Shown: piece after piece, positions 1 to 64,000 of the stretch
How the letters are laid out: every line of letters starts with the position of its first letter
How positions within the stretch are numbered: the stretch's first letter is position 1
From: Burkholderia sp. 9120
GTDB taxonomy: Bacteria > Pseudomonadota > Gammaproteobacteria > Burkholderiales > Burkholderiaceae
NCBI RefSeq assembly: GCF_000745015.1
Contig: NZ_JQNA01000002.1
Coordinates: 5,580,001-5,644,000 of the forward strand
Direction: 5' to 3'
DNA: 64,000 nucleotides
Position numbers and translations under genes: made by a program
Notes under the pieces: generated by a model
What the model was told of the DNA's origin: nothing
What the model saw: only the letters and a program-made list of their open reading frames with translations
The model's database searches: none

Positions 1-3000
1 CGTCCACGCCGAGCGCAACGCCGCGCGATCCAGCTCGCCGCGCAAGGTCAAACGACGCTGGTTCACATACAAACCGCTACCGCTCTCCAGCGCGCTATGA
101 AACAACAAGCCCTGCTGAACCGGCGTGGCCGGATAGATATCCTCGACACGCGCGAGGTCCAGTTTCAGCGACTCGAATTGCGCCTGGCTCAGTCCCGCCA
201 GCACAAAATCCGCCGCAGTCGCTTCGGCCCGCGCATTCACCGCATGGTCGATCAGACGTTCGAGACTGCGCTCGAAGCGAGCCTTCAGCGCCTGCGCTTC
301 CTGCTCCGGCAGAACTTGCGGCGCATAGCGCCAGCTCACGCAAAGCTTGCCGTCGACGATCCGTGCGTTGATATCCAGCGGATAAGCCAGCGTCGCCGCG
401 CGATCAGTCAACTCGCCGATGGCCTCGTCGGCGAGCGCAAAGCCGCCGCGCTCGTTGAAATGCCGGTCGAACTGCCCCAGATAATTGAAGCTGACCAGAG
501 GCAAGGGCAAAGTCGCGAGCGACGCTTTGGTCTCCGCGTCGCCGTACGTGCTCAGCAAGCCCCAATGCAAACCGTTGCGCGGCACCGCGCGACGCCGCGC
601 CTTGGCGTCGATCAGCGCGAGACGCGCGTCGGCTTGCGCTTCGAGCCACAGCGGATAGCGCGCGGTAAACCAGCCCACGGTACGGCTCAAATCGAGGTCC
701 GTGTCGCTCTGCGGATCGAACGCGTCCAGCGTTTCGCGGCCATGACTTTCCATCGAGAGCAACACACCGCCCTGCGTGCCGACGGCCTGCGCGAGCGCCG
801 CGAGTAGCGTCTCCTCGACGTTCGTGCGATAGGTCGCGCCCACGCGCTCTACCAGCGTTCGCGTGAAAGCCGTTTCGAACGACGATTCCAATGTTTGCAC
901 CGAAGCGACCGTCGGCGCCGCTGCTTCCTTCGCTGCAACAAAACCCCGCACGTCCGCGCGTGCAGCGGACAGCGCGCCGCGCCACCATGACAACTCATTG
1001 CGAAGCTCGCTACGTCGCGCGTACTGGGCCAGGCGCTGCGCCCACACGCTCCACGGCGCGCTCGCGGTCAGTTCGATCGGTGTGGACGCGCTGGCCTGCG
1101 CATACGCACGTTGCAGGTCGTCGAGCAGGACGCGCCACGACACGCCGTCCACCGCCAGATGGTGAATCGCGATCAGCAAACGGCCGCCCTGCGCGAGGCG
1201 GAACCAGGCCGCGCGAATTAGCGGACCGGCTTCGATATCCAGCGACTTCTGCAACGACGTGCCCTGCTGCTCGAGCGCCACAAGCCAGTCCGCGCGATCG
1301 CGCCAATCGAAGACTTCGAACTGGCACGCCGACACCTCGCCGACCTGCTGCTGCCAGACCCCGTCATGCAACGCGAAGCGCAACCGCAACGCGTCGTGCG
1401 TGCGAATCACTGCGTCGAGCGACGCGCGCAACGCGGTCTCATCCAGCGTATCCGGCACGGTGAGCAGCACCGCCTGATTCCAGTGATGCTGCGCGCCACC
1501 GAAACGTTCGAAGAACGCCCGTTGAATCGGTGTGGTCTCGAAGCGCGTCTGGCTTGTCCGCGAATGTTGCGCGGCGGCTTGCGTTGCGCCGCCCGATGCC
1601 GCCGTTGCTGTTGCCGTTGCAGCGGCCTTGACCGCCAGCGCCGCGAGTCGTTCGATCACCGGATGATCGAACATCTGCTTGGGCGTGAAACGCAAACCCG
1701 CGCGACGCGCCTGCGCGATCACCTGCAGGCTGAGAATCGAGTCGCCGCCGATCTCGAAGAAGTGATCCGTCACCCCGATATCGTCGCGCCGCAAAACGCG
1801 TCGCCAGACGGCGAGCAGCGTCGCTTCCGCTTCATTGCGCGGTTCCACCGGGCCCTGTGCCTCATTCGCTGCCAGCGACGAGCCGTCACCGTCGCCGTCA
1901 CCGGCTTGCGGCGCCGTACCGAGCGCCAGCAAGGCCGCGCGATCCACCTTGCCGTTCGCCGTGACCGGAAGCGTCGCGAGCGCGCTCACGCGCGCGGGCA
2001 CCATATGCGCGGGCAGATTCGCTGCGAGTTCGGCACGTAATGCGTCGGCGTCGAGCGAAACGCCCGCCGCAAAAGCGCTCAACTGAAGCGCGCCATGCTC
2101 GTCGGCGTGGGCGATGACCACGGCGTCCACGACACCAGGCAACGCGCGCAGCGTAGCAGCGATCTCGGCGGGTTCGACGCGGTAGCCGCGTATTTTCACC
2201 TGCTGGTCGAGCCGTCCTTCGAAGACCAGAGCGCCGTCCGCGCGTCGATATGCGCGGTCGCCGGTGCGGTAAAGACGCGCGCCCGGCGCGCCGTGCGAAT
2301 CGGGCACGAAGCGCTCGGCCGTCGCGGCCGCGCGGCCACGATAGCCGCGCGCGAGCGTCGCGCCGCCGACGCAGATTTCGCCGCTCGCGCCGGGCAAAGC
2401 CGGATTGCCGTCGGCGTCGAGCAAATAGACGCTTGCGCCTTCGAGCGGAAAACCGAGCGGCAGCGTGGCCGCTGCGCCGCCTCGCGCGAACTCGGCGCGA
2501 TCGAGGCGCTGCGTGAGCACGCCGACCGTGGTTTCGGTCGGCCCATAGTGGTTGAGCACCGCGCAATCGGGCGCGAGCGTCGCGATCCGCGTGAGCAGCG
2601 CGGGACCGGCCGCCTCGCCGCCAAGCACGAGCGCGCGGCGCGGCAATGCGTGCGCCGCATCGGCGGCGTGCAACAGGCCGGCCAGATGGCCGGGAACGAT
2701 CTTCAGCGCGTCCACCGCATGCCGCGTCATCGCGGCGGCAAAGCGGTCCGGGTCGCGCACGTCGGCGTCACTGAACAGATGGAGACGCCAGCCTGCCGCC
2801 AGCGCGCCGAACAGCATGGTATGGCCGAGATCGGCGGCGGGCGTCGACGTGTAAGCAGCGCTTTCGATACCTTCAGGCAGACGGCGCAGCACCGCGTGCG
2901 TGTAGTTCGCCAAAGCGCCGTGCGAAACGGTCACGCCTTTGGGCTCGCCCGTGGAACCGGACGTATAAATCAGGTAGGCCGCTTGCTGCGGATGAGCGGG

Positions 3001-4935
3001 TTCGTTGGGGGCAGTATGTGCGTCGGTTTCGGTAGCGACGGCTTCGACGCTTGCAAAAGCGTGATCCGCGACGATCGTTTCACAAGCCGCCTCGGCGGCA
3101 AGCGCGGCGATGCGCGCTGCGTCGTCGGCCGAGCAGATCACGCAGCGTGCGCCGCTGTTCTTCAATTGCCAGATCAGACGTGCGTCGGGCGCGCCGAGAT
3201 CGAGCGGCACATAGACGCCGCCCGCGCGCCAGACGCCGAGCACGCTCGCGACGAACGCCGCGCTGCGTGGCAATGCGAGCGCCACCGGCGTCTCCGCCTG
3301 CACACCGAGTCCACGCAAGCGCTGGGCGAGCCAACCGGCACGCGCCCACAACTCAGCCCATGAGAGCGTCTGTGCGTTGCCGGCTGCATCTTCTTCGACG
3401 CAGGCAATCGCGTCGCGTCGCGACGAGTCGTGCGCCGCACGCGCGGCAACTCGCGAGAGCACGGTGGCCGGATTGTCCTGTCCGCTCGATTGCGCCTGCG
3501 CTGCGGGGACGCCGAGCGAGAGTTCGCCCACGCGCTGTTCCGGATCGGCGGCGAATGCGTCGAGTACCGCCGCGAGCGTGCCGATGAGCCCGCGCACGTC
3601 GCGATGCGCCAATTGCGCGCAGCGGTATGACAGGACCAGCCGCAGCGTTTCACCCGGGACGGCGATCAGGCTGAGCGGATAGTGATTGCGTCCGCTGCTG
3701 TAGGCAGCGCCGTAGGTCTGCGCGTCGATGTCCTTTTCGGCGTCGGCATCGGGCACGGCCTCGCCCTCTGCATCCTGATCCAGCCGACTGATCCTGAGCC
3801 CGTCCTCACGCGCGGCCGAACTCAGGTGCTGCGGAAAGTTTTCGAACACGACGATGCTGTCGAACAGCGCCGCGTCCGCATCCAGCCCGGCACGTGCGCG
3901 CAATTTCGCAAGCGGCACGTGTTCGAGCGGGCGCAATGCGTGGTTCGCCTGTTGCACCTCGTCGAGCCATGCGCCGACGCTCGCCTGCGGCGGCACGCGC
4001 AGCGCGAGCGGCAACGTGTTCACGAACATGCCGACCATGCGCGCGACGTCCGGCGCTTCGGCGGGTCGTCCCGACACCGTCACTCCGAAGCACACCTCGC
4101 GCGTGCGCGCATGACGCGACAGCAGCCAGGCCCACGCCGCCTGCACCAGCGTGTTCAGCGTCACGCGGCGTTCGCGCGCGAAGCGCTCCAGCGTCGCGGT
4201 GCGCGTTGCGTCCAGCACGACGGTTTGCTCGGCGAACGGCGCGCGAGCGGCGGTGTCCGGTGCGGCATGTGCACCACGCGCCCGGCTCGCCGGCAACGGC
4301 GTCGGCCAGCCATCGTGCGCGAGCAGCGGCGGCAACGCGGTGTCATCGAACGTGCGCTTTTGCAGCCATTCCACGTAGCGATGAAACGGCGGCTCGGCCG
4401 CTTCATCGGCCACACTCGCACTGCCCGTGCGATGACGATCGTAAGCAGCAACGCAAGCCGCCAGCACCGCCGCCATACTCCAGCCGTCGATCTGAATGTG
4501 ATGCAGCCGCCACACGAACCAGTAACGCGCGTCCCCGACTCGCAGCAGTTGAAGTTCAAGACTCGCCGCGTGTTCGAAGTTGAAGCCGCGCGTGCGCGCA
4601 GCCTGCCACTCCTCTGCCAGTTTTGCGCGCTGTTCAACAGACGACAGTGCCCGCCAATCGTCGAGCGCGAGGGTAGCGTCGCTCGTGCGATACACCACCT
4701 GCAACGGCGACTTCAGCCCGTTCCAGCGAAAGTCCGTGCGCAGCATCGCGTGCTTCGCGACCACCGTGCGCCACGCACGGCCGAGTGCGTCGACGTCGAG
4801 CGGCCCCGCGAATTCCAGCACCTTCTGCGCGTAATACGGATCCGCGTCGCCGCGCAATGCAAGCGCGAGCATGCCGGCCTGAATGTCGGTGAGCGGCGCG
4901 ATCTTCTCGATGTTGTCTTTCAGGCGAAACGTCAT
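1..4935 (-). CDS. Nonribosomal peptide synthetase (second NRPS), C-A(Asp)-PCP-E-C..., 3' end outside the window
   Basis: The reading frame is open from an ATG at 4935 to base 1, giving at least 1,645 residues. Visible domains are a condensation domain (HHxxxDG as HHIQIDG at residue 145), an adenylation domain (about 480-1000), a carrier domain (GGDS, Ser1066), an epimerization domain (HHLAVDG at 1258, later NYLGQFD) and the start of another condensation domain (YPATPVQQG near 1595). The A-domain pocket reads D-L-T-K-V-G-H-V-G, which I recognise as an aspartate code; with the E domain this predicts D-Asp or, if hydroxylated by an enzyme not seen here, D-beta-hydroxy-Asp. It lies 37 bases downstream of the first NRPS stop, so the two are presumably co-transcribed and the assembly line passes from one to the other. 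No thioesterase is visible in the part shown. Opposite-strand open frames here are GC-rich shadows. Confidence 0.95.
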   Translation of the reverse strand, partial: MTFRLKDNIEKIAPLTDIQAGMLALALRGDADPYYAQKVLEFAGPLDVDALGRAWRTVVAKHAMLRTDFRWNGLKSPLQVVYRTSDATLALDDWRALSSVEQRAKLAEEWQAARTRGFNFEHAASLELQLLRVGDARYWFVWRLHHIQIDGWSMAAVLAACVAAYDRHRTGSASVADEAAEPPFHRYVEWLQKRTFDDTALPPLLAHDGWPTPLPASRARGAHAAPDTAARAPFAEQTVVLDATRTATLERFARERRVTLNTLVQAAWAWLLSRHARTREVCFGVTVSGRPAEAPDVARMVGMFVNTLPLALRVPPQASVGAWLDEVQQANHALRPLEHVPLAKLRARAGLDADAALFDSIVVFENFPQHLSSAAREDGLRISRLDQDAEGEAVPDADAEKDIDAQTYGAAYSSGRNHYPLSLIAVPGETLRLVLSYRCAQLAHRDVRGLIGTLAAVLDAFAADPEQRVGELSLGVPAAQAQSSGQDNPATVLSRVAARAAHDSSRRDAIACVEEDAAGNAQTLSWAELWARAGWLAQRLRGLGVQAETPVALALPRSAAFVASVLGVWRAGGVYVPLDLGAPDARLIWQLKNSGARCVICSADDAARIAALAAEAACETIVADHAFASVEAVATETDAHTAPNEPAHPQQAAYLIYTSGSTGEPKGVTVSHGALANYTHAVLRRLPEGIESAAYTSTPAADLGHTMLFGALAAGWRLHLFSDADVRDPDRFAAAMTRHAVDALKIVPGHLAGLLHAADAAHALPRRALVLGGEAAGPALLTRIATLAPDCAVLNHYGPTETTVGVLTQRLDRAEFARGGAAATLPLGFPLEGASVYLLDADGNPALPGASGEICVGGATLARGYRGRAAATAERFVPDSHGAPGARLYRTGDRAYRRADGALVFEGRLDQQVKIRGYRVEPAEIAATLRALPGVVDAVVIAHADEHGALQLSAFAAGVSLDADALRAELAANLPAHMVPARVSALATLPVTANGKVDRAALLALGTAPQAGDGDGDGSSLAANEAQGPVEPRNEAEATLLAVWRRVLRRDDIGVTDHFFEIGGDSILSLQVIAQARRAGLRFTPKQMFDHPVIERLAALAVKAAATATATAASGGATQAAAQHSRTSQTRFETTPIQRAFFERFGGAQHHWNQAVLLTVPDTLDETALRASLDAVIRTHDALRLRFALHDGVWQQQVGEVSACQFEVFDWRDRADWLVALEQQGTSLQKSLDIEAGPLIRAAWFRLAQGGRLLIAIHHLAVDGVSWRVLLDDLQRAYAQASASTPIELTASAPWSVWAQRLAQYARRSELRNELSWWRGALSAARADVRGFVAAKEAAAPTVASVQTLESSFETAFTRTLVERVGATYRTNVEETLLAALAQAVGTQGGVLLSMESHGRETLDAFDPQSDTDLDLSRTVGWFTARYPLWLEAQADARLALIDAKARRRAVPRNGLHWGLLSTYGDAETKASLATLPLPLVSFNYLGQFDRHFNERGGFALADEAIGELTDRAATLAYPLDINARIVDGKLCVSWRYAPQVLPEQEAQALKARFERSLERLIDHAVNARAEATAADFVLAGLSQAQFESLKLDLARVEDIYPATPVQQGLLFHSALESGSGLYVNQRRLTLRGELDRAALRSAWT

Positions 4936-4971
4936 GACGCGAACCCTGCAATGGAACGGCACAAAATGAAT

Positions 4972-7900
4972 TCACGCATCGAAGCTCTCCAGCAAATTAT
5001 CGAGATCGTCCTGATCGATCTGACTGCCGAAATCGGACGGCGTGTACTGCGGCGCGGCCCGATCGCACTGCGCGACCAGCAGGTCGAGCCGCGCGGCGAA
5101 CGCATCGACCAGCGCCTGCACACGTGGCGCGGCCACTTGCTCGCCGGCGAAGCGCCAACTGATCGCGAGCTTGCCGCGCGCGACCTTGGCGTTGATGTCG
5201 AGCGCCCACGTGAACGGCGCATCCGCCGCGACCGGCCAGCCCGCGTGTTCAGAGGCGAAGCGCCAGCGGCTCGCGGCGTCGAGGCTCGGATCGAACTGGC
5301 CGAGGTAGTTGAAGCTGATTCGCGGCGCCGGCAGCGCGGCCAGCGTCGCGCGAACCGTCTCGCTGCCGTGCGCGTTGAGCAGGCCCCAATGCAGACCGTT
5401 GTGCGGCACGGCGCGGCGGCGCTCTTTCGCATCGACCAGCGCGCGATGCGCGTCGTCGTGCGCATCGAGCCACAGCGGATAGCGCGTCGTGAACCAGCCG
5501 ACCGTGCGGCTCAGATCGAGTTCCTCGTCGCCGAGCGCCTCGCGGCCGTGTCCTTCGAGCGACACCAGCGCGCCGCGCGCGTCGCACCATTCGCGCAGCG
5601 CTTGCGCGAGCGCGGCCAGCAGCACTTCCTCGACGCTCGCGCGATAGGCCTTCGGCGCTGACTGCAACAGCCGGCGTGTGGCCGCTTCGTCGAGTTCGAG
5701 CGTGACCGCCTCGGTGTCGGCCATGCGCGGCAGCCGCGACGGCACCGCGAACGACGGGCTCGCGGTGTGCGGCATCTCCGCGTTGGCGAGCGCGTCGCGC
5801 CACCAGTTGGCTTCGTTGCCGACTTCGTCGCGTCGAGCATGCGCGATCGCGCGCTGCACCCATGCGCTCCACGGCAGATTCGCCGGCAACGTCGGCGTGC
5901 GCCGGGCGAGCGCCTGCTCATAGGCCGATTGCAATTCGTCGAGCAGCACGCGCCACGACACGCCATCCACGGCGAGATGGTGAACCGCGATCAGCAAACG
6001 CCCCTCGCCACGCAGACGGAAGTAACCCGCGCGGACCAGCGGTCCGTGGGCGATATCGAGTGTCGATTGCAGATGCTCGCCGGCTTGCGCGAGTGCGTCT
6101 TGCCAGGCCTCGTGCTCGCGCCAGTCGAACACCTGCAGCGCGCAGGCCGATGCTTCACCCACCTGCTGCTGCCACGCGCCTTCACTGCGGAAGAAACGCA
6201 GGCGCAAGGCGTCGTGAGCCGCGATCAGCGTATCGAGCGCCACGCGCAAAGCGGTTTCGTCGAGTTCGCCGCGAACCGCGAGCAGGGTCGACTGATTCCA
6301 GTGGTTCTCGCCGTGCGGGAACTGGTCGAAGAAAGCGCGCTGGATCGGCGTGAGACCAAGCGGTTCATGCGTCACGGCGAGCGCCGCGTGCGGCTCGGCG
6401 CTTTGCACGAGCGGAACGAGCGCGGCCACCGTGGGATGCTCGAACACCTGGCGCGTGCTGATCTTCAAACCGGCCTGACGCGCCCGCGCGACGATCTGCA
6501 AACTCAGAATCGAATCGCCGCCCGCTTCGAAGAAGTTGTCGGTAACGCCGAGGTCGTCGCGACCGAGTACCGCGCGCCAGATGTCGAGCAGGCTGCGTTC
6601 CGCCTCGCTCGACGCATCCACGCGTTCGCCGGTCAGCACCGGCGCGGGCAACGCGGCGCGGTCGAGTTTGCCGTTGCCCGTGAGCGGCAACGCGTCGAGC
6701 GCCACCAGCACGTGCGGCACCATGTGCGCGGGCAGCCGGCTAGCCAGACGCTCGCGCAACGCGGCAGCGTCGAACGTGGCGCCTGGCGTGCCGACCACAT
6801 AGGCGACCAGTTGCGCGCTGTCGTCGCGGACCAGCGCAACGGCGTCGCTGACGTCGCGATCGGCCAGCAGCGCGTGACGGACTTCGCCCAACTCGATGCG
6901 GAAGCCACGCAGCTTCACCTGCGCGTCGTCGCGGCCGAGGTAGTCGAAAGCGCCGTCGGCGAGCACGCGGGCGCGATCGCCGGAGCGATACAGCCGCGAG
7001 CCCGGCGCGCCGAGCGGATCGGGCACGAAGCGTTCGGCCGTGAGCGAGGGACGTCCCACATAGCCGCGCGCCACCCCGGCGCCGCCTACGCACAACTCGC
7101 CCGCGGCCGACATCTCGCCGGTCGCGTTGCGCACCGCGAGGCCCAGATCGGGCAACGGCGCACCGATAGGCGACTGCGCGTGCGAGCCCATTTTTGCGGC
7201 GGACGTATCGCCGAGATCGCTCGCGTTGAGCAGATACGTGGTCACGTGGACGGTGGTTTCGGTGATGCCGTACATGTTGACCAGTTGCAGGCCGGCCGGC
7301 GCACGCGTGCGATGCCAACGCGCCAGCGCCGCCGGTTCAAGTTTCTCGCCGCCGAAAATCACGAGGCGCAGCGAAGCGAGCGGCGTCGCGTCGACGTCAG
7401 GCGCAAGATCGTGCTGCATCAACGCGCCGAACGCGGAGGGCGTCTGATTCAGCACGCTCACCTGCTCATTGCGCAGCAACGCGTGAAATGCGGGGGTGTC
7501 GCGCGTGATCCAATACGGCACGACGACGAGCCGCGCGCCCGTGCACAGCGCACCGAACATCTCCCAGACGGAGAAGTCGAACGCGCTCGAATGGAACAGC
7601 GTCCAGACGTCGTCCGCATGAACCGGATGACGTTGCGCCGCCGCGTCGAGCAAGCGAGCGACGTTGCCGTGCGTGACGCCGACGCCCTTCGGCTGACCCG
7701 TCGAACCGGACGTGTAGATGATGTACGCCAGTTGTTCGGGGTGAGGCTGGGCAGCCTGGTTCGCGGGCGAAACCTCGTTCGCGGCCCGATCCGCCGTGCC
7801 TGAATTCAGCAACGACAGCACGTTGAGATCGCGCAACAGCGTTGCGTGACGCGCGGCGCTGTCGTCGTCGGCCAATACGGTCTGGATACCGGCGTCGGCG

Positions 7901-10900
7901 AGCAGATAGCTCAGGCGTTCATGCGGATAGTCGGGATCGAGCGGCACATACGCCGCGCCCGCCTTCAGCACGCCGAGCACACCCGCGACCAGCGCATTGC
8001 CGCGTTGCGCGCAGAGGCCGACACGCGTTTCCGCTCGCGCGCCTTGCGCCACCAGACGCGCGGCCAACGCATCCGACCAGCGGTCGAGTTCGCCATACGT
8101 GAGCTGGTCCGTGCCGCAGGTGAGCGCGCGAGCGTCCGGCCGGCTGCGAACCTGTTCGGCGAAACGGGCGAGCACGCTTTCAAACGCGAACGATGTACGC
8201 GGTTCGGCCCAGGTCGAGGCCGCCGTCGGCGCCGGTAACGCGAAGTTGCGCAGCGGCCCTTGCGCCCGCGCGGCGACGATCTGCGAAAGCAGCGCGACGT
8301 AACCCTCGGCGAGGGCGTCGAGTGTCGAACGGTCGAGGCGCGCGGCGTCGGCGGTCCAGCCGAGTTCGAGCGTATCGCCGACCAGCGCCGTCACCGTCAG
8401 CGGATAGTGGCTGCGCTCGCTGGCGTCCACCGCCATGATGCGCAGCGGTGCGTCGCCGGCACGCAAGGCGGCGCTCACTGGATAGTTTTCGAACACGAGC
8501 ACGCTGTCGAACAACGCGTCGCCACTGCGTCCCGACCACTGCTGCACGCGTGCGAGCGGCGTGGCCTCGTGTTCGCGCAGTGCGGCGTTCGCGCCTTGCA
8601 ATGCGCGCGCCCAGTCGCCGAATTCCATCGCGGACGGCACATCCGTCTCGAGCGGCAATGTGTTGATGAAGAGGCCCACCGTACGGCCGATCCCTTCGGG
8701 CGCAACGCCGCGTCCCGATACGGTCACGCCGAACGCGGCGCGTGAGCGGTCGGCGCGGCGCGCGAGCAGCAGCGCCCACGCAGCCTGCAACACGGTGTTG
8801 ACGGTGACGCGAGCGGAACGCGCCGTCTGCGCGAGTTGCGCGGTGAACGAGGTGTCGAGCACGCGGTGCAAGCGCAGCGCGGGCGTGGCGGCCGCGTGTG
8901 CGTTCGCGTTTGCATCTGCGTTTGCATCCGCATCGCTCGGCGAAGACAGCAACGCTGGCGCGCTATCCAGCAGCAATGCGGGCGGCTTCGTGTCGTCGCT
9001 CGCAAGATGCGCGCGCCACCATGCCTCGTCGCCGTGACGACCCTGCAGCCACGCGACGTAATCGCGCCATGCGGGTGCGCCGTCCCGCGGCTTCGTGTCC
9101 AGCGCCGTGCGTTGCCCAGCGCGTACGGTGTGGTAGTCCGCGAGCACTTCGTCGAGCAGTTGCGCGGCACTCCAGCCGTCGGTCAGCAAATGGTGGGTGG
9201 TCCACACGAGGTCGTGCGCGCCGTCGGGGCGTGCAAAGAGCGCGAGGCGCCAGAGCGGCGCGTGCGCGAGATCGAAAGGACGCGCGCGATCGGCGGCGAG
9301 CCAGGCGTCGAGGCGTGCGTCGTAGCCCGTTCCCTGCGCGTGCCAATCGTGGCTCTGCCAATCCAGTTCGAGCGTGCGCTGCACCACCTGCAACGGCACC
9401 CCGCCATGCGCCCATTCGAACGACACGCGCAGCACCTCATGACGCGCGAGCGCCGCTTCCCAGGCCGTGCGCAACGCGTCGCCGTCGAGCATACCCGCCA
9501 GCGTGAGGCGCTTCTGATTCACATAAACGCCCTGCGCCGCGCCTTCCAGCGCGTGGAACAACAGGCCTTGCTGAACCGGCGTCGCCGGGTAAAGATCGGC
9601 CACGTTCTGGAACGGCAACGCGAGCCGTGCCAGCGCAGCGCTGTCGAGTCCGGCAAGCGGGAAGTCTTCGGGCGTCGCGCCCGGTCCGGCTTGCGCGCAA
9701 TGCGCAATCAGTTCGCGCAGGCTCGCATTGAATCGATCCGCGAGCGCCTGAGCGCTGTCGTCGTCGAGCAGGCCGCCGGCGTAGCGCCACTGCACCCGCA
9801 ATTCACCGGCCACGACCATCGCGTTCAGGTCCAGCGCGTAGTGCAGCGCGCTGGCCGGATCGGTGCTGTCGTCGACCAGTTCCGGACGCAATGCGATACC
9901 CGCCGCGCCGGGCGTGCCGTCGAACTGGCCGAGATAGTTGAAGCTGACTTGCGGCGCGCTCAGGCTCTGCAGCGCGGTGGCCGCACGTTCCCAACCGGCG
10001 GCATGAGAGGCCGCGGCGCGCAGCAATGTCTTGGTGGCGCGCAGCGTCGCCATGCGGGCCTCGGCGGAATCCGCTTTGTCCGTTGCGTTGCTGGTCGCCT
10101 TGTCGGTTGCTTTCAGCCACAGCGGATAACGCTGCGTGAACCAGCCGACCGTTTGCGATACGTCCACGTCATCGCGATGCAGTGCACGGCCGTGACTTTC
10201 CATCGACACCAGCACGCCGCCCCACCCGTCGCATGAAAGCGCGAGCGCCGCGAGCAGCATGTCCTCGACGCTGGTGCGCAACGCATGCGCGGTGCCTTGC
10301 AGCAGGACGCGCGTCGCCTCGGCATCGAGCGTCGTGGTCAGCGTGCGCGCGTCGCACACGCGCTGGCCTTGCAAAGCCTCGGCAGGCCACAGCGGACGCG
10401 AAGCCTGCAAGGTCTCGCGCCACCACGCTATGTCGCTGGCGGCCTCCGTCGCATGCGCATTCACATTCGTAAGCGCCGACGGCGTCGACACGCGTGCGCT
10501 ATCCACCCACACGCTCCACGGCATCGACACGCGTTCGGCGAACGGCGCCTCACCGCGTGCCAGACGCTCGCACGCGAAACCGAGTTCGGCGATCAGCACA
10601 CGCCACGACACAGCGTCCACGATGAGGTGATGCGCGGCGAGCAGCAGACGGTCCGACGTCGACGCGGCGCGACGCACGAGCGCGGCGCCGAACAACGGTC
10701 CGTGCGAGAGATCGAAGCCGCGTTGCAGGCGCGCGGCGGCATCGGCCTGCGTCTGCTCCTGCGCGCTTGCATCGCCCGCCTCGACGACTTCGAAGCGCAC
10801 TTCGCCCGCGCCTTGCACCTGCTGATGCCAGGCGTGCGCCTCGTCGCGCACGAAGCGCAAGCGCAGCGCATCGTGACGTTCGACCAGCGCTCGCAACGCC

Positions 10901-13900
10901 GTGTGCAACAGTTTCGCGTCGAGCGTAGCGGGCACGTCCAGCCACACGGCCTGATTCCAGTGCGCCGGCGCCTGCGGATGACGCTCGAAGAAATGCCGCT
11001 GTGCGGCGGTCAGCGGCAGCGGCGCGCGACGCTCGTTCCACTGGCGCGTGCTGCCGGTCTGCTCGCGCATCAACGCCGCGAGTCGCGCGACGCTCGGCGC
11101 GTCGAACACTTCGCGCGGGGTGACCGCATAGCCGGCGTCGCGCAGACGCGCGACCACTTGCAGCGTGAGAATCGAGTCGCCGCCCGCTTCGAAGAAGTCG
11201 TCGGTGACGCCGAGGTCGTCGCGTTGCAGTACCTTGCGCCACACCGCCAGCACGATGCGTTCGCGCGCGTCGCGCGGTGCGACGCTGGCGGTCGGCGCGA
11301 CCGGCGCGGCCGGCAACGCGGCGCGGTCGAGTTTGCCGTTCGGCATCAACGGCAACGCGTCGAGACGCACGAACGCCGACGGAATCATATGCGCCGGCAG
11401 TTTTGCTTCGAGCGCCACGCGCAGCATGGCGGTCTCGTCCTGCGTATTGCCGGGAGCCGGCGCGGCTGTGTTCAGTTCGCCAACCCAATACGCGACGAGT
11501 CGCTTATTACCGCCATTGCCGCCGTCGTCGCGCGCCATCGCGAGCGCATCGCGCACGCCATCGCAACTGCGCAGCGCAGCTTCGATCTCGCCCGGTTCGA
11601 TACGGAAACCGCGCAGCTTGATCTGTTCGTCCAGACGCCCCAGAAAATGCGCCTCGCCCTCTGCACCGATGCGTCCAAGGTCGCCGCTGCGATACACGCG
11701 GCTACCCGGCGCACCGTGCGGATCGGGCACGAAGCGCTCGGCGGTCAGTGCCGGCCGGCCGAGATAACCGCGCGCGAGCGTGGTGCCGCCAATGCACAAC
11801 TCGCCCTGCCCGCCTTGCGGCAGCGAACCGCCATCCGGGTCGATCACGGCCAGCGTGCGCGACGCGAACGGCACGCCGATCGGTGCGGTGGCGTACGCGG
11901 CATCCGCCGCGACGGTCGCGCGATGCAAACAGGCCACCGTGGTTTCGGTCGGGCCATACAGGTTGTCGACGCGGATCGACGCGAGCGGCGAGCGCTGCCA
12001 CGCGGCGAGCGCATCGCCCGGCAACGCTTCGCCGCCGACCGTGATCTGCCGCAGCGACTCGAAGCGACGCTTCTCCGGTTCGCGCAACCATTGCTGCCAG
12101 AACGCGGTGGGAATGCGCGCGAAGCTCACGTGCTCGTCTTCGAGCGCGGCGTTGAGCGTCGCGAGGTCCCATTGCGCGGCGCCACGCATCAGCACGCGGC
12201 CGCCCTGCATCAGCGCGGGCAGCATTTCGTGCAAGGCGACGTCAAAGTTGATCGTCGAGATCTGCAACTGCGTATCGGTGTCGCGAATCCCGTAGGCGCG
12301 CACGAAGTCGCTCAGGTGGCGCCCAAGCGCCGCATGCGACACAGCCACGCCTTTCGGACGGCCGGTCGAACCCGACGTGTAGATCACGTACGCCAGCGCT
12401 TCAGGATGCACGGCGGTAACGAGCGGCGCGGCGTCTTCGGCGCTCACGTCCTCCACTTGCAGAATGCGTCGACCGTCGAGCAAGCTGCCCACGCGTTCGG
12501 CGCTGGCACGATCCACGAGAACGATTTCAATGCCCGCGTCGTCGAGCATCGTGGCGAGACGCGCGGCCGGATAATCGGCGTCGAGCGGCACGAAGGCGGC
12601 ACCGGCCTTGAGGATGCCGAGCAACGCGCACGGCAGCGCCACCGAGCGCGAGACACAAAGCCCCACGCGGACATCGGCGAGCGGCGCGGCATGCTCGCGC
12701 TGCAAACGGCGCGCGATCTGATTCGACCACCGTTCGAGCGAGCGGTAGTCGATCGCGTTGCCGTCGCACTTCACCGCCACGGCGGTAGGCCGCGTGCGCG
12801 CCTGCGCGGCAATCGCCTTCCAGACCGGTTCAAACGTCGACGCCCCGGCTTGTGCCGAGGCAGCGAAGGCCGTAAGCGCCGTCTGCCCCGTTCCGCGCGA
12901 CAGACGCAGGCCGGCGAGCGGCGTGGCGCCCGCGTCGGCGAATTGTTCGAGCACTTCGAGGTAATGCGCGGCCAGACGTTCGATCGTGGATTCGTCGAAG
13001 ACGTCGCAGGCGTAGTCGAACGCGAGTTCGAGTGCGCCGTTCTGTTCGGCCACGTTGAGCGCCAGATCGAACTGCGCGCCGCGCGTGAGGTTTTCGATGT
13101 CACGCAGGCGCAGATGGCGCGAATGCGCGAGCGCCGCGCGATCGATGCCCTCGTAGTTGAAGAGCGTCTGGAACAGCCCGCCGTGCGAGCCGTCGCGCGT
13201 GCCGCCCAGCGCGGCCACTACCCGCGCGAGCGGCGCCTGCTGATTGGCGAGCGCGTCGAGCAACACCGCGCGCGTTTGATCGAGCCACCCGGAACACGTC
13301 AGGCGACCGGAGATCGACACCGGCAGCGCCAGCGTGTTGACGAAATAGCCAAGCGCGCCGCGGCTCGCCGCGCTTTCGCGGCCGGCCACCGGCACGCCGA
13401 CGCGGAATTCTCGTTGGCCGCTGTAGCGATGCAACAACGCGGTCCACGCGGCGTACTGCACCATGAAGGGCGTCGCACGCGCCGCCTGGGCGAGTGCGTT
13501 CAGGCGTTTCACGAGACCCGCGGGTACGTGCAGCGAGACCCGCTCACCTACGTCGCTGCGTTGCGCGGCGCGCGGACGGTCCAATGGCAGCGCGAGTTCG
13601 GCAACCGGCGAGGCGAGCCGTGCACGCCACCACGCGAGCTGCGTATCGAGCGCCGCGCGATGGGCGGCGTCGTTCTCGCCGCGCGCGTAGGCGGCATATT
13701 GCAACGGCGCGGAGTCGAGCGCCGCCGACGGCACGCCGTCGGCGCGCGCGTCATACGCGGCACACCACTCGTTAAGCAGCAACGCGAGCGACTGCGCATC
13801 GGCGACGATGTGATGCACGTGCAGATGCACGACATGTTCGTCGTCGCTCACGCGACAGAGCGCGACGCGCAACAGCGGATCGTGCGCGAGATCGAACGGT

Positions 13901-16900
13901 TGCGCAGCAAGATCGCCGAGGAAGGCATAGAGGCGCGCGTCGCGCACGCCGCTGTCGAAGGACGAGAAGTCCTCGCGGCGCCATTGCGCGGCGCGCACGT
14001 CGTCGACGATCTGAGCCGGCACGCCGTCGGTCTCGACAAAGCGGGTACGCAGGATCGCGTGACGCTGCACGATATCGCCGAGCGCCGCTTCGAAAACGGC
14101 TTCGTCGAGCTTGCCGCCGATCCGTACGCTCGCCGAAATCGAATTCGCCGTGCCTTGCGGGTCGAGTTGCCAAAGCAGATAAAGACTCGTCTGGCCGGCA
14201 CTCAGCGGAGCCGGCTCATGGAGATCGACCGAGGCGAGGCGGTCCGCTTCGTCGGCGGATTGCGTAATCCGTTGAGCGACGTCGCGCAATTGCGCCACGC
14301 CCAAACGCGTCAACGCCGCCGCCTGGGCCGCGATAGTGGGATGTTCGAACACGAAGGCGATCGGCAACGCGGTGTCGAACCGCGCGTTGATCGCGGCGGC
14401 CAGTTGGCCCGCGACGATCGACTGACCGCCGCTCGCGAAAAAGTCGTCGTCGCGTTGCACGTGGCGCAGCGACGGCAACGCGTGCCACAACGCGGCAATG
14501 CGCTCTTCCAGCGCGTCGCCTTCGAACGGCGTCGCTGCTGTGTGTTGCGCGTGGCTCTCAAGTTCAGCGTTTGCGTCATGCACGTAACGCGTGACGCACG
14601 CGAGCGAGCCATCCGCGAAACCCGTCGCGCAAGCGGCGCGCCGCAGCTTCCCGCTCGACGTGCGCGGCAACGCGCCCGCTTCGAGCAACAGAACAGCGCC
14701 GACCGGCTCGCCGATCGCGGCGGCCACCGCGCGCCGGATCGCATCGATCACGGTCTGCTCTGCGCCGTCGCGCTGCGCGGCGCGCGCCAGTTCCGCCGCC
14801 ACGCCGATTGCTTCCGCGCCGTTCGCGTCACGCACGGCGAAGGCCGCGATCCGGCCGCTGCGCAGTCCATCGACCTGCGCGAGCGCGCGCTCGATATCCT
14901 GCGGATAGACGTTGCGACCGCGCAGGATGATCAGATCCTTCACGCGGCCGGTGACGAACAGGCGGCCGTTGTTGACGAAACCAAGGTCACCGGTGCGCAG
15001 CCAGCGCGTGCCGTCGACGGCATCGGGAACGAACGTGGCCGCGCTCGCCGCCGGCTTGTTCCAGTAGCCCTGCGCGATGCTCGGGCCGCCCAGATGAATT
15101 TCGCCGACGCGTCCATCCTGCAGCAGTTCGCCGGTTGCAGGGTCGACGATTCTCAGCGAATGATCCGGCGTGGAGCGGCCACAATCGACCAGCGGCGTCG
15201 CCGCGCGGTCTTCGCTTTCGGCCTTACGCCCCGCGCCTTGCGCAAGTGCATTCACCTCGAACAAAGGCGCGAGCGCGCCCTCGCCCGCCACACCGCCGCT
15301 CGCGAATAATGTCGCTTCGGCGAGCCCATAGCAGGGGTACAACGCGCCTTCACGCAAACCCGCCGACGAAGCCTTGCGCGCGAACGCGTCGAGCGTGGCG
15401 GCCTGAATCGGCTCGGCACCGCAGAAGGCTACGCGCCAGCATGAGAGATCGAGACCGTCGAACTGCTTGTCGCGCACACGGTCCGCGCACAACTGATACG
15501 CGAAATTCGGACCGCCGCTCACGGTCGCGCGATAACGCGAGATGGCGCGCAACCAGCGCGCCGGTTGTTCGAGGAAGTGCTGCGGATCGAGCAGCACGAG
15601 TTCGAAACCGAAATACAGCGGCAACATCAGCCCGCCGATCAAGCCCATGTCGTGATAGAGCGGCAACCAGCTCAGCATGACGTCGCGCGTCGCGTCGATC
15701 GACATGCCCGCGTGAATCGCGTGTTCGTTGGCGGCGATATTGGCGTGGCTGACCATCACGCCCTTCGGCTCCGAGGTCGAGCCCGACGTGTACTGCAGGA
15801 ACGCGAGCGCTTCGGCCTGCGGACGCTCGAAAGCGAGCGGCGCGGCGTGTTGCGTTTGCTCCGGCGTGAGCGTAATGCAGGCGGTGTCCTGCGAATCGCT
15901 GGTGAGCGCGCTCCACTGGACCTGCTGCTCCGCGCCGACAATCGCGATACGCGGCGAGCAATCCGCCTGCATCGCGCGCAAACGTTCGAGGTGTTGCGCA
16001 TGTTGCGGTTGCGGCGCATAGGCCGGCACCGCGACAAGGCCCGCATACAGGCACGCGAGAAAGTTGACGACGTAGTCGAGGCCGCTCGGCAGCAGGATCA
16101 TCACGCGTTCGCCCGGCGCGGCGTGCTCGCGCAACCCGGCGGCGGCGCGCTGCACCCGTTCGAGCAACTGCGTATAGCTGAGCGCGCGTTCGTCGGCGAC
16201 GCCGTCGGCCAGATAGCGCAGTGCGATCGCATGCGGACGGTAATACGCGTGGTCGACGAGTCGCGACACGATGTCGTCGTGAGTCGCCGGACCGTTGGCG
16301 CTCGCGTCATGCGCCGCGCGCGCGAGCCGCGACTTGCGGCTCAGGAACGGGCAGACGTCGCCGGCGCGCGCATTGTCGTCGCCGAGAAAGTACTGTTTCC
16401 ACTCCAGATTGCCGGGGTCGCCGTAGAAACCGAGGTCCGGGTGCGGATCGACCGCGTCCCACTTCAGCAGACGCTGGCGCACCTGATTGCGCGCTTCGCG
16501 GCCAATCACCTTGTTGGTGATGGTGTCGACGAACACCGCGCGCGGCTGGAACAGCAGCACCATGCCCGGCCCGAGATTGCGGCTATGACGCGTGGCGAAC
16601 GACGGTAACGCGCACACCACGAACATTTCGATACCGGCGTACGAGAACTCCCAGTCTTCGTGGGAGGGATCGGGATATGCATCGGCGGCGGCATGCGGGT
16701 CGACGTCGTGCAACGCCTGCAGGATGCGCCAGAACTGACGCTGATACTCGTCGTGCGACAGCGGTTCGGCATCGGGCTCGAAGAACACCGCGATATTGTT
16801 CTTGCGATAGTCGGGCATGGCCGCGAGTCGCGCGAAGGTTTCCATCGACCCCGCCAGATCCGTGGTGTCCTTGCCGTTCACGAACGCGTAAAACATCTCG

Positions 16901-17136
16901 CCGCGCTTCTCCGCGACGGTGCCGAAGAAGCACGGATAGGCCGGGTGCATCACCTGCTCGCGCAGCGTCGCGTAAGAGGACGCGAGCCACTCGGGCAGTT
17001 CCACCTGCGCGCCGATCGCCTCGCCGCGAATCACGCGGCTGGTCCAGTCGGCGGCATTGCAGGCGCTCGCGCGCGCTTCCAGCGACAACGGCAAAGCGGC
17101 ATCGCCCGGCGTGCCGTGAGATTGATTCGGTTCCAT
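4972..17136 (-). CDS. YqcI/YcgG domain-FAAL-NRPS fusion: lipopeptide assembly-line starter protein
   Basis: A 4,054-residue protein. Order seen: YqcI/YcgG-type domain (about 30-275; YPC at 67-69, CPF at 262-264); FAAL (about 285-850; YTSGST, GGPNFAY); acyl carrier (GGQS, Ser906); C1 (HHIVADA at 1108); A1 (pocket Asp1632); PCP1 (GGDS, Ser1988); E1 (HHLIVDA at 2169); C2 (HHLLTDG at 2648); A2 (pocket Asp3187); PCP2 (Ser3542); E2 (HHLAVDG at 3719). A2 reads D-F-W-N-I-G-M-V-H, the canonical threonine code. A1 reads roughly D-V-H-A-I-V-L-V-A and is unassigned. It should load a fatty acid as acyl-AMP and add a D-configured residue X and D-Thr. The start is the second of two adjacent ATGs behind an AGGGAG; in-frame codons extend to 17187. 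The role of the N-terminal oxygenase-like domain is inferred. Confidence 0.93.
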   Translation of the reverse strand: MEPNQSHGTPGDAALPLSLEARASACNAADWTSRVIRGEAIGAQVELPEWLASSYATLREQVMHPAYPCFFGTVAEKRGEMFYAFVNGKDTTDLAGSMETFARLAAMPDYRKNNIAVFFEPDAEPLSHDEYQRQFWRILQALHDVDPHAAADAYPDPSHEDWEFSYAGIEMFVVCALPSFATRHSRNLGPGMVLLFQPRAVFVDTITNKVIGREARNQVRQRLLKWDAVDPHPDLGFYGDPGNLEWKQYFLGDDNARAGDVCPFLSRKSRLARAAHDASANGPATHDDIVSRLVDHAYYRPHAIALRYLADGVADERALSYTQLLERVQRAAAGLREHAAPGERVMILLPSGLDYVVNFLACLYAGLVAVPAYAPQPQHAQHLERLRAMQADCSPRIAIVGAEQQVQWSALTSDSQDTACITLTPEQTQHAAPLAFERPQAEALAFLQYTSGSTSEPKGVMVSHANIAANEHAIHAGMSIDATRDVMLSWLPLYHDMGLIGGLMLPLYFGFELVLLDPQHFLEQPARWLRAISRYRATVSGGPNFAYQLCADRVRDKQFDGLDLSCWRVAFCGAEPIQAATLDAFARKASSAGLREGALYPCYGLAEATLFASGGVAGEGALAPLFEVNALAQGAGRKAESEDRAATPLVDCGRSTPDHSLRIVDPATGELLQDGRVGEIHLGGPSIAQGYWNKPAASAATFVPDAVDGTRWLRTGDLGFVNNGRLFVTGRVKDLIILRGRNVYPQDIERALAQVDGLRSGRIAAFAVRDANGAEAIGVAAELARAAQRDGAEQTVIDAIRRAVAAAIGEPVGAVLLLEAGALPRTSSGKLRRAACATGFADGSLACVTRYVHDANAELESHAQHTAATPFEGDALEERIAALWHALPSLRHVQRDDDFFASGGQSIVAGQLAAAINARFDTALPIAFVFEHPTIAAQAAALTRLGVAQLRDVAQRITQSADEADRLASVDLHEPAPLSAGQTSLYLLWQLDPQGTANSISASVRIGGKLDEAVFEAALGDIVQRHAILRTRFVETDGVPAQIVDDVRAAQWRREDFSSFDSGVRDARLYAFLGDLAAQPFDLAHDPLLRVALCRVSDDEHVVHLHVHHIVADAQSLALLLNEWCAAYDARADGVPSAALDSAPLQYAAYARGENDAAHRAALDTQLAWWRARLASPVAELALPLDRPRAAQRSDVGERVSLHVPAGLVKRLNALAQAARATPFMVQYAAWTALLHRYSGQREFRVGVPVAGRESAASRGALGYFVNTLALPVSISGRLTCSGWLDQTRAVLLDALANQQAPLARVVAALGGTRDGSHGGLFQTLFNYEGIDRAALAHSRHLRLRDIENLTRGAQFDLALNVAEQNGALELAFDYACDVFDESTIERLAAHYLEVLEQFADAGATPLAGLRLSRGTGQTALTAFAASAQAGASTFEPVWKAIAAQARTRPTAVAVKCDGNAIDYRSLERWSNQIARRLQREHAAPLADVRVGLCVSRSVALPCALLGILKAGAAFVPLDADYPAARLATMLDDAGIEIVLVDRASAERVGSLLDGRRILQVEDVSAEDAAPLVTAVHPEALAYVIYTSGSTGRPKGVAVSHAALGRHLSDFVRAYGIRDTDTQLQISTINFDVALHEMLPALMQGGRVLMRGAAQWDLATLNAALEDEHVSFARIPTAFWQQWLREPEKRRFESLRQITVGGEALPGDALAAWQRSPLASIRVDNLYGPTETTVACLHRATVAADAAYATAPIGVPFASRTLAVIDPDGGSLPQGGQGELCIGGTTLARGYLGRPALTAERFVPDPHGAPGSRVYRSGDLGRIGAEGEAHFLGRLDEQIKLRGFRIEPGEIEAALRSCDGVRDALAMARDDGGNGGNKRLVAYWVGELNTAAPAPGNTQDETAMLRVALEAKLPAHMIPSAFVRLDALPLMPNGKLDRAALPAAPVAPTASVAPRDARERIVLAVWRKVLQRDDLGVTDDFFEAGGDSILTLQVVARLRDAGYAVTPREVFDAPSVARLAALMREQTGSTRQWNERRAPLPLTAAQRHFFERHPQAPAHWNQAVWLDVPATLDAKLLHTALRALVERHDALRLRFVRDEAHAWHQQVQGAGEVRFEVVEAGDASAQEQTQADAAARLQRGFDLSHGPLFGAALVRRAASTSDRLLLAAHHLIVDAVSWRVLIAELGFACERLARGEAPFAERVSMPWSVWVDSARVSTPSALTNVNAHATEAASDIAWWRETLQASRPLWPAEALQGQRVCDARTLTTTLDAEATRVLLQGTAHALRTSVEDMLLAALALSCDGWGGVLVSMESHGRALHRDDVDVSQTVGWFTQRYPLWLKATDKATSNATDKADSAEARMATLRATKTLLRAAASHAAGWERAATALQSLSAPQVSFNYLGQFDGTPGAAGIALRPELVDDSTDPASALHYALDLNAMVVAGELRVQWRYAGGLLDDDSAQALADRFNASLRELIAHCAQAGPGATPEDFPLAGLDSAALARLALPFQNVADLYPATPVQQGLLFHALEGAAQGVYVNQKRLTLAGMLDGDALRTAWEAALARHEVLRVSFEWAHGGVPLQVVQRTLELDWQSHDWHAQGTGYDARLDAWLAADRARPFDLAHAPLWRLALFARPDGAHDLVWTTHHLLTDGWSAAQLLDEVLADYHTVRAGQRTALDTKPRDGAPAWRDYVAWLQGRHGDEAWWRAHLASDDTKPPALLLDSAPALLSSPSDADANADANANAHAAATPALRLHRVLDTSFTAQLAQTARSARVTVNTVLQAAWALLLARRADRSRAAFGVTVSGRGVAPEGIGRTVGLFINTLPLETDVPSAMEFGDWARALQGANAALREHEATPLARVQQWSGRSGDALFDSVLVFENYPVSAALRAGDAPLRIMAVDASERSHYPLTVTALVGDTLELGWTADAARLDRSTLDALAEGYVALLSQIVAARAQGPLRNFALPAPTAASTWAEPRTSFAFESVLARFAEQVRSRPDARALTCGTDQLTYGELDRWSDALAARLVAQGARAETRVGLCAQRGNALVAGVLGVLKAGAAYVPLDPDYPHERLSYLLADAGIQTVLADDDSAARHATLLRDLNVLSLLNSGTADRAANEVSPANQAAQPHPEQLAYIIYTSGSTGQPKGVGVTHGNVARLLDAAAQRHPVHADDVWTLFHSSAFDFSVWEMFGALCTGARLVVVPYWITRDTPAFHALLRNEQVSVLNQTPSAFGALMQHDLAPDVDATPLASLRLVIFGGEKLEPAALARWHRTRAPAGLQLVNMYGITETTVHVTTYLLNASDLGDTSAAKMGSHAQSPIGAPLPDLGLAVRNATGEMSAAGELCVGGAGVARGYVGRPSLTAERFVPDPLGAPGSRLYRSGDRARVLADGAFDYLGRDDAQVKLRGFRIELGEVRHALLADRDVSDAVALVRDDSAQLVAYVVGTPGATFDAAALRERLASRLPAHMVPHVLVALDALPLTGNGKLDRAALPAPVLTGERVDASSEAERSLLDIWRAVLGRDDLGVTDNFFEAGGDSILSLQIVARARQAGLKISTRQVFEHPTVAALVPLVQSAEPHAALAVTHEPLGLTPIQRAFFDQFPHGENHWNQSTLLAVRGELDETALRVALDTLIAAHDALRLRFFRSEGAWQQQVGEASACALQVFDWREHEAWQDALAQAGEHLQSTLDIAHGPLVRAGYFRLRGEGRLLIAVHHLAVDGVSWRVLLDELQSAYEQALARRTPTLPANLPWSAWVQRAIAHARRDEVGNEANWWRDALANAEMPHTASPSFAVPSRLPRMADTEAVTLELDEAATRRLLQSAPKAYRASVEEVLLAALAQALREWCDARGALVSLEGHGREALGDEELDLSRTVGWFTTRYPLWLDAHDDAHRALVDAKERRRAVPHNGLHWGLLNAHGSETVRATLAALPAPRISFNYLGQFDPSLDAASRWRFASEHAGWPVAADAPFTWALDINAKVARGKLAISWRFAGEQVAAPRVQALVDAFAARLDLLVAQCDRAAPQYTPSDFGSQIDQDDLDNLLESFDA

Positions 17137-17479
17137 CATGCTCCCTTGATTTCGTCGACCGGACGCGCGCCGACGCGCGCCCGCCATGCGTGCCGCTCGC
17201 GGCCACGCTGATTTAGCTGGGTTTTCGTGGGGAGAATCGCGACGCTTCGGGATGAGCGTCTTTATTCTGAAGACATGGACCGCCGCGCACGGCGGGTTTG
17301 TCTATCGACTGCGATGTTGCATGGGTACGGCTTCGCGGCGCTTGCCTGGTGGCGGCCGGTTAGTGGCCAATTAGCTGCCTGGTATTGGCCTGGTAGTGGT
17401 CTGGTAGTGCCGGGCTTCATTCAGTCCGGTTCGCGCGCGCCGCTGTTGCAGGGCTGCAGCAACGCGCGAACGGCTTACG
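17137..17479. other. 343-base gap between the cupin gene and the FAAL-NRPS, with a short tandem repeat
   Basis: No convincing gene on either strand. It holds a short array of an 11-base unit (annotated separately) and the AGGGAG ribosome-binding site of the NRPS at 17141-17146. The gap is unusually long for genes otherwise packed closely, so an internal promoter or a regulatory leader ahead of the NRPS is possible, but I see no recognisable promoter or intrinsic terminator. Confidence 0.5.
17377..17409. repeat. Three tandem copies of an 11-base GCCTGGTAgTG-like unit
   Basis: Three consecutive 11-mers (starting at 17377, 17388 and 17399) differ from one another by one or two bases. Related CTGGTGG/GTTAGTGG words lie just upstream, suggesting slipped-strand expansion in a non-coding gap. 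No function is evident. Confidence 0.6.
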
Positions 17480-18910
17480 TCAGGCCGGCTGCGGCGCGTC
17501 GAGTTCGACGACGAGTGCGTTGACCCAGTCGTCCGGGATGATCGGCTGGTGATACGTACACTCGCCGGACACCACCGTCGAGCCGTGCAAACGGCCGTCG
17601 GGAATCAGCACCATGTCGCCTTCATTCATCTTCAACTGCATGCCGACGTTGCCCCAGAACAGCATTTCGCCCGCTTCGATCGTGACGAGACGGTGATCGT
17701 TGTGAACGTGGGTCGTCGAACACATCTCGTGCGGCTCGACAAACGTCTCGCGATCGATGTCGGGAAACTCGGCATAGATGCGCGTGCTGATGCGCTGCGC
17801 GAATTCGCAGAAACGTTCGATCGCCGACAGCCAGCGCAACTGTTCGCCGAGATCCCAGCGCGCGCGCTCCGTCAGACGTTCGGCCGCCGCGAAGCCCTGC
17901 ATGCATTGTTCACGTGCGCTTTCGCCGTAGCGCGCTTCGAGTTCGCGCAGTGCGTCGGCGAAGCGGCGCGCGAGTTCGCGCTGGCGGTCCGGGCCGGCGT
18001 CGGGCGCGGCGCCACGATGCGTGAGATGCGGGCAGGCACGCGTCAACGCCGCGACAAACGCGAGTTGCTCGGCTTGCGCCGCGAACGCCGCACCGATCAG
18101 ACCGAAGGCGCGATCGGGACGGCGCGCAAGCGCATACAGCAGATTGGTTTTGGCGAGGCTGGTCGGCAGATAGAACTGCCAGTACGAATGCGCGTCGCGC
18201 GTGATCTCCGCCGCCGACGCCACGCGTGCGAGCAGGTCTTCGCTGCCGCCGTCGAGCTCGAGCGTGGGATGCAAGGCGGCCGGCAACGCGTCGAAGAAGC
18301 CGCTGGCCTGCGCGCGGCGCAGCGCGCGGCGCTTCGAGGGCAGCAAGGCCCAACGTTGCACGGCGATAAAGCGCAGACCGTCCTGCAGATAATCGTTGCG
18401 CACGAGGCGCGCGAAGTTGTCTTCCCAGAACGCCAGTTCGTCGCCGATCAGGCGCGTCAGGCGCGCCGCGGCGGCATCGCCTTGCGTGGCGGCGTCGGTG
18501 TCGCGGCTCAGGTAGTCGAATGCGTACGCTTCGAGGAACGGTGCGATCTGTGCGCCGAGCGCGCGCACTTCGTCGGCGTGATAGGCGCTGAAGTGCTGCC
18601 ACGCGTCCGCGTTCGTCTGCTGCGGCAGGTTCGCCACGTCGAGTTCATAGATGGACAGCAAGGTGCGATTCGACGCCAGCGAAGGCAGGCGGCTCACGTT
18701 GTGCGTGCGCACCGGCTTGCGGAACTTGAGAAACTCGAAGTCCTCGGGACGCAGCGGCCGGCGGTGATACTGGCCGTCGAGCACGAGTTCGTCCACGGTC
18801 GCGCTACGGAACGGCAGCGCGGCGGCAAAGCGCTTGATGAGGTCGACGTGGTGTTCGCTCTGTCCTTCGAACGGCTCGAAGTCGAACAAGGTTGAAAACG
18901 TTAGCGACAT
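17480..18910 (-). CDS. SznF-like protein with C-terminal cupin; candidate N-oxygenase of the siderophore pathway
   Basis: 476 residues, soluble, no signal peptide. The C-terminal part (about 385-470) is a cupin with metal-binding pattern H401-x-H403 and H442 (THVHND, then RLHGST). The middle (about 145-345) is alpha-helical. Length and the 41-residue spacing between first and third cupin histidines fit what I recall of SznF, the streptozotocin N-nitrosating enzyme (471 residues; helical diiron domain plus cupin). However, I cannot see the full Glu/His/Asp ligand set of a heme-oxygenase-like diiron site: E158/E163, H214, H241 and E281 are present but no HxxxDxxH. Its place between the thioesterase and the FAAL-NRPS suggests it makes or tailors an unusual residue, possibly the N-N bond of a diazeniumdiolate amino acid. 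The family call is moderately sure and the reaction is inferred. An N-terminal assembly role is the alternative. Confidence 0.75.
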   Translation of the reverse strand: MSLTFSTLFDFEPFEGQSEHHVDLIKRFAAALPFRSATVDELVLDGQYHRRPLRPEDFEFLKFRKPVRTHNVSRLPSLASNRTLLSIYELDVANLPQQTNADAWQHFSAYHADEVRALGAQIAPFLEAYAFDYLSRDTDAATQGDAAAARLTRLIGDELAFWEDNFARLVRNDYLQDGLRFIAVQRWALLPSKRRALRRAQASGFFDALPAALHPTLELDGGSEDLLARVASAAEITRDAHSYWQFYLPTSLAKTNLLYALARRPDRAFGLIGAAFAAQAEQLAFVAALTRACPHLTHRGAAPDAGPDRQRELARRFADALRELEARYGESAREQCMQGFAAAERLTERARWDLGEQLRWLSAIERFCEFAQRISTRIYAEFPDIDRETFVEPHEMCSTTHVHNDHRLVTIEAGEMLFWGNVGMQLKMNEGDMVLIPDGRLHGSTVVSGECTYHQPIIPDDWVNALVVELDAPQPA

Positions 18911-18988
18911 TTTCAGGAATCCGTTTTTAAGGAAATGAGGAGTGGCCGCTGGGCGCGCGCCGCTTTGATGCTGTGACGATCTGACGGT

Positions 18989-19759
18989 TTACTGTTCTAC
19001 CGCGACGGCAGTGAGCGTATTCAGCACCGCCGCGGCGTGCGCTTCGAGAAAGAAGTGGCCGCCCGCGAATTCATGACGGCCGAACTCGCCTTGCGTGCAC
19101 GCGGCCCACGCGTCGACATCGGCGGATTGCGCGGTGGCGCGATCGTCGCGGCCGGTAAAGACATCGATACGACATTCAAGCGGCAGACGCGGCGAACTCG
19201 CCCGACTCTGTTCCGTGTAGACCCCGCACAGATGAAAATCGGCGCGCAGCACCGGCAGCATGAAGTCGACGAAATCCGCGTCGGCCAGCAATTCAGTGGG
19301 CGTGCCGCCCAGTTCCGCGAGCTTCGCCACCATCGTCTCGCGAGGGCAGTCGAGCCAATGCGACTCGACCTTGCGGCGCGACGGCGCCACCGACGCCGAT
19401 GCGCCCAACCACAACGGCATGCGGCCATCTCGTTGCCGCAACGCGTGACACAACTCGAAGGCCACCAGCGCACCCATGCTGTGCCCGAAGACGGCGAACG
19501 GCGCGTCGCGATCGAGGCGCTGGCCGATGTCGTCGGCGAGTTCGGCGATCAGCGGGCGCCATTCGGTATGCACGGCTTGCGCGCGACGCGTGCCGTGGCC
19601 GGGCAGTTCCGCGGCAATCAGATTCACACCGTCCGGCAACAACGGTATCCATCGCCGATACAACGCCGCGCTGCCGCCCGCATGCGCGAAGCAGATCAGA
19701 TTGAGCGGCGTGGAAGTGGCGAAGGTCACGGTGCTGGCGGTGCTCACACTAGGCTGCAT
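18989..19759 (-). CDS. Type II thioesterase of the NRPS cluster (alpha/beta hydrolase)
   Basis: 256 residues with FAHAGGSA near the N terminus, the nucleophile motif GHSMG, an acidic residue in the FTGRDD segment and a C-terminal GGHFF histidine. That is the standard layout of editing thioesterases (GrsT/RifR group). These act in the cytoplasm and release misacylated or stalled groups from carrier-domain phosphopantetheine arms. It begins four bases after the MbtH stop codon, so the two are translationally close, and it ends 78 bases before the cupin gene. There is no signal peptide. Confident for the family; which carrier domains it serves is inferred from the neighbourhood. Confidence 0.93.
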   Translation of the reverse strand: MQPSVSTASTVTFATSTPLNLICFAHAGGSAALYRRWIPLLPDGVNLIAAELPGHGTRRAQAVHTEWRPLIAELADDIGQRLDRDAPFAVFGHSMGALVAFELCHALRQRDGRMPLWLGASASVAPSRRKVESHWLDCPRETMVAKLAELGGTPTELLADADFVDFMLPVLRADFHLCGVYTEQSRASSPRLPLECRIDVFTGRDDRATAQSADVDAWAACTQGEFGRHEFAGGHFFLEAHAAAVLNTLTAVAVEQ

Positions 19760-19763
19760 ACGT

Positions 19764-19997
19764 TCAGTTCGGCGCGGAACCTTGTGCGGAGGCGCTCTCT
19801 TCCATCGCCTTGCGCAAGCTCAGCGGACGCATATCGGTCCACACCTCGTCGATCCACGCGAGGCAGTCTTCCTTCTTGCCGGACTTGCCGGCTTCACGCC
19901 AACCGGCGGGAATGGCCTTGTAGTCAGGCCAGATCGAGTACTGCTCTTCGTGATTCACCACTACGTGGAAATTCGTGTTCTCGTCGCCCCAACTCAT
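19764..19997 (-). CDS. MbtH-like protein (adenylation-domain partner)
   Basis: 77 residues with the family signature: [10 protein letters not shown] near the N terminus, PAGW, then a tryptophan-containing C-terminal half ([11 protein letters not shown]). MbtH-like proteins bind NRPS adenylation domains and raise their solubility and activity. It is the first gene of the leftward operon. A GGAG Shine-Dalgarno lies about 8 bases before the ATG, and a Fur box sits about 105 bases upstream, so the operon should be repressed when iron is sufficient. The family is certain; the partner A domains are presumably those of the two downstream NRPSs. Confidence 0.97.
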
Positions 19998-20101
19998 GAA
20001 TGCGCTCCGCTGCGTTAATTTGATTGGCTATGCGAATGAAAGACAGAAGTCCGCCTGGAGTGATCTCCATAAACGGTCCCGGCTCGCGAAACTCAGTTTT
20101 C

Positions 20102-20120
20102 GCGAATGACAATCATTCCC
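20102..20120. promoter_or_regulatory. Fur box upstream of the MbtH/NRPS operon
   Basis: GCGAATGACAATCATTCCC matches the 19-base Fur consensus GATAATGATAATCATTATC at 14 of 19 positions, including the whole central AATCATT block. It lies about 105 bases upstream of the MbtH start, an appropriate place for repression of this operon by Fe-Fur. I could not identify a clear -35/-10 pair, so an alternative sigma factor is possible. Confidence 0.8.
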
Positions 20121-20497
20121 ATTTGGACTCGAAGGTTAGAAGCCGGAACCGAAGGTGTCAACCGTCAAATCCGACGAAATGCGCGATGCATGTTTCCCAT
20201 GAGCCGTTTCCGCCGATCAATCAATGACTTGCCGTTAAACCGCATTGACAATATTTATTTTTCTACGCGAAACCGTAGCACTACGGACAATATGGGTTTG
20301 CTGGAAGGCGTCACGGAATTCGATTAGGATCACGCGCGCATTCAACGAGCATTGCTCAAGGATTCATCGCGCATAGCGTTCGCCATGCCGTTTTCGACAT
20401 CGCTCAGGTAAGTTATACGGACCGGAGAATGTTGCCGCCCATTACCCGGTCTTTTATACCGTCGTTATTGTTTCTATTCAGAGGCGCGAGCAGACAG
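20121..20497. other. Intergenic region, lower GC than its surroundings
   Basis: About 375 bases between the Fur box and the terminator-like palindrome. A 73-codon frame on the plus strand (20106-20327) has no ribosome-binding site and looks accidental. I see no gene; this should be the promoter region of the siderophore operon. Confidence 0.5.
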
Positions 20498-20523
20498 ACG
20501 ACCCGCGCATGCGCGGGTCGTCC
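20498..20523. terminator. Perfect 26-base palindrome downstream of the acylase gene
   Basis: Two 13-base arms (GACGACCCGCGCA and its exact complement) meet with no spacer; the hairpin would have a minimal loop. It lies 30 bases past the acylase stop codon. It probably ends that transcript, although no strong T-tract follows on the minus strand, so a protein-binding site cannot be ruled out. Confidence 0.6.
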
Positions 20524-20552
20524 GGAAACCGGGCTCAAGCTTTAACGAGGGC

Positions 20553-23078
20553 TCAGGGTGGCACGGGTCCATCGAGCACGGTAACGCGCAGCGCCGGGTC
20601 CGCTTCGATCTCGGCGCGCGTGAAGGGCACCTTCAGCCACGCCTTGCTCGCGTAGCGCCGGGTGTAGTCGCTCTCGTGGCCGGACGCGGGGTCGTCGGAT
20701 TGCGAGGTGGCGAGGAACGTGTAGGCCTGCGGCCCGCTATCGTCGAAGCCGACCACCTGCATGTAGGTGTTGCCGTTGGGATTGCCGTCGAGCGAGAAAC
20801 CCTCCGGCGAATCGATCTTTTCCTGTGAACAGGCCGCCGTGAAATAGCCTTGCGCGGTGCAGCCGCCGAACAACGGCACGCGCGCGCCGTCACGCGTGGC
20901 GTAGAGCGCCGCGCCGCGCGGGCTGTCGGGTGCGAGACCCGCGCGATGCAGATCGTCGGCCGCCGTCAACAGCAGGTCGCGCGCGGTCGTGCCTTCAAAA
21001 CTCAAACCGCGCGGCGTGTTGAGCGGATCGGCGGCACTGACGGGCACGCGATACGACCAGCCGCTCTTCTCGTGCTGCAGATGCGTCCAGAACACGTCCC
21101 ACAGGTTCGCGCCACGCGCGTGCGGGTTGCCGGTGTCGTCCCACTCGCGCAGCGCCTTGCACGCCGACGCAAGCGTCTCGCTCGCGTCCGCCGAAGAGGT
21201 CGATGGGGTTGATGAGCCACCGCCGGTTTCACCACACGCCGCCGCCAGCACATCGGACTTGAAGCGCTCCGCTGAGAGCGCCCGGCTGTTCAACACCATC
21301 TGACGCACGCTCGCGCTGTCCGCGAGACGGCCCGGATAGCCGTCCCGGCCATCGAGACGCGCGCGGATCATCTGCAGCCCGAGTTGCGCGCGCAGCGTCA
21401 TCTCCTCCTGGGTATCGAAGATCGCACCGTAGCCCGCCAGCGGCTGCGCCGGATTCGCGAGCGCGTAAGTGTTGTTCATGTTGGCGACGTAATCGCCGCG
21501 CGCGAGGCTCGGCATGTTCGCGAGCGGCAGTTTGCCGTTCGCGCCGGACCAGTTGCAGGCCGAGCGCGAACCGTCGAGCACCGGCACGCCGCGCGCTTTT
21601 TGCGCGAGCGCCGCCGCGACCGGCTGCACCGTGCACTGGGCGGACAACGCGGGCGGCACGTTCGGTATCGCGCCGATATCCGCGTACCAGGCACGCCGGT
21701 CGTTGCGTCCCACGGCGAGCGTGTTGACCCACGGCATCGACGCGTCGTCGCGCGTGATCGCGATGAAGTCCTCCAGCGAAGCCGCGCGGTCCCAGCGCAG
21801 GAACGTGTCGAAGGTCTGCGCGTTGGTCTCGTTGACGTCGCGGATCGCAAACGCCGAAGCGGAATTCGCGGCGAGCGCGGGCGAGAAGCCGGAGAGATCG
21901 ATCAGCGGTCCGAAGCGGGTGCGATAGAGCGTACGTGTGATCGGCTGAAGCGTGCCGTCCGCCGCGCGCACCTGGATCGTGATCGGCACGCGCTGCATCG
22001 TTTCCGCTTTGCCGTCGACGAGATACGTGTCCGGGCGCCCCGGCGCGAGCGCGAGCCGGAACAGGCCGAAGCGGCGAGCGGTGGACACGGTCAAGCTCCA
22101 GGCCACGTTCTGGTTGAAGCCGATCATGATGACGGGCGTGCCGAGAAACGAAGCGCCGCTCACGTCGAGCTTGCCGGGAATCGTCAATTGCGCCTGATAG
22201 AAGCGGTCGGGGCCGCGCCAGAACCAATGCGGATTGCCGAACAGCAACCCGTGCGGCGTGCCGGTGGCATCGCCGCCGAACGCCATGGCGTTGCTGCCGA
22301 TGCCCGCTCCGCCGCCGGCTTGCAAATACGGCAGCGACGTCACTTGCTGCGGCTTGCCATTCAACGACACGGCTGGCTTCGATGCATCCGCAGGAGCCGC
22401 GGGCGGTTGCGCGTTCGCGATCGCGTGGACAAAGCGCGCGTAGCCGCCCGCATACATCGCGGCCAGCATGCGCCGATAGATATCGCGCGTGTCGATCGGC
22501 TTCACCCAGGCCTGGCCGCGACACGCGGCGTGCGCACCCGCATGGGCGCCCTCGCCCAGTTCACGCAGATAGCGGTCGTAGCCCGCCGCGAAGCCGCGCG
22601 CGAGCGCCTGCGCTTCGCCGGATTGCTGCTTCTCGAACGTGGCGAGCGCCGTGTCGTCGACGAGAAAGCGGAAGTAGAAATCGGTGTCGATGTTGGCCGG
22701 CCGGCCGATGGTCGAATACGCCTTCGCCTGCGCAGCCGGTCCGAAGTAACGCGAGCGTTCGCCGCGCCAGGTGACGAAGCCGTCGGCGAGTGTGCAGAGG
22801 TCGTCGGTGGCCTGCGCATAGCCGTAACCGTAGCCGAGACCAGCCCAGTCGTTTGCTTCGATATGCGGAATATCGTAGGCGGTGCGGCTGATCCGCGCGT
22901 GCAATGCGGAGTCATCCGTTGGCAAATCGGTCTGCACATCCGTCGCGCTTCGGTCGAGTTTCCCCGCCACGCAGCCGGACAGCGCCATCGCACAGGCCGC
23001 GAGCAGCGCGGCGGCTTTCATGCGCTCGCGGCAGCGTGCCGCGAGCTTTCGTTGCTTCGTCGTGTTCCACAGAACCAT
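20553..23078 (-). CDS. Ntn-hydrolase acylase of the penicillin/AHL acylase (PvdQ) family, predicted lipoprotein
   Basis: 841 residues from the ATG at 23078, chosen because GGGAGG precedes it by about 7 bases; the frame opens upstream to 23141. An Arg/Lys-rich n-region, a hydrophobic stretch and a lipobox ALSGC (Cys36) predict export and lipidation. The autoprocessing nucleophile is Ser262 in GIGSN, followed by typical beta-chain segments (GNPHWFW, FLGTP, GFNQNVAW). Family members cleave fatty-acyl amides; PvdQ removes the myristoyl group from the pyoverdine precursor in the periplasm. Here the gene has its own Fur box and sits beside a FAAL-initiated NRPS, so deacylation of the lipopeptide siderophore precursor is the likely job. 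Quorum-signal or beta-lactam hydrolysis remain alternatives. Confidence 0.9.
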   Translation of the reverse strand: MVLWNTTKQRKLAARCRERMKAAALLAACAMALSGCVAGKLDRSATDVQTDLPTDDSALHARISRTAYDIPHIEANDWAGLGYGYGYAQATDDLCTLADGFVTWRGERSRYFGPAAQAKAYSTIGRPANIDTDFYFRFLVDDTALATFEKQQSGEAQALARGFAAGYDRYLRELGEGAHAGAHAACRGQAWVKPIDTRDIYRRMLAAMYAGGYARFVHAIANAQPPAAPADASKPAVSLNGKPQQVTSLPYLQAGGGAGIGSNAMAFGGDATGTPHGLLFGNPHWFWRGPDRFYQAQLTIPGKLDVSGASFLGTPVIMIGFNQNVAWSLTVSTARRFGLFRLALAPGRPDTYLVDGKAETMQRVPITIQVRAADGTLQPITRTLYRTRFGPLIDLSGFSPALAANSASAFAIRDVNETNAQTFDTFLRWDRAASLEDFIAITRDDASMPWVNTLAVGRNDRRAWYADIGAIPNVPPALSAQCTVQPVAAALAQKARGVPVLDGSRSACNWSGANGKLPLANMPSLARGDYVANMNNTYALANPAQPLAGYGAIFDTQEEMTLRAQLGLQMIRARLDGRDGYPGRLADSASVRQMVLNSRALSAERFKSDVLAAACGETGGGSSTPSTSSADASETLASACKALREWDDTGNPHARGANLWDVFWTHLQHEKSGWSYRVPVSAADPLNTPRGLSFEGTTARDLLLTAADDLHRAGLAPDSPRGAALYATRDGARVPLFGGCTAQGYFTAACSQEKIDSPEGFSLDGNPNGNTYMQVVGFDDSGPQAYTFLATSQSDDPASGHESDYTRRYASKAWLKVPFTRAEIEADPALRVTVLDGPVPP

Positions 23079-23190
23079 CCAGTGCCTCCCTAGGCTGGCA
23101 CGCCGATGCGTTGCGGCAGGCAACGAGCCGCCGCAATGCACCGAGCTTTATCACGGCGGCTGAGTTTAAAGCACAGGGCATCGACACCGC

Positions 23191-23209
23191 AAGAATGCGA
23201 ATCATTTTC
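23191..23209. promoter_or_regulatory. Fur box upstream of the acylase gene
   Basis: AAGAATGCGAATCATTTTC matches the Fur consensus at 14 of 19 positions, with the core AATCATT intact. It lies about 113 bases upstream of the acylase ATG, almost the same distance as the box ahead of MbtH, suggesting co-regulation by iron. Confidence 0.8.
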
Positions 23210-23329
23210 ATTTGGAGGGAACTTTGATCGTCTGCGCGGTTCGTTTTCATCTGCCGCGCGCCACGTCGCTGATCAGACAGCGGGCACCCTCGTGAAGCGA
23301 CAACGGCTGGCAATACGGCGACCGAGGAA

Positions 23330-24379
23330 TGTCAGTGGTCGAAGAGTCTCGCGGTGATTCTGCTGCGCTATACGCGCCGCTATTTCAAGGTGCTGCCGTT
23401 GCTTGAAGGCGCAGTTCCTGTTCGCGCAGTTCTGGTATTCGCTGTTTTCGCTGACCATGGCCGCGACCGTCGCGATGCCCGTGATCGCGCTGGTCACGCG
23501 CCGCGTGTGGAGCGATGTCGCCTATCTGTCCTACTTCGGCTACGCGAGCGCCGTCACGATCAGCATTCTGCTGGTGATGGCATGGGTGCGCCGCACGGGC
23601 AGTTTCCGGCCGTTCGACGCGAAGGTGAGCTCGTGGGAAGGCATGGCGTTCCTGTTCGCGCGCTGGCCATGGTCGCTGCTCGGCATCGGCTCGGCGCTCG
23701 CCGACTGTCTGCACGGACAGGAATTCGCCTTTCGCGTGACGCCTAAAGGCGTGCCCGTTGTCGAGCGCCCGCCGTTGCGCGTGGTGCTGCCTTATTATCT
23801 GGCGATCTCGCTGATCTGCAGCCTGCCGCTCGTCATGATCGACGACGCCTGCAATGCGCGCGGCTTCTACGTGATCTCGAGCGTCAACGCACTGGTCTAT
23901 CTGGCGGTCGCCCTGCTGATCGTCGTGGCGCATGATCATGAGCAAGGGCAACGCCTGTCCCTGCTCCGCCTGACAGCCGGCGACGGGCCCGCCGTGCGCC
24001 GCGTGGCCTTCGCGGCCGCTGTGCTGGTGCTCGGCATGGGCATGACCGAACGCTTGCCGGAAGGCGCGAACGCACTGCTCGGGCATGACGTCTCGGCGCG
24101 ACCGCAAGCCGTGCCGGAAGTGGTTGTGGCGCAGCCGCAATTGCTCGGCGTCGACGACCCGGAACACGCGTTCCCGGCCAGGAACAATGCGATCGACATT
24201 GAACATATCTTCGTCTCGTGGGACGACCCGGGCGCGCCGACGCTGATCCAGAACGCCCACGAGTATGCGAACCGAACCGTCTCGACCGTCAATGGCTGGT
24301 GTCGATCGAACCGTGGCCGGCCCGCTCCCGCAACAGTCACACGCTGCTGCGCGATATCCGCACGAGCGGCGCTCCGTGA
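23330..24379 (+). pseudogene. Decayed membrane glycosyltransferase (GT2-like) remnant with a glycosidase-like tail
   Basis: Homology-like text continues across frames. WSKSLAVILLRYTRRYFK (about 23333-23386) is in one frame, then KAQFLFAQFWYSLFSL begins in another at 23403 with four or more hydrophobic helices. After SWDDPGAP and HEYANR the text moves to a third frame at about 24260-24379 (WLVSIEPWPARSRN ... TSGAP, stop). At least two frameshifts and the lack of any N-terminal glycosyltransferase catalytic domain mark it as dead. The membrane part resembles the C-terminal half of processive beta-glycosyltransferases of exopolysaccharide loci, and the tail resembles a glycoside hydrolase segment. 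The family name is tentative. A 332-codon frame from 23403 could be miscalled as a gene. Confidence 0.6.
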
Positions 24380-24389
24380 GCTTTTGACG

Positions 24390-24415
24390 ATCCGCGCTTG
24401 ACGGGCGGATTTTTT
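24390..24415 (+). terminator. Rho-independent terminator after the glycosyltransferase remnant
   Basis: Stem ATCCGC (24390-24395) pairs with GCGGAT (24405-24410) and is followed by a run of T (to 24415). It sits just past the stop of the pseudogene and supports the view that a real transcription unit once ended here. Confidence 0.7.
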
Positions 24416-24543
24416 ACGACCACAATCTTTCCACTGTTCAGATTTGGTGACCTTTAGCTCCTGGCGAAGTCACCGCCTTACCCCCTCGTTCGACGCCAAC
24501 CCACGCGCCACCGCGCGATCCTCGCGTCATTCTGGAGATCACC

Positions 24544-25092
24544 ATGACTTTTCTTCTGACGTTTGCCCCGTTCCTCGCCTTTGCGGTAATCGAGCGCCTC
24601 GCCGGTGCGCAGGCGGGACTGGCCGCCGGTGCGATCGTTGCCGCCGCACTGCTGATCCGCGATTTCGTGAGCCCGGTGCGCCGTATCAAACTGCTCGAAG
24701 TGGGCACGTTCCTGCTGTTTGGCGCACTGACGCTCTACGCGCTGACCAGCGACGTGCAATGGTCCATCGCCGCCGTGCGCTTGCGCGTCGACGGGGGACT
24801 CATGCTGATCGTTCTCGCGTCGATCGCGTTGCGCCGGCCATTTACGTTGCAGTACGCACGCGAAACCGTGTCGCGCGAACTGTGGAACAGCCCCGAATTC
24901 ATCCACGTCAACTATGTGATCAGCGCAGCGTGGGCAGCGGCGTTCGGCGCGCTCGTGCTGGCCGATATCGCCATGGCTTATGCGACGGCGTTGCCGCATT
25001 CGGTGGGCATCGTCGCTACGGTTGCCGCCCTCGTTGGCGCGTTCAAGTTCACCGCGTGGTATCCCGCTCAACACGCGGCAAAACGGGCCTGA
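24544..25092 (+). CDS. Integral membrane protein of unknown function
   Basis: 182 residues with about five predicted membrane helices (near residues 2-16, 22-40, 50-66, 80-95 and 125-170). A Shine-Dalgarno GGAG lies 7 bases before the ATG. I recognise no catalytic or transport motif; it vaguely resembles small septation/DUF-type membrane proteins. It lies convergent with the carotenoid oxygenase gene and downstream of the terminator, so it forms its own unit. The coding call is supported by the ribosome-binding site, coherent hydrophobicity and length. Function is unknown. Confidence 0.8.
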   Translation: MTFLLTFAPFLAFAVIERLAGAQAGLAAGAIVAAALLIRDFVSPVRRIKLLEVGTFLLFGALTLYALTSDVQWSIAAVRLRVDGGLMLIVLASIALRRPFTLQYARETVSRELWNSPEFIHVNYVISAAWAAAFGALVLADIAMAYATALPHSVGIVATVAALVGAFKFTAWYPAQHAAKRA

Positions 25093-25105
25093 TGTTTAGC
25101 GGCAC

Positions 25106-26539
25106 TTAATCGTTTGGCGACTCGCTTGCCGACTCGTTTGTCGAATCCCGCGCCAGCCAGTTTCCATGAAACCCGTTCGGCACGCGGTGCGGAATCTCCA
25201 CCGTCGCCAGCGGTCCGGCCGCGACGTTCAACGCATCGAGCACCAGCAGATCGCTGCGCGCTTGCGCTCCACGGAACACGACGGCCAGGATCCATCCATC
25301 GCCTTCGGCGGCACCGGATGTGGCATCGGGCACACGCGGCACGAAGACCGGCTCCGATGTCGCGTCGCCCGCCGGCAGTTCGAACACGTCGCGCGATTGC
25401 GGGTTGGCGTGATCGATATGAGCGATTCGCGTGAAGAGACCGTCCTCTCCGTCCGAATGCGCGGCCAGCCATCCATGACGATACGGCGCGCCGGCAAAGC
25501 GCTCGTCGATACGCGGAAATTCGCCGCTGATATCGGCAACGAGCTTGCTGGTGAACACGCGCGCGTGGCTGCGCAAATCCAGCGTCCAGCGACACAGGCG
25601 CGCATGACCGACGTCTTCGACCGGGCGGCCGTCAGGCCAGGTGAAATTCGGCGGAGCATCGAATTGCATCACGTCCATGTAGAGACAATCGTCCTGCTCC
25701 CACGCGTTCATCACCTGAAAGACGAAGCACGCCGGCCCTTTCCACCACTCGATCTCATCGCTGCCGTCGCGCCGCATGACACCCACGAACGCGCCGAACT
25801 GCGGCTCCCACGCGTAGGCCGGACCGCCCGCACGTAACCTCGGCAAGCTCGCCGTCAACGGCGTCACGGGAAACAGCAGATGCCGCGCGGTCATCGCGAA
25901 GTCATGCACCATGCTCGCGTAGGGCGCGTCGAAGCGCCGCAGATACGTAACGTGGCCACTCGCGTCGATGCTGCCCGCCGTGATGCCCGCGCCCAATCCA
26001 TCCGGACCGCCATAGCCGAAGAACAGCAGTTCACCCGTTACAGGATCGAGCTTGGGATGCGCGGTAAACGCGCCATGCAACGCGCCGCCGAAATCGATCT
26101 GACCAAGCGTATCCAGCGTGCGCGCATGCAGTTCGACCGGCAAGTGCGCTTCCTCCAGCGCAAGCAGACGCGTGCCATGCCTCAGCACGTTGGTGTTGGC
26201 GCTGCCATCGTCGTACGGCAGCGAGTCGTCCGCGGAATCACCGAACGCGTTGCCCCGCGCGACACCGCGCTCGCGCTCGGCGAGCCAGCGTTGCGTGCGG
26301 ACCCACCGGTTCCGGTAGGTCACGCCCGCCTCCGCGAACTCGAAGCGGTGCACCATGCCATGCCCCGCGAACCAGTGCTGCGCCGGATCGGGATAAAGCG
26401 GATTGGGACCGTTGCGCACCAGCACCCCCGCGAGCCCGGACGGTAACGCGCCATGCACGCGCAAGGGCCCACAGTCCGCTTCGAAGTCGATTGGCGGCAA
26501 GTTGGCCTGAAATGCCTCTGCGTTCGTCTGCTCGCTCAT
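25106..26539 (-). CDS. Carotenoid oxygenase (RPE65/CCO family) with a substituted metal-ligand position
   Basis: 477 residues from the ATG at 26539; in-frame codons extend to 26611 but cross the divergent promoter. Family landmarks: GVLVRNGPNP, WFAGHGMVH, TAHPKLDP, VHDFAMT and C-terminal GFHGNW. Family members oxidatively cleave carotenoids, apocarotenoids or stilbenoids with Fe(II) held by four histidines. Three histidine blades are recognisable, but the third motif, normally FHxxNxxE (His313 in RPE65), reads FQVMNAWE, placing Gln275 at the metal position. The enzyme may be altered or inactive. It is divergent from a TetR regulator that probably controls it. Family call is firm, substrate unknown. 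Confidence 0.92.
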   Translation of the reverse strand: MSEQTNAEAFQANLPPIDFEADCGPLRVHGALPSGLAGVLVRNGPNPLYPDPAQHWFAGHGMVHRFEFAEAGVTYRNRWVRTQRWLAERERGVARGNAFGDSADDSLPYDDGSANTNVLRHGTRLLALEEAHLPVELHARTLDTLGQIDFGGALHGAFTAHPKLDPVTGELLFFGYGGPDGLGAGITAGSIDASGHVTYLRRFDAPYASMVHDFAMTARHLLFPVTPLTASLPRLRAGGPAYAWEPQFGAFVGVMRRDGSDEIEWWKGPACFVFQVMNAWEQDDCLYMDVMQFDAPPNFTWPDGRPVEDVGHARLCRWTLDLRSHARVFTSKLVADISGEFPRIDERFAGAPYRHGWLAAHSDGEDGLFTRIAHIDHANPQSRDVFELPAGDATSEPVFVPRVPDATSGAAEGDGWILAVVFRGAQARSDLLVLDALNVAAGPLATVEIPHRVPNGFHGNWLARDSTNESASESPND

Positions 26540-26572
26540 ACGGTCACCCCATATTATTCCAGTGGAAAGATT

Positions 26573-26578
26573 TTGACT
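26573..26578 (+). promoter_or_regulatory. Possible -35 element of the TetR gene
   Basis: TTGACT is followed, about 17 bases on, by the weak -10-like TCAACA. If real, transcription begins near 26605, favouring a translation start at 26642 or 26702 for the regulator. The 100-base divergent region should also hold the carotenoid oxygenase promoter. Confidence 0.35.
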
Positions 26579-26641
26579 TTCACGGCCCTTTTGGTCAACA
26601 TGTCTTTTCAAGACCAGAAAACCAGAGAGTTCACCGCCGCT

Positions 26642-27433
26642 ATGAAAGATGGGTCGTCAACAGGCCGCAAAGCCGCCGCATCGTCGAAAACAAAGAAAAC
26701 CATGGCTACGGCAACGCAGGACAAGCCCTATCACCACGGGTCGCTCCCGCAAGCGCTGCTGGCCGCTGCCGAGGCCGTGTTACGGCGGGACGGCATACGC
26801 GGTCTCACGCTGCGTGCGATCGCTCGCGAGGCGGGGGTGTCGCACACGGCGCCGCAGCACCATTTCGGCGACACCGCCGGCGTGTTGAGCGAATTGGCCG
26901 CGAGCGGTCATCGGCGTCTGGCCGCGAGCATGGCGGCCAAGGCGGAAGGCGAAGCGCCGGGGCGCCCGCGGAACAAAGCCGTCGCGCGCGGCTACGTGAG
27001 CTTCGCGGTGGAGAATCCCGATCTGCTTCACCTGATGTCGCGCAACGAAATGCTCGATTACACGCGAGCGTCGCTGATCGAAGCAAGACAGCTTTCCGCG
27101 CGTGCACTCACCGGCGTGCTCGATAACCCGCCGAAGGAAGCGCCGAGCGCAACCGCCGCGTTCGGGCGTCCGGATGCCGCGCAAGCTATCGCAATGACAG
27201 CCGCGTGGGCGTACGTGCACGGTCTCGCTTTGCTGTTGATCGACGGCCGTCTGAAGGCGTTGGCCGCATCGGTCGATGGCATCCGGAACGCGGAAGCACT
27301 GGTCGATGCGGTCATCGACCAGTTTCAGATCGTTCAGGTTGCCGGCGCGCAGAAAGATGCGCCCGCAACCAGCAGCCGGAGCCAGAGCCGCGGCGGCAGC
27401 GGCAAAAAATCCAAAGCGGAAACGCCGCAGTGA
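26642..27433 (+). CDS. TetR/AcrR family transcriptional regulator
   Basis: 263 residues from the chosen ATG; starts at 26600 or 26702 (MATATQDKPYHHG) are possible. The DNA-binding part has ALLAAAEAVLRRDG, then the helix-turn-helix (TLRAIAREAGVSHTAPQHHF). A WHG-type C-terminal ligand domain follows, ending in a Ser/Gly/Lys-rich tail. It lies head-to-head with the carotenoid oxygenase gene (about 100 bases between starts), the usual layout for a repressor and its target. The inducer is unknown. The low-complexity Lys/Ser segment before the HTH is unusual and may mean that the later start is the true one. Confidence 0.9.
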   Translation: MKDGSSTGRKAAASSKTKKTMATATQDKPYHHGSLPQALLAAAEAVLRRDGIRGLTLRAIAREAGVSHTAPQHHFGDTAGVLSELAASGHRRLAASMAAKAEGEAPGRPRNKAVARGYVSFAVENPDLLHLMSRNEMLDYTRASLIEARQLSARALTGVLDNPPKEAPSATAAFGRPDAAQAIAMTAAWAYVHGLALLLIDGRLKALAASVDGIRNAEALVDAVIDQFQIVQVAGAQKDAPATSSRSQSRGGSGKKSKAETPQ

Positions 27434-27491
27434 GCGGCAAACGCCAGCGCAGCATCGGCCATGCACATGCATGGCCCACACCGTCCGCCCA

Positions 27492-28907
27492 ATGAAACGC
27501 TTTGAATTGCTGGCCAACACCATGGCCGACGAAATCCGCTCGGGCAGCCGGCCGGTCGGCACGCGCATGCCATCCGTGCGGCAACTCACCACGCAGCACG
27601 GCGTCAGCCAGTCGACCGTATTTCGCGCGTATTACCAGTTGGAAGAGTGGGGGCTGATTCGCGCCCGTGAGCGCTCGGGTTACTACGTCGCGCCAGGCGC
27701 AGCGCTCAAGCAGGAAGCCGCGCCACGACCGCCGCTCGCGGTCGAGTCGGCCAAGGTCGAAATCAGCGACCTCGTTTTTTCCGTGCTCGAAGCCGCGAAG
27801 CATACCGACGTGGTGCCGCTCGGTTCGGCCTTCCCGTCTCCGCAACTGTTTCCACTACAACGGCTCGCCAAGTCGCTTGGACATTCGAGCCGCCTGATCA
27901 GTCCGTGGAGTACGGTGGTCGATCTGCCGCCCGGCAATGAAGCGTTGCGCCGTCAGATTTCGCTGCGCTATCTGGGCATGGGCATTGCCCAACCCATGGA
28001 CGAACTGGTCGTCACCAACGGCGCGCTGGAAGCGCTCAACCTGTGCCTGATGGCTGTCACCCGTCCCGGCGACGTCGTCGCGATCGAATCGCCGGGGTTC
28101 TACGCGGCCCTGCAAGCCATTGAACGGCTTGATCTGCGCGCGGTGGAGATTCCCGTCGACCCGGAGTCCGGCATCGATTTGCAGGCGTTGCAGGAGGCTT
28201 TCGAGCGGCATCCGATCAAGGCGTGCTGGTTCATGACCAGCTTTCAGAATCCGACCGGCGCAGCCATGCCGCAGGACCGGAAACAGGCACTCGTCGACCT
28301 GCTGGCCCAGCACGACGTGCCGCTGATCGAGGACGACGTGTACGGCGAGCTGCATCACGCGGCAACCCACCCGCTACCCGCGAAGGCCTTCGACACGAAG
28401 GGTCTGGTGATGCACTGCAGTTCTTTTTCGAAGACGCTAGCGCCGGGCTATCGCATTGGCTGGGTAGCCGCCGGGCGGTTCGCGCAGAAGGTGCAGCGGC
28501 TGAAGTTGATGACCACGCTATCGGCCAGCATTCCCGCTCAGGCGGCGATTGCGGATTACCTTCAGCATGGCGGCTACGACAAGCATCTGCGGAAACTGCG
28601 CGGTGCGTTCCGCACTCAGTTGGCCGCGATGGATGCCGCGCTGCACCGCTACCTGCCCGACGGGTCGCATTGGACCCTGCCGTCCGGCGGCTATTTCTTG
28701 TGGCTTCAGTTGCCGCCGCAGGTCGATGCGATGCAACTGCACCGTCTCGCGATAGCGAGCGGTATCGGCATTGCGCCGGGGCCCATATTCTCCGCGCGAC
28801 ACGAATTCAGGCACCACGTGCGACTGAATTTCGGGCATCCGTGGAGCGACGGTATGGAAAGCGCGGTCAAAACGCTGGGTTCGCTGATTGGGCCGGCGAG
28901 CTCATAA
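27492..28907 (+). CDS. MocR/PdxR-type regulator: GntR winged helix fused to a class I aminotransferase domain
   Basis: 471 residues. An N-terminal GntR domain (about 1-72; GTRMPSVRQLTTQHGVS) is joined by a linker to a fold-type I PLP domain (about 110-465). The PLP-binding lysine is Lys314 in SFSKTLAPG; NPTGA and a YG-D-like EDDVYG motif are present. MocR proteins use the aminotransferase domain to sense PLP or amino compounds and regulate nearby genes. No matching transport or PLP-synthesis gene lies next to it, so the target is unclear. An alternative start (27471) adds seven residues. Confidence 0.92.
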   Translation: MKRFELLANTMADEIRSGSRPVGTRMPSVRQLTTQHGVSQSTVFRAYYQLEEWGLIRARERSGYYVAPGAALKQEAAPRPPLAVESAKVEISDLVFSVLEAAKHTDVVPLGSAFPSPQLFPLQRLAKSLGHSSRLISPWSTVVDLPPGNEALRRQISLRYLGMGIAQPMDELVVTNGALEALNLCLMAVTRPGDVVAIESPGFYAALQAIERLDLRAVEIPVDPESGIDLQALQEAFERHPIKACWFMTSFQNPTGAAMPQDRKQALVDLLAQHDVPLIEDDVYGELHHAATHPLPAKAFDTKGLVMHCSSFSKTLAPGYRIGWVAAGRFAQKVQRLKLMTTLSASIPAQAAIADYLQHGGYDKHLRKLRGAFRTQLAAMDAALHRYLPDGSHWTLPSGGYFLWLQLPPQVDAMQLHRLAIASGIGIAPGPIFSARHEFRHHVRLNFGHPWSDGMESAVKTLGSLIGPASS

Positions 28908-28921
28908 ACCGCGCCGCGCCT

Positions 28922-29110
28922 TCAATGCGCGACGTTGATCGCCAGCTTCACCAAACCGAACAACGTCGCGCCGAACCCGGCAGCGAGCGCAACGGCGACC
29001 ACCGGCAACAGCGGCAGCTTGACGTCCGCAATGTCGGCCTGATGCGAAGCGCTACGGCGAATGCCGAAGAAACTCCACAGCACGATTCGCGTCATCTTCA
29101 ACAGATTCAT
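28922..29110 (-). CDS. DUF2970 family small membrane protein
   Basis: 62 residues with WSFFGIRR near the N terminus and one hydrophobic helix (about 33-56), matching the DUF2970 pattern found through the beta-proteobacteria. The ATG at 29110 is preceded by GAGAAGG. It is convergent with the MocR gene and divergent from the nitrite/sulfite reductase. Function is unknown in the family. The call rests on size, motif and topology. Confidence 0.8.
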   Translation of the reverse strand: MNLLKMTRIVLWSFFGIRRSASHQADIADVKLPLLPVVAVALAAGFGATLFGLVKLAINVAH

Positions 29111-29420
29111 GGCATCACCTTCTCAACGCAGGATTGTTCGCAGTATCTTTTATCTCAGGCCTAAGTCTGAGCCGCTCCAGCCTTGAAAAACAGCAGCAGT
29201 TGACGACAATTCCAGCGCAGCAGTCCACTCTCCCGCGCCCCGGCAATCCTTCATGCGTGGCGGCATTTGCAATCTGCTAGCGTGTTTTACGCGGCATCTG
29301 CTCCTGTTCAGCGAGCACCGTTGGTTCTATCGTTCGTTCGATCCTTGCTCCATCCAACGAAAACGACGCTCAGCAAGCCTGCGCCTTGTGCGGCGGCAGC
29401 GGCGGCAGACGCCCCGGACC
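29111..29420. other. Divergent promoter region between the DUF2970 gene and the nitrite/sulfite reductase
   Basis: 310 bases. The reductase frame is open through much of it (from 29253) but that translation is not protein-like. No clear operator is visible; a CysB-type site would be expected if the reductase is sulfur-regulated. Confidence 0.4.
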
Positions 29421-31211
29421 ATGTACCACTACACCCCGTTTGACCAATCCTTCGTGCGCAGTCGCGCCGCGCAGTTTCGTAATCAACTCGAACGCTGGCA
29501 GGCCGGCAAGCTGAGCGAAGACGATTTTCGTCCGCTGCGGCTGCAGAACGGCTGGTATGTGCAGCGGCATGCGCCGATGCTGCGCGTCGCCGTGCCGTAT
29601 GGAGAACTGTCGAGTGCGCAGTTGCGTATGCTCGCCCGGATCGCGCGCGACTACGACGCGCCCGAGGCCGAGGTCTATCGCCTGGCCAGCGAAGCACAGC
29701 GCAAGCTCGGCACCGCTCGTTTGCCGACGCACTACGCGCACTTCACGACCCGCACCAACGTCCAGTTCAACTGGATTCCGCTCGCCAAAGCCGCCGACGT
29801 GATGGACCTGCTGGCGAGCGTCGACATGCACGGCATCCAGACCAGCGGTAATTGCATCCGCAACATTTCCTGCGACGAACGCGCGGGCGTTGCGCCTGAC
29901 GAGATGGCCGATCCGCGCCCATTCGCCGAAATCATGCGGCAATGGACCACGCTTCATCCCGAGTTCGCGTTCCTGCCGCGCAAGTTCAAGATCGCGATTA
30001 CCGGCGCGAGCGACGACCGCGCCGCGACCGATTGGCATGACGTCGGCCTGCGTCTGCTGCGCAACGACGCAGGTGAATTGGGATTTCGCGTCACGGTGGG
30101 CGGCGGCATGGGCCGCACGCCGATGATCGGCACGGTTCTGCGGGCGTTTCTGCCATGGCGGCAGATCATGAATTACATCGAGGCGGTGGTGCGCGTCTAC
30201 AACCAGTACGGACGTCGCGACAACAAGTACAAGGCGCGTATCAAGATCCTGGTGAAGGCGGAAGGTCAGCGCTACATCGACGATGTCGACGAAGAATTCC
30301 GCCAGATCGTCGAGCACGACGGCGGTCCGCACACCATTCCGCAGGCCGAACTGGATCGCGTCAGCGCGTGTTTCGTGCCGCCGCATGGGCATGGCACGGA
30401 AGCACCCGTCGACCTCGAAGCGACCGCGACGCTGCAGGCCGCGGCCATCGCGACGCCGCAGTTCGGACGCTGGCTCGAGCGCAATGTCGCGGCGCATAAG
30501 AACCCGTCGCTGCGCATCGTGACGCTGTCGTTCAAACGTCTGCTGCAGGCGCCCGGCGATGCATCGGCGGATCAGCTCGACCGGCTCGCCGATCTGGTGG
30601 ACCGTTTCTCCGCAGGCGAAGCGCGCGTTACTCATACGCAGAACGTCGTCCTGCCGTGGGTCCACGTCAACGACGTGCTGCCGCTCTGGCAAGCCGCCCA
30701 CGACGTGGGACTCGCCAGCGCCAACGTGAATCTGCTCACGGACATGATCGCCTGCCCGGGCGGCGATTTCTGCGCGCTCGCCAATGCCCGCTCCATTCCG
30801 GTCGCGCAAGCCATTACCGAGCGCTATCAGGATCTCGACGAACTCAACGACATCGGCGAAATCGATCTGCACATTAGCGGTTGCATCAATTCATGCGGCC
30901 ACCACCATAGCGGACATATCGGCATTCTCGGCGTCGATAAAGACGGCAAGGAGTGGTATCAGGTGACCTTAGGCGGCTCGGACGGCATGCTCGCCAGCGG
31001 GCGGGCGCAACCGGGCAAGGTGATCGGCCCATCGTTCTCCGCGCTCGAAGTGCCCGAGGTGATCGACGCGCTGCTTTCCGCGTACCTCGACCTGCGAGCG
31101 ACGCGCGACGACAAGCACGAGTCGTTCATCGACACGGTGCGCCGCGCGGGGATCGAACCGTTCAGAAAGGCAGCGGATCGCGTCCGCTCGCACGCGGAGA
31201 ACGCAGCATGA
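29421..31211 (+). CDS. cysI: Nitrite/sulfite reductase, siroheme- and [4Fe-4S]-dependent hemoprotein (CysI-like)
   Basis: 596 residues from ATG (MYHYTPFDQSFV), the conserved start of this group; the upstream frame lacks a ribosome-binding site and is non-homologous. Two ferredoxin-like half-domains and two nitrite/sulfite reductase domains are present. Cluster and siroheme ligation: Cys445, Cys451 (C-x5-C in ACPGGDFC) and Cys488, Cys492 (C-x3-C in GCINSC). It reduces sulfite to sulfide (or nitrite to ammonia) by six electrons in the cytoplasm. The stop overlaps the start of the DUF934 gene (ATGA). The usual partners cysH/cysD/cysN are absent here, so this may be a second copy. Sulfite versus nitrite specificity cannot be read from sequence. 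Confidence 0.93.
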   Translation: MYHYTPFDQSFVRSRAAQFRNQLERWQAGKLSEDDFRPLRLQNGWYVQRHAPMLRVAVPYGELSSAQLRMLARIARDYDAPEAEVYRLASEAQRKLGTARLPTHYAHFTTRTNVQFNWIPLAKAADVMDLLASVDMHGIQTSGNCIRNISCDERAGVAPDEMADPRPFAEIMRQWTTLHPEFAFLPRKFKIAITGASDDRAATDWHDVGLRLLRNDAGELGFRVTVGGGMGRTPMIGTVLRAFLPWRQIMNYIEAVVRVYNQYGRRDNKYKARIKILVKAEGQRYIDDVDEEFRQIVEHDGGPHTIPQAELDRVSACFVPPHGHGTEAPVDLEATATLQAAAIATPQFGRWLERNVAAHKNPSLRIVTLSFKRLLQAPGDASADQLDRLADLVDRFSAGEARVTHTQNVVLPWVHVNDVLPLWQAAHDVGLASANVNLLTDMIACPGGDFCALANARSIPVAQAITERYQDLDELNDIGEIDLHISGCINSCGHHHSGHIGILGVDKDGKEWYQVTLGGSDGMLASGRAQPGKVIGPSFSALEVPEVIDALLSAYLDLRATRDDKHESFIDTVRRAGIEPFRKAADRVRSHAENAA

Positions 31212-31603
31212 ACGACACGACGCGGATCAAGTTGCTGACGGTGCCGGAACACACGTCGGAGCCGGCACAGCACGTCGTTGCGTTAGCGAACGACGAAGAC
31301 CCTCACGACCGGAAAAGCGAAATCGCCGCAGCGGCACGCGTCGAATTGCATTTCCCCAATTTCACCGACGGACGCGCTTACAGCCAGGCGTATCTGCTGC
31401 GCCGCCGGCTCGGCTTCAAAGGCGATCTGCGCGCCACCGGCGACGTGCTCGTCGACCAGTTGATCCAGATGGAACGCACCGGCTTTTCCAGCGCGGTTCT
31501 GAAAGAAGGCATCGACCCCAACGAGGCGCGGCATCAGCTCGACCGCTTCCCGGCGTTCTATCAGGGCGACGTGATTCAGGACGCGCCCTTCCGGCGAACC
31601 TGA
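31208..31603 (+). CDS. DUF934 family protein, partner of the sulfite/nitrite reductase
   Basis: 131 residues, ATG overlapping the reductase stop by four bases. It carries the DUF934 core: FxDGRxYSxAxxLR (here FTDGRAYSQAYLLRRRLGF), GDLRATGDVLVDQ, and a C-terminal FPAFYQGD. The family almost always follows a CysI-type reductase in proteobacteria and is thought to assist assimilatory sulfur metabolism, though its biochemistry is not established. No signal peptide or membrane helix. Confidence 0.92.
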   Translation: MNDTTRIKLLTVPEHTSEPAQHVVALANDEDPHDRKSEIAAAARVELHFPNFTDGRAYSQAYLLRRRLGFKGDLRATGDVLVDQLIQMERTGFSSAVLKEGIDPNEARHQLDRFPAFYQGDVIQDAPFRRT

Positions 31604-31625
31604 GCCGCCTGCGCGAAAACGGACC

Positions 31626-32006
31626 ATGTTGCGACATCCTGAAGCCTCACCCGACGCGCTTTTATCGATGTGCCCTTCCCGCTCGATCCTTTCCCGGATC
31701 GGTCAGAAGTGGACGATGCTGGCGATCGTCGCGTTGCGCGAGGAGCCTTTGCGCTTCGGCGAAATCCGTCGCCGCATTCATGGCGTTTCCGACAAGATGC
31801 TGACCCAGACACTCCGGCAGATGGAACGGGACGGGCTCGTGCAACGCTACGCGTACGATCACCAGCAGCAGCGCGTGGAATACGGCTTGAGTCCGCTCGC
31901 GCAGAGCGTGCTGCCGATCGTGACCGAATTGAAGCAGTGGGCGGAGCGTTCAAGCGAACTTATCGAATCGAGCAATCTGGTGTTCGACCGTAAAAACGTG
32001 CCCTGA
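31626..32006 (+). CDS. HxlR family transcriptional regulator
   Basis: 126 residues with the winged-helix HxlR core: CPSRSILSRIGQKWTML, then LRFGEIRRRI and VSDKMLTQTLRQMERDGL. The N-terminal Cys16 lies where many HxlR proteins carry a redox- or electrophile-sensing cysteine. It starts 22 bases after the DUF934 gene and lies 160 bases before the ABC exporter on the same strand, so either could be its target, but an unlinked oxidoreductase is also common for this family. Confidence 0.9.
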   Translation: MLRHPEASPDALLSMCPSRSILSRIGQKWTMLAIVALREEPLRFGEIRRRIHGVSDKMLTQTLRQMERDGLVQRYAYDHQQQRVEYGLSPLAQSVLPIVTELKQWAERSSELIESSNLVFDRKNVP

Positions 32007-32168
32007 AACGCGGCATTCAAGCGTGCCGATACTTTCCAATCACTGACAACGCGAACCACTCGCCACCAAGGCACGCCGCTTGCGATGCATGCAAGCCGGA
32101 CCTCTCGACTGACGCCTGCCACGCAGGCTTTCGTGACGCCCGACTCCCACAAACCCGGAGAACGCGAC

Positions 32169-34004
32169 ATGGACCTAGTCGATGATGGCGACACCAGCCG
32201 CGCCGGCCGCGTGCGCAGACGGCGACGTTCGCGCGTTTTATCCCGCTATGCGGGTCGCCCCATTCGTCTGATCTGGCGTTACGTGGCACGCCACAAATTC
32301 GCGCACGGCGTTGTTCTATTCAGCGTGGTCGCGGCGGTGGGCTGCGCATTGGCTTCGCAATACGGTATCCGCAATCTGATCGACGCATTGCCGGGCGGCC
32401 GCGCTCATCCTCAAAACGTGGTGCGCGCGTTCGCCGTGCTGGTCGTGCTGATCCTTGCCGACAACCTGTTCTGGCGCGTCGCCGGCTGGATTTCCGCGCG
32501 TACGTTTGTCGCAGTGACCGGCGATATCCGCCGGGAAATGTTCGATTATCTGGCCGGCCACGCGCCGTCATTCTTCTCCGACAAACAACCCGGCGTTCTG
32601 TCGAGCCGCATTTCGGCCACGGCCAACGCGGTTTACGTGCTCGAAAACACGGTCGCATGGACCGCGTTGCCGCCGAGCCTGACGGTCATCGGCGCCATTG
32701 CGATGGTCGCGGCCGTCAGCGTTCCGATGAGCCTCACGCTGGTCGGCATTTCGGCGGTGCTCGCGTTCTGTCTGTTTCTGCTGGCACGCAAGGGCACCGC
32801 CCGGCACGAGGCATTCGCGAAGCAGGCGGCGTCGGTCGATGGCGAACTCGTCGACGTGATCGGCAATATGGGGCTGGTTCGCGCGTTCTGCGCGGTGTTC
32901 CCGGAACGCCGGCGCTTCGACGGCCAGCTCGCCGCCGAGAACGATGCGCGCAAGCGCAGCCTGCTGTATCTGGAGAAGCTGCGGCTGTTGCACGCGGTCG
33001 CGACTTCGATCCTCTCCGCCTGCGTGCTCGGGTGGACGGTGTGGCTGTGGAGCATCGACCAGGCCACCACCGGCGACGTCGTGCTGATCGGCTCGCTGGG
33101 TTTCTCGATCCTGCACGGCTCGCGCGACATCGCGGTCGCGTTCGTCGATCTGACCCAGCACGTCGCCCGCCTTGGCGAAGCGTCGGAAACGCTGCTGATC
33201 CCGCATTCCATGCCCGAGCCCACCAAGGCCGCGCCGCTCGAAGTCCGCCGCGCCATGGTGGATTTCGAAAACGTGACGTTCGCTTATCCAGGCCGGCGGC
33301 CCGTGCTCAATTCGCTGAATCTGCACATCGAAGCGGGCGAGCGCGTCGGCCTGGTCGGTCCCTCCGGCGCGGGAAAATCCACCGTGCTCGCCCTGTTGCA
33401 ACACTTCTACGAGCCGGGCTCGGGCACGGTGAGAATTTCAGGGCAGGACATTGCGCACGTCACGGTGCAAAGTTTGCAGGCTGCGCTGTCGATCGTTCCG
33501 CAGGACGTCACCTTGCTGCATCGCTCGTTGCTGGAGAACATCCGCTACGGCTGTCCCGACGCGAGCGAGGCCGACGTGCGCCGCGCGTGTCAGGACGCAC
33601 ATTGCCTGGAGTTCATCGCGGCGCTGCCGGAAGGACTGGAGACGATTGCCGGCGATCGCGGCGCCAAACTGTCCGGCGGACAGCGCCAGCGTATTGCGAT
33701 TGCGCGGGCCATCCTGAAGGACTCGCCGATTCTGCTGCTCGACGAAGCGACCTCGGCACTCGACACAGCTTCTGAAATCGCGATTCAGGCCGCGCTCGAA
33801 CGGCTGATGAAAAACCGCACGGTGATCGCGATCGCTCACCGGCTGTCGACGCTGCAGAGCTTCGATCGAATCGTGGTGCTCAATCGCGGCCGCGTCGTTC
33901 AGCAAGGTTCGCCGGCTCAACTGGCGACCGTGCCGGGCATCTATCGCGACACGCTCATGCGGCAGATCAAACGCACGCCGGCACCGCGGCCCGATCTGAT
34001 GTAG
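32169..34004 (+). CDS. ABC transporter, fused permease-ATPase (exporter type)
   Basis: 611 residues from the ATG at 32169, preceded by GGAGAA; an upstream in-frame ATG at 32085 has no ribosome-binding site. The N-terminal region (about 40-320) has six membrane helices. The nucleotide-binding domain (about 355-600) has Walker A GPSGAGKST (Lys403), signature LSGGQRQ, Walker B ILLLDEATSALD and the switch histidine in IAHRLS. Half-transporters of this kind dimerise and export lipids, peptides or drugs. The substrate is unknown. It stands as a single gene after the HxlR regulator. Confidence 0.93.
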   Translation: MDLVDDGDTSRAGRVRRRRRSRVLSRYAGRPIRLIWRYVARHKFAHGVVLFSVVAAVGCALASQYGIRNLIDALPGGRAHPQNVVRAFAVLVVLILADNLFWRVAGWISARTFVAVTGDIRREMFDYLAGHAPSFFSDKQPGVLSSRISATANAVYVLENTVAWTALPPSLTVIGAIAMVAAVSVPMSLTLVGISAVLAFCLFLLARKGTARHEAFAKQAASVDGELVDVIGNMGLVRAFCAVFPERRRFDGQLAAENDARKRSLLYLEKLRLLHAVATSILSACVLGWTVWLWSIDQATTGDVVLIGSLGFSILHGSRDIAVAFVDLTQHVARLGEASETLLIPHSMPEPTKAAPLEVRRAMVDFENVTFAYPGRRPVLNSLNLHIEAGERVGLVGPSGAGKSTVLALLQHFYEPGSGTVRISGQDIAHVTVQSLQAALSIVPQDVTLLHRSLLENIRYGCPDASEADVRRACQDAHCLEFIAALPEGLETIAGDRGAKLSGGQRQRIAIARAILKDSPILLLDEATSALDTASEIAIQAALERLMKNRTVIAIAHRLSTLQSFDRIVVLNRGRVVQQGSPAQLATVPGIYRDTLMRQIKRTPAPRPDLM

Positions 34005-34067
34005 GCAATGCCTTCATGATCGGCGTTGCGAGCGCTCACCCTGTAGCGAGCGCCCGACCCGCGCTCA

Positions 34068-34661
34068 TTACGCGTTGTTCGCCGGATCGACGACCGCCGA
34101 CATCGCCTCGCCGATCGCGTAGAACTGACCGCCGGCGATGTAATGCAAACTGCGCAACGCGGGATCCGCGCGCTCGAAATTCCAGTGACCGTTTTCGAAA
34201 ACACGCGTATCGGCCCATGCACCGACCACTTCGCCGATGAACAGGTCGTAGGTTTGCTGGTTGTGCGGCTCCGGGATCACCTTGCAGGCGAGCCACGCGG
34301 AACAGCCGGCGACGAACGGCAGATCGTAACCGTCGATACCGAACAAACTCACCGCCGACCGCTGCAGCTTGTCAGGGTCGCTCGCGAGGCTCACGGTGCC
34401 GACGTCGTGCGTGAGTTGAAGCTGCGCCACGGTCGGCACCTGAATGACGAACGTGCCGGTCTGCTCGATCAGCGCGCGCGTGCGGGTCGCTTTGTCGAGC
34501 ACGACCGTCAGCTTGGGCGGCGAGAAATCGAGCGCGCACGACCACGCTGCGGCCATCACGTCGTCCACGCCGTCGTAACGGCCGGACACCAGCACCGTGG
34601 GGCCGTGATTGAGGAGCCGGTAAGCCTTCTTCATGTCGACCGGTGCGATATGACTGTCCAT
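34068..34661 (-). CDS. Flavin reductase-like (flavoredoxin) FMN-binding protein
   Basis: 197 residues from the ATG at 34661, preceded by AAGGA at 7 bases. Fold landmarks: PTVLVSGRYDG, MAAAWSCALDFSPPKLTVVL, and TGTFVIQVP, typical of FMN-binding split-barrel flavin reductases and flavoredoxins. Such proteins reduce flavin for a partner oxygenase or act in redox chemistry. No two-component monooxygenase lies beside it. It is convergent with the ABC exporter. Confidence 0.87.
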   Translation of the reverse strand: MDSHIAPVDMKKAYRLLNHGPTVLVSGRYDGVDDVMAAAWSCALDFSPPKLTVVLDKATRTRALIEQTGTFVIQVPTVAQLQLTHDVGTVSLASDPDKLQRSAVSLFGIDGYDLPFVAGCSAWLACKVIPEPHNQQTYDLFIGEVVGAWADTRVFENGHWNFERADPALRSLHYIAGGQFYAIGEAMSAVVDPANNA

Positions 34662-34845
34662 GCGGATTCCTTCAGAGGCGACGTTGTTCACGTCTCATGT
34701 TGCAAACCAGACGAAGCTTATCTCAGACGCCCGCGCGGGGTGACGGGAACACCCACGGCGCGATTATTGGCGTTACGCGGTCCGGTCACGAGCAGTCGAT
34801 TATCATTAAGTCGATCACATCACGTGAAAAATCCGGTGGTTGGAT

Positions 34846-35472
34846 ATGACGAATACAGGCAAAGCATTGATCATTGGGCTGGTGCTAATCGACCTCGGTG
34901 TAGTCGGTTATCTGCTGGTTCCTAGAGGTGAACGAACGACCGCGGCTAGCGGCGCGACAGGCGGCACGGTGGCAACCAGTGCCGTCAGCGCCGCGGCGGT
35001 CGGGCCCCGTGCCAGCGACACGCACGTCGTGGCGGGCAGCGTGCTGCCTACCGTGCCGTCGTCCGCTCAAAGCAGCGGCGAGATCGCGGCAGTGGCGCCG
35101 CTGCCGCCGCCGCGCAAGCCGAGCACTCATGCAGTCAAACCGGTCACGATTAACGCATCGGGCGAGACGAAAACGGCTGCGCCGCAGACAGCGGAAGGCG
35201 CGCATGGCGATATCAACCGGCAAGGCTCGAACCCGGTTGCAGCGGCGATGACCGACGCACTCGTCAAGGAATCGGCCAAACCCGATCCGTCGCTGCCGAT
35301 GCCATCGGCGCCGATGCAATCAACGCCGCCGTCGGAGCCGCCCGCCGCGCGCGACGGGCCAACTCCGCGCGGGTCGAACCCCGTTGCCGCCGCCATGACG
35401 CAGGAACTGGTGAAGCAATCGGCCCGCGTCGATTCGGCGTCGCAACCGCCGGCGCGATCCGGCACGCAGTGA
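34846..35472 (+). CDS. Small membrane-anchored Ala/Pro-rich protein with an internal duplication
   Basis: 208 residues. One N-terminal hydrophobic helix (about 8-26), not followed by a clear cleavage site, anchors a disordered Ala/Pro/Ser-rich region. Two copies of a 17-20 residue unit, GSNPVAAAMTxxLVKxSA, lie about 59 residues apart (near 130 and 187), separated by a Pro-rich spacer. I do not recognise the family. Likely location is the inner membrane with the repeat region in the periplasm. ATG chosen at 34846; a TTG two codons upstream is possible. Confidence 0.7.
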   Translation: MTNTGKALIIGLVLIDLGVVGYLLVPRGERTTAASGATGGTVATSAVSAAAVGPRASDTHVVAGSVLPTVPSSAQSSGEIAAVAPLPPPRKPSTHAVKPVTINASGETKTAAPQTAEGAHGDINRQGSNPVAAAMTDALVKESAKPDPSLPMPSAPMQSTPPSEPPAARDGPTPRGSNPVAAAMTQELVKQSARVDSASQPPARSGTQ

Positions 35473-35524
35473 AGGCGCGGGAACGTCGATAGCGTCGGCG
35501 CGAACAACCGTATCCGCGCATTCC

Positions 35525-36403
35525 TCACTCAGCCTTTTTCATCCCCTCCCGCACGAACTCAACGAAACGCTTCACGACCGCGTCGTCGCGCGCGGCTTGC
35601 CATGCGAGTCCGACGCGCCACCTGGCGGCCGCATCGCGCAACGGCAACACCCTTGCGTCGCGCAACAGATACTGCGCTCGCGACGGCAGAAACGCCGCGC
35701 CGACGCCCGCCGCCACGCCCGCGAGCACCGATTGAATGTCGTCGGCTTGCTGTATGACGTTGGGCACGAAATTGTGTTCGCCACACCAGTGGTCGATTTG
35801 CGCGGCCAGGCCGGGACCGCGTCCACGCGCCAGCGCAATAAATCCCGGCTCGTTCAGTTCCTTCAGATTCGACGGAATGCGTTTCCAGCGCGCGTGCTGC
35901 GGGATTGCCAGCGCCAGCGCCTCATCGAGTACCGGAAAAGCGGACAGCCCCGCTTCGGCCGGCAGGCGCAGAAAACCCACGTCGAGTTTTCCGGCAAGAA
36001 GCCGCCGGCTTTGCTCCGCAGAAGAGAGGTCGTTCAGCGTGACGCTAACGTTCGGATAGCACCGCCGGAAACCGGCGATCAGTTGCGGCGCTTCGGTGAG
36101 CGTCGACAGTCCAAGGCCGACGCGCAAATAGCCGCGCGTGCCGCTACTCGCCTCGCGAGCCCGCGCGAGTATCTCGTCGGCGTCGCGGACCAGACCCGCC
36201 GCGTCGGCAAGAAACGTCTCGCCGAACACAGTGAGTTCCGCACCATGCCTGCCGCGCTCGAACAGACGCGCGCCAAGGCTCGTTTCCAGCGTGGCGATCT
36301 GCTTGCTCAGCGCGGGTTGGCTGACACACAGCACGTCTGCTGCATGGCCGAAATGGCGCAATTCCGCGACCGTCAGAAACGCGCGTAGGAGTTTGAGTTC
36401 CAT
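35525..36403 (-). CDS. LysR family transcriptional regulator
   Basis: 292 residues. The N-terminal winged helix-turn-helix begins MELKLLRAFLTVAELRHFG and includes VSQPALSKQIATLE, followed by the periplasmic-binding-like effector domain (about 90-290). It is divergent from the nitrilase-like gene with 92 bases between starts, so it probably autoregulates and controls that gene. Effector unknown. Confidence 0.94.
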   Translation of the reverse strand: MELKLLRAFLTVAELRHFGHAADVLCVSQPALSKQIATLETSLGARLFERGRHGAELTVFGETFLADAAGLVRDADEILARAREASSGTRGYLRVGLGLSTLTEAPQLIAGFRRCYPNVSVTLNDLSSAEQSRRLLAGKLDVGFLRLPAEAGLSAFPVLDEALALAIPQHARWKRIPSNLKELNEPGFIALARGRGPGLAAQIDHWCGEHNFVPNVIQQADDIQSVLAGVAAGVGAAFLPSRAQYLLRDARVLPLRDAAARWRVGLAWQAARDDAVVKRFVEFVREGMKKAE

Positions 36404-36495
36404 TCCACGAAGTAATCGAAAGCATCGAATTTTTCATTTTACTTATTGAAGGGGGAGCGGTCCAATGAAGGCGTTTTCTCCATCGGGTTGCGAAG

Positions 36496-37515
36496 ATGTC
36501 TTCCTCGTCAGGTCCCTCGCTTCGCGTGGCGTCTATCCCGCTCGTTTCATGTCGCGGCGACGCCGTGCAGAATGTCGCGCGCGTGGTGACGTGTCTCGCG
36601 AACGCCGCGTGTCAGAACATCGGTCTCGTGGTGTTTCCGGAAAGCTGCCTTGCCGGTTACGCGAGCATGGCGAAGTTGCCGCGCGCCGAACTCGAGGCCC
36701 TCGCGGAATCGCTCGACGGACCGTCGATCCACGCGGTGGCCGACGCGGTCGAACAGACTGGCGTGGCGGCCGGCGTCGGGATCGTGGAGCGCGCCGCCGA
36801 CGGACGGTTGTTCAACAGCTACGTCGTGTGCCTGCCTGGCGGGCAGCGCCATTGCCACCGTAAGTTGCATGCGTTCGAGCATCGGCGGATTGGTAGCGGC
36901 GATCGGTTCACCGTGTTCGATACGTCGTGGGGGATTCGCATCGGCATTCTGATCGGCGCGGACAATTACCTTGTGGAGAACATGCGCGTGACGGCGTTGA
37001 TGGGCGCAACGCTGTTGATCGCGCCACATCGAAGCTTCGGCGGACGCAGTGCGGGCGGGATGAAAATGCAGCCGGTGTCGATCGAACAAGCGAGGCGCGG
37101 TGAAAACGCACACAGGGCCTTCGACTCCAACAACGAAGTGCTGTCCGACTTACCTCACTGGCTACCCGCACGCGCCGCAGACAACGGTCTGTTCATCGCC
37201 TTTAGCGACGGCGCGGATGTCACCGATAACTCCTCCGTAACCGGCACAGGCATGATCGTCGATCCACGCGGCCGAACGTTGGCCTCGAACAGCGGCGATA
37301 CGACCAACACGCTCATCTCAGCCGACATCGAAGCCAGCCTGACCCACAACAGCGCCAGCCGCCAATGGCTCACCGCGCGCCGCCCCGACCTCTACGGGCT
37401 GCTGAGTCGGGGAGAAGACCGCCGCACGACAGAGTTCGAACCACGCAGCCTCTCCCCACGCGGCTCGATCGCCGTCAGTTTCGCGCAAGTGGGCCGCAAC
37501 CGGTTGATCGGATAG
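36496..37515 (+). CDS. Carbon-nitrogen hydrolase (nitrilase superfamily) protein lacking the catalytic cysteine
   Basis: 339 residues. The nitrilase fold is evident: Glu49 in FPESCLAGY and Lys123 in HRKLHAFE occupy the conserved Glu and Lys positions. At the third site, where relatives read ILICYDN, this protein reads ILIGADN, so the nucleophile cysteine is replaced by Gly154. Active members hydrolyse nitriles, amides or ureides through a Cys thioimidate. Without the cysteine, ordinary catalysis is not expected, suggesting a non-catalytic or regulatory protein, or a recent mutation. It lies divergent from a LysR gene. The ATG at 36496 gives a full-length N terminus. Confidence 0.9.
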   Translation: MSSSSGPSLRVASIPLVSCRGDAVQNVARVVTCLANAACQNIGLVVFPESCLAGYASMAKLPRAELEALAESLDGPSIHAVADAVEQTGVAAGVGIVERAADGRLFNSYVVCLPGGQRHCHRKLHAFEHRRIGSGDRFTVFDTSWGIRIGILIGADNYLVENMRVTALMGATLLIAPHRSFGGRSAGGMKMQPVSIEQARRGENAHRAFDSNNEVLSDLPHWLPARAADNGLFIAFSDGADVTDNSSVTGTGMIVDPRGRTLASNSGDTTNTLISADIEASLTHNSASRQWLTARRPDLYGLLSRGEDRRTTEFEPRSLSPRGSIAVSFAQVGRNRLIG

Positions 37516-37594
37516 CACCCTCCGTCGCCAATTTCCCAGCAAACAATCCGGTCCTGCGTCAAACTGCACGCCTCGTTCACCATCGTTGCGTGCC

Positions 37595-38491
37595 ATGCAA
37601 TCACCTGACCTCAACCTGCTGATCGCGCTGGACGCGTTGCTCGAAGAAGGCTCCGTGGTCGGTGCCGCGCAACGCATGCATCTGAGCGCGCCCGCCATGA
37701 GCCGCACGCTCGCGCGGATTCGCGACGCCGTCGGCGATCCGATTCTCGTCAAGATCGGCCGGCGGATGGTGCCGACGCCACGCGCGCTCGCGCTGCGCGA
37801 CCAGGTGCGCGCGTCGGTGGAAAACGCGGTGCGGCTGTTACAGCCCGAACGCGAACTCGATCTGGCCACCCTCGAACGCACGTTCAACCTGCAGGCGAAC
37901 GATACCTTCGCCAGTTCGTTCGGCGGCGGCGCGCTGGATCGCATCCGGCGAGAAGCGCCGCGTTCGGTGCTGCGCTTCGAGCCGGGCAACGACATCGAGG
38001 CGCACGTCGTGCTGGACGGCAAGACCGACCTGCTGATCACCTCGATGCGTCCGTTAGGGCCGGACATCCATATGCAGCGGCTGTTCACGACCGCGATCGT
38101 CGGTCTCGCGCGCGACGATCATCCGATCTTCGACGGCGAAATCACGCCGCAACGTTTCGCGTCTTACGATCAGGTGAGCGTGTCGCGCCGCGGCCGTGCC
38201 ACCGGTCCGATCGACGTCGCGCTCGCGGCGCTCGGCTTGACGCGCACGGTGTCGCTGGTGGTGCCGTCGTTTCATACCGGCGTGTTCGCGGCCGGCTCGT
38301 CCGACCTGATCGTCGCGTTGCCGGACCATGTCGCGGCGACCGCGAAAGCGCTGGGCGTCCGCGTGCGATCGTTTCCGATTCCCATGCCGCTGGAGACGAT
38401 CGTCGTGATTCAGGCGTGGCATCCGCGTTTCCAGAGCGACCCGGCGCATCAGTGGCTGCGGCGCGTCGTGCGGGATGCGTGCGGCGGATAG
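37595..38491 (+). CDS. LysR family transcriptional regulator, likely controller of the efflux operon
   Basis: 298 residues from the ATG at 37595 (MQSPDLNLLIALDALLEE; an in-frame TTG lies three codons upstream). HTH segment: VVGAAQRMHLSAPAMSRTLARI, a NodD/SyrM-like group. The effector domain follows (about 90-295). It is upstream of, and co-oriented with, the MFS-MFP-OMF efflux operon; two palindromes lie in the intervening region. Control of that operon is inferred from position. Confidence 0.93.
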   Translation: MQSPDLNLLIALDALLEEGSVVGAAQRMHLSAPAMSRTLARIRDAVGDPILVKIGRRMVPTPRALALRDQVRASVENAVRLLQPERELDLATLERTFNLQANDTFASSFGGGALDRIRREAPRSVLRFEPGNDIEAHVVLDGKTDLLITSMRPLGPDIHMQRLFTTAIVGLARDDHPIFDGEITPQRFASYDQVSVSRRGRATGPIDVALAALGLTRTVSLVVPSFHTGVFAAGSSDLIVALPDHVAATAKALGVRVRSFPIPMPLETIVVIQAWHPRFQSDPAHQWLRRVVRDACGG

Positions 38492-38522
38492 CCGGTTTTT
38501 TTAACCGAGTTCGCCTCGCCTG

Positions 38523-38545
38523 ATGCGTGCGTTCAACGCACGCAT
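38523..38545. promoter_or_regulatory. 23-base palindrome upstream of the efflux operon
   Basis: ATGCGTGCGTT and AACGCACGCAT are perfect 11-base arms around a single C. It lies 31 bases after the LysR stop and 100 bases before the leader ORF. It could be a LysR/TetR-type operator or a transcript end; no T-run follows. Confidence 0.5.
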
Positions 38546-38547
38546 CG

Positions 38548-38564
38548 ATTGCGAAAATCGCAAT
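38548..38564. promoter_or_regulatory. Second palindrome, LysR-box-like (ATTGCGA-AAA-TCGCAAT)
   Basis: Seven-base arms around AAA make a perfect 17-base palindrome that satisfies the T-N11-A LysR rule. It lies three bases from the first palindrome and about 60 bases upstream of the leader ORF, a fitting place for the adjacent LysR regulator to bind. Confidence 0.55.
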
Positions 38565-38622
38565 TTCCGAATCGATCGATGCTTCGTAGACTGGCTCCTG
38601 TCCCATTCCTGGAGCCAGCATC

Positions 38623-38691
38623 ATGGGTTTTTCCGACGCGGTCGGCGTGACCGAATACGCGCTTGGTTTGCGTGGCAGGCGGGTCACGTGA
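38623..38691 (+). CDS. 22-codon leader ORF coupled to the efflux pump gene
   Basis: ATG with a strong GGAG Shine-Dalgarno 8 bases upstream opens a 22-codon frame whose TGA stop overlaps the GTG start of the MFS transporter (GTGA). The sequence MGFSDAVGVTEYALGLRGRR is not a recognised family. The arrangement suggests that translation of the leader is needed to start, or sets the level of, pump translation. Too short for certainty. Confidence 0.5.
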   Translation: MGFSDAVGVTEYALGLRGRRVT

Positions 38692-40382
38692 ACTCCGTCG
38701 TCAATCCAGCGCCCGCTTTCGCGACACCAACGCAAACGCCACCGCAAGCACCAGCGCAAGCAGCACCCCAGCCCCAAGCCCCCGCGTTCACCACACGGGT
38801 GGTCGTCGGGCTCGTGGGCGTGTTGATCGCCGTCGTGATCGCACAACTCAACGACCACGTCACCGACGTCGCCATGCCCGACATTCGCGGCGCGCTGGGC
38901 ATCAGCCGCGACCACGCGTCGTGGTTGAGCACCGCTTATCAAGTCACGCAAGTCTCCGCGATGATGTTCGCGCCGTGGTGCTCGGCAACCTTCTCGCTGC
39001 GACGCTTCACGATCGGCGCGGTGGCCGCGTTCGCGCTGCTCGGCGTGGTCTTTCCGTTCACCTCGACGTTCGGCGCGCAGTTGACCTTGCGCGCGCTTCA
39101 AGGACTCGCGGGCGGCTGCCTCCCGCCGATGCTGATGACCGTCGCGCTGCGCTTCCTGCCGCCCGGCATCAAGCTCTACGGCCTCGCCGCCTACGCGCTG
39201 ACGGCCACCTTCGCGCCGAACCTCGGCACGCCGCTGGCGGCCCTCTGGACCGACTATGCGGGTTGGCGATTCCTGTTCTGGCAGATCGTGCCGCTCGCGT
39301 TGGTATCGATCGGCATGATGGCGTGGGGCTTGCCGCAAGACCCGCTTCGCCTCGAACGCTTCGAGCAATTCAACTGGCGCGGCGTGCTGCTCGGTTTCCC
39401 CGCCATGGCGATGCTGGTCATCGCGTTGGAACAAGGCACCCGCGTCGGCTGGACCGACGCGCCGTGGCTCTGCGCGTTGCTCGTCGGCGGCGCGGTGATG
39501 CTGGCGCTGTTTCTCGTCAACGAATGGTTTCATCCGTTGCCGTTCTTCAAGATCCAGTTGCTGGCGCGCCGCAATCTGTCGCATGCGCTGCTCACGCTTG
39601 GCGGCGTACTGCTGATCCTGGTCGCCGTGCCGAGCCTGCCCGCCGGCTATCTGGTCGAGGTGCGCGGCTACCGGCCGCTGCAGCTCGCGCCGCTCGCGCT
39701 CTGCGTCGCGCTGCCGCAACTCGTTGCGTTACCCGCGGTCGCCGCGCTGTGCAATCTGCGGCGCGTCGATTGCCGCTGGGTGTTGGCGGGCGGACTCGGT
39801 CTGATCGCCCTGTCGTGTTTGGCGGGCAGCTTCATGACGTCCGACTGGATTCGCGACAACTTCTACACGCTGCAAATCATGCAGATCGTCGCGCAGCCCA
39901 TGGCGGTGATTCCGCTGCTGATGCTCTCGACCAACGGCATGACGCCGCAGGAAGGGCCGTTCGCGTCCGCCTGGTTCAATACCGTGAAGGGCTTCGCCGT
40001 CGTGGTCGGCACCGGCGTCACCGAGGGCCTGACGACAATGCGCGAGCGTTTCCATTCGAACGTACTGATCGATCAGTTGGGCAACCGGCCGCAGGCGTTC
40101 GCAATGGCGCAGCAGGACATTGCGGCGCGCCTGCATGTCGACGCGCATGCGGCGCTGGCGCTGCTCGATCAGCAGATCCGCGAGCAGGCGCTGGTGCTCG
40201 CGTCGGCGGATGTTTTCCGCTTGATGACCGGCGTCGCGATCGTGTTCATTCTGCTGATCGCGGTGATCCCGACGCGGGTGTATCCGCCGCGCGCCGCCGT
40301 CACGCCGCCCGCGCCTGTGCTCACCCCGACACCCATGCCCGTCAAACAGCGAACCGATCCACCGATCCGATCGAAAAAGTAA
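38688..40382 (+). CDS. MFS efflux transporter, DHA2 (EmrB/QacA) family
   Basis: 564 residues from a GTG that overlaps the leader-ORF stop; an upstream frame to 38523 is non-homologous. After a Pro/Ala/Gln-rich cytoplasmic N terminus (about 1-35) come about 14 membrane helices. Motif landmarks: VTDVAMPDIRGALG, WLSTAYQVTQ and LRALQGLAGG. EmrB-type pumps use the proton gradient to expel hydrophobic drugs and work with a periplasmic adaptor and an outer-membrane channel, both encoded next. The cytoplasmic C-terminal tail is Pro-rich. Substrate unknown. Confidence 0.92.
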   Translation: MNSVVNPAPAFATPTQTPPQAPAQAAPQPQAPAFTTRVVVGLVGVLIAVVIAQLNDHVTDVAMPDIRGALGISRDHASWLSTAYQVTQVSAMMFAPWCSATFSLRRFTIGAVAAFALLGVVFPFTSTFGAQLTLRALQGLAGGCLPPMLMTVALRFLPPGIKLYGLAAYALTATFAPNLGTPLAALWTDYAGWRFLFWQIVPLALVSIGMMAWGLPQDPLRLERFEQFNWRGVLLGFPAMAMLVIALEQGTRVGWTDAPWLCALLVGGAVMLALFLVNEWFHPLPFFKIQLLARRNLSHALLTLGGVLLILVAVPSLPAGYLVEVRGYRPLQLAPLALCVALPQLVALPAVAALCNLRRVDCRWVLAGGLGLIALSCLAGSFMTSDWIRDNFYTLQIMQIVAQPMAVIPLLMLSTNGMTPQEGPFASAWFNTVKGFAVVVGTGVTEGLTTMRERFHSNVLIDQLGNRPQAFAMAQQDIAARLHVDAHAALALLDQQIREQALVLASADVFRLMTGVAIVFILLIAVIPTRVYPPRAAVTPPAPVLTPTPMPVKQRTDPPIRSKK

Positions 40383-40394
40383 AAAGGTTGACCT

Positions 40395-41471
40395 ATGTCT
40401 GAGTCGAAGTCGAACAAGAAAATTTACGCCGTCGGCACGGTCGCGATCGTGCTGCTCGGCCTGTGCGCCGCGCTCGCCTACGGCGTGTTGAAACCGTCCG
40501 GACCCAGCACCGACGACGCCTTCGTCAGCGCCGATTTCACCGTAGTCGCGCCGCGCGTTGCCGGTCAGATCGTCGCACTCGGCGTCGACGACAATCAGTT
40601 CGTGCGCAAAGGACAACTGCTCGCGCAGATCGACGACCGCGATTACGCGGCGGCCGTCGACGCGGCAAACGCCAACGTCGCGGCCGCGCAGGCGGCAATC
40701 GACAACGTGTCGGCGAGCCTCGTGCAGCAACGGTCGCTGATCGATCAGGCCGCCGCGACGTTGTCCGCCGCGCACGCGAACGCCGTGTTCGCGCGCGCCG
40801 ACGACGCCCGCTACGCCGACCTCGCGCAACACGGCGCCGGCAGTACGCAGAACGCGCAGCAGGCGCGCTCGCGGACCGACACCGCGCTAGCCGATGTCGC
40901 GCGCAACGACGCCGCGTTGCAAGCGGCCAGACAGCAGGTCGCCGTGCTGACGACCCAGCGCGAGCGCGCCGAAGCCACGCTCCAGCAGACGCAAGCCGCG
41001 CTCGATACGGCGCGTCTCAATCTGTCGTGGACACGCATCGTCGCGCCGATCGACGGCGTGGTCGGGCAGCGCGCGGCGCGCGTGGGCGCCTACGTGACGC
41101 CGGGCACGCCGCTGCTCGCGGTCGTGCCGTTGCAACAGGCGTACGTGGTGGCGAATTACCAGGAAACGCAACTGGGCAATGTGCGCCCCGGCCAGGCGGC
41201 GGAGGTTCGTGTCGACACCTATCCGGGCATGGTGTTGCAAGGCACGGTCGACAGCTTTGCGCCCGCGACCGGCGTGACGTTCGCGGCCATCGCGCCCGAC
41301 AACGCCACCGGCAACTTCACCAAAGTGGTCCAGCGGATCCCGGTCAAGATCGTGCTGCAGGCGGGCCAGGCGTCGCTCGATAAATTGCGCGTCGGCATGT
41401 CGGTCGATGCGACGATTCGCACCGGCAACGCGCCTGCTTCGTCAGCCGGCGAAAAGGTCGCCGCACGATGA
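40395..41471 (+). CDS. HlyD/EmrA family membrane fusion (periplasmic adaptor) protein
   Basis: 358 residues. One membrane helix (about 9-30), a biotinyl-lipoyl-like segment (VVAPRVAGQIVALGVDDNQ), an Ala/Gln-rich coiled-coil hairpin (about 95-205) and a beta-barrel after WTRIVAPIDGVVG. It bridges the inner-membrane MFS pump and the outer-membrane channel. It follows the MFS gene by 12 bases, and its stop overlaps the start of the channel gene (ATGA). Confidence 0.94.
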   Translation: MSESKSNKKIYAVGTVAIVLLGLCAALAYGVLKPSGPSTDDAFVSADFTVVAPRVAGQIVALGVDDNQFVRKGQLLAQIDDRDYAAAVDAANANVAAAQAAIDNVSASLVQQRSLIDQAAATLSAAHANAVFARADDARYADLAQHGAGSTQNAQQARSRTDTALADVARNDAALQAARQQVAVLTTQRERAEATLQQTQAALDTARLNLSWTRIVAPIDGVVGQRAARVGAYVTPGTPLLAVVPLQQAYVVANYQETQLGNVRPGQAAEVRVDTYPGMVLQGTVDSFAPATGVTFAAIAPDNATGNFTKVVQRIPVKIVLQAGQASLDKLRVGMSVDATIRTGNAPASSAGEKVAAR

Positions 41472-42988
41472 ATACGCTGATCTCACGAATCGCCCTGGGC
41501 GTGTGCGTGCTGGGCCTTGCCGCCTGCACGGTCGGGCCTGATTTTCACCGGCCGGCGGCGGCGTTGCCGGATCGCTGGGAAGCGGGACATAGGGGCCAAG
41601 CCACGCCCCTATCGACAACGCCGTCGCAGATCGTCGACGGCGCGCTCGATCCGCAGTGGTGGAACGTGTTTCACGATGCCGAACTGTCGTCGCTGATCGC
41701 GCGTGTCGCAGGCGCCAGTCTCGATGTCAAAGCAGCCGGCGCACGGCTGATGCAAGCCCGCGCCGCGCGTCGTGTGAGCGGCGCGGATGCGCTGCCTTCG
41801 GTTGAAGGCACGGCGTCGTATCAACACGCACGCTCGAGCCAGAACGGGCTGCTCGACGTTGCCGGGCTCGGTGGCAAGCACGATTACAACGTGTGGCAGC
41901 CGGGTCTCGACGCGTCATGGGAACTCGATTTGTGGGGCCGCGTGCGGCGCGAAACCGAATCCGCCGATGCCAGCGTCGAAGCCAGCGCGGATCTACGCCG
42001 CGACGTGTTGCTCGCCACCCTCGCCGAAACCGCGAGCGACTACCTGCAATTACGCGGCGTGCAGGCGCAGCAGCAGATCGTTCAGCAGAATCTGGAGATC
42101 GCGCGGCACAGCCTGGCGTTGACGAAAATCCGTTTCGCCGACGGCGTCGCGACACGTCTGGACATGGCCGAAGCCGCCGCGCAAGTCAGCACGATCGAAG
42201 CGCAATTGCCGTTGCTCGACAACCAGCACGCACGCCTCGTCAATGCGTTGAGCTTTCTGATGGCTGCACCGCCGCGTACGCTGGAAGGCGAGTTGCGCGC
42301 GGCCGCACCGATTCCGGCGCTACCGTCGCGCGTGCCGGCCGGCTTGCCGTCGGAGCTGGTGGAGCGCAGGCCGGACATTCGCGTCGCCGAAGCGCATTTG
42401 CATGCGGCGACCGCGAGTATCGGCGTAGCGGTCGGCGACTTTTATCCGCGCGTCACGCTGTCGGCGAATCTGAGTTTGCAGGCCATGCATTTCGGCGATC
42501 TCGACCAGTGGAGTTCGCACATGTTCGGCGTCGGTCCTGCGTTGAGCGTGCCGCTATTCGAAGGCGGCCGGCTGAAGGGACAACTGGCGCTGCGCGAAGC
42601 GCAACAGCAGGAAGCCGCCATCGCATTCCAGCGCACGGTGCTGAACGCGTGGCACGAGGTGGACAACGCAATGAGCGATTACGACGCGCGTCAATCGCAT
42701 CGCGACAAACTGGCGGAAGCGGTCGAACAGAACCGCATCGCGCTCGACAACGCGCAACGTCAGTACGTTGCGGGTGCAACGGATTTTCTGAACGTGCTGA
42801 GCGTGCAGAGGGATCTGCTCGGTACGCAACAGGCGCTCGCCGCGAGTTCGACCGAGGTGGCGGTGTCGCTCGTCACGTTGTTCAAAACATTGGGTGGGGG
42901 TTGGCAGACGGCGTTCCCCACCTCGTCGAAGCGTGTAGACCCAGGCGGCACAGCCCGCGTTTCCGGAGAAAGAGACCATGACTCTTGA
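41468..42988 (+). CDS. Outer-membrane efflux lipoprotein, NodT/TolC family
   Basis: 506 residues. Signal peptide with lipobox LAAC (lipidated cysteine about 18) followed by TVGPDFHRP, then the two tandem OEP repeats (about 60-260 and 270-475), including LPSELVERRPDIRVAEA and FEGGRLKGQL. It forms the trimeric outer-membrane channel of the tripartite pump. It overlaps the adaptor gene by four bases and the following small gene by eleven. Confidence 0.94.
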   Translation: MNTLISRIALGVCVLGLAACTVGPDFHRPAAALPDRWEAGHRGQATPLSTTPSQIVDGALDPQWWNVFHDAELSSLIARVAGASLDVKAAGARLMQARAARRVSGADALPSVEGTASYQHARSSQNGLLDVAGLGGKHDYNVWQPGLDASWELDLWGRVRRETESADASVEASADLRRDVLLATLAETASDYLQLRGVQAQQQIVQQNLEIARHSLALTKIRFADGVATRLDMAEAAAQVSTIEAQLPLLDNQHARLVNALSFLMAAPPRTLEGELRAAAPIPALPSRVPAGLPSELVERRPDIRVAEAHLHAATASIGVAVGDFYPRVTLSANLSLQAMHFGDLDQWSSHMFGVGPALSVPLFEGGRLKGQLALREAQQQEAAIAFQRTVLNAWHEVDNAMSDYDARQSHRDKLAEAVEQNRIALDNAQRQYVAGATDFLNVLSVQRDLLGTQQALAASSTEVAVSLVTLFKTLGGGWQTAFPTSSKRVDPGGTARVSGERDHDS

Positions 42989-43400
42989 TGTCCAGGCATT
43001 TAGCGTTCTCGACGTCGCGCAGTTTCCGACCGTGATCGTTCGCAACGAAGCCATTCGGCCCGGTTATGCCGCGCAATGGGAACGGGAGATGGAGGCATTG
43101 ATCGCGCACGCCGTGCCGTTCGTGATGTTTCATATCGAGGTGCGCGACCACGAAACAAACGACGACTTCAAGCAGCGTGGCGTGTGGCTCAAACAGAACA
43201 AGGCGGCGCTGGCGCGCGTGTGCAGGATGCTCGTGACCGTCGAGTCCGACGATACGAAGCGCGAGACAGCGCGAATTCAGGGGCGCGGCGCGACCAGGGC
43301 GTTCGGCATTCCGCATCGCGCGGTGGCGACGTTGGCGGAGGCTTGGGATATTGCGTCGTATCGCGCGAAGGAAGCGGCGCAAGTTGAAGGGGAGCGCTAG
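42978..43400 (+). CDS. Conserved-looking small cytoplasmic protein of unknown function in the efflux operon
   Basis: 140 residues, no signal peptide or membrane helix. The start overlaps the 3' end of the channel gene by 11 bases, preceded by GGAGA within that gene, so it is the last gene of the operon. The text (FPTVIVRNEAIRPGYAAQW, FVMFHIEVRDHE, RETARIQGRGATRAFG) is protein-like with evenly spread charged residues, but I do not recognise a family. Confidence 0.75.
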   Translation: MTLDVQAFSVLDVAQFPTVIVRNEAIRPGYAAQWEREMEALIAHAVPFVMFHIEVRDHETNDDFKQRGVWLKQNKAALARVCRMLVTVESDDTKRETARIQGRGATRAFGIPHRAVATLAEAWDIASYRAKEAAQVEGER

Positions 43401-43464
43401 CGCCACGGAGATGGGCGAACGCCACACCGCATCGCAGCGCTTGCTAGAAGCGCCGGCGTTGGTG

Positions 43465-43488
43465 CCGCCTGGCACGCGCGCCAGGCGG
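43465..43488. terminator. Strong hairpin between convergent genes
   Basis: CCGCCTGGC pairs perfectly with GCCAGGCGG across a six-base loop. It sits 65 bases after the efflux operon and 12 bases from the 3' end of the convergent ROK regulator, so it could act as a bidirectional terminator. There is no T-tract. Confidence 0.6.
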
Positions 43489-43499
43489 TAGCACGCACA

Positions 43500-44714
43500 C
43501 TAAGCCGTGGTCGCGTACCCCAGCCGCTCAAAGGCCTTCACACGCGCCCGCTCGACGCCCAGCACGATCGCGCCGAGCAGCACCGCGTCGGTGCCGGTCG
43601 CCGAGACGGCGAACTCGGGCACCGGAATCGGCAGCCACTGCGCGAGATGATCGCGGATCGCCGGCAACAGCAAAGAACCGCTCCGGCCGACACCGCCGCC
43701 CAGCACCACCAGCTTCGGATCGAGAATCGGAATGATCGACGCGAGGCCCCACGAAAGCTGCCGCGCTTCTTCCGCCACGCAATCGAGCGCGCGCTGATCG
43801 CCGGCATTCGCCGCGACGAACACCTCTTCCGCATTCGCCACCGTCAGCCCGCGCCGCTGCGCCTGCGCGACGATCCCCTTCGCCGCCGACGACGCTTCGA
43901 ACATCGGCCGGTACACGCCATCCGATTTCGCGCCCACCACGGGCGCCGCGGGCAGCACCGCGATTTCGCCGGCAAAGCCATGCGCGCCGCGATGCAGACG
44001 GCCGTCGGCGATGATCCCGAGACCCACGCCCGTACCGACCGACATGAACACGAAGTTGTCGACGCCGCGCCCGAGTCCGTGCTGCTGCTCGCCGAGCGTG
44101 GCGAGATTGATGTCGTTCTCGACGAACAGGTCCGCGTCGAGTGCCTCCCTGAGCGACGGAATCAGCCCCGGCCGCTCCAGATCCGGCAGGTTCGGCGCGA
44201 GACGCAGCCGGTCGTGGTCGGCGTCCAGCACGCCCGGCGAACCGAACACGGTCGCGAGCACCGCGTCGCGCGAAACCTGCTGCTCGTCGAGCATTGCGTC
44301 CACGATCTCGACAATGCGCGCGACGAACCGCTCCACTTTCGCGGGCGTGCGCTTGTCGAGCCGCGCCACCACCGTGCCGGTCAGATCGGCGACCGCGCCG
44401 CGAATCCATTCCGCGCCGACGTCGATCGCGACCACGAAGCCCGCTCTGGCGTGCGGCGCGTAAAGACGCGGGGAACGCCCCGCGCTGCCGCCGCGCACCC
44501 CCGTCTGTTCGACGAGACCCAGCCGTTCGAGATTGCTGAGCGCGGCCGTGACCGTCACTTTCGACAGCCCCGTACTCTCCGCGAGCTGCGGGCTGGAGGC
44601 GGGCGCCATCGACAGCAGATGCTGGTAAATCGCCCATTCGTTGCCCTGGCGTACGAACGCGGGGCCACGGGTGACGGTGACGGTCGGCTGGCTGTGCTTT
44701 CTATGCGCGTGCAT
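43500..44714 (-). CDS. ROK family transcriptional regulator (NagC/XylR type)
   Basis: 404 residues from the ATG at 44714; an in-frame start at 44768 adds 18. The N-terminal winged helix (about 20-80; SSPQLAESTGLSKVTVTAALSNL) is followed by a ROK sugar-kinase-like domain (about 105-395; AIDVGAEWIRGAV, VENDINLATLGE, HGFAGEIAVLP). The zinc-binding CxCGxxGC cluster of ROK proteins is absent. These repressors respond to sugars or phosphosugars. It faces the permease-kinase operon across a 197-base gap that holds a palindromic operator candidate. Confidence 0.92.
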   Translation of the reverse strand: MHAHRKHSQPTVTVTRGPAFVRQGNEWAIYQHLLSMAPASSPQLAESTGLSKVTVTAALSNLERLGLVEQTGVRGGSAGRSPRLYAPHARAGFVVAIDVGAEWIRGAVADLTGTVVARLDKRTPAKVERFVARIVEIVDAMLDEQQVSRDAVLATVFGSPGVLDADHDRLRLAPNLPDLERPGLIPSLREALDADLFVENDINLATLGEQQHGLGRGVDNFVFMSVGTGVGLGIIADGRLHRGAHGFAGEIAVLPAAPVVGAKSDGVYRPMFEASSAAKGIVAQAQRRGLTVANAEEVFVAANAGDQRALDCVAEEARQLSWGLASIIPILDPKLVVLGGGVGRSGSLLLPAIRDHLAQWLPIPVPEFAVSATGTDAVLLGAIVLGVERARVKAFERLGYATTA

Positions 44715-44815
44715 GGGCTGTCTGGTTTCGGGATGGCCGATCCTATCAACGACTGTACGGCGGGGCAAGCCGCCGCCCTCGCCGACTTAATGGAACATTT
44801 TTGGCTTGCTTGAAT

Positions 44816-44834
44816 TAGTAAAGAAAGTTTCCTA
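44816..44834. promoter_or_regulatory. Candidate ROK operator (TAGnAAA-N5-TTTnCTA)
   Basis: TAGTAAAGAAAGTTTCCTA is an imperfect 19-base palindrome with half-sites TAGnAAA and TTTnCTA, resembling known ROK/XylR-type sites. It lies midway between the divergent ROK regulator and the APC permease, where a repressor could control both. Confidence 0.6.
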
Positions 44835-44911
44835 TCATTCGGCAACACAAAAATGAGATGAATGCCGAAGCATCCGATCAACGACGCGGCGAGCGCCGCA
44901 TGGAGATATCG

Positions 44912-46390
44912 ATGAGCGATTCCACCTGGCGGGAACCGTCCCCGCAAGTCACGGCTGACGCGGCCGCCGAGCCCGCGGCCGAGGCGCCGCACTTCCGCCG
45001 CTCGGTCGGCCTGTTCCCGGCGATCGCCGTGAACATGATCCAGATTTGCGGCGTCGGGCCGTTCCTGACCATTCCGGCTATCGTCGCCGTGCTGAACGGG
45101 CCGCTGGCGATCATCGGCTGGATTCTCGGCGCGGTGTTGTCCATGGCGGACGGCCTCGTCTGGGCGGAACTCGGCGCGGCGATGCCGGGTGCCGGCGGCA
45201 CCTATCTCTACGTGCGCGAAGCGTTCCAGTACCGCACCGGCAAGCTGATGCCGTTCCTGTTCGTCTGGACCGCGATGCTGTCCATTCCGCTCATCATGAG
45301 CACGGGCATTATCGGTTTCGTGCAGTACCTCGGGTTCTTTCTGCCGACGCTGTCGGCATGGCAGACACACGCCATCGGCGTCGGCGTGACCGCGCTGGTG
45401 GTGCTCGCGCTGTATCGGCGGATCGAATCGATTCGCGCGTTGAGCACGGTGCTGTGGGTCATCATGATGCTGGCGGTCGGGCTGACCATCGCGGCCGCGT
45501 ACTCGGATTTCCATCTGAGTCTCGCAACCACGCTGCCGCCCGGCGCGGGCGATCTCGGCAAGTTCTTCACCGGCCTCGGCGCCGGCCTGATCATCGCCAT
45601 TTACGACTACGCCGGCTACAACACCACCGCGTACATGGGCGACGAACTGAAAAACCCCGGCCGCGTGATGCCGCGCTCGATCATCGTGTCGATCATCGCG
45701 ATGATGGTGCTGTACCTGACGATGCAGATCGGCGTGATCGGCACGGTGCCGTGGCAGGAGGTCGCGAAATCGACGTCGGTGGCGTCGCTGGTCGTGGAGC
45801 GCAACTGGGGGCATACGGCGGCCGCGATCGTCACGGTGCTGATCCTGTTCGCCGCGTTCGCGTCGGTGTTCGCCGGCTTGCTCGGCGGCTCGCGCGTGCC
45901 CTTCTACGCGGCACGCGACGGCGTGTTCCTCGCCGCCTTCGGCAAGCTGCATCCGAAGCACAACTTCCCGCACGTCGCGCTGATCGTGATGGGCGTGGTC
46001 ACGGCGGCCGGCACGTTTTTCGACCTGACCTCCGTGATCAACATGCTGGTTGCGGTCGCGGTGCTGTTGCAGTCGGTCGCGCAGATTGCGGCGCTGACCG
46101 TGCTGCGCCGCCGTCAGCCGACGCTCGAACGGCCGTACCGGCAGTGGCTTTATCCCGTGCCGAGCCTGGTCGCGCTGGTCGGCTGGCTCTACGTGTTCTA
46201 TGCGACCGATCATCAATCGCAGTTGATGTCGACCGGCTGGCTGGTTCTCGGCCTGATCGCATTCCTGATCTGGGCGCGCGTGGCGCGTCAATGGCCGTTC
46301 GGTCCCAGGCCGATCCGCGAAGTATTTCTCGAACGTCAGATGAGCAGCACCGCAACCGCCTCCGCCAATACGCAAACGCATGCACGTTAA
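44912..46390 (+). CDS. APC family amino acid/amine permease
   Basis: 492 residues from the ATG at 44912 (GGAG six bases upstream; alternative in-frame starts at 44858 and 44900). Twelve predicted membrane helices begin near residue 35. The first helix carries MIQICGVGPFLTIP and the next ELGAAMPGAGGTYLY, typical of the amino acid-polyamine-organocation superfamily. It is the first gene of an operon with a ROK kinase and faces a ROK regulator, hinting at an amino sugar or related substrate rather than a plain amino acid. That is inference from context. Confidence 0.92.
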   Translation: MSDSTWREPSPQVTADAAAEPAAEAPHFRRSVGLFPAIAVNMIQICGVGPFLTIPAIVAVLNGPLAIIGWILGAVLSMADGLVWAELGAAMPGAGGTYLYVREAFQYRTGKLMPFLFVWTAMLSIPLIMSTGIIGFVQYLGFFLPTLSAWQTHAIGVGVTALVVLALYRRIESIRALSTVLWVIMMLAVGLTIAAAYSDFHLSLATTLPPGAGDLGKFFTGLGAGLIIAIYDYAGYNTTAYMGDELKNPGRVMPRSIIVSIIAMMVLYLTMQIGVIGTVPWQEVAKSTSVASLVVERNWGHTAAAIVTVLILFAAFASVFAGLLGGSRVPFYAARDGVFLAAFGKLHPKHNFPHVALIVMGVVTAAGTFFDLTSVINMLVAVAVLLQSVAQIAALTVLRRRQPTLERPYRQWLYPVPSLVALVGWLYVFYATDHQSQLMSTGWLVLGLIAFLIWARVARQWPFGPRPIREVFLERQMSSTATASANTQTHAR

Positions 46391-47381
46391 CGACCTGGAT
46401 GAAACCCGGCGCGCTGGCGCCGGGCCGCATGGATTTCTGCTGGCGATCGATTTCGGCGGCACCAAGATCGCCATGTCGACCGCCACGGAAACCGGACAAC
46501 GCCTTCACGAAGCGGAAATTCCGACCCTGGCGCAACAAGGTGCGCAGACCGTCATGCGCCGCATGTTCGACGCGGCGCGAGCGTTGATCGCGACGACCGC
46601 GGCCGACGTCGGCGGTGAATTGCTTGCGGCCGCTGCCGTTACGCCGGGCATCGTGGAACCGGACGGCATTCGCCTCGCGCCGAACAACCCGGGCTGGGAC
46701 CGGCTCGCCTTGCACGACGAACTACGCAGGGGTTTCGCGATTCAATGCGTCGGCGTTGAAACCGACGTCAAAGCCGCCGCGCTCGCGGAAGCCCGTTGCG
46801 GCGCGCTGGCCGGCGTCGAGTGTGGTCTCTACGTGAACCTCGGAACGGGTCTCGCGGCGGCTGCGGTTGTCGGTGGGAAGGTGCTGCGCGGCGCGCATGG
46901 CGCGGCCGGCGAGATCGGCTATCAGTTGCGCGGCGTGCCGGGCGAAACCCTATTCGCCGATGGCGGCGCGCCGCTGGAAGACTTCGTGTCGGGCCGTGCG
47001 ATCGGCGAGCGTGTGAGCGCGCTGCTCGGACGCAACGTGAGCACGCGCGAAGCGTTTGCAATGCGTGAGTCCGTGCCGCAAGTGAAGGCGCTGCTCGACG
47101 ACACGCTCTACCGCCTCGGCGTGCATATCGTCAATCTGAGCTTGATGCTGGACCCGTCGCGGATCGTGATCGGCGGCGGCATGGCGCGGATTCCGGGTAT
47201 TGCGGACGACATCCGCTCGTTGCTGAAACGCGCCGTGCCCTATCCACCGGAGGTGATGATTGCCGCTTTCGGTCACGGCGCGGCGCTGCAAGGCGCGATC
47301 GTGGCAGCCGGCGATGCCTGGCGCGCGCGACGTGTGCCGCCGGGTCTTGCGCCGTTGCGTGCGGTGGAGCCGGCGTTGTAG
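46380..47381 (+). CDS. ROK family kinase-like protein (glucokinase-type fold) without the zinc cluster
   Basis: 333 residues. ATP-binding DFGGTKIAMS near residue 22, VTPGIVEPDG, and a catalytic-aspartate region TDVKAAALAE are present. The ROK signature reads HGAAGEIGYQL: the usual GEIGH histidine is tyrosine, and no CxCGxxGC zinc motif follows. ROK kinases phosphorylate hexoses or N-acyl amino sugars; loss of the zinc site suggests a divergent substrate. It overlaps the permease gene by 11 bases, so uptake and phosphorylation are probably coupled. Confidence 0.88.
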   Translation: MHVNDLDETRRAGAGPHGFLLAIDFGGTKIAMSTATETGQRLHEAEIPTLAQQGAQTVMRRMFDAARALIATTAADVGGELLAAAAVTPGIVEPDGIRLAPNNPGWDRLALHDELRRGFAIQCVGVETDVKAAALAEARCGALAGVECGLYVNLGTGLAAAAVVGGKVLRGAHGAAGEIGYQLRGVPGETLFADGGAPLEDFVSGRAIGERVSALLGRNVSTREAFAMRESVPQVKALLDDTLYRLGVHIVNLSLMLDPSRIVIGGGMARIPGIADDIRSLLKRAVPYPPEVMIAAFGHGAALQGAIVAAGDAWRARRVPPGLAPLRAVEPAL

Positions 47382-47518
47382 TTAAACGGTGGCCGCCATG
47401 ACACGCGCTACTCGTTGCTCGTTGCGCAACGCATCCGGCACCTGCCTGGCACCCGCTCGCAGCACGCTCCGGCCGAACCCAGGCACATGACGTGCTACCG
47501 CATCTCCCTGGTAAGAGG

Positions 47519-47541
47519 TTGACTGCCGGACTCGTCCGGCA
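47519..47541 (+). promoter_or_regulatory. Promoter-like element and hairpin upstream of the PRC-barrel gene
   Basis: A TTGACT -35-like box (47519-47524) runs into a perfect seven-base-arm inverted repeat TGCCGGA-CTCG-TCCGGCA (47524-47541), about 30 bases before the PRC-barrel ATG. It may be an operator or a 5' leader hairpin. Evidence is weak. Confidence 0.3.
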
Positions 47542-47572
47542 CCCATCCCGACACATAAACCAGGAGCCGAAA

Positions 47573-48004
47573 ATGAAAGCGAACACACTGATCTGCGCTG
47601 CCGCGCTTGTCGCGATCTGCGCGTCGCAAGGCGCGGTCGCCCAGGTGGCCGGCCTGCAACCGCTCGGTGGCACGGTGGAGCAGACCAACGCGTTGCTGAA
47701 GGGCTGGAGCGTGCGCCGCGCGCTGGTCGACGAACCGGTCTACAACGATCTCAACGACAAGATCGGCAGCATCTACGACGTGATCATTGCGCCGGATCGC
47801 AAGGCAACCTACGCGGTCGTCTCGGTGGGTGGATTCCTCGGCATGGGCAAGCACTACGTGGCGATTGCGGTCGACCACTTCGAGATACGCGACGGCAATC
47901 TGTTCCTGCCCGGCGCAACCAAGGACGCACTAAAGTCCGTGCCCGAGTTCGAGTACAACAAGCTCGAAAAGGCGACCAAGCCGCACAAGGTCAGCGCGAA
48001 TTAA
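47573..48004 (+). CDS. Secreted PRC-barrel domain protein
   Basis: 143 residues from ATG with AGGAG seven bases upstream. A Sec signal peptide (about 1-23, AVA-Q) is followed by a PRC-barrel domain (about 45-110; VYNDLNDKIGSIYDVIIAP, YAVVSVGGFLGMGKHYVAIAV). PRC-barrels are small beta domains seen in photosynthetic reaction centre H subunits and RimM; periplasmic versions in Burkholderiaceae are of unknown role, perhaps stress or envelope related. It is a single-gene unit. Confidence 0.9.
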   Translation: MKANTLICAAALVAICASQGAVAQVAGLQPLGGTVEQTNALLKGWSVRRALVDEPVYNDLNDKIGSIYDVIIAPDRKATYAVVSVGGFLGMGKHYVAIAVDHFEIRDGNLFLPGATKDALKSVPEFEYNKLEKATKPHKVSAN

Positions 48005-48102
48005 CGGGTAGCGGATAAGTAGCGGGTCAATGCAGGCCATGCAACGCAACGTGTGCCAACTATGCGACGTGAGGTGACGTGAGACGACGCGTTGCACGGC
48101 CT

Positions 48103-49119
48103 TCAACGCGTCGGGGCCGTGACCAGTTGCAACGGCGTCTCGATCACCCTCGACAGGTCGCCTTCCCTTCTCTGCTCGGTCACGGCTTTCAATGCCACAT
48201 CGAGCCCGAACACGGCCTGGCGGTCCGCGAACTGATCGATGGTGGCGAGTACGCGGCCGTCGGCAATCAACGGCTTGATCGCTTCGATATCGTTATAACC
48301 GGTGATCGACACGCCGCCGGTTCTACCGGCGTCGCGCACCGCATCGACCGCGCCCATTGCCATGTTGTCGTTGCCGCACAGCAGTCCGCGCAGTTGCGGA
48401 TGCTCGCCGAGCATCGCCGCGGCGGCGTCACGGCCTTTGCCGTAATCCCAGTGGCCCGATTGCACCGCGACCACCTTGATGCCCGCCGCGCTCATCGCCT
48501 CCCGGCCTCCTTCCGTGCGCTGCTGGGCATTGCGATCGGCCGAAATACCTTCGATGATCCCCACTTCGTCGCCCGCCTTGAGCCGCCCGGCCAGCACCTT
48601 CGCCACCTGCAGCGCGCCCTTGCGATTGTTCGGCCCGACGAACGGCACGGAGATACCGGCTGCGTCCTGAGACACGTCGTCGAGCGGATTGTCGATCGTA
48701 ATCACGATGATGCCGGCCTTGATCCCGCGCGCGATCACCGGCGTCAGCGCCTTCGAGTCGGTCGGCGCGATCACGATCGCGTCCATCTTCGCGCGGATCA
48801 TGTCTTCGACCATGCGGATCTGCACCGCCGTGTCACCCTCCGACGCCGTACCGCGCACCGTCAAACCAAATTGCGACGCGTAATGCTGCTGGTAGTTTTG
48901 CGCGGCGTTCTGCATGGCGGCCGTGAACGGATCGGCAAGCGACTTCAGCACGAGGCCGACCTTCAGCTTGCCGCCTTGCAGCGCCTGAACAGCGGGCGAG
49001 GTCAGCAGACCGGCCGCAGCGAGCGTGCCGGCAAACAGCACGCGGCGGCGCATGCTCAAAGGCGAGTTCTGCTGGGGCATGGCCCAGGAAGACCTGCTTC
49101 GGGGCGTCTTCTGCGTCAT
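48103..49119 (-). CDS. Periplasmic sugar-binding protein (ribose/RbsB-like, peripla_BP_4)
   Basis: 338 residues from the ATG at 49119, preceded by GGAGGAGGA. A twin-Arg-containing n-region (MRRRVLFAGT) and hydrophobic stretch give a signal peptide ending near PAVQALQ. The mature part is a type I periplasmic-binding fold: KVGLVLKSLADPF, DAIVIAPTDSKAL, GGVSITGYNDIEAIK. Such proteins deliver pentoses or related sugars to an ABC importer, but no permease or ATPase gene is adjacent, so it is either an orphan or a sensor. Confidence 0.92.
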   Translation of the reverse strand: MTQKTPRSRSSWAMPQQNSPLSMRRRVLFAGTLAAAGLLTSPAVQALQGGKLKVGLVLKSLADPFTAAMQNAAQNYQQHYASQFGLTVRGTASEGDTAVQIRMVEDMIRAKMDAIVIAPTDSKALTPVIARGIKAGIIVITIDNPLDDVSQDAAGISVPFVGPNNRKGALQVAKVLAGRLKAGDEVGIIEGISADRNAQQRTEGGREAMSAAGIKVVAVQSGHWDYGKGRDAAAAMLGEHPQLRGLLCGNDNMAMGAVDAVRDAGRTGGVSITGYNDIEAIKPLIADGRVLATIDQFADRQAVFGLDVALKAVTEQRREGDLSRVIETPLQLVTAPTR

Positions 49120-49213
49120 GAACGTTTTCCTCCTCCGCTGGCCTGACGAAACGCGACTCCGCACCCTGACGCCTGTGAACGGCCGCGCTCGCACGCTCGC
49201 ATGGCGGCGAGCA

Positions 49214-50671
49214 TCAAGCCGGCTTCAACGCGAGCAAGGCCGCGACGATGTCGTCGAACAGCGGACGGCTGCCGATCTCTTCGCTCAGGCAATTGTCCTT
49301 CAACTCCGCGAGCTTCGCCGCCACGTCGGCCGGTGTGTCGAGCCAGTCGCAGCGTTCGAGCAACTCTTCGAGCAGGCAGCCGTAAGCGCGAACTTCGAGA
49401 CGCTGCAGCGCGGCGCCGGTGTCCGCCTCTTCCGTGCGATAGATCGATGCCGCGCCGAAATCGCCCAGCAGCGCGTGCCCCTGACCGTCGTACAGAATAT
49501 TGTGCGCGTACAGATCGCCATGCATGATGCCGCGCCGATGCAAATGACTCGCCGCCAATGCAATGCCTTGCGCGATCGCCCACGCGGACGCCGGATCGAA
49601 GCGCGTGCCGGCGCCGTAGATGTCGCGCGTACACGATTCGAGGCTCGGCGGACCGCCCAGGTTGCCGAAGCGCGGATCGATCAATTCCATCACGAGTCCG
49701 TGCGTGCCCGCCGGATGGTCCGCCACTTTGCCCGCCACCGGGATCAGGTTCGGATGAACGCCGGCCTGGATGCAGGCGGCCATCTCGCAGTCCGGCAAAC
49801 CGTCGCTGGTCACTGCGCCCTTGAACAGCTTGACGGCGACCGGTCGCGCAACGCCTTCGTGCTCCGCCGACAGTTCCGCGCGATAGATCACGCCGGAAGC
49901 GCCTTCGCCCAAAGTCTGTTCGAGTTTCAACGCGTTCCATGGGATCGCCGCGATCGGCGTATCGACCAGCGCCGAGGTTTCTAACGCTTCGTCGAACGGA
50001 TTGCCGGCGAAGGCCAGCCAGGCGAGTCGGGGCAGGCGTGTCAGCCAGTCCGGCAATTTATCGAGCTGGTTCGCCGCGAGACGCACCAGTTCGAGCCGCG
50101 TGCAAGCGGCCAACGTGTCGGGCAACTCATGCAGTTGATTGCCTGCCAGCATCAGCTTTTGCAATTGCGTGCAGCGGCCGATTTCCGACGGCAGCGCTTC
50201 GAGCCGATTGTCGGTGAGCACGAGCCAGCGCAGCAGCGGCGGCAACGCGTTGCCGGACACTTCGCGAATCCGGTTGGCCTTGAAGCCGATCATGCTCAAC
50301 TGCTCGCATTGCCCCAGCATGGGCGGCAACTCGGTGAACAGGTTGTCGGACGCAAAGAGAATGCGCAGCTTGCGCAGGCGCGGCAAATCGTCAGGCAGCG
50401 CACTGAGCGCATTGCCGGACAGGTCGAGGACTTCCAGCGTGTCGGCCAGATCGAAAATCTCGCGCGGAAATTCGCTGAGTCCGCACGCCAGTTTGAGCTG
50501 GCGCGCACCGGCGAGCTGGCCGGCCCGCAGTCGTTCAAGTGTCGTGGTCAAAGTCGTGGTCTGGCTATCCGTTGCCGGTACGCGTTGTACCGGGGGCCTC
50601 AATTCTACTGAGTCGCGGCGAGCGGGTCCGCGTTCGCCGTGATTCAACCCATCGTCACCAAAACGCCCCAC
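49214..50671 (-). CDS. Leucine-rich repeat protein with a protein kinase domain
   Basis: 485 residues from a GTG at 50671; later TTG starts are possible, and the first 35 residues are not conserved-looking. Residues about 75-225 hold six or seven LRR units (LxxLPxxLxxLxxL spacing, for example EVLDLSGNALSALP). A kinase domain follows (about 245-480): glycine loop GEGASGVIY, Lys281 in VAVKLFKG, the HGD loop MHGDLYAHNIL (Asp386) and DFG Asp404. The catalytic residues are intact, so activity is plausible. No signal peptide. Substrate unknown. LRR-kinase fusions recall eukaryotic receptor or ROCO-type proteins and occur in Burkholderiaceae and environmental bacteria. Confidence 0.9.
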   Translation of the reverse strand: MGRFGDDGLNHGERGPARRDSVELRPPVQRVPATDSQTTTLTTTLERLRAGQLAGARQLKLACGLSEFPREIFDLADTLEVLDLSGNALSALPDDLPRLRKLRILFASDNLFTELPPMLGQCEQLSMIGFKANRIREVSGNALPPLLRWLVLTDNRLEALPSEIGRCTQLQKLMLAGNQLHELPDTLAACTRLELVRLAANQLDKLPDWLTRLPRLAWLAFAGNPFDEALETSALVDTPIAAIPWNALKLEQTLGEGASGVIYRAELSAEHEGVARPVAVKLFKGAVTSDGLPDCEMAACIQAGVHPNLIPVAGKVADHPAGTHGLVMELIDPRFGNLGGPPSLESCTRDIYGAGTRFDPASAWAIAQGIALAASHLHRRGIMHGDLYAHNILYDGQGHALLGDFGAASIYRTEEADTGAALQRLEVRAYGCLLEELLERCDWLDTPADVAAKLAELKDNCLSEEIGSRPLFDDIVAALLALKPA

Positions 50672-50833
50672 ACGGCGCGCACATCTGTCATGCTTTCACA
50701 CCAATTGGACAGCAAGATCTGGAGCGCGGGCAGCGGGCTCGAAGTTCACACTGTTGAACATCGGCGCGCACTACGCGACATCGCGGCGTCGCCTTACCGG
50801 CATGCCGGCCTCCAACCCGCCAGGAGAAGCACC

Positions 50834-51484
50834 GTGACATACGCATACAAGTTGATGGATTCGCCCGTCGGACAGTTGAAGCTCGTCGCAAATGGCGAAC
50901 GGCTGGCCGCGATTCTGTGGGAAAACGACAAGCCGAACCGGGTTCGTCTCGGCGCGCTGCTTGAGGCGAACGACCGCCCGATCCTGATCGAAAGCGAACG
51001 GCAATTGAACGAGTACTTTGCCGGCAAGCGCCAGGCGTTCGACCTCGCGCTCGACTTTCAGGGCACCGAATTCCAGAAGAAAGTCTGGCACGCGCTGTTG
51101 ACGATCCCGTTCGGCCAGACGCGCAGCTACAAGGATATTGCGCTGCAAATCGGCAATCTCAACGCCGTGCGCGCAGTCGGCGCAGCGAACGGCAAGAACC
51201 CGATCTCCATCGTCGCGCCGTGCCATCGGGTGATCGGCGCGTCCGGCGAGCTGACCGGGTTCGCGGGCGGACTGGCGAACAAGATGCTGCTGTTGTCGCT
51301 GGAGGCAGGGCAGACTTCGTTGGAAGCGGCAGCGGATGGGGCGATTGCAACTTCTGCTTCTGCTTCGGCTTCGGCTTCAGCTTCGGCACCCGCGCCCGCT
51401 CCTGCCCATAAGGTCGAGGCACGCGCCAAGCCCGCACGTCACGCGCCGAGCGTCGGCACGCAAGCGTCGCTGTTCGGCAATTGA
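50834..51484 (+). CDS. ogt: Methylated-DNA-protein-cysteine methyltransferase (Ogt) with a C-terminal extension
   Basis: 216 residues from a GTG with AGGAG eight bases upstream; the frame is open back to 50639 without homology. The acceptor Cys130 lies in APCHRVIG, the helix-turn-helix arginine finger region in VRAVGAANGKNPI. It removes O6-alkyl groups from guanine by suicide transfer to the cysteine. The family is about 160-170 residues; the additional 50 residues are a low-complexity Ser-Ala/Ala-Pro stretch plus a basic tail ending QASLFGN. It is divergent from the LRR-kinase gene. Confidence 0.94.
   Translation: MTYAYKLMDSPVGQLKLVANGERLAAILWENDKPNRVRLGALLEANDRPILIESERQLNEYFAGKRQAFDLALDFQGTEFQKKVWHALLTIPFGQTRSYKDIALQIGNLNAVRAVGAANGKNPISIVAPCHRVIGASGELTGFAGGLANKMLLLSLEAGQTSLEAAADGAIATSASASASASASAPAPAPAHKVEARAKPARHAPSVGTQASLFGN
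51353..51402 (+). repeat. Short-period repeat inside the ogt tail
   Basis: Reiterated TTCTGC/TTCGGC hexamers followed by CGCCCGCTCC-like units encode alternating Ser-Ala then Ala-Pro. Period is a multiple of three, so length changes alter the tail without breaking the frame. Confidence 0.6.
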
Positions 51485-51533
51485 GAATCGAGAATTGGGT
51501 CAAGGCGCGCGGTTCGTTGCCGCACGCGAATCG

Positions 51534-53120
51534 TCAGAAGTTCGCGAAGAACGCTCGCGCGGCCACCATGCAGAACGACGCGACCAGTTCGCCGTGATAC
51601 GCCTGCAACACGGCGGAAGCGCCGCCATCGGTTGCACCGCCCGCCACCGCCTGCTTCGCGAGCGACGCCTTGGCACTCGCGAAACCCTGCCTGATCGGCG
51701 CATACGGATCGTTCGGTCCAGTCACAGGCGAGTCCACGTCCAGCACCGAAGTCAGTCCCGCCGGCACCTTTGCGTTCAACCAGTACGCCTGCTCGGTGCG
51801 CGCGTTGAAGAAGAACACCGTCGGGTCCGCCTCGCCGCCGCACAGTTGCACCGGCGCGTGCGGCACCCAGTTGCGTAGATCGTTGCGCTTGAACGCCTGG
51901 CGCAGCGGCTGCGCCGGATTCGCAGCCGGGGTCCATGCTGCGGTGGGCTGCGGGAACGCGCCATCGGGATGAGCGGCGGCGTCTTCGAGGAGACTCAGAC
52001 GATAAGCGTTGCGCACGAGATTGGCGTCGCCGAATCCCGCCGCGGACACCGGCTTTAACGCGACCGGCACGAGTGGCGGCGCAGCGGGCGGCGTCATCGC
52101 AGCGAATTGCGGCGCGGGCGGCACGCTGCTGAAGAGCTGCGTCGGCGGCAATTTCTTCGCGGCGAAAAGTGCGTCGAGCGGTTGCAGACTCGGTAGCAAG
52201 GTCTCGATACCGGGCGCGTACGCCGCTTCATAAAAATCGCTGGGCTTGCGATAGATGTTCCCATAGGCCCGCTGATAACCCGTCACGATCAAGGTCGTGA
52301 AGAGCGTCGAACCCACGTTGACTTCACCTTCGATCAACGCGTCCGCGGTCGCGGCCAACGCATACGGACCCGATCCCGGCGCCGATGCGGTCACCTTCAC
52401 GCCGGCCGCCTGCAACGCGCGATGCGTCGCCAGCGCCACGAAGCCGCCCTGCGAATAACCGGTCACGAACAGCTTGCCGTTCTCGCGCGTTTTTTGTCCC
52501 CGCTTCGAGTCGTTCAGCACGAGGCGCGCGGCCCGCAGCGAGTCGATCACATCGGCGGATTGCTGGTCGGCGTTCAGATACGGGTGATACGGCAGATCGG
52601 AGCCGGCATAGCCCGCGTAATTGCTCGCCACCACGATGTAGCCCTGCGCCGCGTACATCGCGGCCACGGCGAGGCCTTCGCCGGCGCCGTCCGTGTTGGC
52701 GGGGTCCGTTTGCGTGATGTCGGCAAGGTTGTATTGACGGTACGGCGTGGTGCCGTGCGCGTAGATCATCAGCGGACGTGGCCCGCTGCACGCGGACGCG
52801 TGTCCGGTGGGGAGCATCAGCGCGCCGCTCGCCTGAGTCGGCTCGCCCGCGCCGCCGATCGTGCTGTAGCGGAACGTCACGATCTCGACGCCGCAAGCGG
52901 GCTTGCCGGCAATCTGCGCGAGCTGCTGACCGGAGGCATTCGACGCCAGCATTTTTCCAAACGCCGCGGCACTGAGCCGGAGCGACACGTGATGCTCGAG
53001 CAGTTGGCCGCGAGCCTTGCACCCCGTGTCACAACCGGAGTCGGCCTGCACACCGACACTGACGCCCGACGTGAAACCGATCAGCAGCCCGAGGGCGGCG
53101 TTTCGCATCGCTACACGCAT
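51534..53120 (-). CDS. Secreted alpha/beta hydrolase (lipase/esterase-like)
   Basis: 528 residues with GGAG seven bases upstream of the ATG. A signal peptide (about 1-27, VQA-D) precedes an alpha/beta-hydrolase fold: YAHGTTPY oxyanion region, nucleophile elbow GYSQGG, and a late Asp/His pair (CGGEADPTV and QAYHGEL). Two close cysteines (CDTGC) after the signal site suggest a disulfide. It resembles secretory lipases and feruloyl-esterase-like enzymes. Substrate unknown. Stands alone between ogt (convergent) and a LysR gene. Confidence 0.87.
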   Translation of the reverse strand: MRVAMRNAALGLLIGFTSGVSVGVQADSGCDTGCKARGQLLEHHVSLRLSAAAFGKMLASNASGQQLAQIAGKPACGVEIVTFRYSTIGGAGEPTQASGALMLPTGHASACSGPRPLMIYAHGTTPYRQYNLADITQTDPANTDGAGEGLAVAAMYAAQGYIVVASNYAGYAGSDLPYHPYLNADQQSADVIDSLRAARLVLNDSKRGQKTRENGKLFVTGYSQGGFVALATHRALQAAGVKVTASAPGSGPYALAATADALIEGEVNVGSTLFTTLIVTGYQRAYGNIYRKPSDFYEAAYAPGIETLLPSLQPLDALFAAKKLPPTQLFSSVPPAPQFAAMTPPAAPPLVPVALKPVSAAGFGDANLVRNAYRLSLLEDAAAHPDGAFPQPTAAWTPAANPAQPLRQAFKRNDLRNWVPHAPVQLCGGEADPTVFFFNARTEQAYWLNAKVPAGLTSVLDVDSPVTGPNDPYAPIRQGFASAKASLAKQAVAGGATDGGASAVLQAYHGELVASFCMVAARAFFANF

Positions 53121-53263
53121 GTGAGGCTCCGTTTTGTTGGTATGACAACGAATAGGCGGCCTTGCAAGGTGAAACGAGTATAGGTGAACCGATCCGCAAG
53201 CCGCTAGCGCGATCTCACGGCAGAACGACGACGCGATGACGCAATGACCCGGTCACGCAAGCC

Positions 53264-54163
53264 TCAGCGCGACGCCGGTATCGCCGACATCACCAGTTCT
53301 TCCGCTCGCGACAAAAACAGCTTCAGCACCGGCGACGTATTTGCGCGGCTATAACCGATCACCAGATCCACACCCGGCGCATCGCCTTCGAGCGGCCGGC
53401 TCACAACCGACCACGGCAGCAGGTTGTTCGCATACTCCGGCATCAACGCGAGCCCGCGCGTGGACGCCACCAGCGACATGGCCATCGCCAGATTGTCGAC
53501 GCCATGCTCGGGCGTGAGCGTCACGCCGCTCTCCCGCAGATACTGTTCGATCACGTCGTGCAGCACCTTCGCCTTGTTCGACGCCATGATGAACGTCTCG
53601 CCGACCAGATCCTCCGCGCGGATCGCCGCGCGCCCGGTCAACCGGTGATCGCTTGGCATCAGCACGATAAGCTTTTCGCGGTACACCACTTTGTAATCGA
53701 GATCGAAGCCCGGCTCGGCGCGCAGAAACGCAAGGTCGAGCTTGCCGCGCGCGAGCGCATCGGCAAGGTCCGGCGAGTAATGGCTCGATACGGTGACGTC
53801 GACGTTCGGCAGTTCGTCGCGCAGCACCTGCATGGCGCGCGGCAGCCAGGTCATTTCCTGGCCGGTCAGAAACCCCAGCGCAAAAACCTGTTTGGCGGGC
53901 CGCGACGCACGGCGCGCGGCCTCGATGGCCGCGTCGACCTGGGTCAGCGCGAGCCGCGCATGGTCGAGAAAGGCCTTGCCCGCCGCGGTCAGTTCAACCC
54001 CGCGCGCGCTGCGGCTGAACAATGCCGCGCCGACCTCGTCCTCGAGGTCGCGAATCTGCCGGCTCAGCGACGGCTGCGACGTATGCAAGCGCCGCTCCGC
54101 CGCGACCGTCAGGCTGCCCGTCTCGGCGACGGCCACGAAATACCGCAGGTGTCGAAGCTCCAT
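53264..54163 (-). CDS. LysR family regulator (CatR/CbbR-like group)
   Basis: 299 residues from MELRHLRYFVAVAE; an upstream frame to 54232 is non-homologous. HTH text LTVAAERRLHTSQPSLSRQIRDLE, then the effector domain (about 90-290). It is divergent from the alpha/beta hydrolase-SDR operon with 160 bases between, making that operon the likely target. Effector unknown. Confidence 0.94.
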   Translation of the reverse strand: MELRHLRYFVAVAETGSLTVAAERRLHTSQPSLSRQIRDLEDEVGAALFSRSARGVELTAAGKAFLDHARLALTQVDAAIEAARRASRPAKQVFALGFLTGQEMTWLPRAMQVLRDELPNVDVTVSSHYSPDLADALARGKLDLAFLRAEPGFDLDYKVVYREKLIVLMPSDHRLTGRAAIRAEDLVGETFIMASNKAKVLHDVIEQYLRESGVTLTPEHGVDNLAMAMSLVASTRGLALMPEYANNLLPWSVVSRPLEGDAPGVDLVIGYSRANTSPVLKLFLSRAEELVMSAIPASR

Positions 54164-54323
54164 AACCCCTCTTGGCGAGACATGCCTTACAGGCATGCCC
54201 GCCAGCCTACAAAGTCTTTTTCCTTTGCGCAAGCCCCCACTACATTACCCATCAGGCAGCGACGCAACCGACACAGCGCACCTGCACACCATGCCTTCCA
54301 TCTATATCGCAGAGGAACCTGAA

Positions 54324-55187
54324 ATGACCGCACAGACCCACCAGAGCGCCCCGACCCAGTTCGTCGAAGCAAACGGTATCCGCTTCGCGTATCGCCGCTT
54401 CGGCAAGACCGGCGGCGTGCCGCTCGTGTTCAACATCCACTTCACCGGCACGATGGACCACTGGGACCCGGCCGTGACCGACGGCCTCGCGCAAGGCCGC
54501 GAAGTGATCCTGTTCAACAACGCCGGTATCTCCAGCAGCTCGGGCGAGGTGCCGGAATCGATCGAGGCGATGGCCGCCAACGCCGCCGCGTTCATCAAGG
54601 CGCTCGGCCTGACGCAGGTCGACGTGCTCGGTTTTTCGATGGGCGGTCTGATCGCGCAAACCCTGGCGATCGCCGAGCCGACGCTGGTGCGCCGGCTGAT
54701 TCTGGTCGGCACGGGCCCGCGCAGCGGTGAAGGGATGGAATCGCTCACGCCGGAAGCGCAGGACATTTTCGGCGCGAGCTACGCCGAGCCGGACCATCTG
54801 TGGCTGCGCGTGCATTTCTCGCCTTCGGACGCGAGCCAGGCGGCGGGTCGCCGGTTCCTGCAGCGTTTCCGTCTGCGCAGCGAAGGACGCGACCCGGAAG
54901 CCAACGAGAAGGTCGCACCGGCGCAACTCGCCGCGCTCGCCAAATGGGGCGCGCCGCGTCCGACGCCGTTCGACTACCTGAACGAGCTGAAGCAGCCCAC
55001 GCTGGTGGTCAACGGCGACAACGACGTGATCATCTATTCGATCAATTCGTGGATTCTTCAGCAGAACCTGCCGAACGCTCAACTGATCCTCTATCCCGAC
55101 GCGAACCACGGCTCGCTGTACCAGTACCCGCAGCGCTTCGTCGCGCACGTGGCGCAGTTCCTGGCGGCAACCGGCGCAGCCGACTAA
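54324..55187 (+). CDS. Alpha/beta hydrolase
   Basis: 287 residues with GAGGAA seven bases before the ATG. Fold landmarks: NGIRFAYRRFG, nucleophile GFSMGG, acidic residue in VVNGDNDV and histidine in DANHGS. The first loop reads NNAGISSSSG rather than the common DQRGxGxS, a pattern of the bromoperoxidase/epoxide hydrolase-like group. It precedes an SDR by 61 bases in an operon controlled, presumably, by the divergent LysR protein. A small-ester or lactone detoxification role is guesswork. Confidence 0.92.
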   Translation: MTAQTHQSAPTQFVEANGIRFAYRRFGKTGGVPLVFNIHFTGTMDHWDPAVTDGLAQGREVILFNNAGISSSSGEVPESIEAMAANAAAFIKALGLTQVDVLGFSMGGLIAQTLAIAEPTLVRRLILVGTGPRSGEGMESLTPEAQDIFGASYAEPDHLWLRVHFSPSDASQAAGRRFLQRFRLRSEGRDPEANEKVAPAQLAALAKWGAPRPTPFDYLNELKQPTLVVNGDNDVIIYSINSWILQQNLPNAQLILYPDANHGSLYQYPQRFVAHVAQFLAATGAAD

Positions 55188-55248
55188 GCGCGATCAATCC
55201 ACCCAATCAACAAGCCATCGATTCGATTTACCTAACCGGAGTCTCGTC

Positions 55249-55995
55249 ATGAACAATCTCACAGGCAAAACCGCGCTCGTTACGGGCGCTTCACGCGGCA
55301 TCGGCCGCGCCAGCGCGCTCGCGCTCGCCCAGGCCGGCGCGCAGGTGCTGGTTCACTACAGCAGCGGAGAGAAGGAAGCGGACGCCGTGGTCGCCGAAAT
55401 TCGCGCGGCCGGCGGCAATGCGCAGAAAGTCGCCGCGAACTTACGCAATGCCGACGGTCCGCACGAACTGGCCAAACAGGTGCGCGCGGTGATCGGCCAT
55501 CGGCTGGATATTCTGGTGGCGAATGCCGGCATTTCGAAGGCGGCGAGCATTGAAGACACGACCGTCGCGGATTTCGACAATCTGTTCGCCGTGAACGTGC
55601 GCGCGCCTTTCTTTCTCGTGCAACAGCTCTTGCCGGTAATGTGCAAGGGCAGCAGCGTGGTGCTGCTGTCGTCGCTCGCCGCGCGCGCCGCGGTCGGCAC
55701 GCTGCCCGCGTATGCCGCGACCAAGGGCGCCGTGGATACGCTCGTCAGGCATTTTGCGTCCGCGCTCGGCGAACGCGGCATTCGTGTGAATGCGGTTGCG
55801 CCGGGGGTCGTTGAAACCGACATGTCCAATTTCACGAAAACCGATTCGGGACGCGAAGTCACACTGAACATGCAGGCCTTGAAGCGGGTCGCGCAACCGG
55901 ACGATATTGCCGGCGCCGTGGCCTTCCTGGCCTCCGACGCCGCGCGCTGGATCACCGGCGAAACGCTGCACGTGGACGGCGGCTCGAAGCTCTGA
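55249..55995 (+). CDS. Short-chain dehydrogenase/reductase (SDR, FabG-like)
   Basis: 248 residues. Cofactor motif TGASRGIG, structural NAG, and catalytic Tyr155-x3-Lys159 (PAYAATKG) with a preceding Ser; C-terminal GETLHVDGG is typical of classical SDRs. It reduces or oxidises a carbonyl/alcohol pair with NAD(P)H. It follows the alpha/beta hydrolase closely, so the two probably act on the same compound. Substrate unknown. Confidence 0.94.
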   Translation: MNNLTGKTALVTGASRGIGRASALALAQAGAQVLVHYSSGEKEADAVVAEIRAAGGNAQKVAANLRNADGPHELAKQVRAVIGHRLDILVANAGISKAASIEDTTVADFDNLFAVNVRAPFFLVQQLLPVMCKGSSVVLLSSLAARAAVGTLPAYAATKGAVDTLVRHFASALGERGIRVNAVAPGVVETDMSNFTKTDSGREVTLNMQALKRVAQPDDIAGAVAFLASDAARWITGETLHVDGGSKL

Positions 55996-56034
55996 GCCCG
56001 ACGTTCAAAGCGCTAACCTCGACGCGCCGCCCGT

Positions 56035-56056
56035 TGACCGGTCAGCCTGCCGGTCA
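56035..56056. terminator. Hairpin at the convergent 3' ends of the SDR and dienelactone hydrolase genes
   Basis: TGACCGG (56035-56041) pairs with CCGGTCA (56050-56056), the latter overlapping the dienelactone hydrolase stop codon. There is no T-tract. A modest candidate. Confidence 0.35.
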
Positions 56057-56761
56057 CTTCCACATCGTGCGGCCGAAGAACGTCAGCGTGCGGTCCCATG
56101 CCTGCTGCGACCAGACCGGATCGAACTGGGTCCGCGGAATACGGCCGTAGCCGACCGCCGTTTCGTTCGCAAACGCATGATGCGCGAGATAGCGATGGAA
56201 TTCGACGTCGACGTTCGCTTCGGTCAGCTTCTTTTCCAGCGCGTCGACCGTTTCCGCCGGGAAAAACTCGTCTTGCGTCGCCCAGTGGCCGATCAGCGGC
56301 ACCTTGATTTTCGACGCGTCGATATATTCCAGCGGCGGAAAGCCGTACCACACCACGCCGGCCGCCACTTCGGGGATATTGGATAGCGCGAGCAAGGTCA
56401 GCGCGCCGCCCATGCAATAACCGGTCACCGCCACCTTATCCGCCTGCTGCTTCAGATACTGAACCGCGCCGCGCACGTCCTGCGTGGCGGCGTCGCCGAA
56501 ATCGAGCGCGCTCATCAGATGGTGGGCCTCTTCCTGCTCGACGGTCGATTTGCCGCGGTACAGATCGGGCACCAGCGCCAGATAACCGGACAGGGCGAGG
56601 CGATCGGCGACGCCGCGAATCTGGTCGTTCAACCCCCACCACTCCTGAATCACGACGACGGCGGGCGCGCCTTCCAGTTTCGCCGGCTTCGCGAGATAGC
56701 CTTGCAACGGCTTGCCGTCAGGCCGGTTAAAAGTGACCATCGATCCGTGTGGCTGTTTCAT
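56054..56761 (-). CDS. Dienelactone hydrolase family protein
   Basis: 235 residues from the ATG at 56761, preceded by GAGGAG. Nucleophile Cys116 in GYCMGG, an early QEWWGLN segment, a late acidic DEFFP and histidine HHAFAN, as in carboxymethylenebutenolidase. The family hydrolyses dienelactones in chlorocatechol breakdown, but many members act on other esters. No aromatic-degradation genes lie beside it. No signal peptide. Confidence 0.93.
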   Translation of the reverse strand: MKQPHGSMVTFNRPDGKPLQGYLAKPAKLEGAPAVVVIQEWWGLNDQIRGVADRLALSGYLALVPDLYRGKSTVEQEEAHHLMSALDFGDAATQDVRGAVQYLKQQADKVAVTGYCMGGALTLLALSNIPEVAAGVVWYGFPPLEYIDASKIKVPLIGHWATQDEFFPAETVDALEKKLTEANVDVEFHRYLAHHAFANETAVGYGRIPRTQFDPVWSQQAWDRTLTFFGRTMWK

Positions 56762-56968
56762 CGGTTTCTCCTCGGGGTAGACGAAGCCGCTAGCATAGCG
56801 CCAGTGCCCCCCGTTCTGCCGGCGGCCTGCCATCCCGCGATACGTGCGATCAAGGCCTCGCCCACGGCCGGCCCGGGGTCTTTGCACCGGCGCAACGATC
56901 GAATTTTGCGAAACCCGCCACTCGATCTCATACTGCCGGCTACTTATCGCTTCCGGTTCGGGTCAGTC

Positions 56969-57946
56969 ATGGTCGTACCCAAGTTCGTCGACGCCATTCG
57001 CCGCTCCGGAATGGACGCCTGCGTCAAGCTGCTGGTTGCGCTGTCCGTGATTGCCGCCGCCCTGTCCCGTCCAGCATTCTGCGACGCGTCCACCACCGCC
57101 TCATCTCCTACCGTTGGATCCGCGAGCGTCATGCACGTCCGGATTCTTCGCGTACCCGGCGACACGGTGCGCGAGGGCCGCTGGGCTTTTCTGATCACCG
57201 CGCTGGACCACACCGTGCCGGCTTACGGCCCCTACGTGATCGACAGCTATTCGGCGGCCATGTCGGCGCGGCGCGAGATCGACGAGGTCATCGCAGGACG
57301 CCGGATCAACGTGCTGGCCAGCGAACCCGGCCACCATGAACTCGACGCCGCGACCATTCCGATTCCCATTCCGATCGACCGTGGTCTGCTTGGCTATCGC
57401 GTGGCGCTCATCAACGAAGGGCAGCAGGCGAAGTTCAACGCGATCCACGACCTCGCGGGCCTGCGCACGCTGACGATCGGCCAGGGACAGGATTGGGGCG
57501 ACGTGCCGGTGTACCGGCTGGCCGGCGTGCCGCTCGTCACGGCGAGCCGCTACGACCTGCTGTTTCCGATGCTGGCCGATCACCGCTTCGATATGTTTCC
57601 GCGCGGCGTGCTGGAAATCACGCGCGAGTTGAAGGCGTTTCAAACGAGTTTTCCACAGATGCGGGTCGAGTCCCATCTGCTGATCCGCTATCCGTACGCG
57701 CAGTTTTTCTACGTCAGCAAGGACGACCCGATCCTCGCGAAGCGAATCAACGACGGCCTCGAAGCCATGTTGAAGGACGGCAGTTTCGACGCGCTGTTTC
57801 GCGCGTATTTCTCGCGCAGCATCGCTGACCTGCATCTCGAACGGCGCGTGCTGATCGACCTGAAGAATCCGTTTCTGCCGGCGTGGGTGCCGTTGGACCG
57901 CAAAGCGCTCTGGCTCGATCCATTCATCGGGAATAAGCGCAACTGA
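56969..57946 (+). CDS. Periplasmic solute-binding protein (SBP_bac_3-like), likely a sensor input
   Basis: 325 residues from the ATG at 56969; 57011 is an alternative that still keeps the signal peptide (KLLVALSVIAAALSRPAFC). The mature part resembles family 3 solute-binding proteins, but with an atypical ligand region (TIGQGQDWGD, YDLLFPMLADHRFDMFPRG). No ABC importer is nearby, while kinases follow 600 bases downstream, so it may detect a compound rather than feed transport. That link is inference. Confidence 0.82.
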   Translation: MVVPKFVDAIRRSGMDACVKLLVALSVIAAALSRPAFCDASTTASSPTVGSASVMHVRILRVPGDTVREGRWAFLITALDHTVPAYGPYVIDSYSAAMSARREIDEVIAGRRINVLASEPGHHELDAATIPIPIPIDRGLLGYRVALINEGQQAKFNAIHDLAGLRTLTIGQGQDWGDVPVYRLAGVPLVTASRYDLLFPMLADHRFDMFPRGVLEITRELKAFQTSFPQMRVESHLLIRYPYAQFFYVSKDDPILAKRINDGLEAMLKDGSFDALFRAYFSRSIADLHLERRVLIDLKNPFLPAWVPLDRKALWLDPFIGNKRN

Positions 57947-58084
57947 AGGATTGGCTGATAACGGTTCAGGATTTCCTGACTTCAGAATCAGCAAACCGGC
58001 CGCCCAGAACCCGTGCCGCCTGACGTTCAGCAGACGGCAACGCGTTTAAAGTGGAGCATCCCCTTCCGTTGCCGGATGACCGTC

Positions 58085-58483
58085 ATGCCCGATTATTTTT
58101 TGCAGCGCAAGAAGACGGTCAATCGCATCGACGCGCTGTGCGCGGCTCTGTTCGAACTTTGGTGTGAGGAGAAAAAACGTGTACCGCTCGCGTATCTTTT
58201 GCACTGCTGGCCATTAACCGGTCACGATCCGGTGTCGGTCAAAAAGATCGCCGACGCGCTGGCGGATCTGTCGCAGTTCCAGGCCAGTCTGCTCAGCCCC
58301 GGCGCGTCGCAGATGATCCGCGAGGTGATCGGCAACGTGCGCGAGATCATCGGCGAGCCGGCCCCGCCGGGCGCGCTGGCCGCGAACGGCGCCGGCATCA
58401 TGTGGACGCGGGTCCGGTTGGGCAATCCGTCCGCCGCGGTGGCGGCCTTCACAAAAGCCGATTTCCTCGACGGCCCCTTATAG
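58085..58483 (+). CDS. Small protein of unknown function ahead of the histidine kinases
   Basis: 132 residues; starts at 58076 or 58013 are possible. No signal peptide or membrane helix. Text such as INRIDALCAALFELWCEEKKRVPL-like helices suggests a compact alpha-helical protein. The product is not recognised. It lies 61 bases before the hybrid kinase and on the same strand, so it may be part of the same signalling unit. Confidence 0.7.
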   Translation: MPDYFLQRKKTVNRIDALCAALFELWCEEKKRVPLAYLLHCWPLTGHDPVSVKKIADALADLSQFQASLLSPGASQMIREVIGNVREIIGEPAPPGALAANGAGIMWTRVRLGNPSAAVAAFTKADFLDGPL

Positions 58484-58544
58484 ACCGCGATTTGCCTGCA
58501 AGTGCAAAATACAAACACAAGAATCACAGCACCTGCGGGGAATT

Positions 58545-60710
58545 ATGGTGGTCAATAGCTTGAGTTCTCTCCTGGCCTCGACCGGCCGACTCCGGCATAG
58601 CGTGGTGCTGCGACTGCTCGCCATCGTGCTGCTGTTCAGTTGCGCGGTCACCCTGTTGCTGACCGCGCTGCAGCTTTACCGCGACTACGGCCGCGGCGTC
58701 GACGCGATCGAGACCCGTCTGGCCGATATCGATCGGAGCAATCGCGACAGTCTCGGCGAAGCGCTGTGGCAACTGAACCGCACCGAGCTTCAGTTGCAGT
58801 TGAACGGGATTTTGCGGCTCGCCGACATGCGCGCCGCCGAAGTGCGCGAGACCGGTTCGAGCGCCGCCCCGCTGGTGGTGACGGCCGGCACGCCGGAGAG
58901 CGGCGCCGTGATAGCCCGCGAATTTCCGATCTTCTACCGGATTCACGGCGTGCAGCAGAAAATCGGCAGCCTGTACGTGCAGGCGACGCTCGACAATCTG
59001 TATCGCGCGCTCACGCAAACCGCGCTGGTCATTCTCGTGAGCCAGGCGGCCTACACGTTTGTCGTCGCGCTGTTCACCATCTATATCATCTCGCGCCTCG
59101 TCACCCGGCATCTCGCCACGATCGCGCGGCAGGTCGGTCAGTACGATTTCCGCTCGGCGCACCAGCCGTTCGCCCTGCCGCGCCCGCAGCCGCGCTGGCC
59201 CGACGAACTCGACCGCGTGGTCGCCGCGTTCAACAACATGGGGCCGCGGCTGCACGAGGCGTATCTGGTGGAACGCGACACCGCCGCGCAGCGCGAGGCG
59301 CGGCATCTGGCCGAAGCGGCCAATCGGGCCAAGAGCGCCTTTCTCGCCAACATGAGCCACGAACTGCGCACGCCGTTGAACGGCATTCTCGGCTATACGC
59401 AGATTTTGCTGCGCGACGCCAGCCAGAGCGAACGCCAACGCGGCGCGGTCGAAGCCATTCACCGCAGCGGCGAACATCTGCTGGCGCTGATCGACGACAC
59501 GCTCGACTTCGCGCGGATCGAGGCCGGCAAGCTGCGCATTGAAATGACCGACGTGCCGCTGCCGAGGGTGCTCGACACGATCCGCGAAATCATCGGCGTG
59601 AAGGCGGAGCAGAAGCGCCTGCAGTTCACCTGCGAAATCGCGCGCGGTCTGGCCTGCGCGGTTCGCGCCGACGAGCAGCGCTTGCGCCAGGTTCTGCTGA
59701 ACCTGCTCGCCAACGCGCTCCGCTTCACGGACACGGGACAGGTCAGCCTGAACGTGGAGCGGGCGCCCTCCGGCGCGGTGCGCTTCTGCGTGCTCGATAC
59801 CGGCATCGGCATTTCGGCGACCAAACTAAGCAGCATTTTCGAGCCGTTCGAACAGGCCGGCAGCGCCGCGCGGCGCGCCGGCGGCGTCGGCCTTGGTCTC
59901 GCGATCAGCCAGCAACTGGTGCGCGCGATGGGCGGCGAAATCCGCGCCGAAAGCGAGCCCGGTCATGGCAGCGCGTTCTGGTTCGATCTGGCGGCCGCCA
60001 CGGTCAATTCCGCCGCGCCGCGCAGTGTCGCGCCCGGCACACCGTCGCGGCGTGTGATCGGCTACGCGGGCGCGCGCCGCTCCGTGGTGGTGATCGACGA
60101 CGAACCCATCAACCGTGCGATGGTGAGCGAGTTTCTGCGGCACTTGGGGTTTGAGGTGCGCGAAGCCGCCGGCGGCCGCGAAGGCATTGCGATGGCGCGC
60201 GAGGAGACGCCGTCGCTCGTCATGACGGACATTCTGATGCCCGACATGGACGGCCTCGAAACGACGCGCCGCTTGCGGCGTCTGCCCGGCTGCCATGACA
60301 TTCCGATCATCGCGATGTCGGCGAATCCGTCGTGGAGCGGCGAAAAACGCAGTCTTCATGCGGGCGCGAATGCGTTTCTGCCGAAGCCGGTCGAATTCGA
60401 CCGGCTGCAAGCGCATCTTGCCGATCTGCTCACGCTGGAATGGCGCTGCGCGCCGCCCACGGGCTCCGCACCGGTCGAGCCGCCGCCTGAACCCTCGCCC
60501 ACGCTGTCGACGGCCGAGATGGAGACGCTGCACCGGCTGGCCCGTCTCGGCGACATGCGCGCGATCGCCGCGTGGGCCGACCGGATGACGGCGCTCGACG
60601 CCCGCAACCTGCCGTTCGCGGCGCAACTGCGCGGGCTGGTCAAAGACTATCAGTCGAAAGCGATTCTGCTGCTCGTCGAAGCGCATCTCGACCGGAGGCG
60701 CACGTCATGA
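58545..60710 (+). CDS. Hybrid sensor histidine kinase (periplasmic sensor-HAMP-HisKA-HATPase-REC)
   Basis: 721 residues. Membrane helices at about 20-45 and 160-185 enclose a periplasmic sensor of about 115 residues. A HAMP-like linker, HisKA (phospho-His272 in SHELRTPLN), HATPase (NALRF, DTGIGI, GVGLGL) and a receiver with phospho-Asp562 (MTDILMPD) follow. A C-terminal helical module (about 640-715, starting STAEMETLHRLA) is not a standard HPt. The stop overlaps the next kinase (ATGA). It probably passes phosphate to a separate receiver, possibly that of the adjacent kinase. Confidence 0.94.
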   Translation: MVVNSLSSLLASTGRLRHSVVLRLLAIVLLFSCAVTLLLTALQLYRDYGRGVDAIETRLADIDRSNRDSLGEALWQLNRTELQLQLNGILRLADMRAAEVRETGSSAAPLVVTAGTPESGAVIAREFPIFYRIHGVQQKIGSLYVQATLDNLYRALTQTALVILVSQAAYTFVVALFTIYIISRLVTRHLATIARQVGQYDFRSAHQPFALPRPQPRWPDELDRVVAAFNNMGPRLHEAYLVERDTAAQREARHLAEAANRAKSAFLANMSHELRTPLNGILGYTQILLRDASQSERQRGAVEAIHRSGEHLLALIDDTLDFARIEAGKLRIEMTDVPLPRVLDTIREIIGVKAEQKRLQFTCEIARGLACAVRADEQRLRQVLLNLLANALRFTDTGQVSLNVERAPSGAVRFCVLDTGIGISATKLSSIFEPFEQAGSAARRAGGVGLGLAISQQLVRAMGGEIRAESEPGHGSAFWFDLAAATVNSAAPRSVAPGTPSRRVIGYAGARRSVVVIDDEPINRAMVSEFLRHLGFEVREAAGGREGIAMAREETPSLVMTDILMPDMDGLETTRRLRRLPGCHDIPIIAMSANPSWSGEKRSLHAGANAFLPKPVEFDRLQAHLADLLTLEWRCAPPTGSAPVEPPPEPSPTLSTAEMETLHRLARLGDMRAIAAWADRMTALDARNLPFAAQLRGLVKDYQSKAILLLVEAHLDRRRTS

Positions 60711-62719
60711 ACGCCAACGCCAACCTGACGCAGCCGGCCACCATCCTGGTCGTGGACGACGCGCCGATCAACATCGGCGTGGTGGTGGACAGTCTCGAAG
60801 ATGAAGGCTTTCGCGTACTGATCGCGCTCGACGGCGAAGAAGCGCTCGAACGCGCGCATTTTTCGCAGCCCGATCTGATTCTGCTCGACGTGAAGATGCC
60901 GGGCATCGACGGATTCGAAACCTGTCGCCGGCTCAAGCGCGAAGAAGCAACCCGCGAGATTCCGGTGATCTTCATGACCTCGCTGGGCGAACCCGACGAT
61001 CTCGTCGAAGGCTTCTCGGCCGGCGGTATCGACTACGTGACCAAGCCGTTCCAGATTGCCGAAATGCTGGCGCGAATCCGCACCCACCTCGCGCTGCGCG
61101 CGCTGCACAAGCAACTGCGAACGCAGAACGTGCAGCTCTCGAACGAGGTCGCGGCGCACCGCGAGGAACAGGCCGCGTTATCGCGGGTGCGCGACGAACT
61201 GGAAATCCGGGTCGCGGACCGGACCAGCCAGCTTGCACGCGCGAATGCGAACCTGCTGATCGAAATCGACGAACGCAAACGGACCGAAAGCAAGCTGGTA
61301 TCGAGCGAAACGCGCTTTCGCACGATCGTCGAAACCAGCCCGGTGCCGCTGTGCATCACGTCCATGCACGACGGCCGCGTGCTGTACATGAACGCGCCGT
61401 TTCGCTGGCTGTTCGCACTCGACAAGGAATGGCGCGGCGTCACCTACATCGCCGATTTTTACGTCGACCCAACCGAGCGCGACCGCACAATCGCATTGAT
61501 GCGCGCCGAAGGCGGCTTTACCAATGCCGAAATCCAGTTCAAGGATTCGGCCGGCGCCAGCTTCTGGGCCGTCGCCACCGCCCGCATTGCCACCTTCGAC
61601 GACGCCCCCGCGATCTACGTCGGCTTCAACGACGTCACCGCGCGCAAGCAGACGGAAGAAATGCTGCGCGCGAGCGAAGCGAGCCTCGCGAACGCGCAAC
61701 GGCTCGCCAAACTCGGCGACTGGGCATGGAACGTCAGCGATGGGGTGACGCACTGGTCGTATGAGATGTACCGGATTCTCGGCCTCGAACCGAACGGCGT
61801 GCGTCCGAACCTGCGGACGCTGCGCGCCGCCCTGCATCCCGACGATCGCGCTGCGGTACGGCACGCGGTGCATACGGTGATCGCCGGCCGGCGGCCGCAG
61901 TTTCTCGATTGCCGTCTGAGCGGGAGCGGCGGCGAGCCGCGGATCGTGCAACTGCACGTGGAATGTTCGAGCGGTGGACTCGGGCAGCCGCTCACGCTGG
62001 TCGGCACGATGCAGGACATCACCGAACGCAAGCGCGTCGAACAGGAACTGCTCGAATCGCGCGAACGGTTGCGGGAATTGTCGGCGTATATGGAAGCGGT
62101 GCGCGAAGAAGAACGCAAACGCATCGCGATGGAAATTCACGACGAACTCGGCCAGTTGCTGACCGCGCTAAAAATGGACGTGTCGTTGCTGCGCATGCGT
62201 CTGGACAGCGATTCTGAAGCGGCGCGCAAGACCGACGACATGCGCGAGCTCGTCGAAAAAACCATCTGGATGGTACGAAATGTCGCCAGTCATCTCCGAC
62301 CGGCCGCGCTAAACTTCGGCGTCGTGTCGGCGCTCGAATGGCTGGTCGACGACTTCGTGCGGCGCAATCAATTGCCGTGCAAGCTGGCGATTCACGGCGG
62401 CGAACCGGTGCTGCCGGACGCGCATGCCACGGCGGTGTTCCGTATCGTGCAGGCGTCGCTGACCAATATCGCGCGGCACGCGCTGGCCACGCGCGTCGAC
62501 GTGACGCTCACCGGCGGCGACAACGCATTAGCCCTTCATATCAGCGACGACGGCTGCGGTTTCGACCCGGCCGCCGCGCGCCGCCGCTACTCGTACGGAC
62601 TGCTGGGCATGAGCGAGCGTGCGCGGCTGATCGGCGCCACGTTGCAGATCGAGAGCGCGCCGGGCGCGGGCACGACCGTCTCGATTCACATCCCGCTCAC
62701 GAATCGGAATCCCCCATGA
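60707..62719 (+). CDS. REC-PAS-PAS-histidine kinase of the NarX/HisKA_3 type
   Basis: 670 residues, soluble. An N-terminal receiver (about 10-125, Asp61 in LLDVKMPG), a coiled coil (about 135-195), two PAS domains (about 205-325 and 335-455), a HisKA_3 dimerisation helix with His478 in EIHDELGQ and a C-terminal HATPase (DDGCGF, GLLGMSERA). A kinase with its own N-terminal receiver suggests it is driven by the preceding hybrid kinase, making a two-kinase relay. Start and stop overlap the neighbouring genes by four bases each. Confidence 0.94.
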   Translation: MNANANLTQPATILVVDDAPINIGVVVDSLEDEGFRVLIALDGEEALERAHFSQPDLILLDVKMPGIDGFETCRRLKREEATREIPVIFMTSLGEPDDLVEGFSAGGIDYVTKPFQIAEMLARIRTHLALRALHKQLRTQNVQLSNEVAAHREEQAALSRVRDELEIRVADRTSQLARANANLLIEIDERKRTESKLVSSETRFRTIVETSPVPLCITSMHDGRVLYMNAPFRWLFALDKEWRGVTYIADFYVDPTERDRTIALMRAEGGFTNAEIQFKDSAGASFWAVATARIATFDDAPAIYVGFNDVTARKQTEEMLRASEASLANAQRLAKLGDWAWNVSDGVTHWSYEMYRILGLEPNGVRPNLRTLRAALHPDDRAAVRHAVHTVIAGRRPQFLDCRLSGSGGEPRIVQLHVECSSGGLGQPLTLVGTMQDITERKRVEQELLESRERLRELSAYMEAVREEERKRIAMEIHDELGQLLTALKMDVSLLRMRLDSDSEAARKTDDMRELVEKTIWMVRNVASHLRPAALNFGVVSALEWLVDDFVRRNQLPCKLAIHGGEPVLPDAHATAVFRIVQASLTNIARHALATRVDVTLTGGDNALALHISDDGCGFDPAAARRRYSYGLLGMSERARLIGATLQIESAPGAGTTVSIHIPLTNRNPP

Positions 62720-63348
62720 TCAGAATTCTCATTGCAGACGACCACGCGATCGTGCGAGGCGGTTTGAAGCAGATCATCGCGACCACCGCCGACATGATCG
62801 TCGCGGACGAAGCGGCCGAGGGCGCGGAAGTGCTCGACAAACTGCGCGCCGGCTGTCCCGATCTGCTGCTGCTCGACATGACGATGCCGGGCATCAGCGG
62901 CATCGATCTGATCCGGCGTGTGCGGGCCGAGTACGCCAACCTGCCGGTGCTCGTGCTGAGCATTCACAACGAGGCGCAGGTCGTCTCGCGCGCTTTGCGC
63001 GCAGGCGCCACCGGCTACCTCACGAAAGACAGCGACCCGGAGGTGCTGTTGACCGCGATTCGCAAGCTCGCCGAAGGCGGCCGCTTTATCGATCCGAAGC
63101 TGGTGGATTCGATGATCTTCGGCACGCACACGGGCGAAACACCGCCGCACGCCATTCTGTCCGACCGCGAATTCCAGGTGCTGCAAGCACTGGCCGCCGG
63201 AAAGAGCATTAACGACATTGCCGAAACGTTCGCACTCAGCGCCAAAACCATCAGCACTCACAAAATGCGGCTGATGCAAAAGCTCGGCCTCAACAATAAT
63301 TCCGAACTGATTCGCTACGCGATCCGGCATCACCTGAGTACCGAGTGA
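62716..63348 (+). CDS. NarL/FixJ (LuxR-type) response regulator
   Basis: 210 residues. The receiver domain (about 1-118; DDH acidic pocket, phospho-Asp54 in LLLLDMTMPG, and Lys near 104 in TKDSD) is joined to a LuxR-type HTH (about 145-205; SDREFQVLQALAAGKSINDIAETFALSAKTISTHKMRLMQKL). It is the cognate output of the HisKA_3 kinase encoded just before (ATGA overlap). Target genes unknown. Confidence 0.96.
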   Translation: MIRILIADDHAIVRGGLKQIIATTADMIVADEAAEGAEVLDKLRAGCPDLLLLDMTMPGISGIDLIRRVRAEYANLPVLVLSIHNEAQVVSRALRAGATGYLTKDSDPEVLLTAIRKLAEGGRFIDPKLVDSMIFGTHTGETPPHAILSDREFQVLQALAAGKSINDIAETFALSAKTISTHKMRLMQKLGLNNNSELIRYAIRHHLSTE

Positions 63349-63570
63349 TTAGGCTCAGGAAATCCTTACATTTTTATCAGAATTTCCCGACACTCAATTG
63401 CGGGTGCACTGACCGACAAAATTTATAAGCGGCTTTATGCTTGAATGACTACGTTTTGGTTTACTATCTCGCCTACCAAAGGCGGTCCAGTCAGACAGCC
63501 TGCTTGCTACGAATCTTCGGAAACCCCCGCCAGCATTCGAGCTAAAGCAACAAATACTGTATTGCGCTGC
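63349..63570. other. Intergenic region after the response regulator, lower GC
   Basis: About 220 bases with no convincing gene. A 65-codon plus-strand frame starting at 63445 has no Shine-Dalgarno and runs into the terminator stem, so it looks accidental. It may carry the promoter of the structured transcript that follows. Confidence 0.4.
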
Positions 63571-63668
63571 GTCAATCGTAAGATTGACCGACAAACGTCT
63601 CTCAGGTTCTGGCATGCAATCCTCGGACGCCAGAGTCTTTAGGCCGACACGCTGTGTCGGCCTTTTTT
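63571..63668 (+). ncRNA. Candidate small RNA with three stem-loops and an intrinsic terminator
   Basis: Three successive hairpins: GTCAATC-gtaa-GATTGAC (63571-63588), TTCTGGC paired with GCCAGAG across a 15-base loop (63607-63635) and a terminator stem (63641-63663) with T-run. The order resembles a compact regulatory RNA or an attenuator-like leader. No family is recognised and no promoter is assigned, so this is a candidate only. A long 3' untranslated region of the regulator transcript is an alternative. Confidence 0.35.
63641..63668 (+). terminator. Strong rho-independent terminator
   Basis: A perfect ten-base stem, AGGCCGACAC and GTGTCGGCCT, closes a three-base loop (GCT) and is followed by six T. 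This is the clearest intrinsic terminator in the window. It ends either the signalling operon or the small RNA candidate. Confidence 0.9.
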
Positions 63669-64000
63669 ATTCCCGCCGCACTTTCTTTGCCAATGCCAAT
63701 AGCCATCGCGCTTCCCGCGCATTTAAGAGATGATCGCGCGATAGGCAAACCAAATCACCGGCATAGCGTCGCTGAAATTAACAATTTGGTGAAAATAAAC
63801 CGCTATTCGCGCAAAGGGCGGGCATTGCCACGGCCGATAGGCCGGTAAACCGCGCTGCCGCAATGGAAAAAGCGGGAATGGATTGTTCGTTACCGCTATT
63901 CCGCGTCTTTGTCACGAATAACGGACGGATGTCAATTAAGGCAAAACACCAAGGTTGGTGCTGACTCACCGGGAACAGCAGAGCCGCGCACGCGCGGCGC
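63669..64000. other. Terminal intergenic stretch with no gene visible
   Basis: About 330 bases with lower GC (for example around 63770-63800) and short overlapping frames on both strands lacking ribosome-binding sites. Nothing recognisable. Confidence 0.4.

Follow-up and report, generated by a model that had tools for sequence, protein, structure and literature searches.

A probable iron-regulated graminine siderophore cluster with a predicted eight-residue product in Burkholderia sp. 9120

The locus described here very likely directs the synthesis and uptake of a C-diazeniumdiolate (graminine, Gra) siderophore under repression by iron, and the assignment of its predicted product to the graminine class is close to certain. 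Within this known class, the predicted peptide, with its eight residues, looks new, as do some finishing steps. We analyzed a 64,000-nt stretch of Burkholderia sp. 9120 (GCF_000745015.1, NZ_JQNA01000002.1, genome positions 5580001-5644000), referred to as the window. Iron binding and NO release in plant roots are described for graminine products (PMC6771848), and among NRP-metallophore regions of representative genomes fewer than 2% are graminine clusters (PMC12971057). Within the genus of the window, a search of 144 genomes found GrbD homologues in 40. The present cluster, in a soil Paraburkholderia, is probably iron-regulated.

The preliminary description had placed an MbtH protein, a type II thioesterase (TEII), an SznF-like cupin protein, and an NRPS with fatty acyl-AMP ligase (FAAL) and YqcI/YcgG domains in a leftward row. 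All of them were located as described, on the minus strand:

1..4962, minus strand, NRPS 2, part in window, running left to genome position 5577244; C-A(Asp)-T-E / C-A(Asp), frameshift before the last T
4972..17187, minus strand, NRPS 1, 4071 aa; GrbE-FAAL-T / C-A(Gra)-T-E / C-A(Thr)-T-E (Pfam, domain scan, A-domain codes)
6667..8163, minus strand, adenylation (A) domain 2, code DFWNIGMVHK (Thr), calibrated on the P. graminis gramibactin cluster
11314..12819, minus strand, A domain 1, code DVHRTGLVAK (graminine)
14578..16275, minus strand, putative FAAL domain of NRPS 1 (NCBIfam fatty-acid-AMP ligase models)
16345..16962, minus strand, GrbE / YqcI-YcgG arginine N-oxygenase domain, N-terminal in NRPS 1 (PF08892, E 2.2e-61, 214.9 bits)
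17480..18910, minus strand, GrbD homologue, SznF-like scaffold plus C-terminal cupin (SznF, Pfam, conserved His)
18989..19759, minus strand, TEII (PF00975, E 1.1e-45)
19764..19997, minus strand, MbtH-like protein (PF03621, E 2.4e-23)
20102..20120, unstranded, Fur-like box upstream of MbtH, 14/19 to consensus
20553..23141, minus strand, PvdQ-like (Ntn-hydrolase) acylase (PF01804, E 1.2e-114)
23191..23209, unstranded, Fur-like box upstream of the acylase, 14/19

The left end of the cluster lies beyond the window, at about genome position 5550900. On that side are two more NRPSs (NRPS 2 itself starting in the window), a terminal thioesterase, a TonB receptor, FhuB-type uptake genes, and a cyclic-peptide exporter. 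Of the three genes that the preliminary description had proposed to look for there, the TonB receptor and the terminal thioesterase are present, and the aspartate beta-hydroxylase is absent from the cluster.

The class assignment was to fall if the two tailoring proteins lacked similarity to GrbD and GrbE, and both proved similar. The GrbD homologue is 66-67% identical to P. graminis GrbD and matches the solved SznF structure (6m9r) at E 1.7e-44 (hmmsearch, profile of 15 relatives). Pfam Cupin_2 reached only E 2.2e-5, below its cut-off; the cupin residues His401, His403, and His442 are all kept in 61 of 61 aligned GrbD rows. For the GrbE domain, the best solved structure is AglA (9ubb, E 4.6e-33). 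A candidate heme cysteine, Cys86, is present in 59/59 rows of the GrbE set to which the YqcI/YcgG domain belongs and is a candidate counterpart of ChmN Cys47 by its place in the domain, not by alignment. The role of YqcI/YcgG, left uncertain in the preliminary description, is largely settled through this relative, since ChmN provides a mechanism precedent for a GrbE-type step (PMC10849742). Fusions of GrbE to NRPSs are already published. Gra derives from Arg (PMC9679993). By homology, the GrbE domain, a heme N-oxygenase at the front of NRPS 1, would hydroxylate the guanidine of L-arginine, and the GrbD cupin would rearrange the hydroxylated arginine to L-graminine; the literature examined yielded no reconstitution of a GrbD-type step.

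The graminine code published for such A domains, DVHRTGLVAK (PMC10391617), was found exactly in two of the eight A domains, with the Gra domain as reference. Together with GrbD/GrbE similarity, this upholds the C-diazeniumdiolate class that had been put forward as possible. The Thr and Asp codes noted earlier were likewise recovered, Thr in A domain 2 of NRPS 1 and Asp twice in NRPS 2. Codes and E domains across three NRPSs predict the order D-Gra, D-allo-Thr, D-Asp, Asp, D-Orn-like, Ser, D-Gra, Thr. At residue 5, we assigned DVEDSGQISK as Orn-like purely from its resemblance to DAEDTGRISK of tistrellabactin (7/10 positions). As a control, the domain scan was run on the P. graminis cluster and returned Asp-Thr-Thr-Gra-Gly-Gra; because this matches the six gramibactin residues (PMC9679993), we treated the scan as calibrated. 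We infer that the three NRPSs would join eight residues in this order, after which the terminal thioesterase would free the chain.

The NRPS 2 open reading frame stops within its last A domain, and the carrier domain is encoded in a different frame; a complete product may therefore be beyond this strain. One explanation is that the cluster is decaying: the frameshift removes the last adenylation subdomain and the carrier domain, no complete siderophore is made, and the receptor is perhaps kept for the siderophores of others, much as a likely Bordetella "cheater" has transport genes only (PMC12971057). We regard decay as a serious possibility that falls somewhat short of even. Against it, the cluster showed no other disrupted gene, and the frameshift is absent from Caballeronia sordidicola LMG 22029 and from Paraburkholderia sp. 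BL21I4N1, which has 94-95% DNA identity here and an intact NRPS 2. BL21I4N1 also lacks a clustered hydroxylase, so that lacking one does not by itself point to decay, and an indel in a single assembly may be a sequencing error. That the strain makes the full product and the frameshift is an assembly error is about a toss-up.

Exactly three sites at 14/19, and none higher, occur in 104 kb (genome 5540001-5644000), one each directly upstream of MbtH, the acylase, and the TonB receptor. For comparison, five 104-kb sequences from a first-order Markov model contained 3 sites at 14 in all, an average of 0.6 each. The site before MbtH bears out the good Fur box noted earlier in front of the operon. 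At the level of sequence, siderophore transport genes and Fur-like iron-control sites are both present. Export of the acyl peptide from the cytoplasm would fall to the cyclic-peptide-type exporter, and re-entry of the ferric complex to the TonB receptor and the FhuB-type ABC system. It is very improbable that the product instead binds a different metal as a metallophore or serves to deliver NO as a signal. Chalkophomycin, which also contains graminine, binds copper (PMC10849742), and NO release in roots is documented as cited above. However, the Fur-like boxes, TonB siderophore receptor, and FhuB-type uptake genes argue for iron, and the Burkholderiaceae graminine peptides characterized in PMC6771848 are siderophores.

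No TauD-type Asp hydroxylase was found in the cluster, and the two TauD matches of the genome both lie elsewhere. An unlinked candidate is:

G000:C2:5767351-5768337, unlinked TauD-type hydroxylase homologue, about 165 kb from the cluster

This enzyme may beta-hydroxylate one or both Asp residues. Its Fur-like box scores 16/19, the best seen, with the same score in BL21I4N1; in 40 Markov sequences, each 40 kb long, no site reached 15. It groups with the Tistrella MobD piece (SH-aLRT 92) in a quick tree of 23 rows, in which 6 of 20 inner forks are open and long-branch warnings apply. Among the NRPS loci of the genome, only this cluster has Asp codes, the sole other condensation-domain locus being without one. 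P. graminis, whose product contains OH-Asp, has no TauD match in 78 kb around grbD and carries an unlinked homologue. These points argue against both Asp residues staying unhydroxylated, with iron bound by two graminines and carboxylates only and the unlinked enzyme doing other work, which we consider unlikely. That reading draws on the lack of a clustered TauD match, on the identity of just 55% between the unlinked homologue and the clustered enzyme of Burkholderia sp. Ax-1719, and on finding no NRPS gene within about 17-22 kb of the unlinked gene. The close relatives Ax-1719 and C. sordidicola keep an Asp hydroxylase between TEII and grbD, unlike this cluster. We think it probable that at least one Asp is hydroxylated.

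In NRPS 1, a FAAL-like domain and a T domain precede the first C domain, predicting that a fatty acid would be loaded at the start of assembly; the best stretches for the NCBIfam fatty-acid-AMP ligase models are at about residues 305-860, all below cut-offs. The product had been called a lipopeptide. The loading domain supports this label, which may fit the precursor only, given the adjacent acylase. This acylase is the sole PF01804 match in the genome, lies directly upstream of the operon behind a 14/19 box, and carries a lipobox-like signal (by eye). Its PDB matches are 5c9i (809 bits), which we take to be the AHL/penicillin acylase MacQ, and PvdQ (378 bits). The NCBIfam PvdQ equivalog NF051460 gave 534 bits and did not reach its cut-off of 950; despite this score, it is possible that the acylase works like PvdQ. 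It may strip the lipid in the periplasm, or do so later.

We put a mature form without lipid at an even chance. Alternatively, and with a likelihood just under even, the lipid stays, giving a secreted amphiphilic lipopeptide like gramibactin, the megapolibactins, and plantaribactin; the acylase would then only recycle it later or have acyl-homoserine lactones as substrates. The FAAL-like domain and the closer match to 5c9i than to PvdQ would fit lipid retention. The acylase of BL21I4N1 has a weaker Fur-like box in front of it (13/19) than the one here, and no Fur-like site of 12 or more was found upstream of the C. sordidicola acylase. An acylase homologue also lies near a cluster with plantaribactin-like module order, and plantaribactin was isolated with its lipid attached (PMC6771848); thus, the acylase does not prove a lipid-free product. 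Its position and box here argue for removal of the lipid. Homologues lie on the grbD contig, at most 90 kb away, in 24 of 50 genomes, yet in 0/10 genomes of the gramibactin clade, to which P. graminis and P. caledonica, known to produce gramibactin, belong; by our own arithmetic, the m/z of gramibactin B (853.3898, PMC6771848) fits six residues plus octanoyl. Tistrellabactin was isolated without a fatty acid despite a CAL/FAAL domain and the Ntn hydrolase MobM (PMC10391617).

The alternatives weighed above, among them lipid retention, decay, and unhydroxylated Asp, overlap with the main explanation of an iron-repressed graminine siderophore cluster, and the probabilities do not sum to one. A bolder reading, and as a complete statement a long shot, is that the mature product would be an octapeptide without lipid that binds iron through four bidentate side chains, two from D-graminine and two from beta-hydroxy-aspartate (one D-threo). 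It would be finished by the acylase and by a beta-hydroxylase encoded outside the cluster, standing in for the clustered enzyme. If true, the product would have more donor groups than the three of gramibactin. The cluster adds a predicted eight-residue member to the graminine siderophores and makes it testable whether a PvdQ-like acylase decides between lipid-bearing and lipid-free forms and whether an Asp hydroxylase can act from outside the cluster.

The closest relatives are the clusters of BL21I4N1, Ax-1719, and C. sordidicola LMG 22029, whose GrbD proteins are 98, 88-89, and 85% identical, respectively, and which share the acylase before MbtH and the GrbE-FAAL fusion. To our knowledge, none of them has a known product. 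The Ax-1719 cluster ends at a contig edge, and module order was compared for the other two: both have the same eight-module order and the same neighbors, with the C. sordidicola residue-5 code differing at two positions. This order was not seen in nine other clusters compared (three in part).

The gramibactin cluster (grb, Paraburkholderia graminis) is alike in GrbD, GrbE, FAAL-like domain, MbtH, TEII, Gra/Thr/Asp modules with two Gra, and the lack of a TauD match near grbD. We rejected the window as a gramibactin cluster proper, as its order is not the six-module Asp-Thr-Thr-Gra-Gly-Gra and its GrbE is fused rather than stand-alone; in addition, the P. graminis genome has no acylase match at E 1e-30. 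The tistrellabactin cluster (mob, Tistrella mobilis pTM2) shares a GrbD homologue (50% identity), GrbE at the front of a FAAL-NRPS (MobF), Gra and Ser codes, and a TbetaHAsp homologue (MobD). Its acylase homologue beside the TonB receptor (35%), presumably MobM, is interrupted by a stop in that record. It differs in its one Gra module, Gln/Asn residues, hydroxamate enzymes MobI/MobJ, seven A domains in another order (PMC10391617), and a hydroxylase within the cluster. Plantaribactin and megapolibactin share GrbD/GrbE, Gra, OH-Asp, and an acylated N terminus (PMC6771848) and differ by published composition (Orn, Gln, Ser or Gly, Ser, Thr, Ala).

The cluster in Burkholderia sp. 9120 (genome size, 8.46 Mb) runs leftward past the end of the window. 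The preliminary description had proposed a FAAL-NRPS siderophore locus, possibly of the gramibactin type, and the locus does carry a GrbD homologue, a GrbE (YqcI/YcgG) domain and exact graminine (Gra) codes. Left of the window, a TonB receptor, an aspartate beta-hydroxylase and a terminal thioesterase were to be looked for; the receptor and the thioesterase are there, but the hydroxylase is not in the cluster. By GrbD, the nearest named relative is Paraburkholderia sp. BL21I4N1 (98% identity).

Genes of the cluster (genome coordinates are those of contig C2)
Window 20553-23141, right of MbtH: PvdQ-like acylase
Window 19764-19997, minus strand: MbtH
Window 18989-19759, minus strand: type II thioesterase (TEII)
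Window 17480-18910, minus strand: GrbD homologue
Window 4972-17187, minus strand: NRPS 1
Genome 5577244-5584962 (window 1-4962, partial), minus strand: NRPS 2
Genome 5560025-5576794, minus strand: NRPS 3, carries the terminal thioesterase
Genome 5559056-5559973, divergent, between receptor and NRPS 3: AraC-type regulator with cupin sensor
Genome 5556550-5558769, minus strand: TonB siderophore receptor (TIGR01783, 384 bits; cutoff, 223.5)
Genome 5555649-5556542, minus strand: ABC ATPase
Genome 5554654-5555664, minus strand: periplasmic binding protein
Genome 5552646-5554868, minus strand: FhuB-type permease (NF007866, 748 bits; cutoff, 554)
Genome 5550900-5552609, minus strand: cyclic-peptide exporter (TIGR01194, 562 bits; cutoff, 286)

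The AraC-type regulator is kept in BL21I4N1 (94%) and Caballeronia sordidicola LMG 22029 (77%), and the ferric siderophore could be the signal that it senses. Adjoining the exporter is a DinB plus FGE-sulfatase protein (genome 5549459-5550847), kin of OvoA, SenA, and EgtB and below the NCBIfam cutoff of each.

Using a domain scan and the adenylation codes, we read NRPS 1 as GrbE-FAAL-T, C-A(DVHRTGLVAK)-T-E, C-A(DFWNIGMVHK)-T-E. NRPS 2 reads C-A(DLTKVGHVGK)-T-E, C-A(DLTKVGHVG), with the last code letter past a frame break and the T domain in a different frame. NRPS 3 reads C-A(DVEDSGQISK)-T-E, C-A(DVWNIAMVHK)-T, C-A(DVHRTGLVAK)-T-E, C-A(DFWNIGMVHK)-T-TE, so that E domains close modules 1, 2, 3, 5, and 7. 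As a control, the same scan of the P. graminis cluster gave Asp-Thr-Thr-Gra-Gly-Gra, which calibrates the Thr code; the Gly residue there is presumed from its code. The fourth letter of the Gra code in the window's two domains was A with a Thr domain as the alignment reference and R with a Gra domain, and the P. graminis Gra codes were read only with the Thr-domain reference. The control result equals the six residues reported for gramibactin (two Gra, Gly, two Thr, and OH-Asp; PMC9679993). Published codes are DVHRTGLVAK for Gra, DLTKVGHVGK for OH-Asp, DVWNVAMVHK for Ser, and DAEDTGRISK for OH-Orn (PMC10391617, Table 1). From these assignments and the control, the order of the eight residues is predicted to be Gra-Thr-Asp-Asp-(Orn-like)-Ser-Gra-Thr. 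The Thr and Asp codes claimed earlier are present, the former calibrated on P. graminis and the latter agreeing with the published OH-Asp code, in the second Asp module as far as the frame break. A hydroxamate in the product is unlikely, since no full-length Orn N-hydroxylase was seen in the genome.

The same module order is found in BL21I4N1 and in C. sordidicola, where the residue-5 code is DVEDSGQLHK; the cluster of Burkholderia sp. Ax-1719 is truncated by a contig end. This order occurred in none of nine other clusters (P. graminis, P. bryophila, Tistrella, S171, P. aspalathi, 4M9327F10, P. eburnea, Pandoraea capi, and Pollutimonas), with the Tistrella, 4M9327F10, and Pollutimonas clusters read partially or with gaps. 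The suggested comparison with known clusters could be made in part. The differing module order rules out gramibactin itself as the product. The clusters of B. plantarii and P. megapolitana, for the comparison with plantaribactin and megapolibactin producers, were not found in the genomes searched: neither species appears among the titles of the 67 GrbD loci or the names of the acylase homologues (120 listed, most nameless), and the best match to a B. plantarii GrbD among 299 family genomes was 75%. The P. aspalathi cluster (L122-L124 in genome G008) has a GrbE-FAAL fusion and three graminine-type codes, in the approximate order Gra-Gly-Asp-Gly-Thr-Gly-Gra-Gra, the last code being DVHRTGLIAK.

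The NRPS 2 frame stops early, within its last A domain, and the remainder of that domain plus a carrier domain form an ORF in a different frame (genome 5576841-5577473; positions 16841-17473 of L002, a stretch left of the window). NRPS 2 is an intact frame in BL21I4N1 (2690 residues with both carrier domains; DNA 94-95% identical here) and in C. sordidicola (2694 residues). The one assembly is compatible with either an assembly error or a true mutation. Separately, 709 bases in the condensation domains of NRPS 3 (genome 5571433-5572141) and NRPS 2 (5579517-5580225, including window 1-225) are 99.2% identical. Since the corresponding ORF pairs also share near-identical stretches in BL21I4N1 (764 bases at 97.3%) and C. 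sordidicola (1232 bases at 99.1%), the comparison suggests repeated gene conversion between NRPS 2 and NRPS 3.

The proposal that YqcI/YcgG and SznF-like proteins are the graminine enzymes gained support. A profile of the window's GrbD homologue and 14 relatives matches SznF in PDB over nearly its full length (E 1.7e-44), and the three cupin histidines are kept in 61/61 aligned rows. The SznF stretch TEHIHIDQHH, which we take to hold the diiron ligands, aligns with a His-free stretch in GrbD, and therefore the diiron site looks lost from the GrbD homologue. In the GrbE domain, for which AglA is the closest PDB entry (E 4.6e-33), Cys86 (numbering of P0001, the NRPS 1 protein) is present in 59/59 rows. 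Comparable diiron-site loss has been described for ChmM and the SznF homologues that group with it (PMC10849742). The same work shows single and double hydroxylation of arginine by the partner of ChmM, the heme-cysteine YqcI/YcgG protein ChmN; no activity was seen with purified ChmM. Arginine is the source of graminine (PMC9679993).

The fusion of a YqcI/YcgG domain to an NRPS is not new: PMC6771848 mentions such fusions, and PMC10391617 describes the one in MobF. A role in feeding graminine to the next module was rejected: the amino-acid module directly behind FAAL takes Gra in the window and P. aspalathi, but D-Gln in Tistrella (PMC10391617) and a different amino acid in P. bryophila. A GrbE domain was in reach at 58 of the 67 GrbD loci, as a stand-alone protein at 40 and in an ORF continuing for at least 900 residues at 18 (10 with a FAAL match of >200 bits in the same ORF and 8 without). 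Fused GrbE-FAAL forms occur in Alphaproteobacteria and several Burkholderiaceae lineages and need at least four changes on a quick tree built from 56 GrbD rows, on which gain and loss cannot be ordered. Among plasmids, one of four records matching GrbD did so over most of its length (Tistrella), and the 48 records matching the GrbE domain were all below 60% identity, Tistrella being the best.

A TauD gene sits between TEII and grbD in Ax-1719, C. sordidicola, P. bryophila, and P. sediminicola and adjoins grbD in Tistrella, whereas the window has none in its cluster: the TEII-grbD gap is 78 bases, and the genome's two TauD matches both lie elsewhere. No TauD was found within the 90 kb read around the BL21I4N1 cluster. 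One unlinked gene (C2:5767351-5768337), about 165 kb right of the acylase, is a candidate for the hydroxylase. Its product shares 55% identity with the enzyme encoded in the Ax-1719 cluster and groups with the Tistrella piece (SH-aLRT 92) in a quick tree of 23 rows that has 6 of 20 inner forks open and long-branch warnings. The gene has overlapping Fur-like sites of 16/19 and 15/19, as does its BL21I4N1 counterpart, scored as simple matches to a Fur consensus; 40 Markov sequences of 40 kb gave no site of at least 15/19. P. graminis makes OH-Asp, yet the 78 kb examined on either side of and including its grbD contain no TauD match; its unlinked homologue (52%) has a 13/19 site, a score within chance (34 in the 40 Markov sequences). 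A role of the unlinked TauD in making a hydroxamate siderophore of the ornibactin kind was rejected: the Orn/Lys N-oxygenase matches in the genome are only partial and weak (seven; best E 4.1e-10, about 115/339 positions). Such a role is also disfavored by the genome's only other condensation-domain locus (L136, C2:6090358-6098856; a 2833-residue frame with two A domains), the codes of which, DAWLLGNVVK and DAWFLGNVVK, are not Asp and presumably Leu-like. A phosphopantetheinyl transferase gene (C2:5772129-5772830), with two ORFs without Pfam matches beside it, lies about 4 kb from the unlinked TauD. In Pandoraea capi (L131, genome G179), a TauD-type hydroxylase match lies at the C-terminus of an NRPS frame of 9469 residues, and an Asp module follows in the next frame.

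The placement of the acylase bears on whether graminine siderophores keep their lipid. This gene is the genome's only PF01804 match and starts about 50 bases from a 14/19 Fur-like site. A lipobox-like signal is visible by eye in its product, whose Ser283 aligns with the first residue of solved beta chains. Fur-like sites in BL21I4N1 score 13 ahead of both the acylase and MbtH and 14 ahead of the receptor, and those in C. sordidicola score 14 ahead of the receptor and 12 ahead of MbtH, with none of at least 12 preceding the acylase, so conservation of the acylase box is incomplete. Acylase homologues lie before MbtH in BL21I4N1, Ax-1719, and C. sordidicola and adjoin the receptor gene in P. bryophila (46%) and Tistrella (35%). 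Among 50 genomes with grbD (49 of the 67 loci plus our own genome), the acylase shared a contig with grbD at a distance of at most 90 kb in 24 (distances read from tables), was encoded on a different contig in 13, several of which have grbD near a contig end, and was absent at E 1e-30 in 13. Loci set aside were short contigs, fragments, or second loci (L017, L018, L028, L038, L040, L049, L059, and L062) or distant (L063-L072). The acylase is absent from all 10 genomes of the gramibactin clade in the GrbD tree (L013, L020-L023, L025-L027, L029, and L031), of which we take P. graminis and P. caledonica to be the only known gramibactin producers; as these genomes form one clade, the ten absences may be a single event. 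The other three lacking it are L046, L056, and L061. Acylases are known for marinobactin, and no title among the best-ranked acylase papers linked these enzymes to graminine clusters.

PvdQ strips the acyl chain from the pyoverdine precursor in the periplasm (PMC6206403). Gramibactin retains a C8 chain: by our arithmetic, the m/z of its linear form, 853.3898 (PMC6771848), corresponds to its six residues with an octanoyl group added, and C8:0 is listed for it as a hypothesis in PMC11837247. For the tistrellabactins, the account in PMC10391617 gives no fatty acyl group as detected, despite an encoded Ntn hydrolase and CAL domain. The acylase is not proof of a lipid-free product, because the plantaribactin-like 4M9327F10 cluster (order Asp-Ser-Ser-X...Gra) has a linked acylase too, and plantaribactin still bore its fatty acid when isolated (PMC6771848). 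Given the acylase, a lipid-free mature form is plausible but not certain.

Neither this cluster nor its product was the subject of any paper among the best-ranked matches in the open-licence literature. Gramibactin-type clusters with GrbE-NRPS fusions were in print before (PMC6771848, PMC10391617), and antiSMASH uses the GrbD-GrbE pair as a detection rule (PMC12971057). Judged from sequence, the proposed class holds, and the locus is a further member of this known class with a new predicted peptide sequence, an unusual placement of the putative hydroxylase, and an acylase relevant to whether the lipid is kept.
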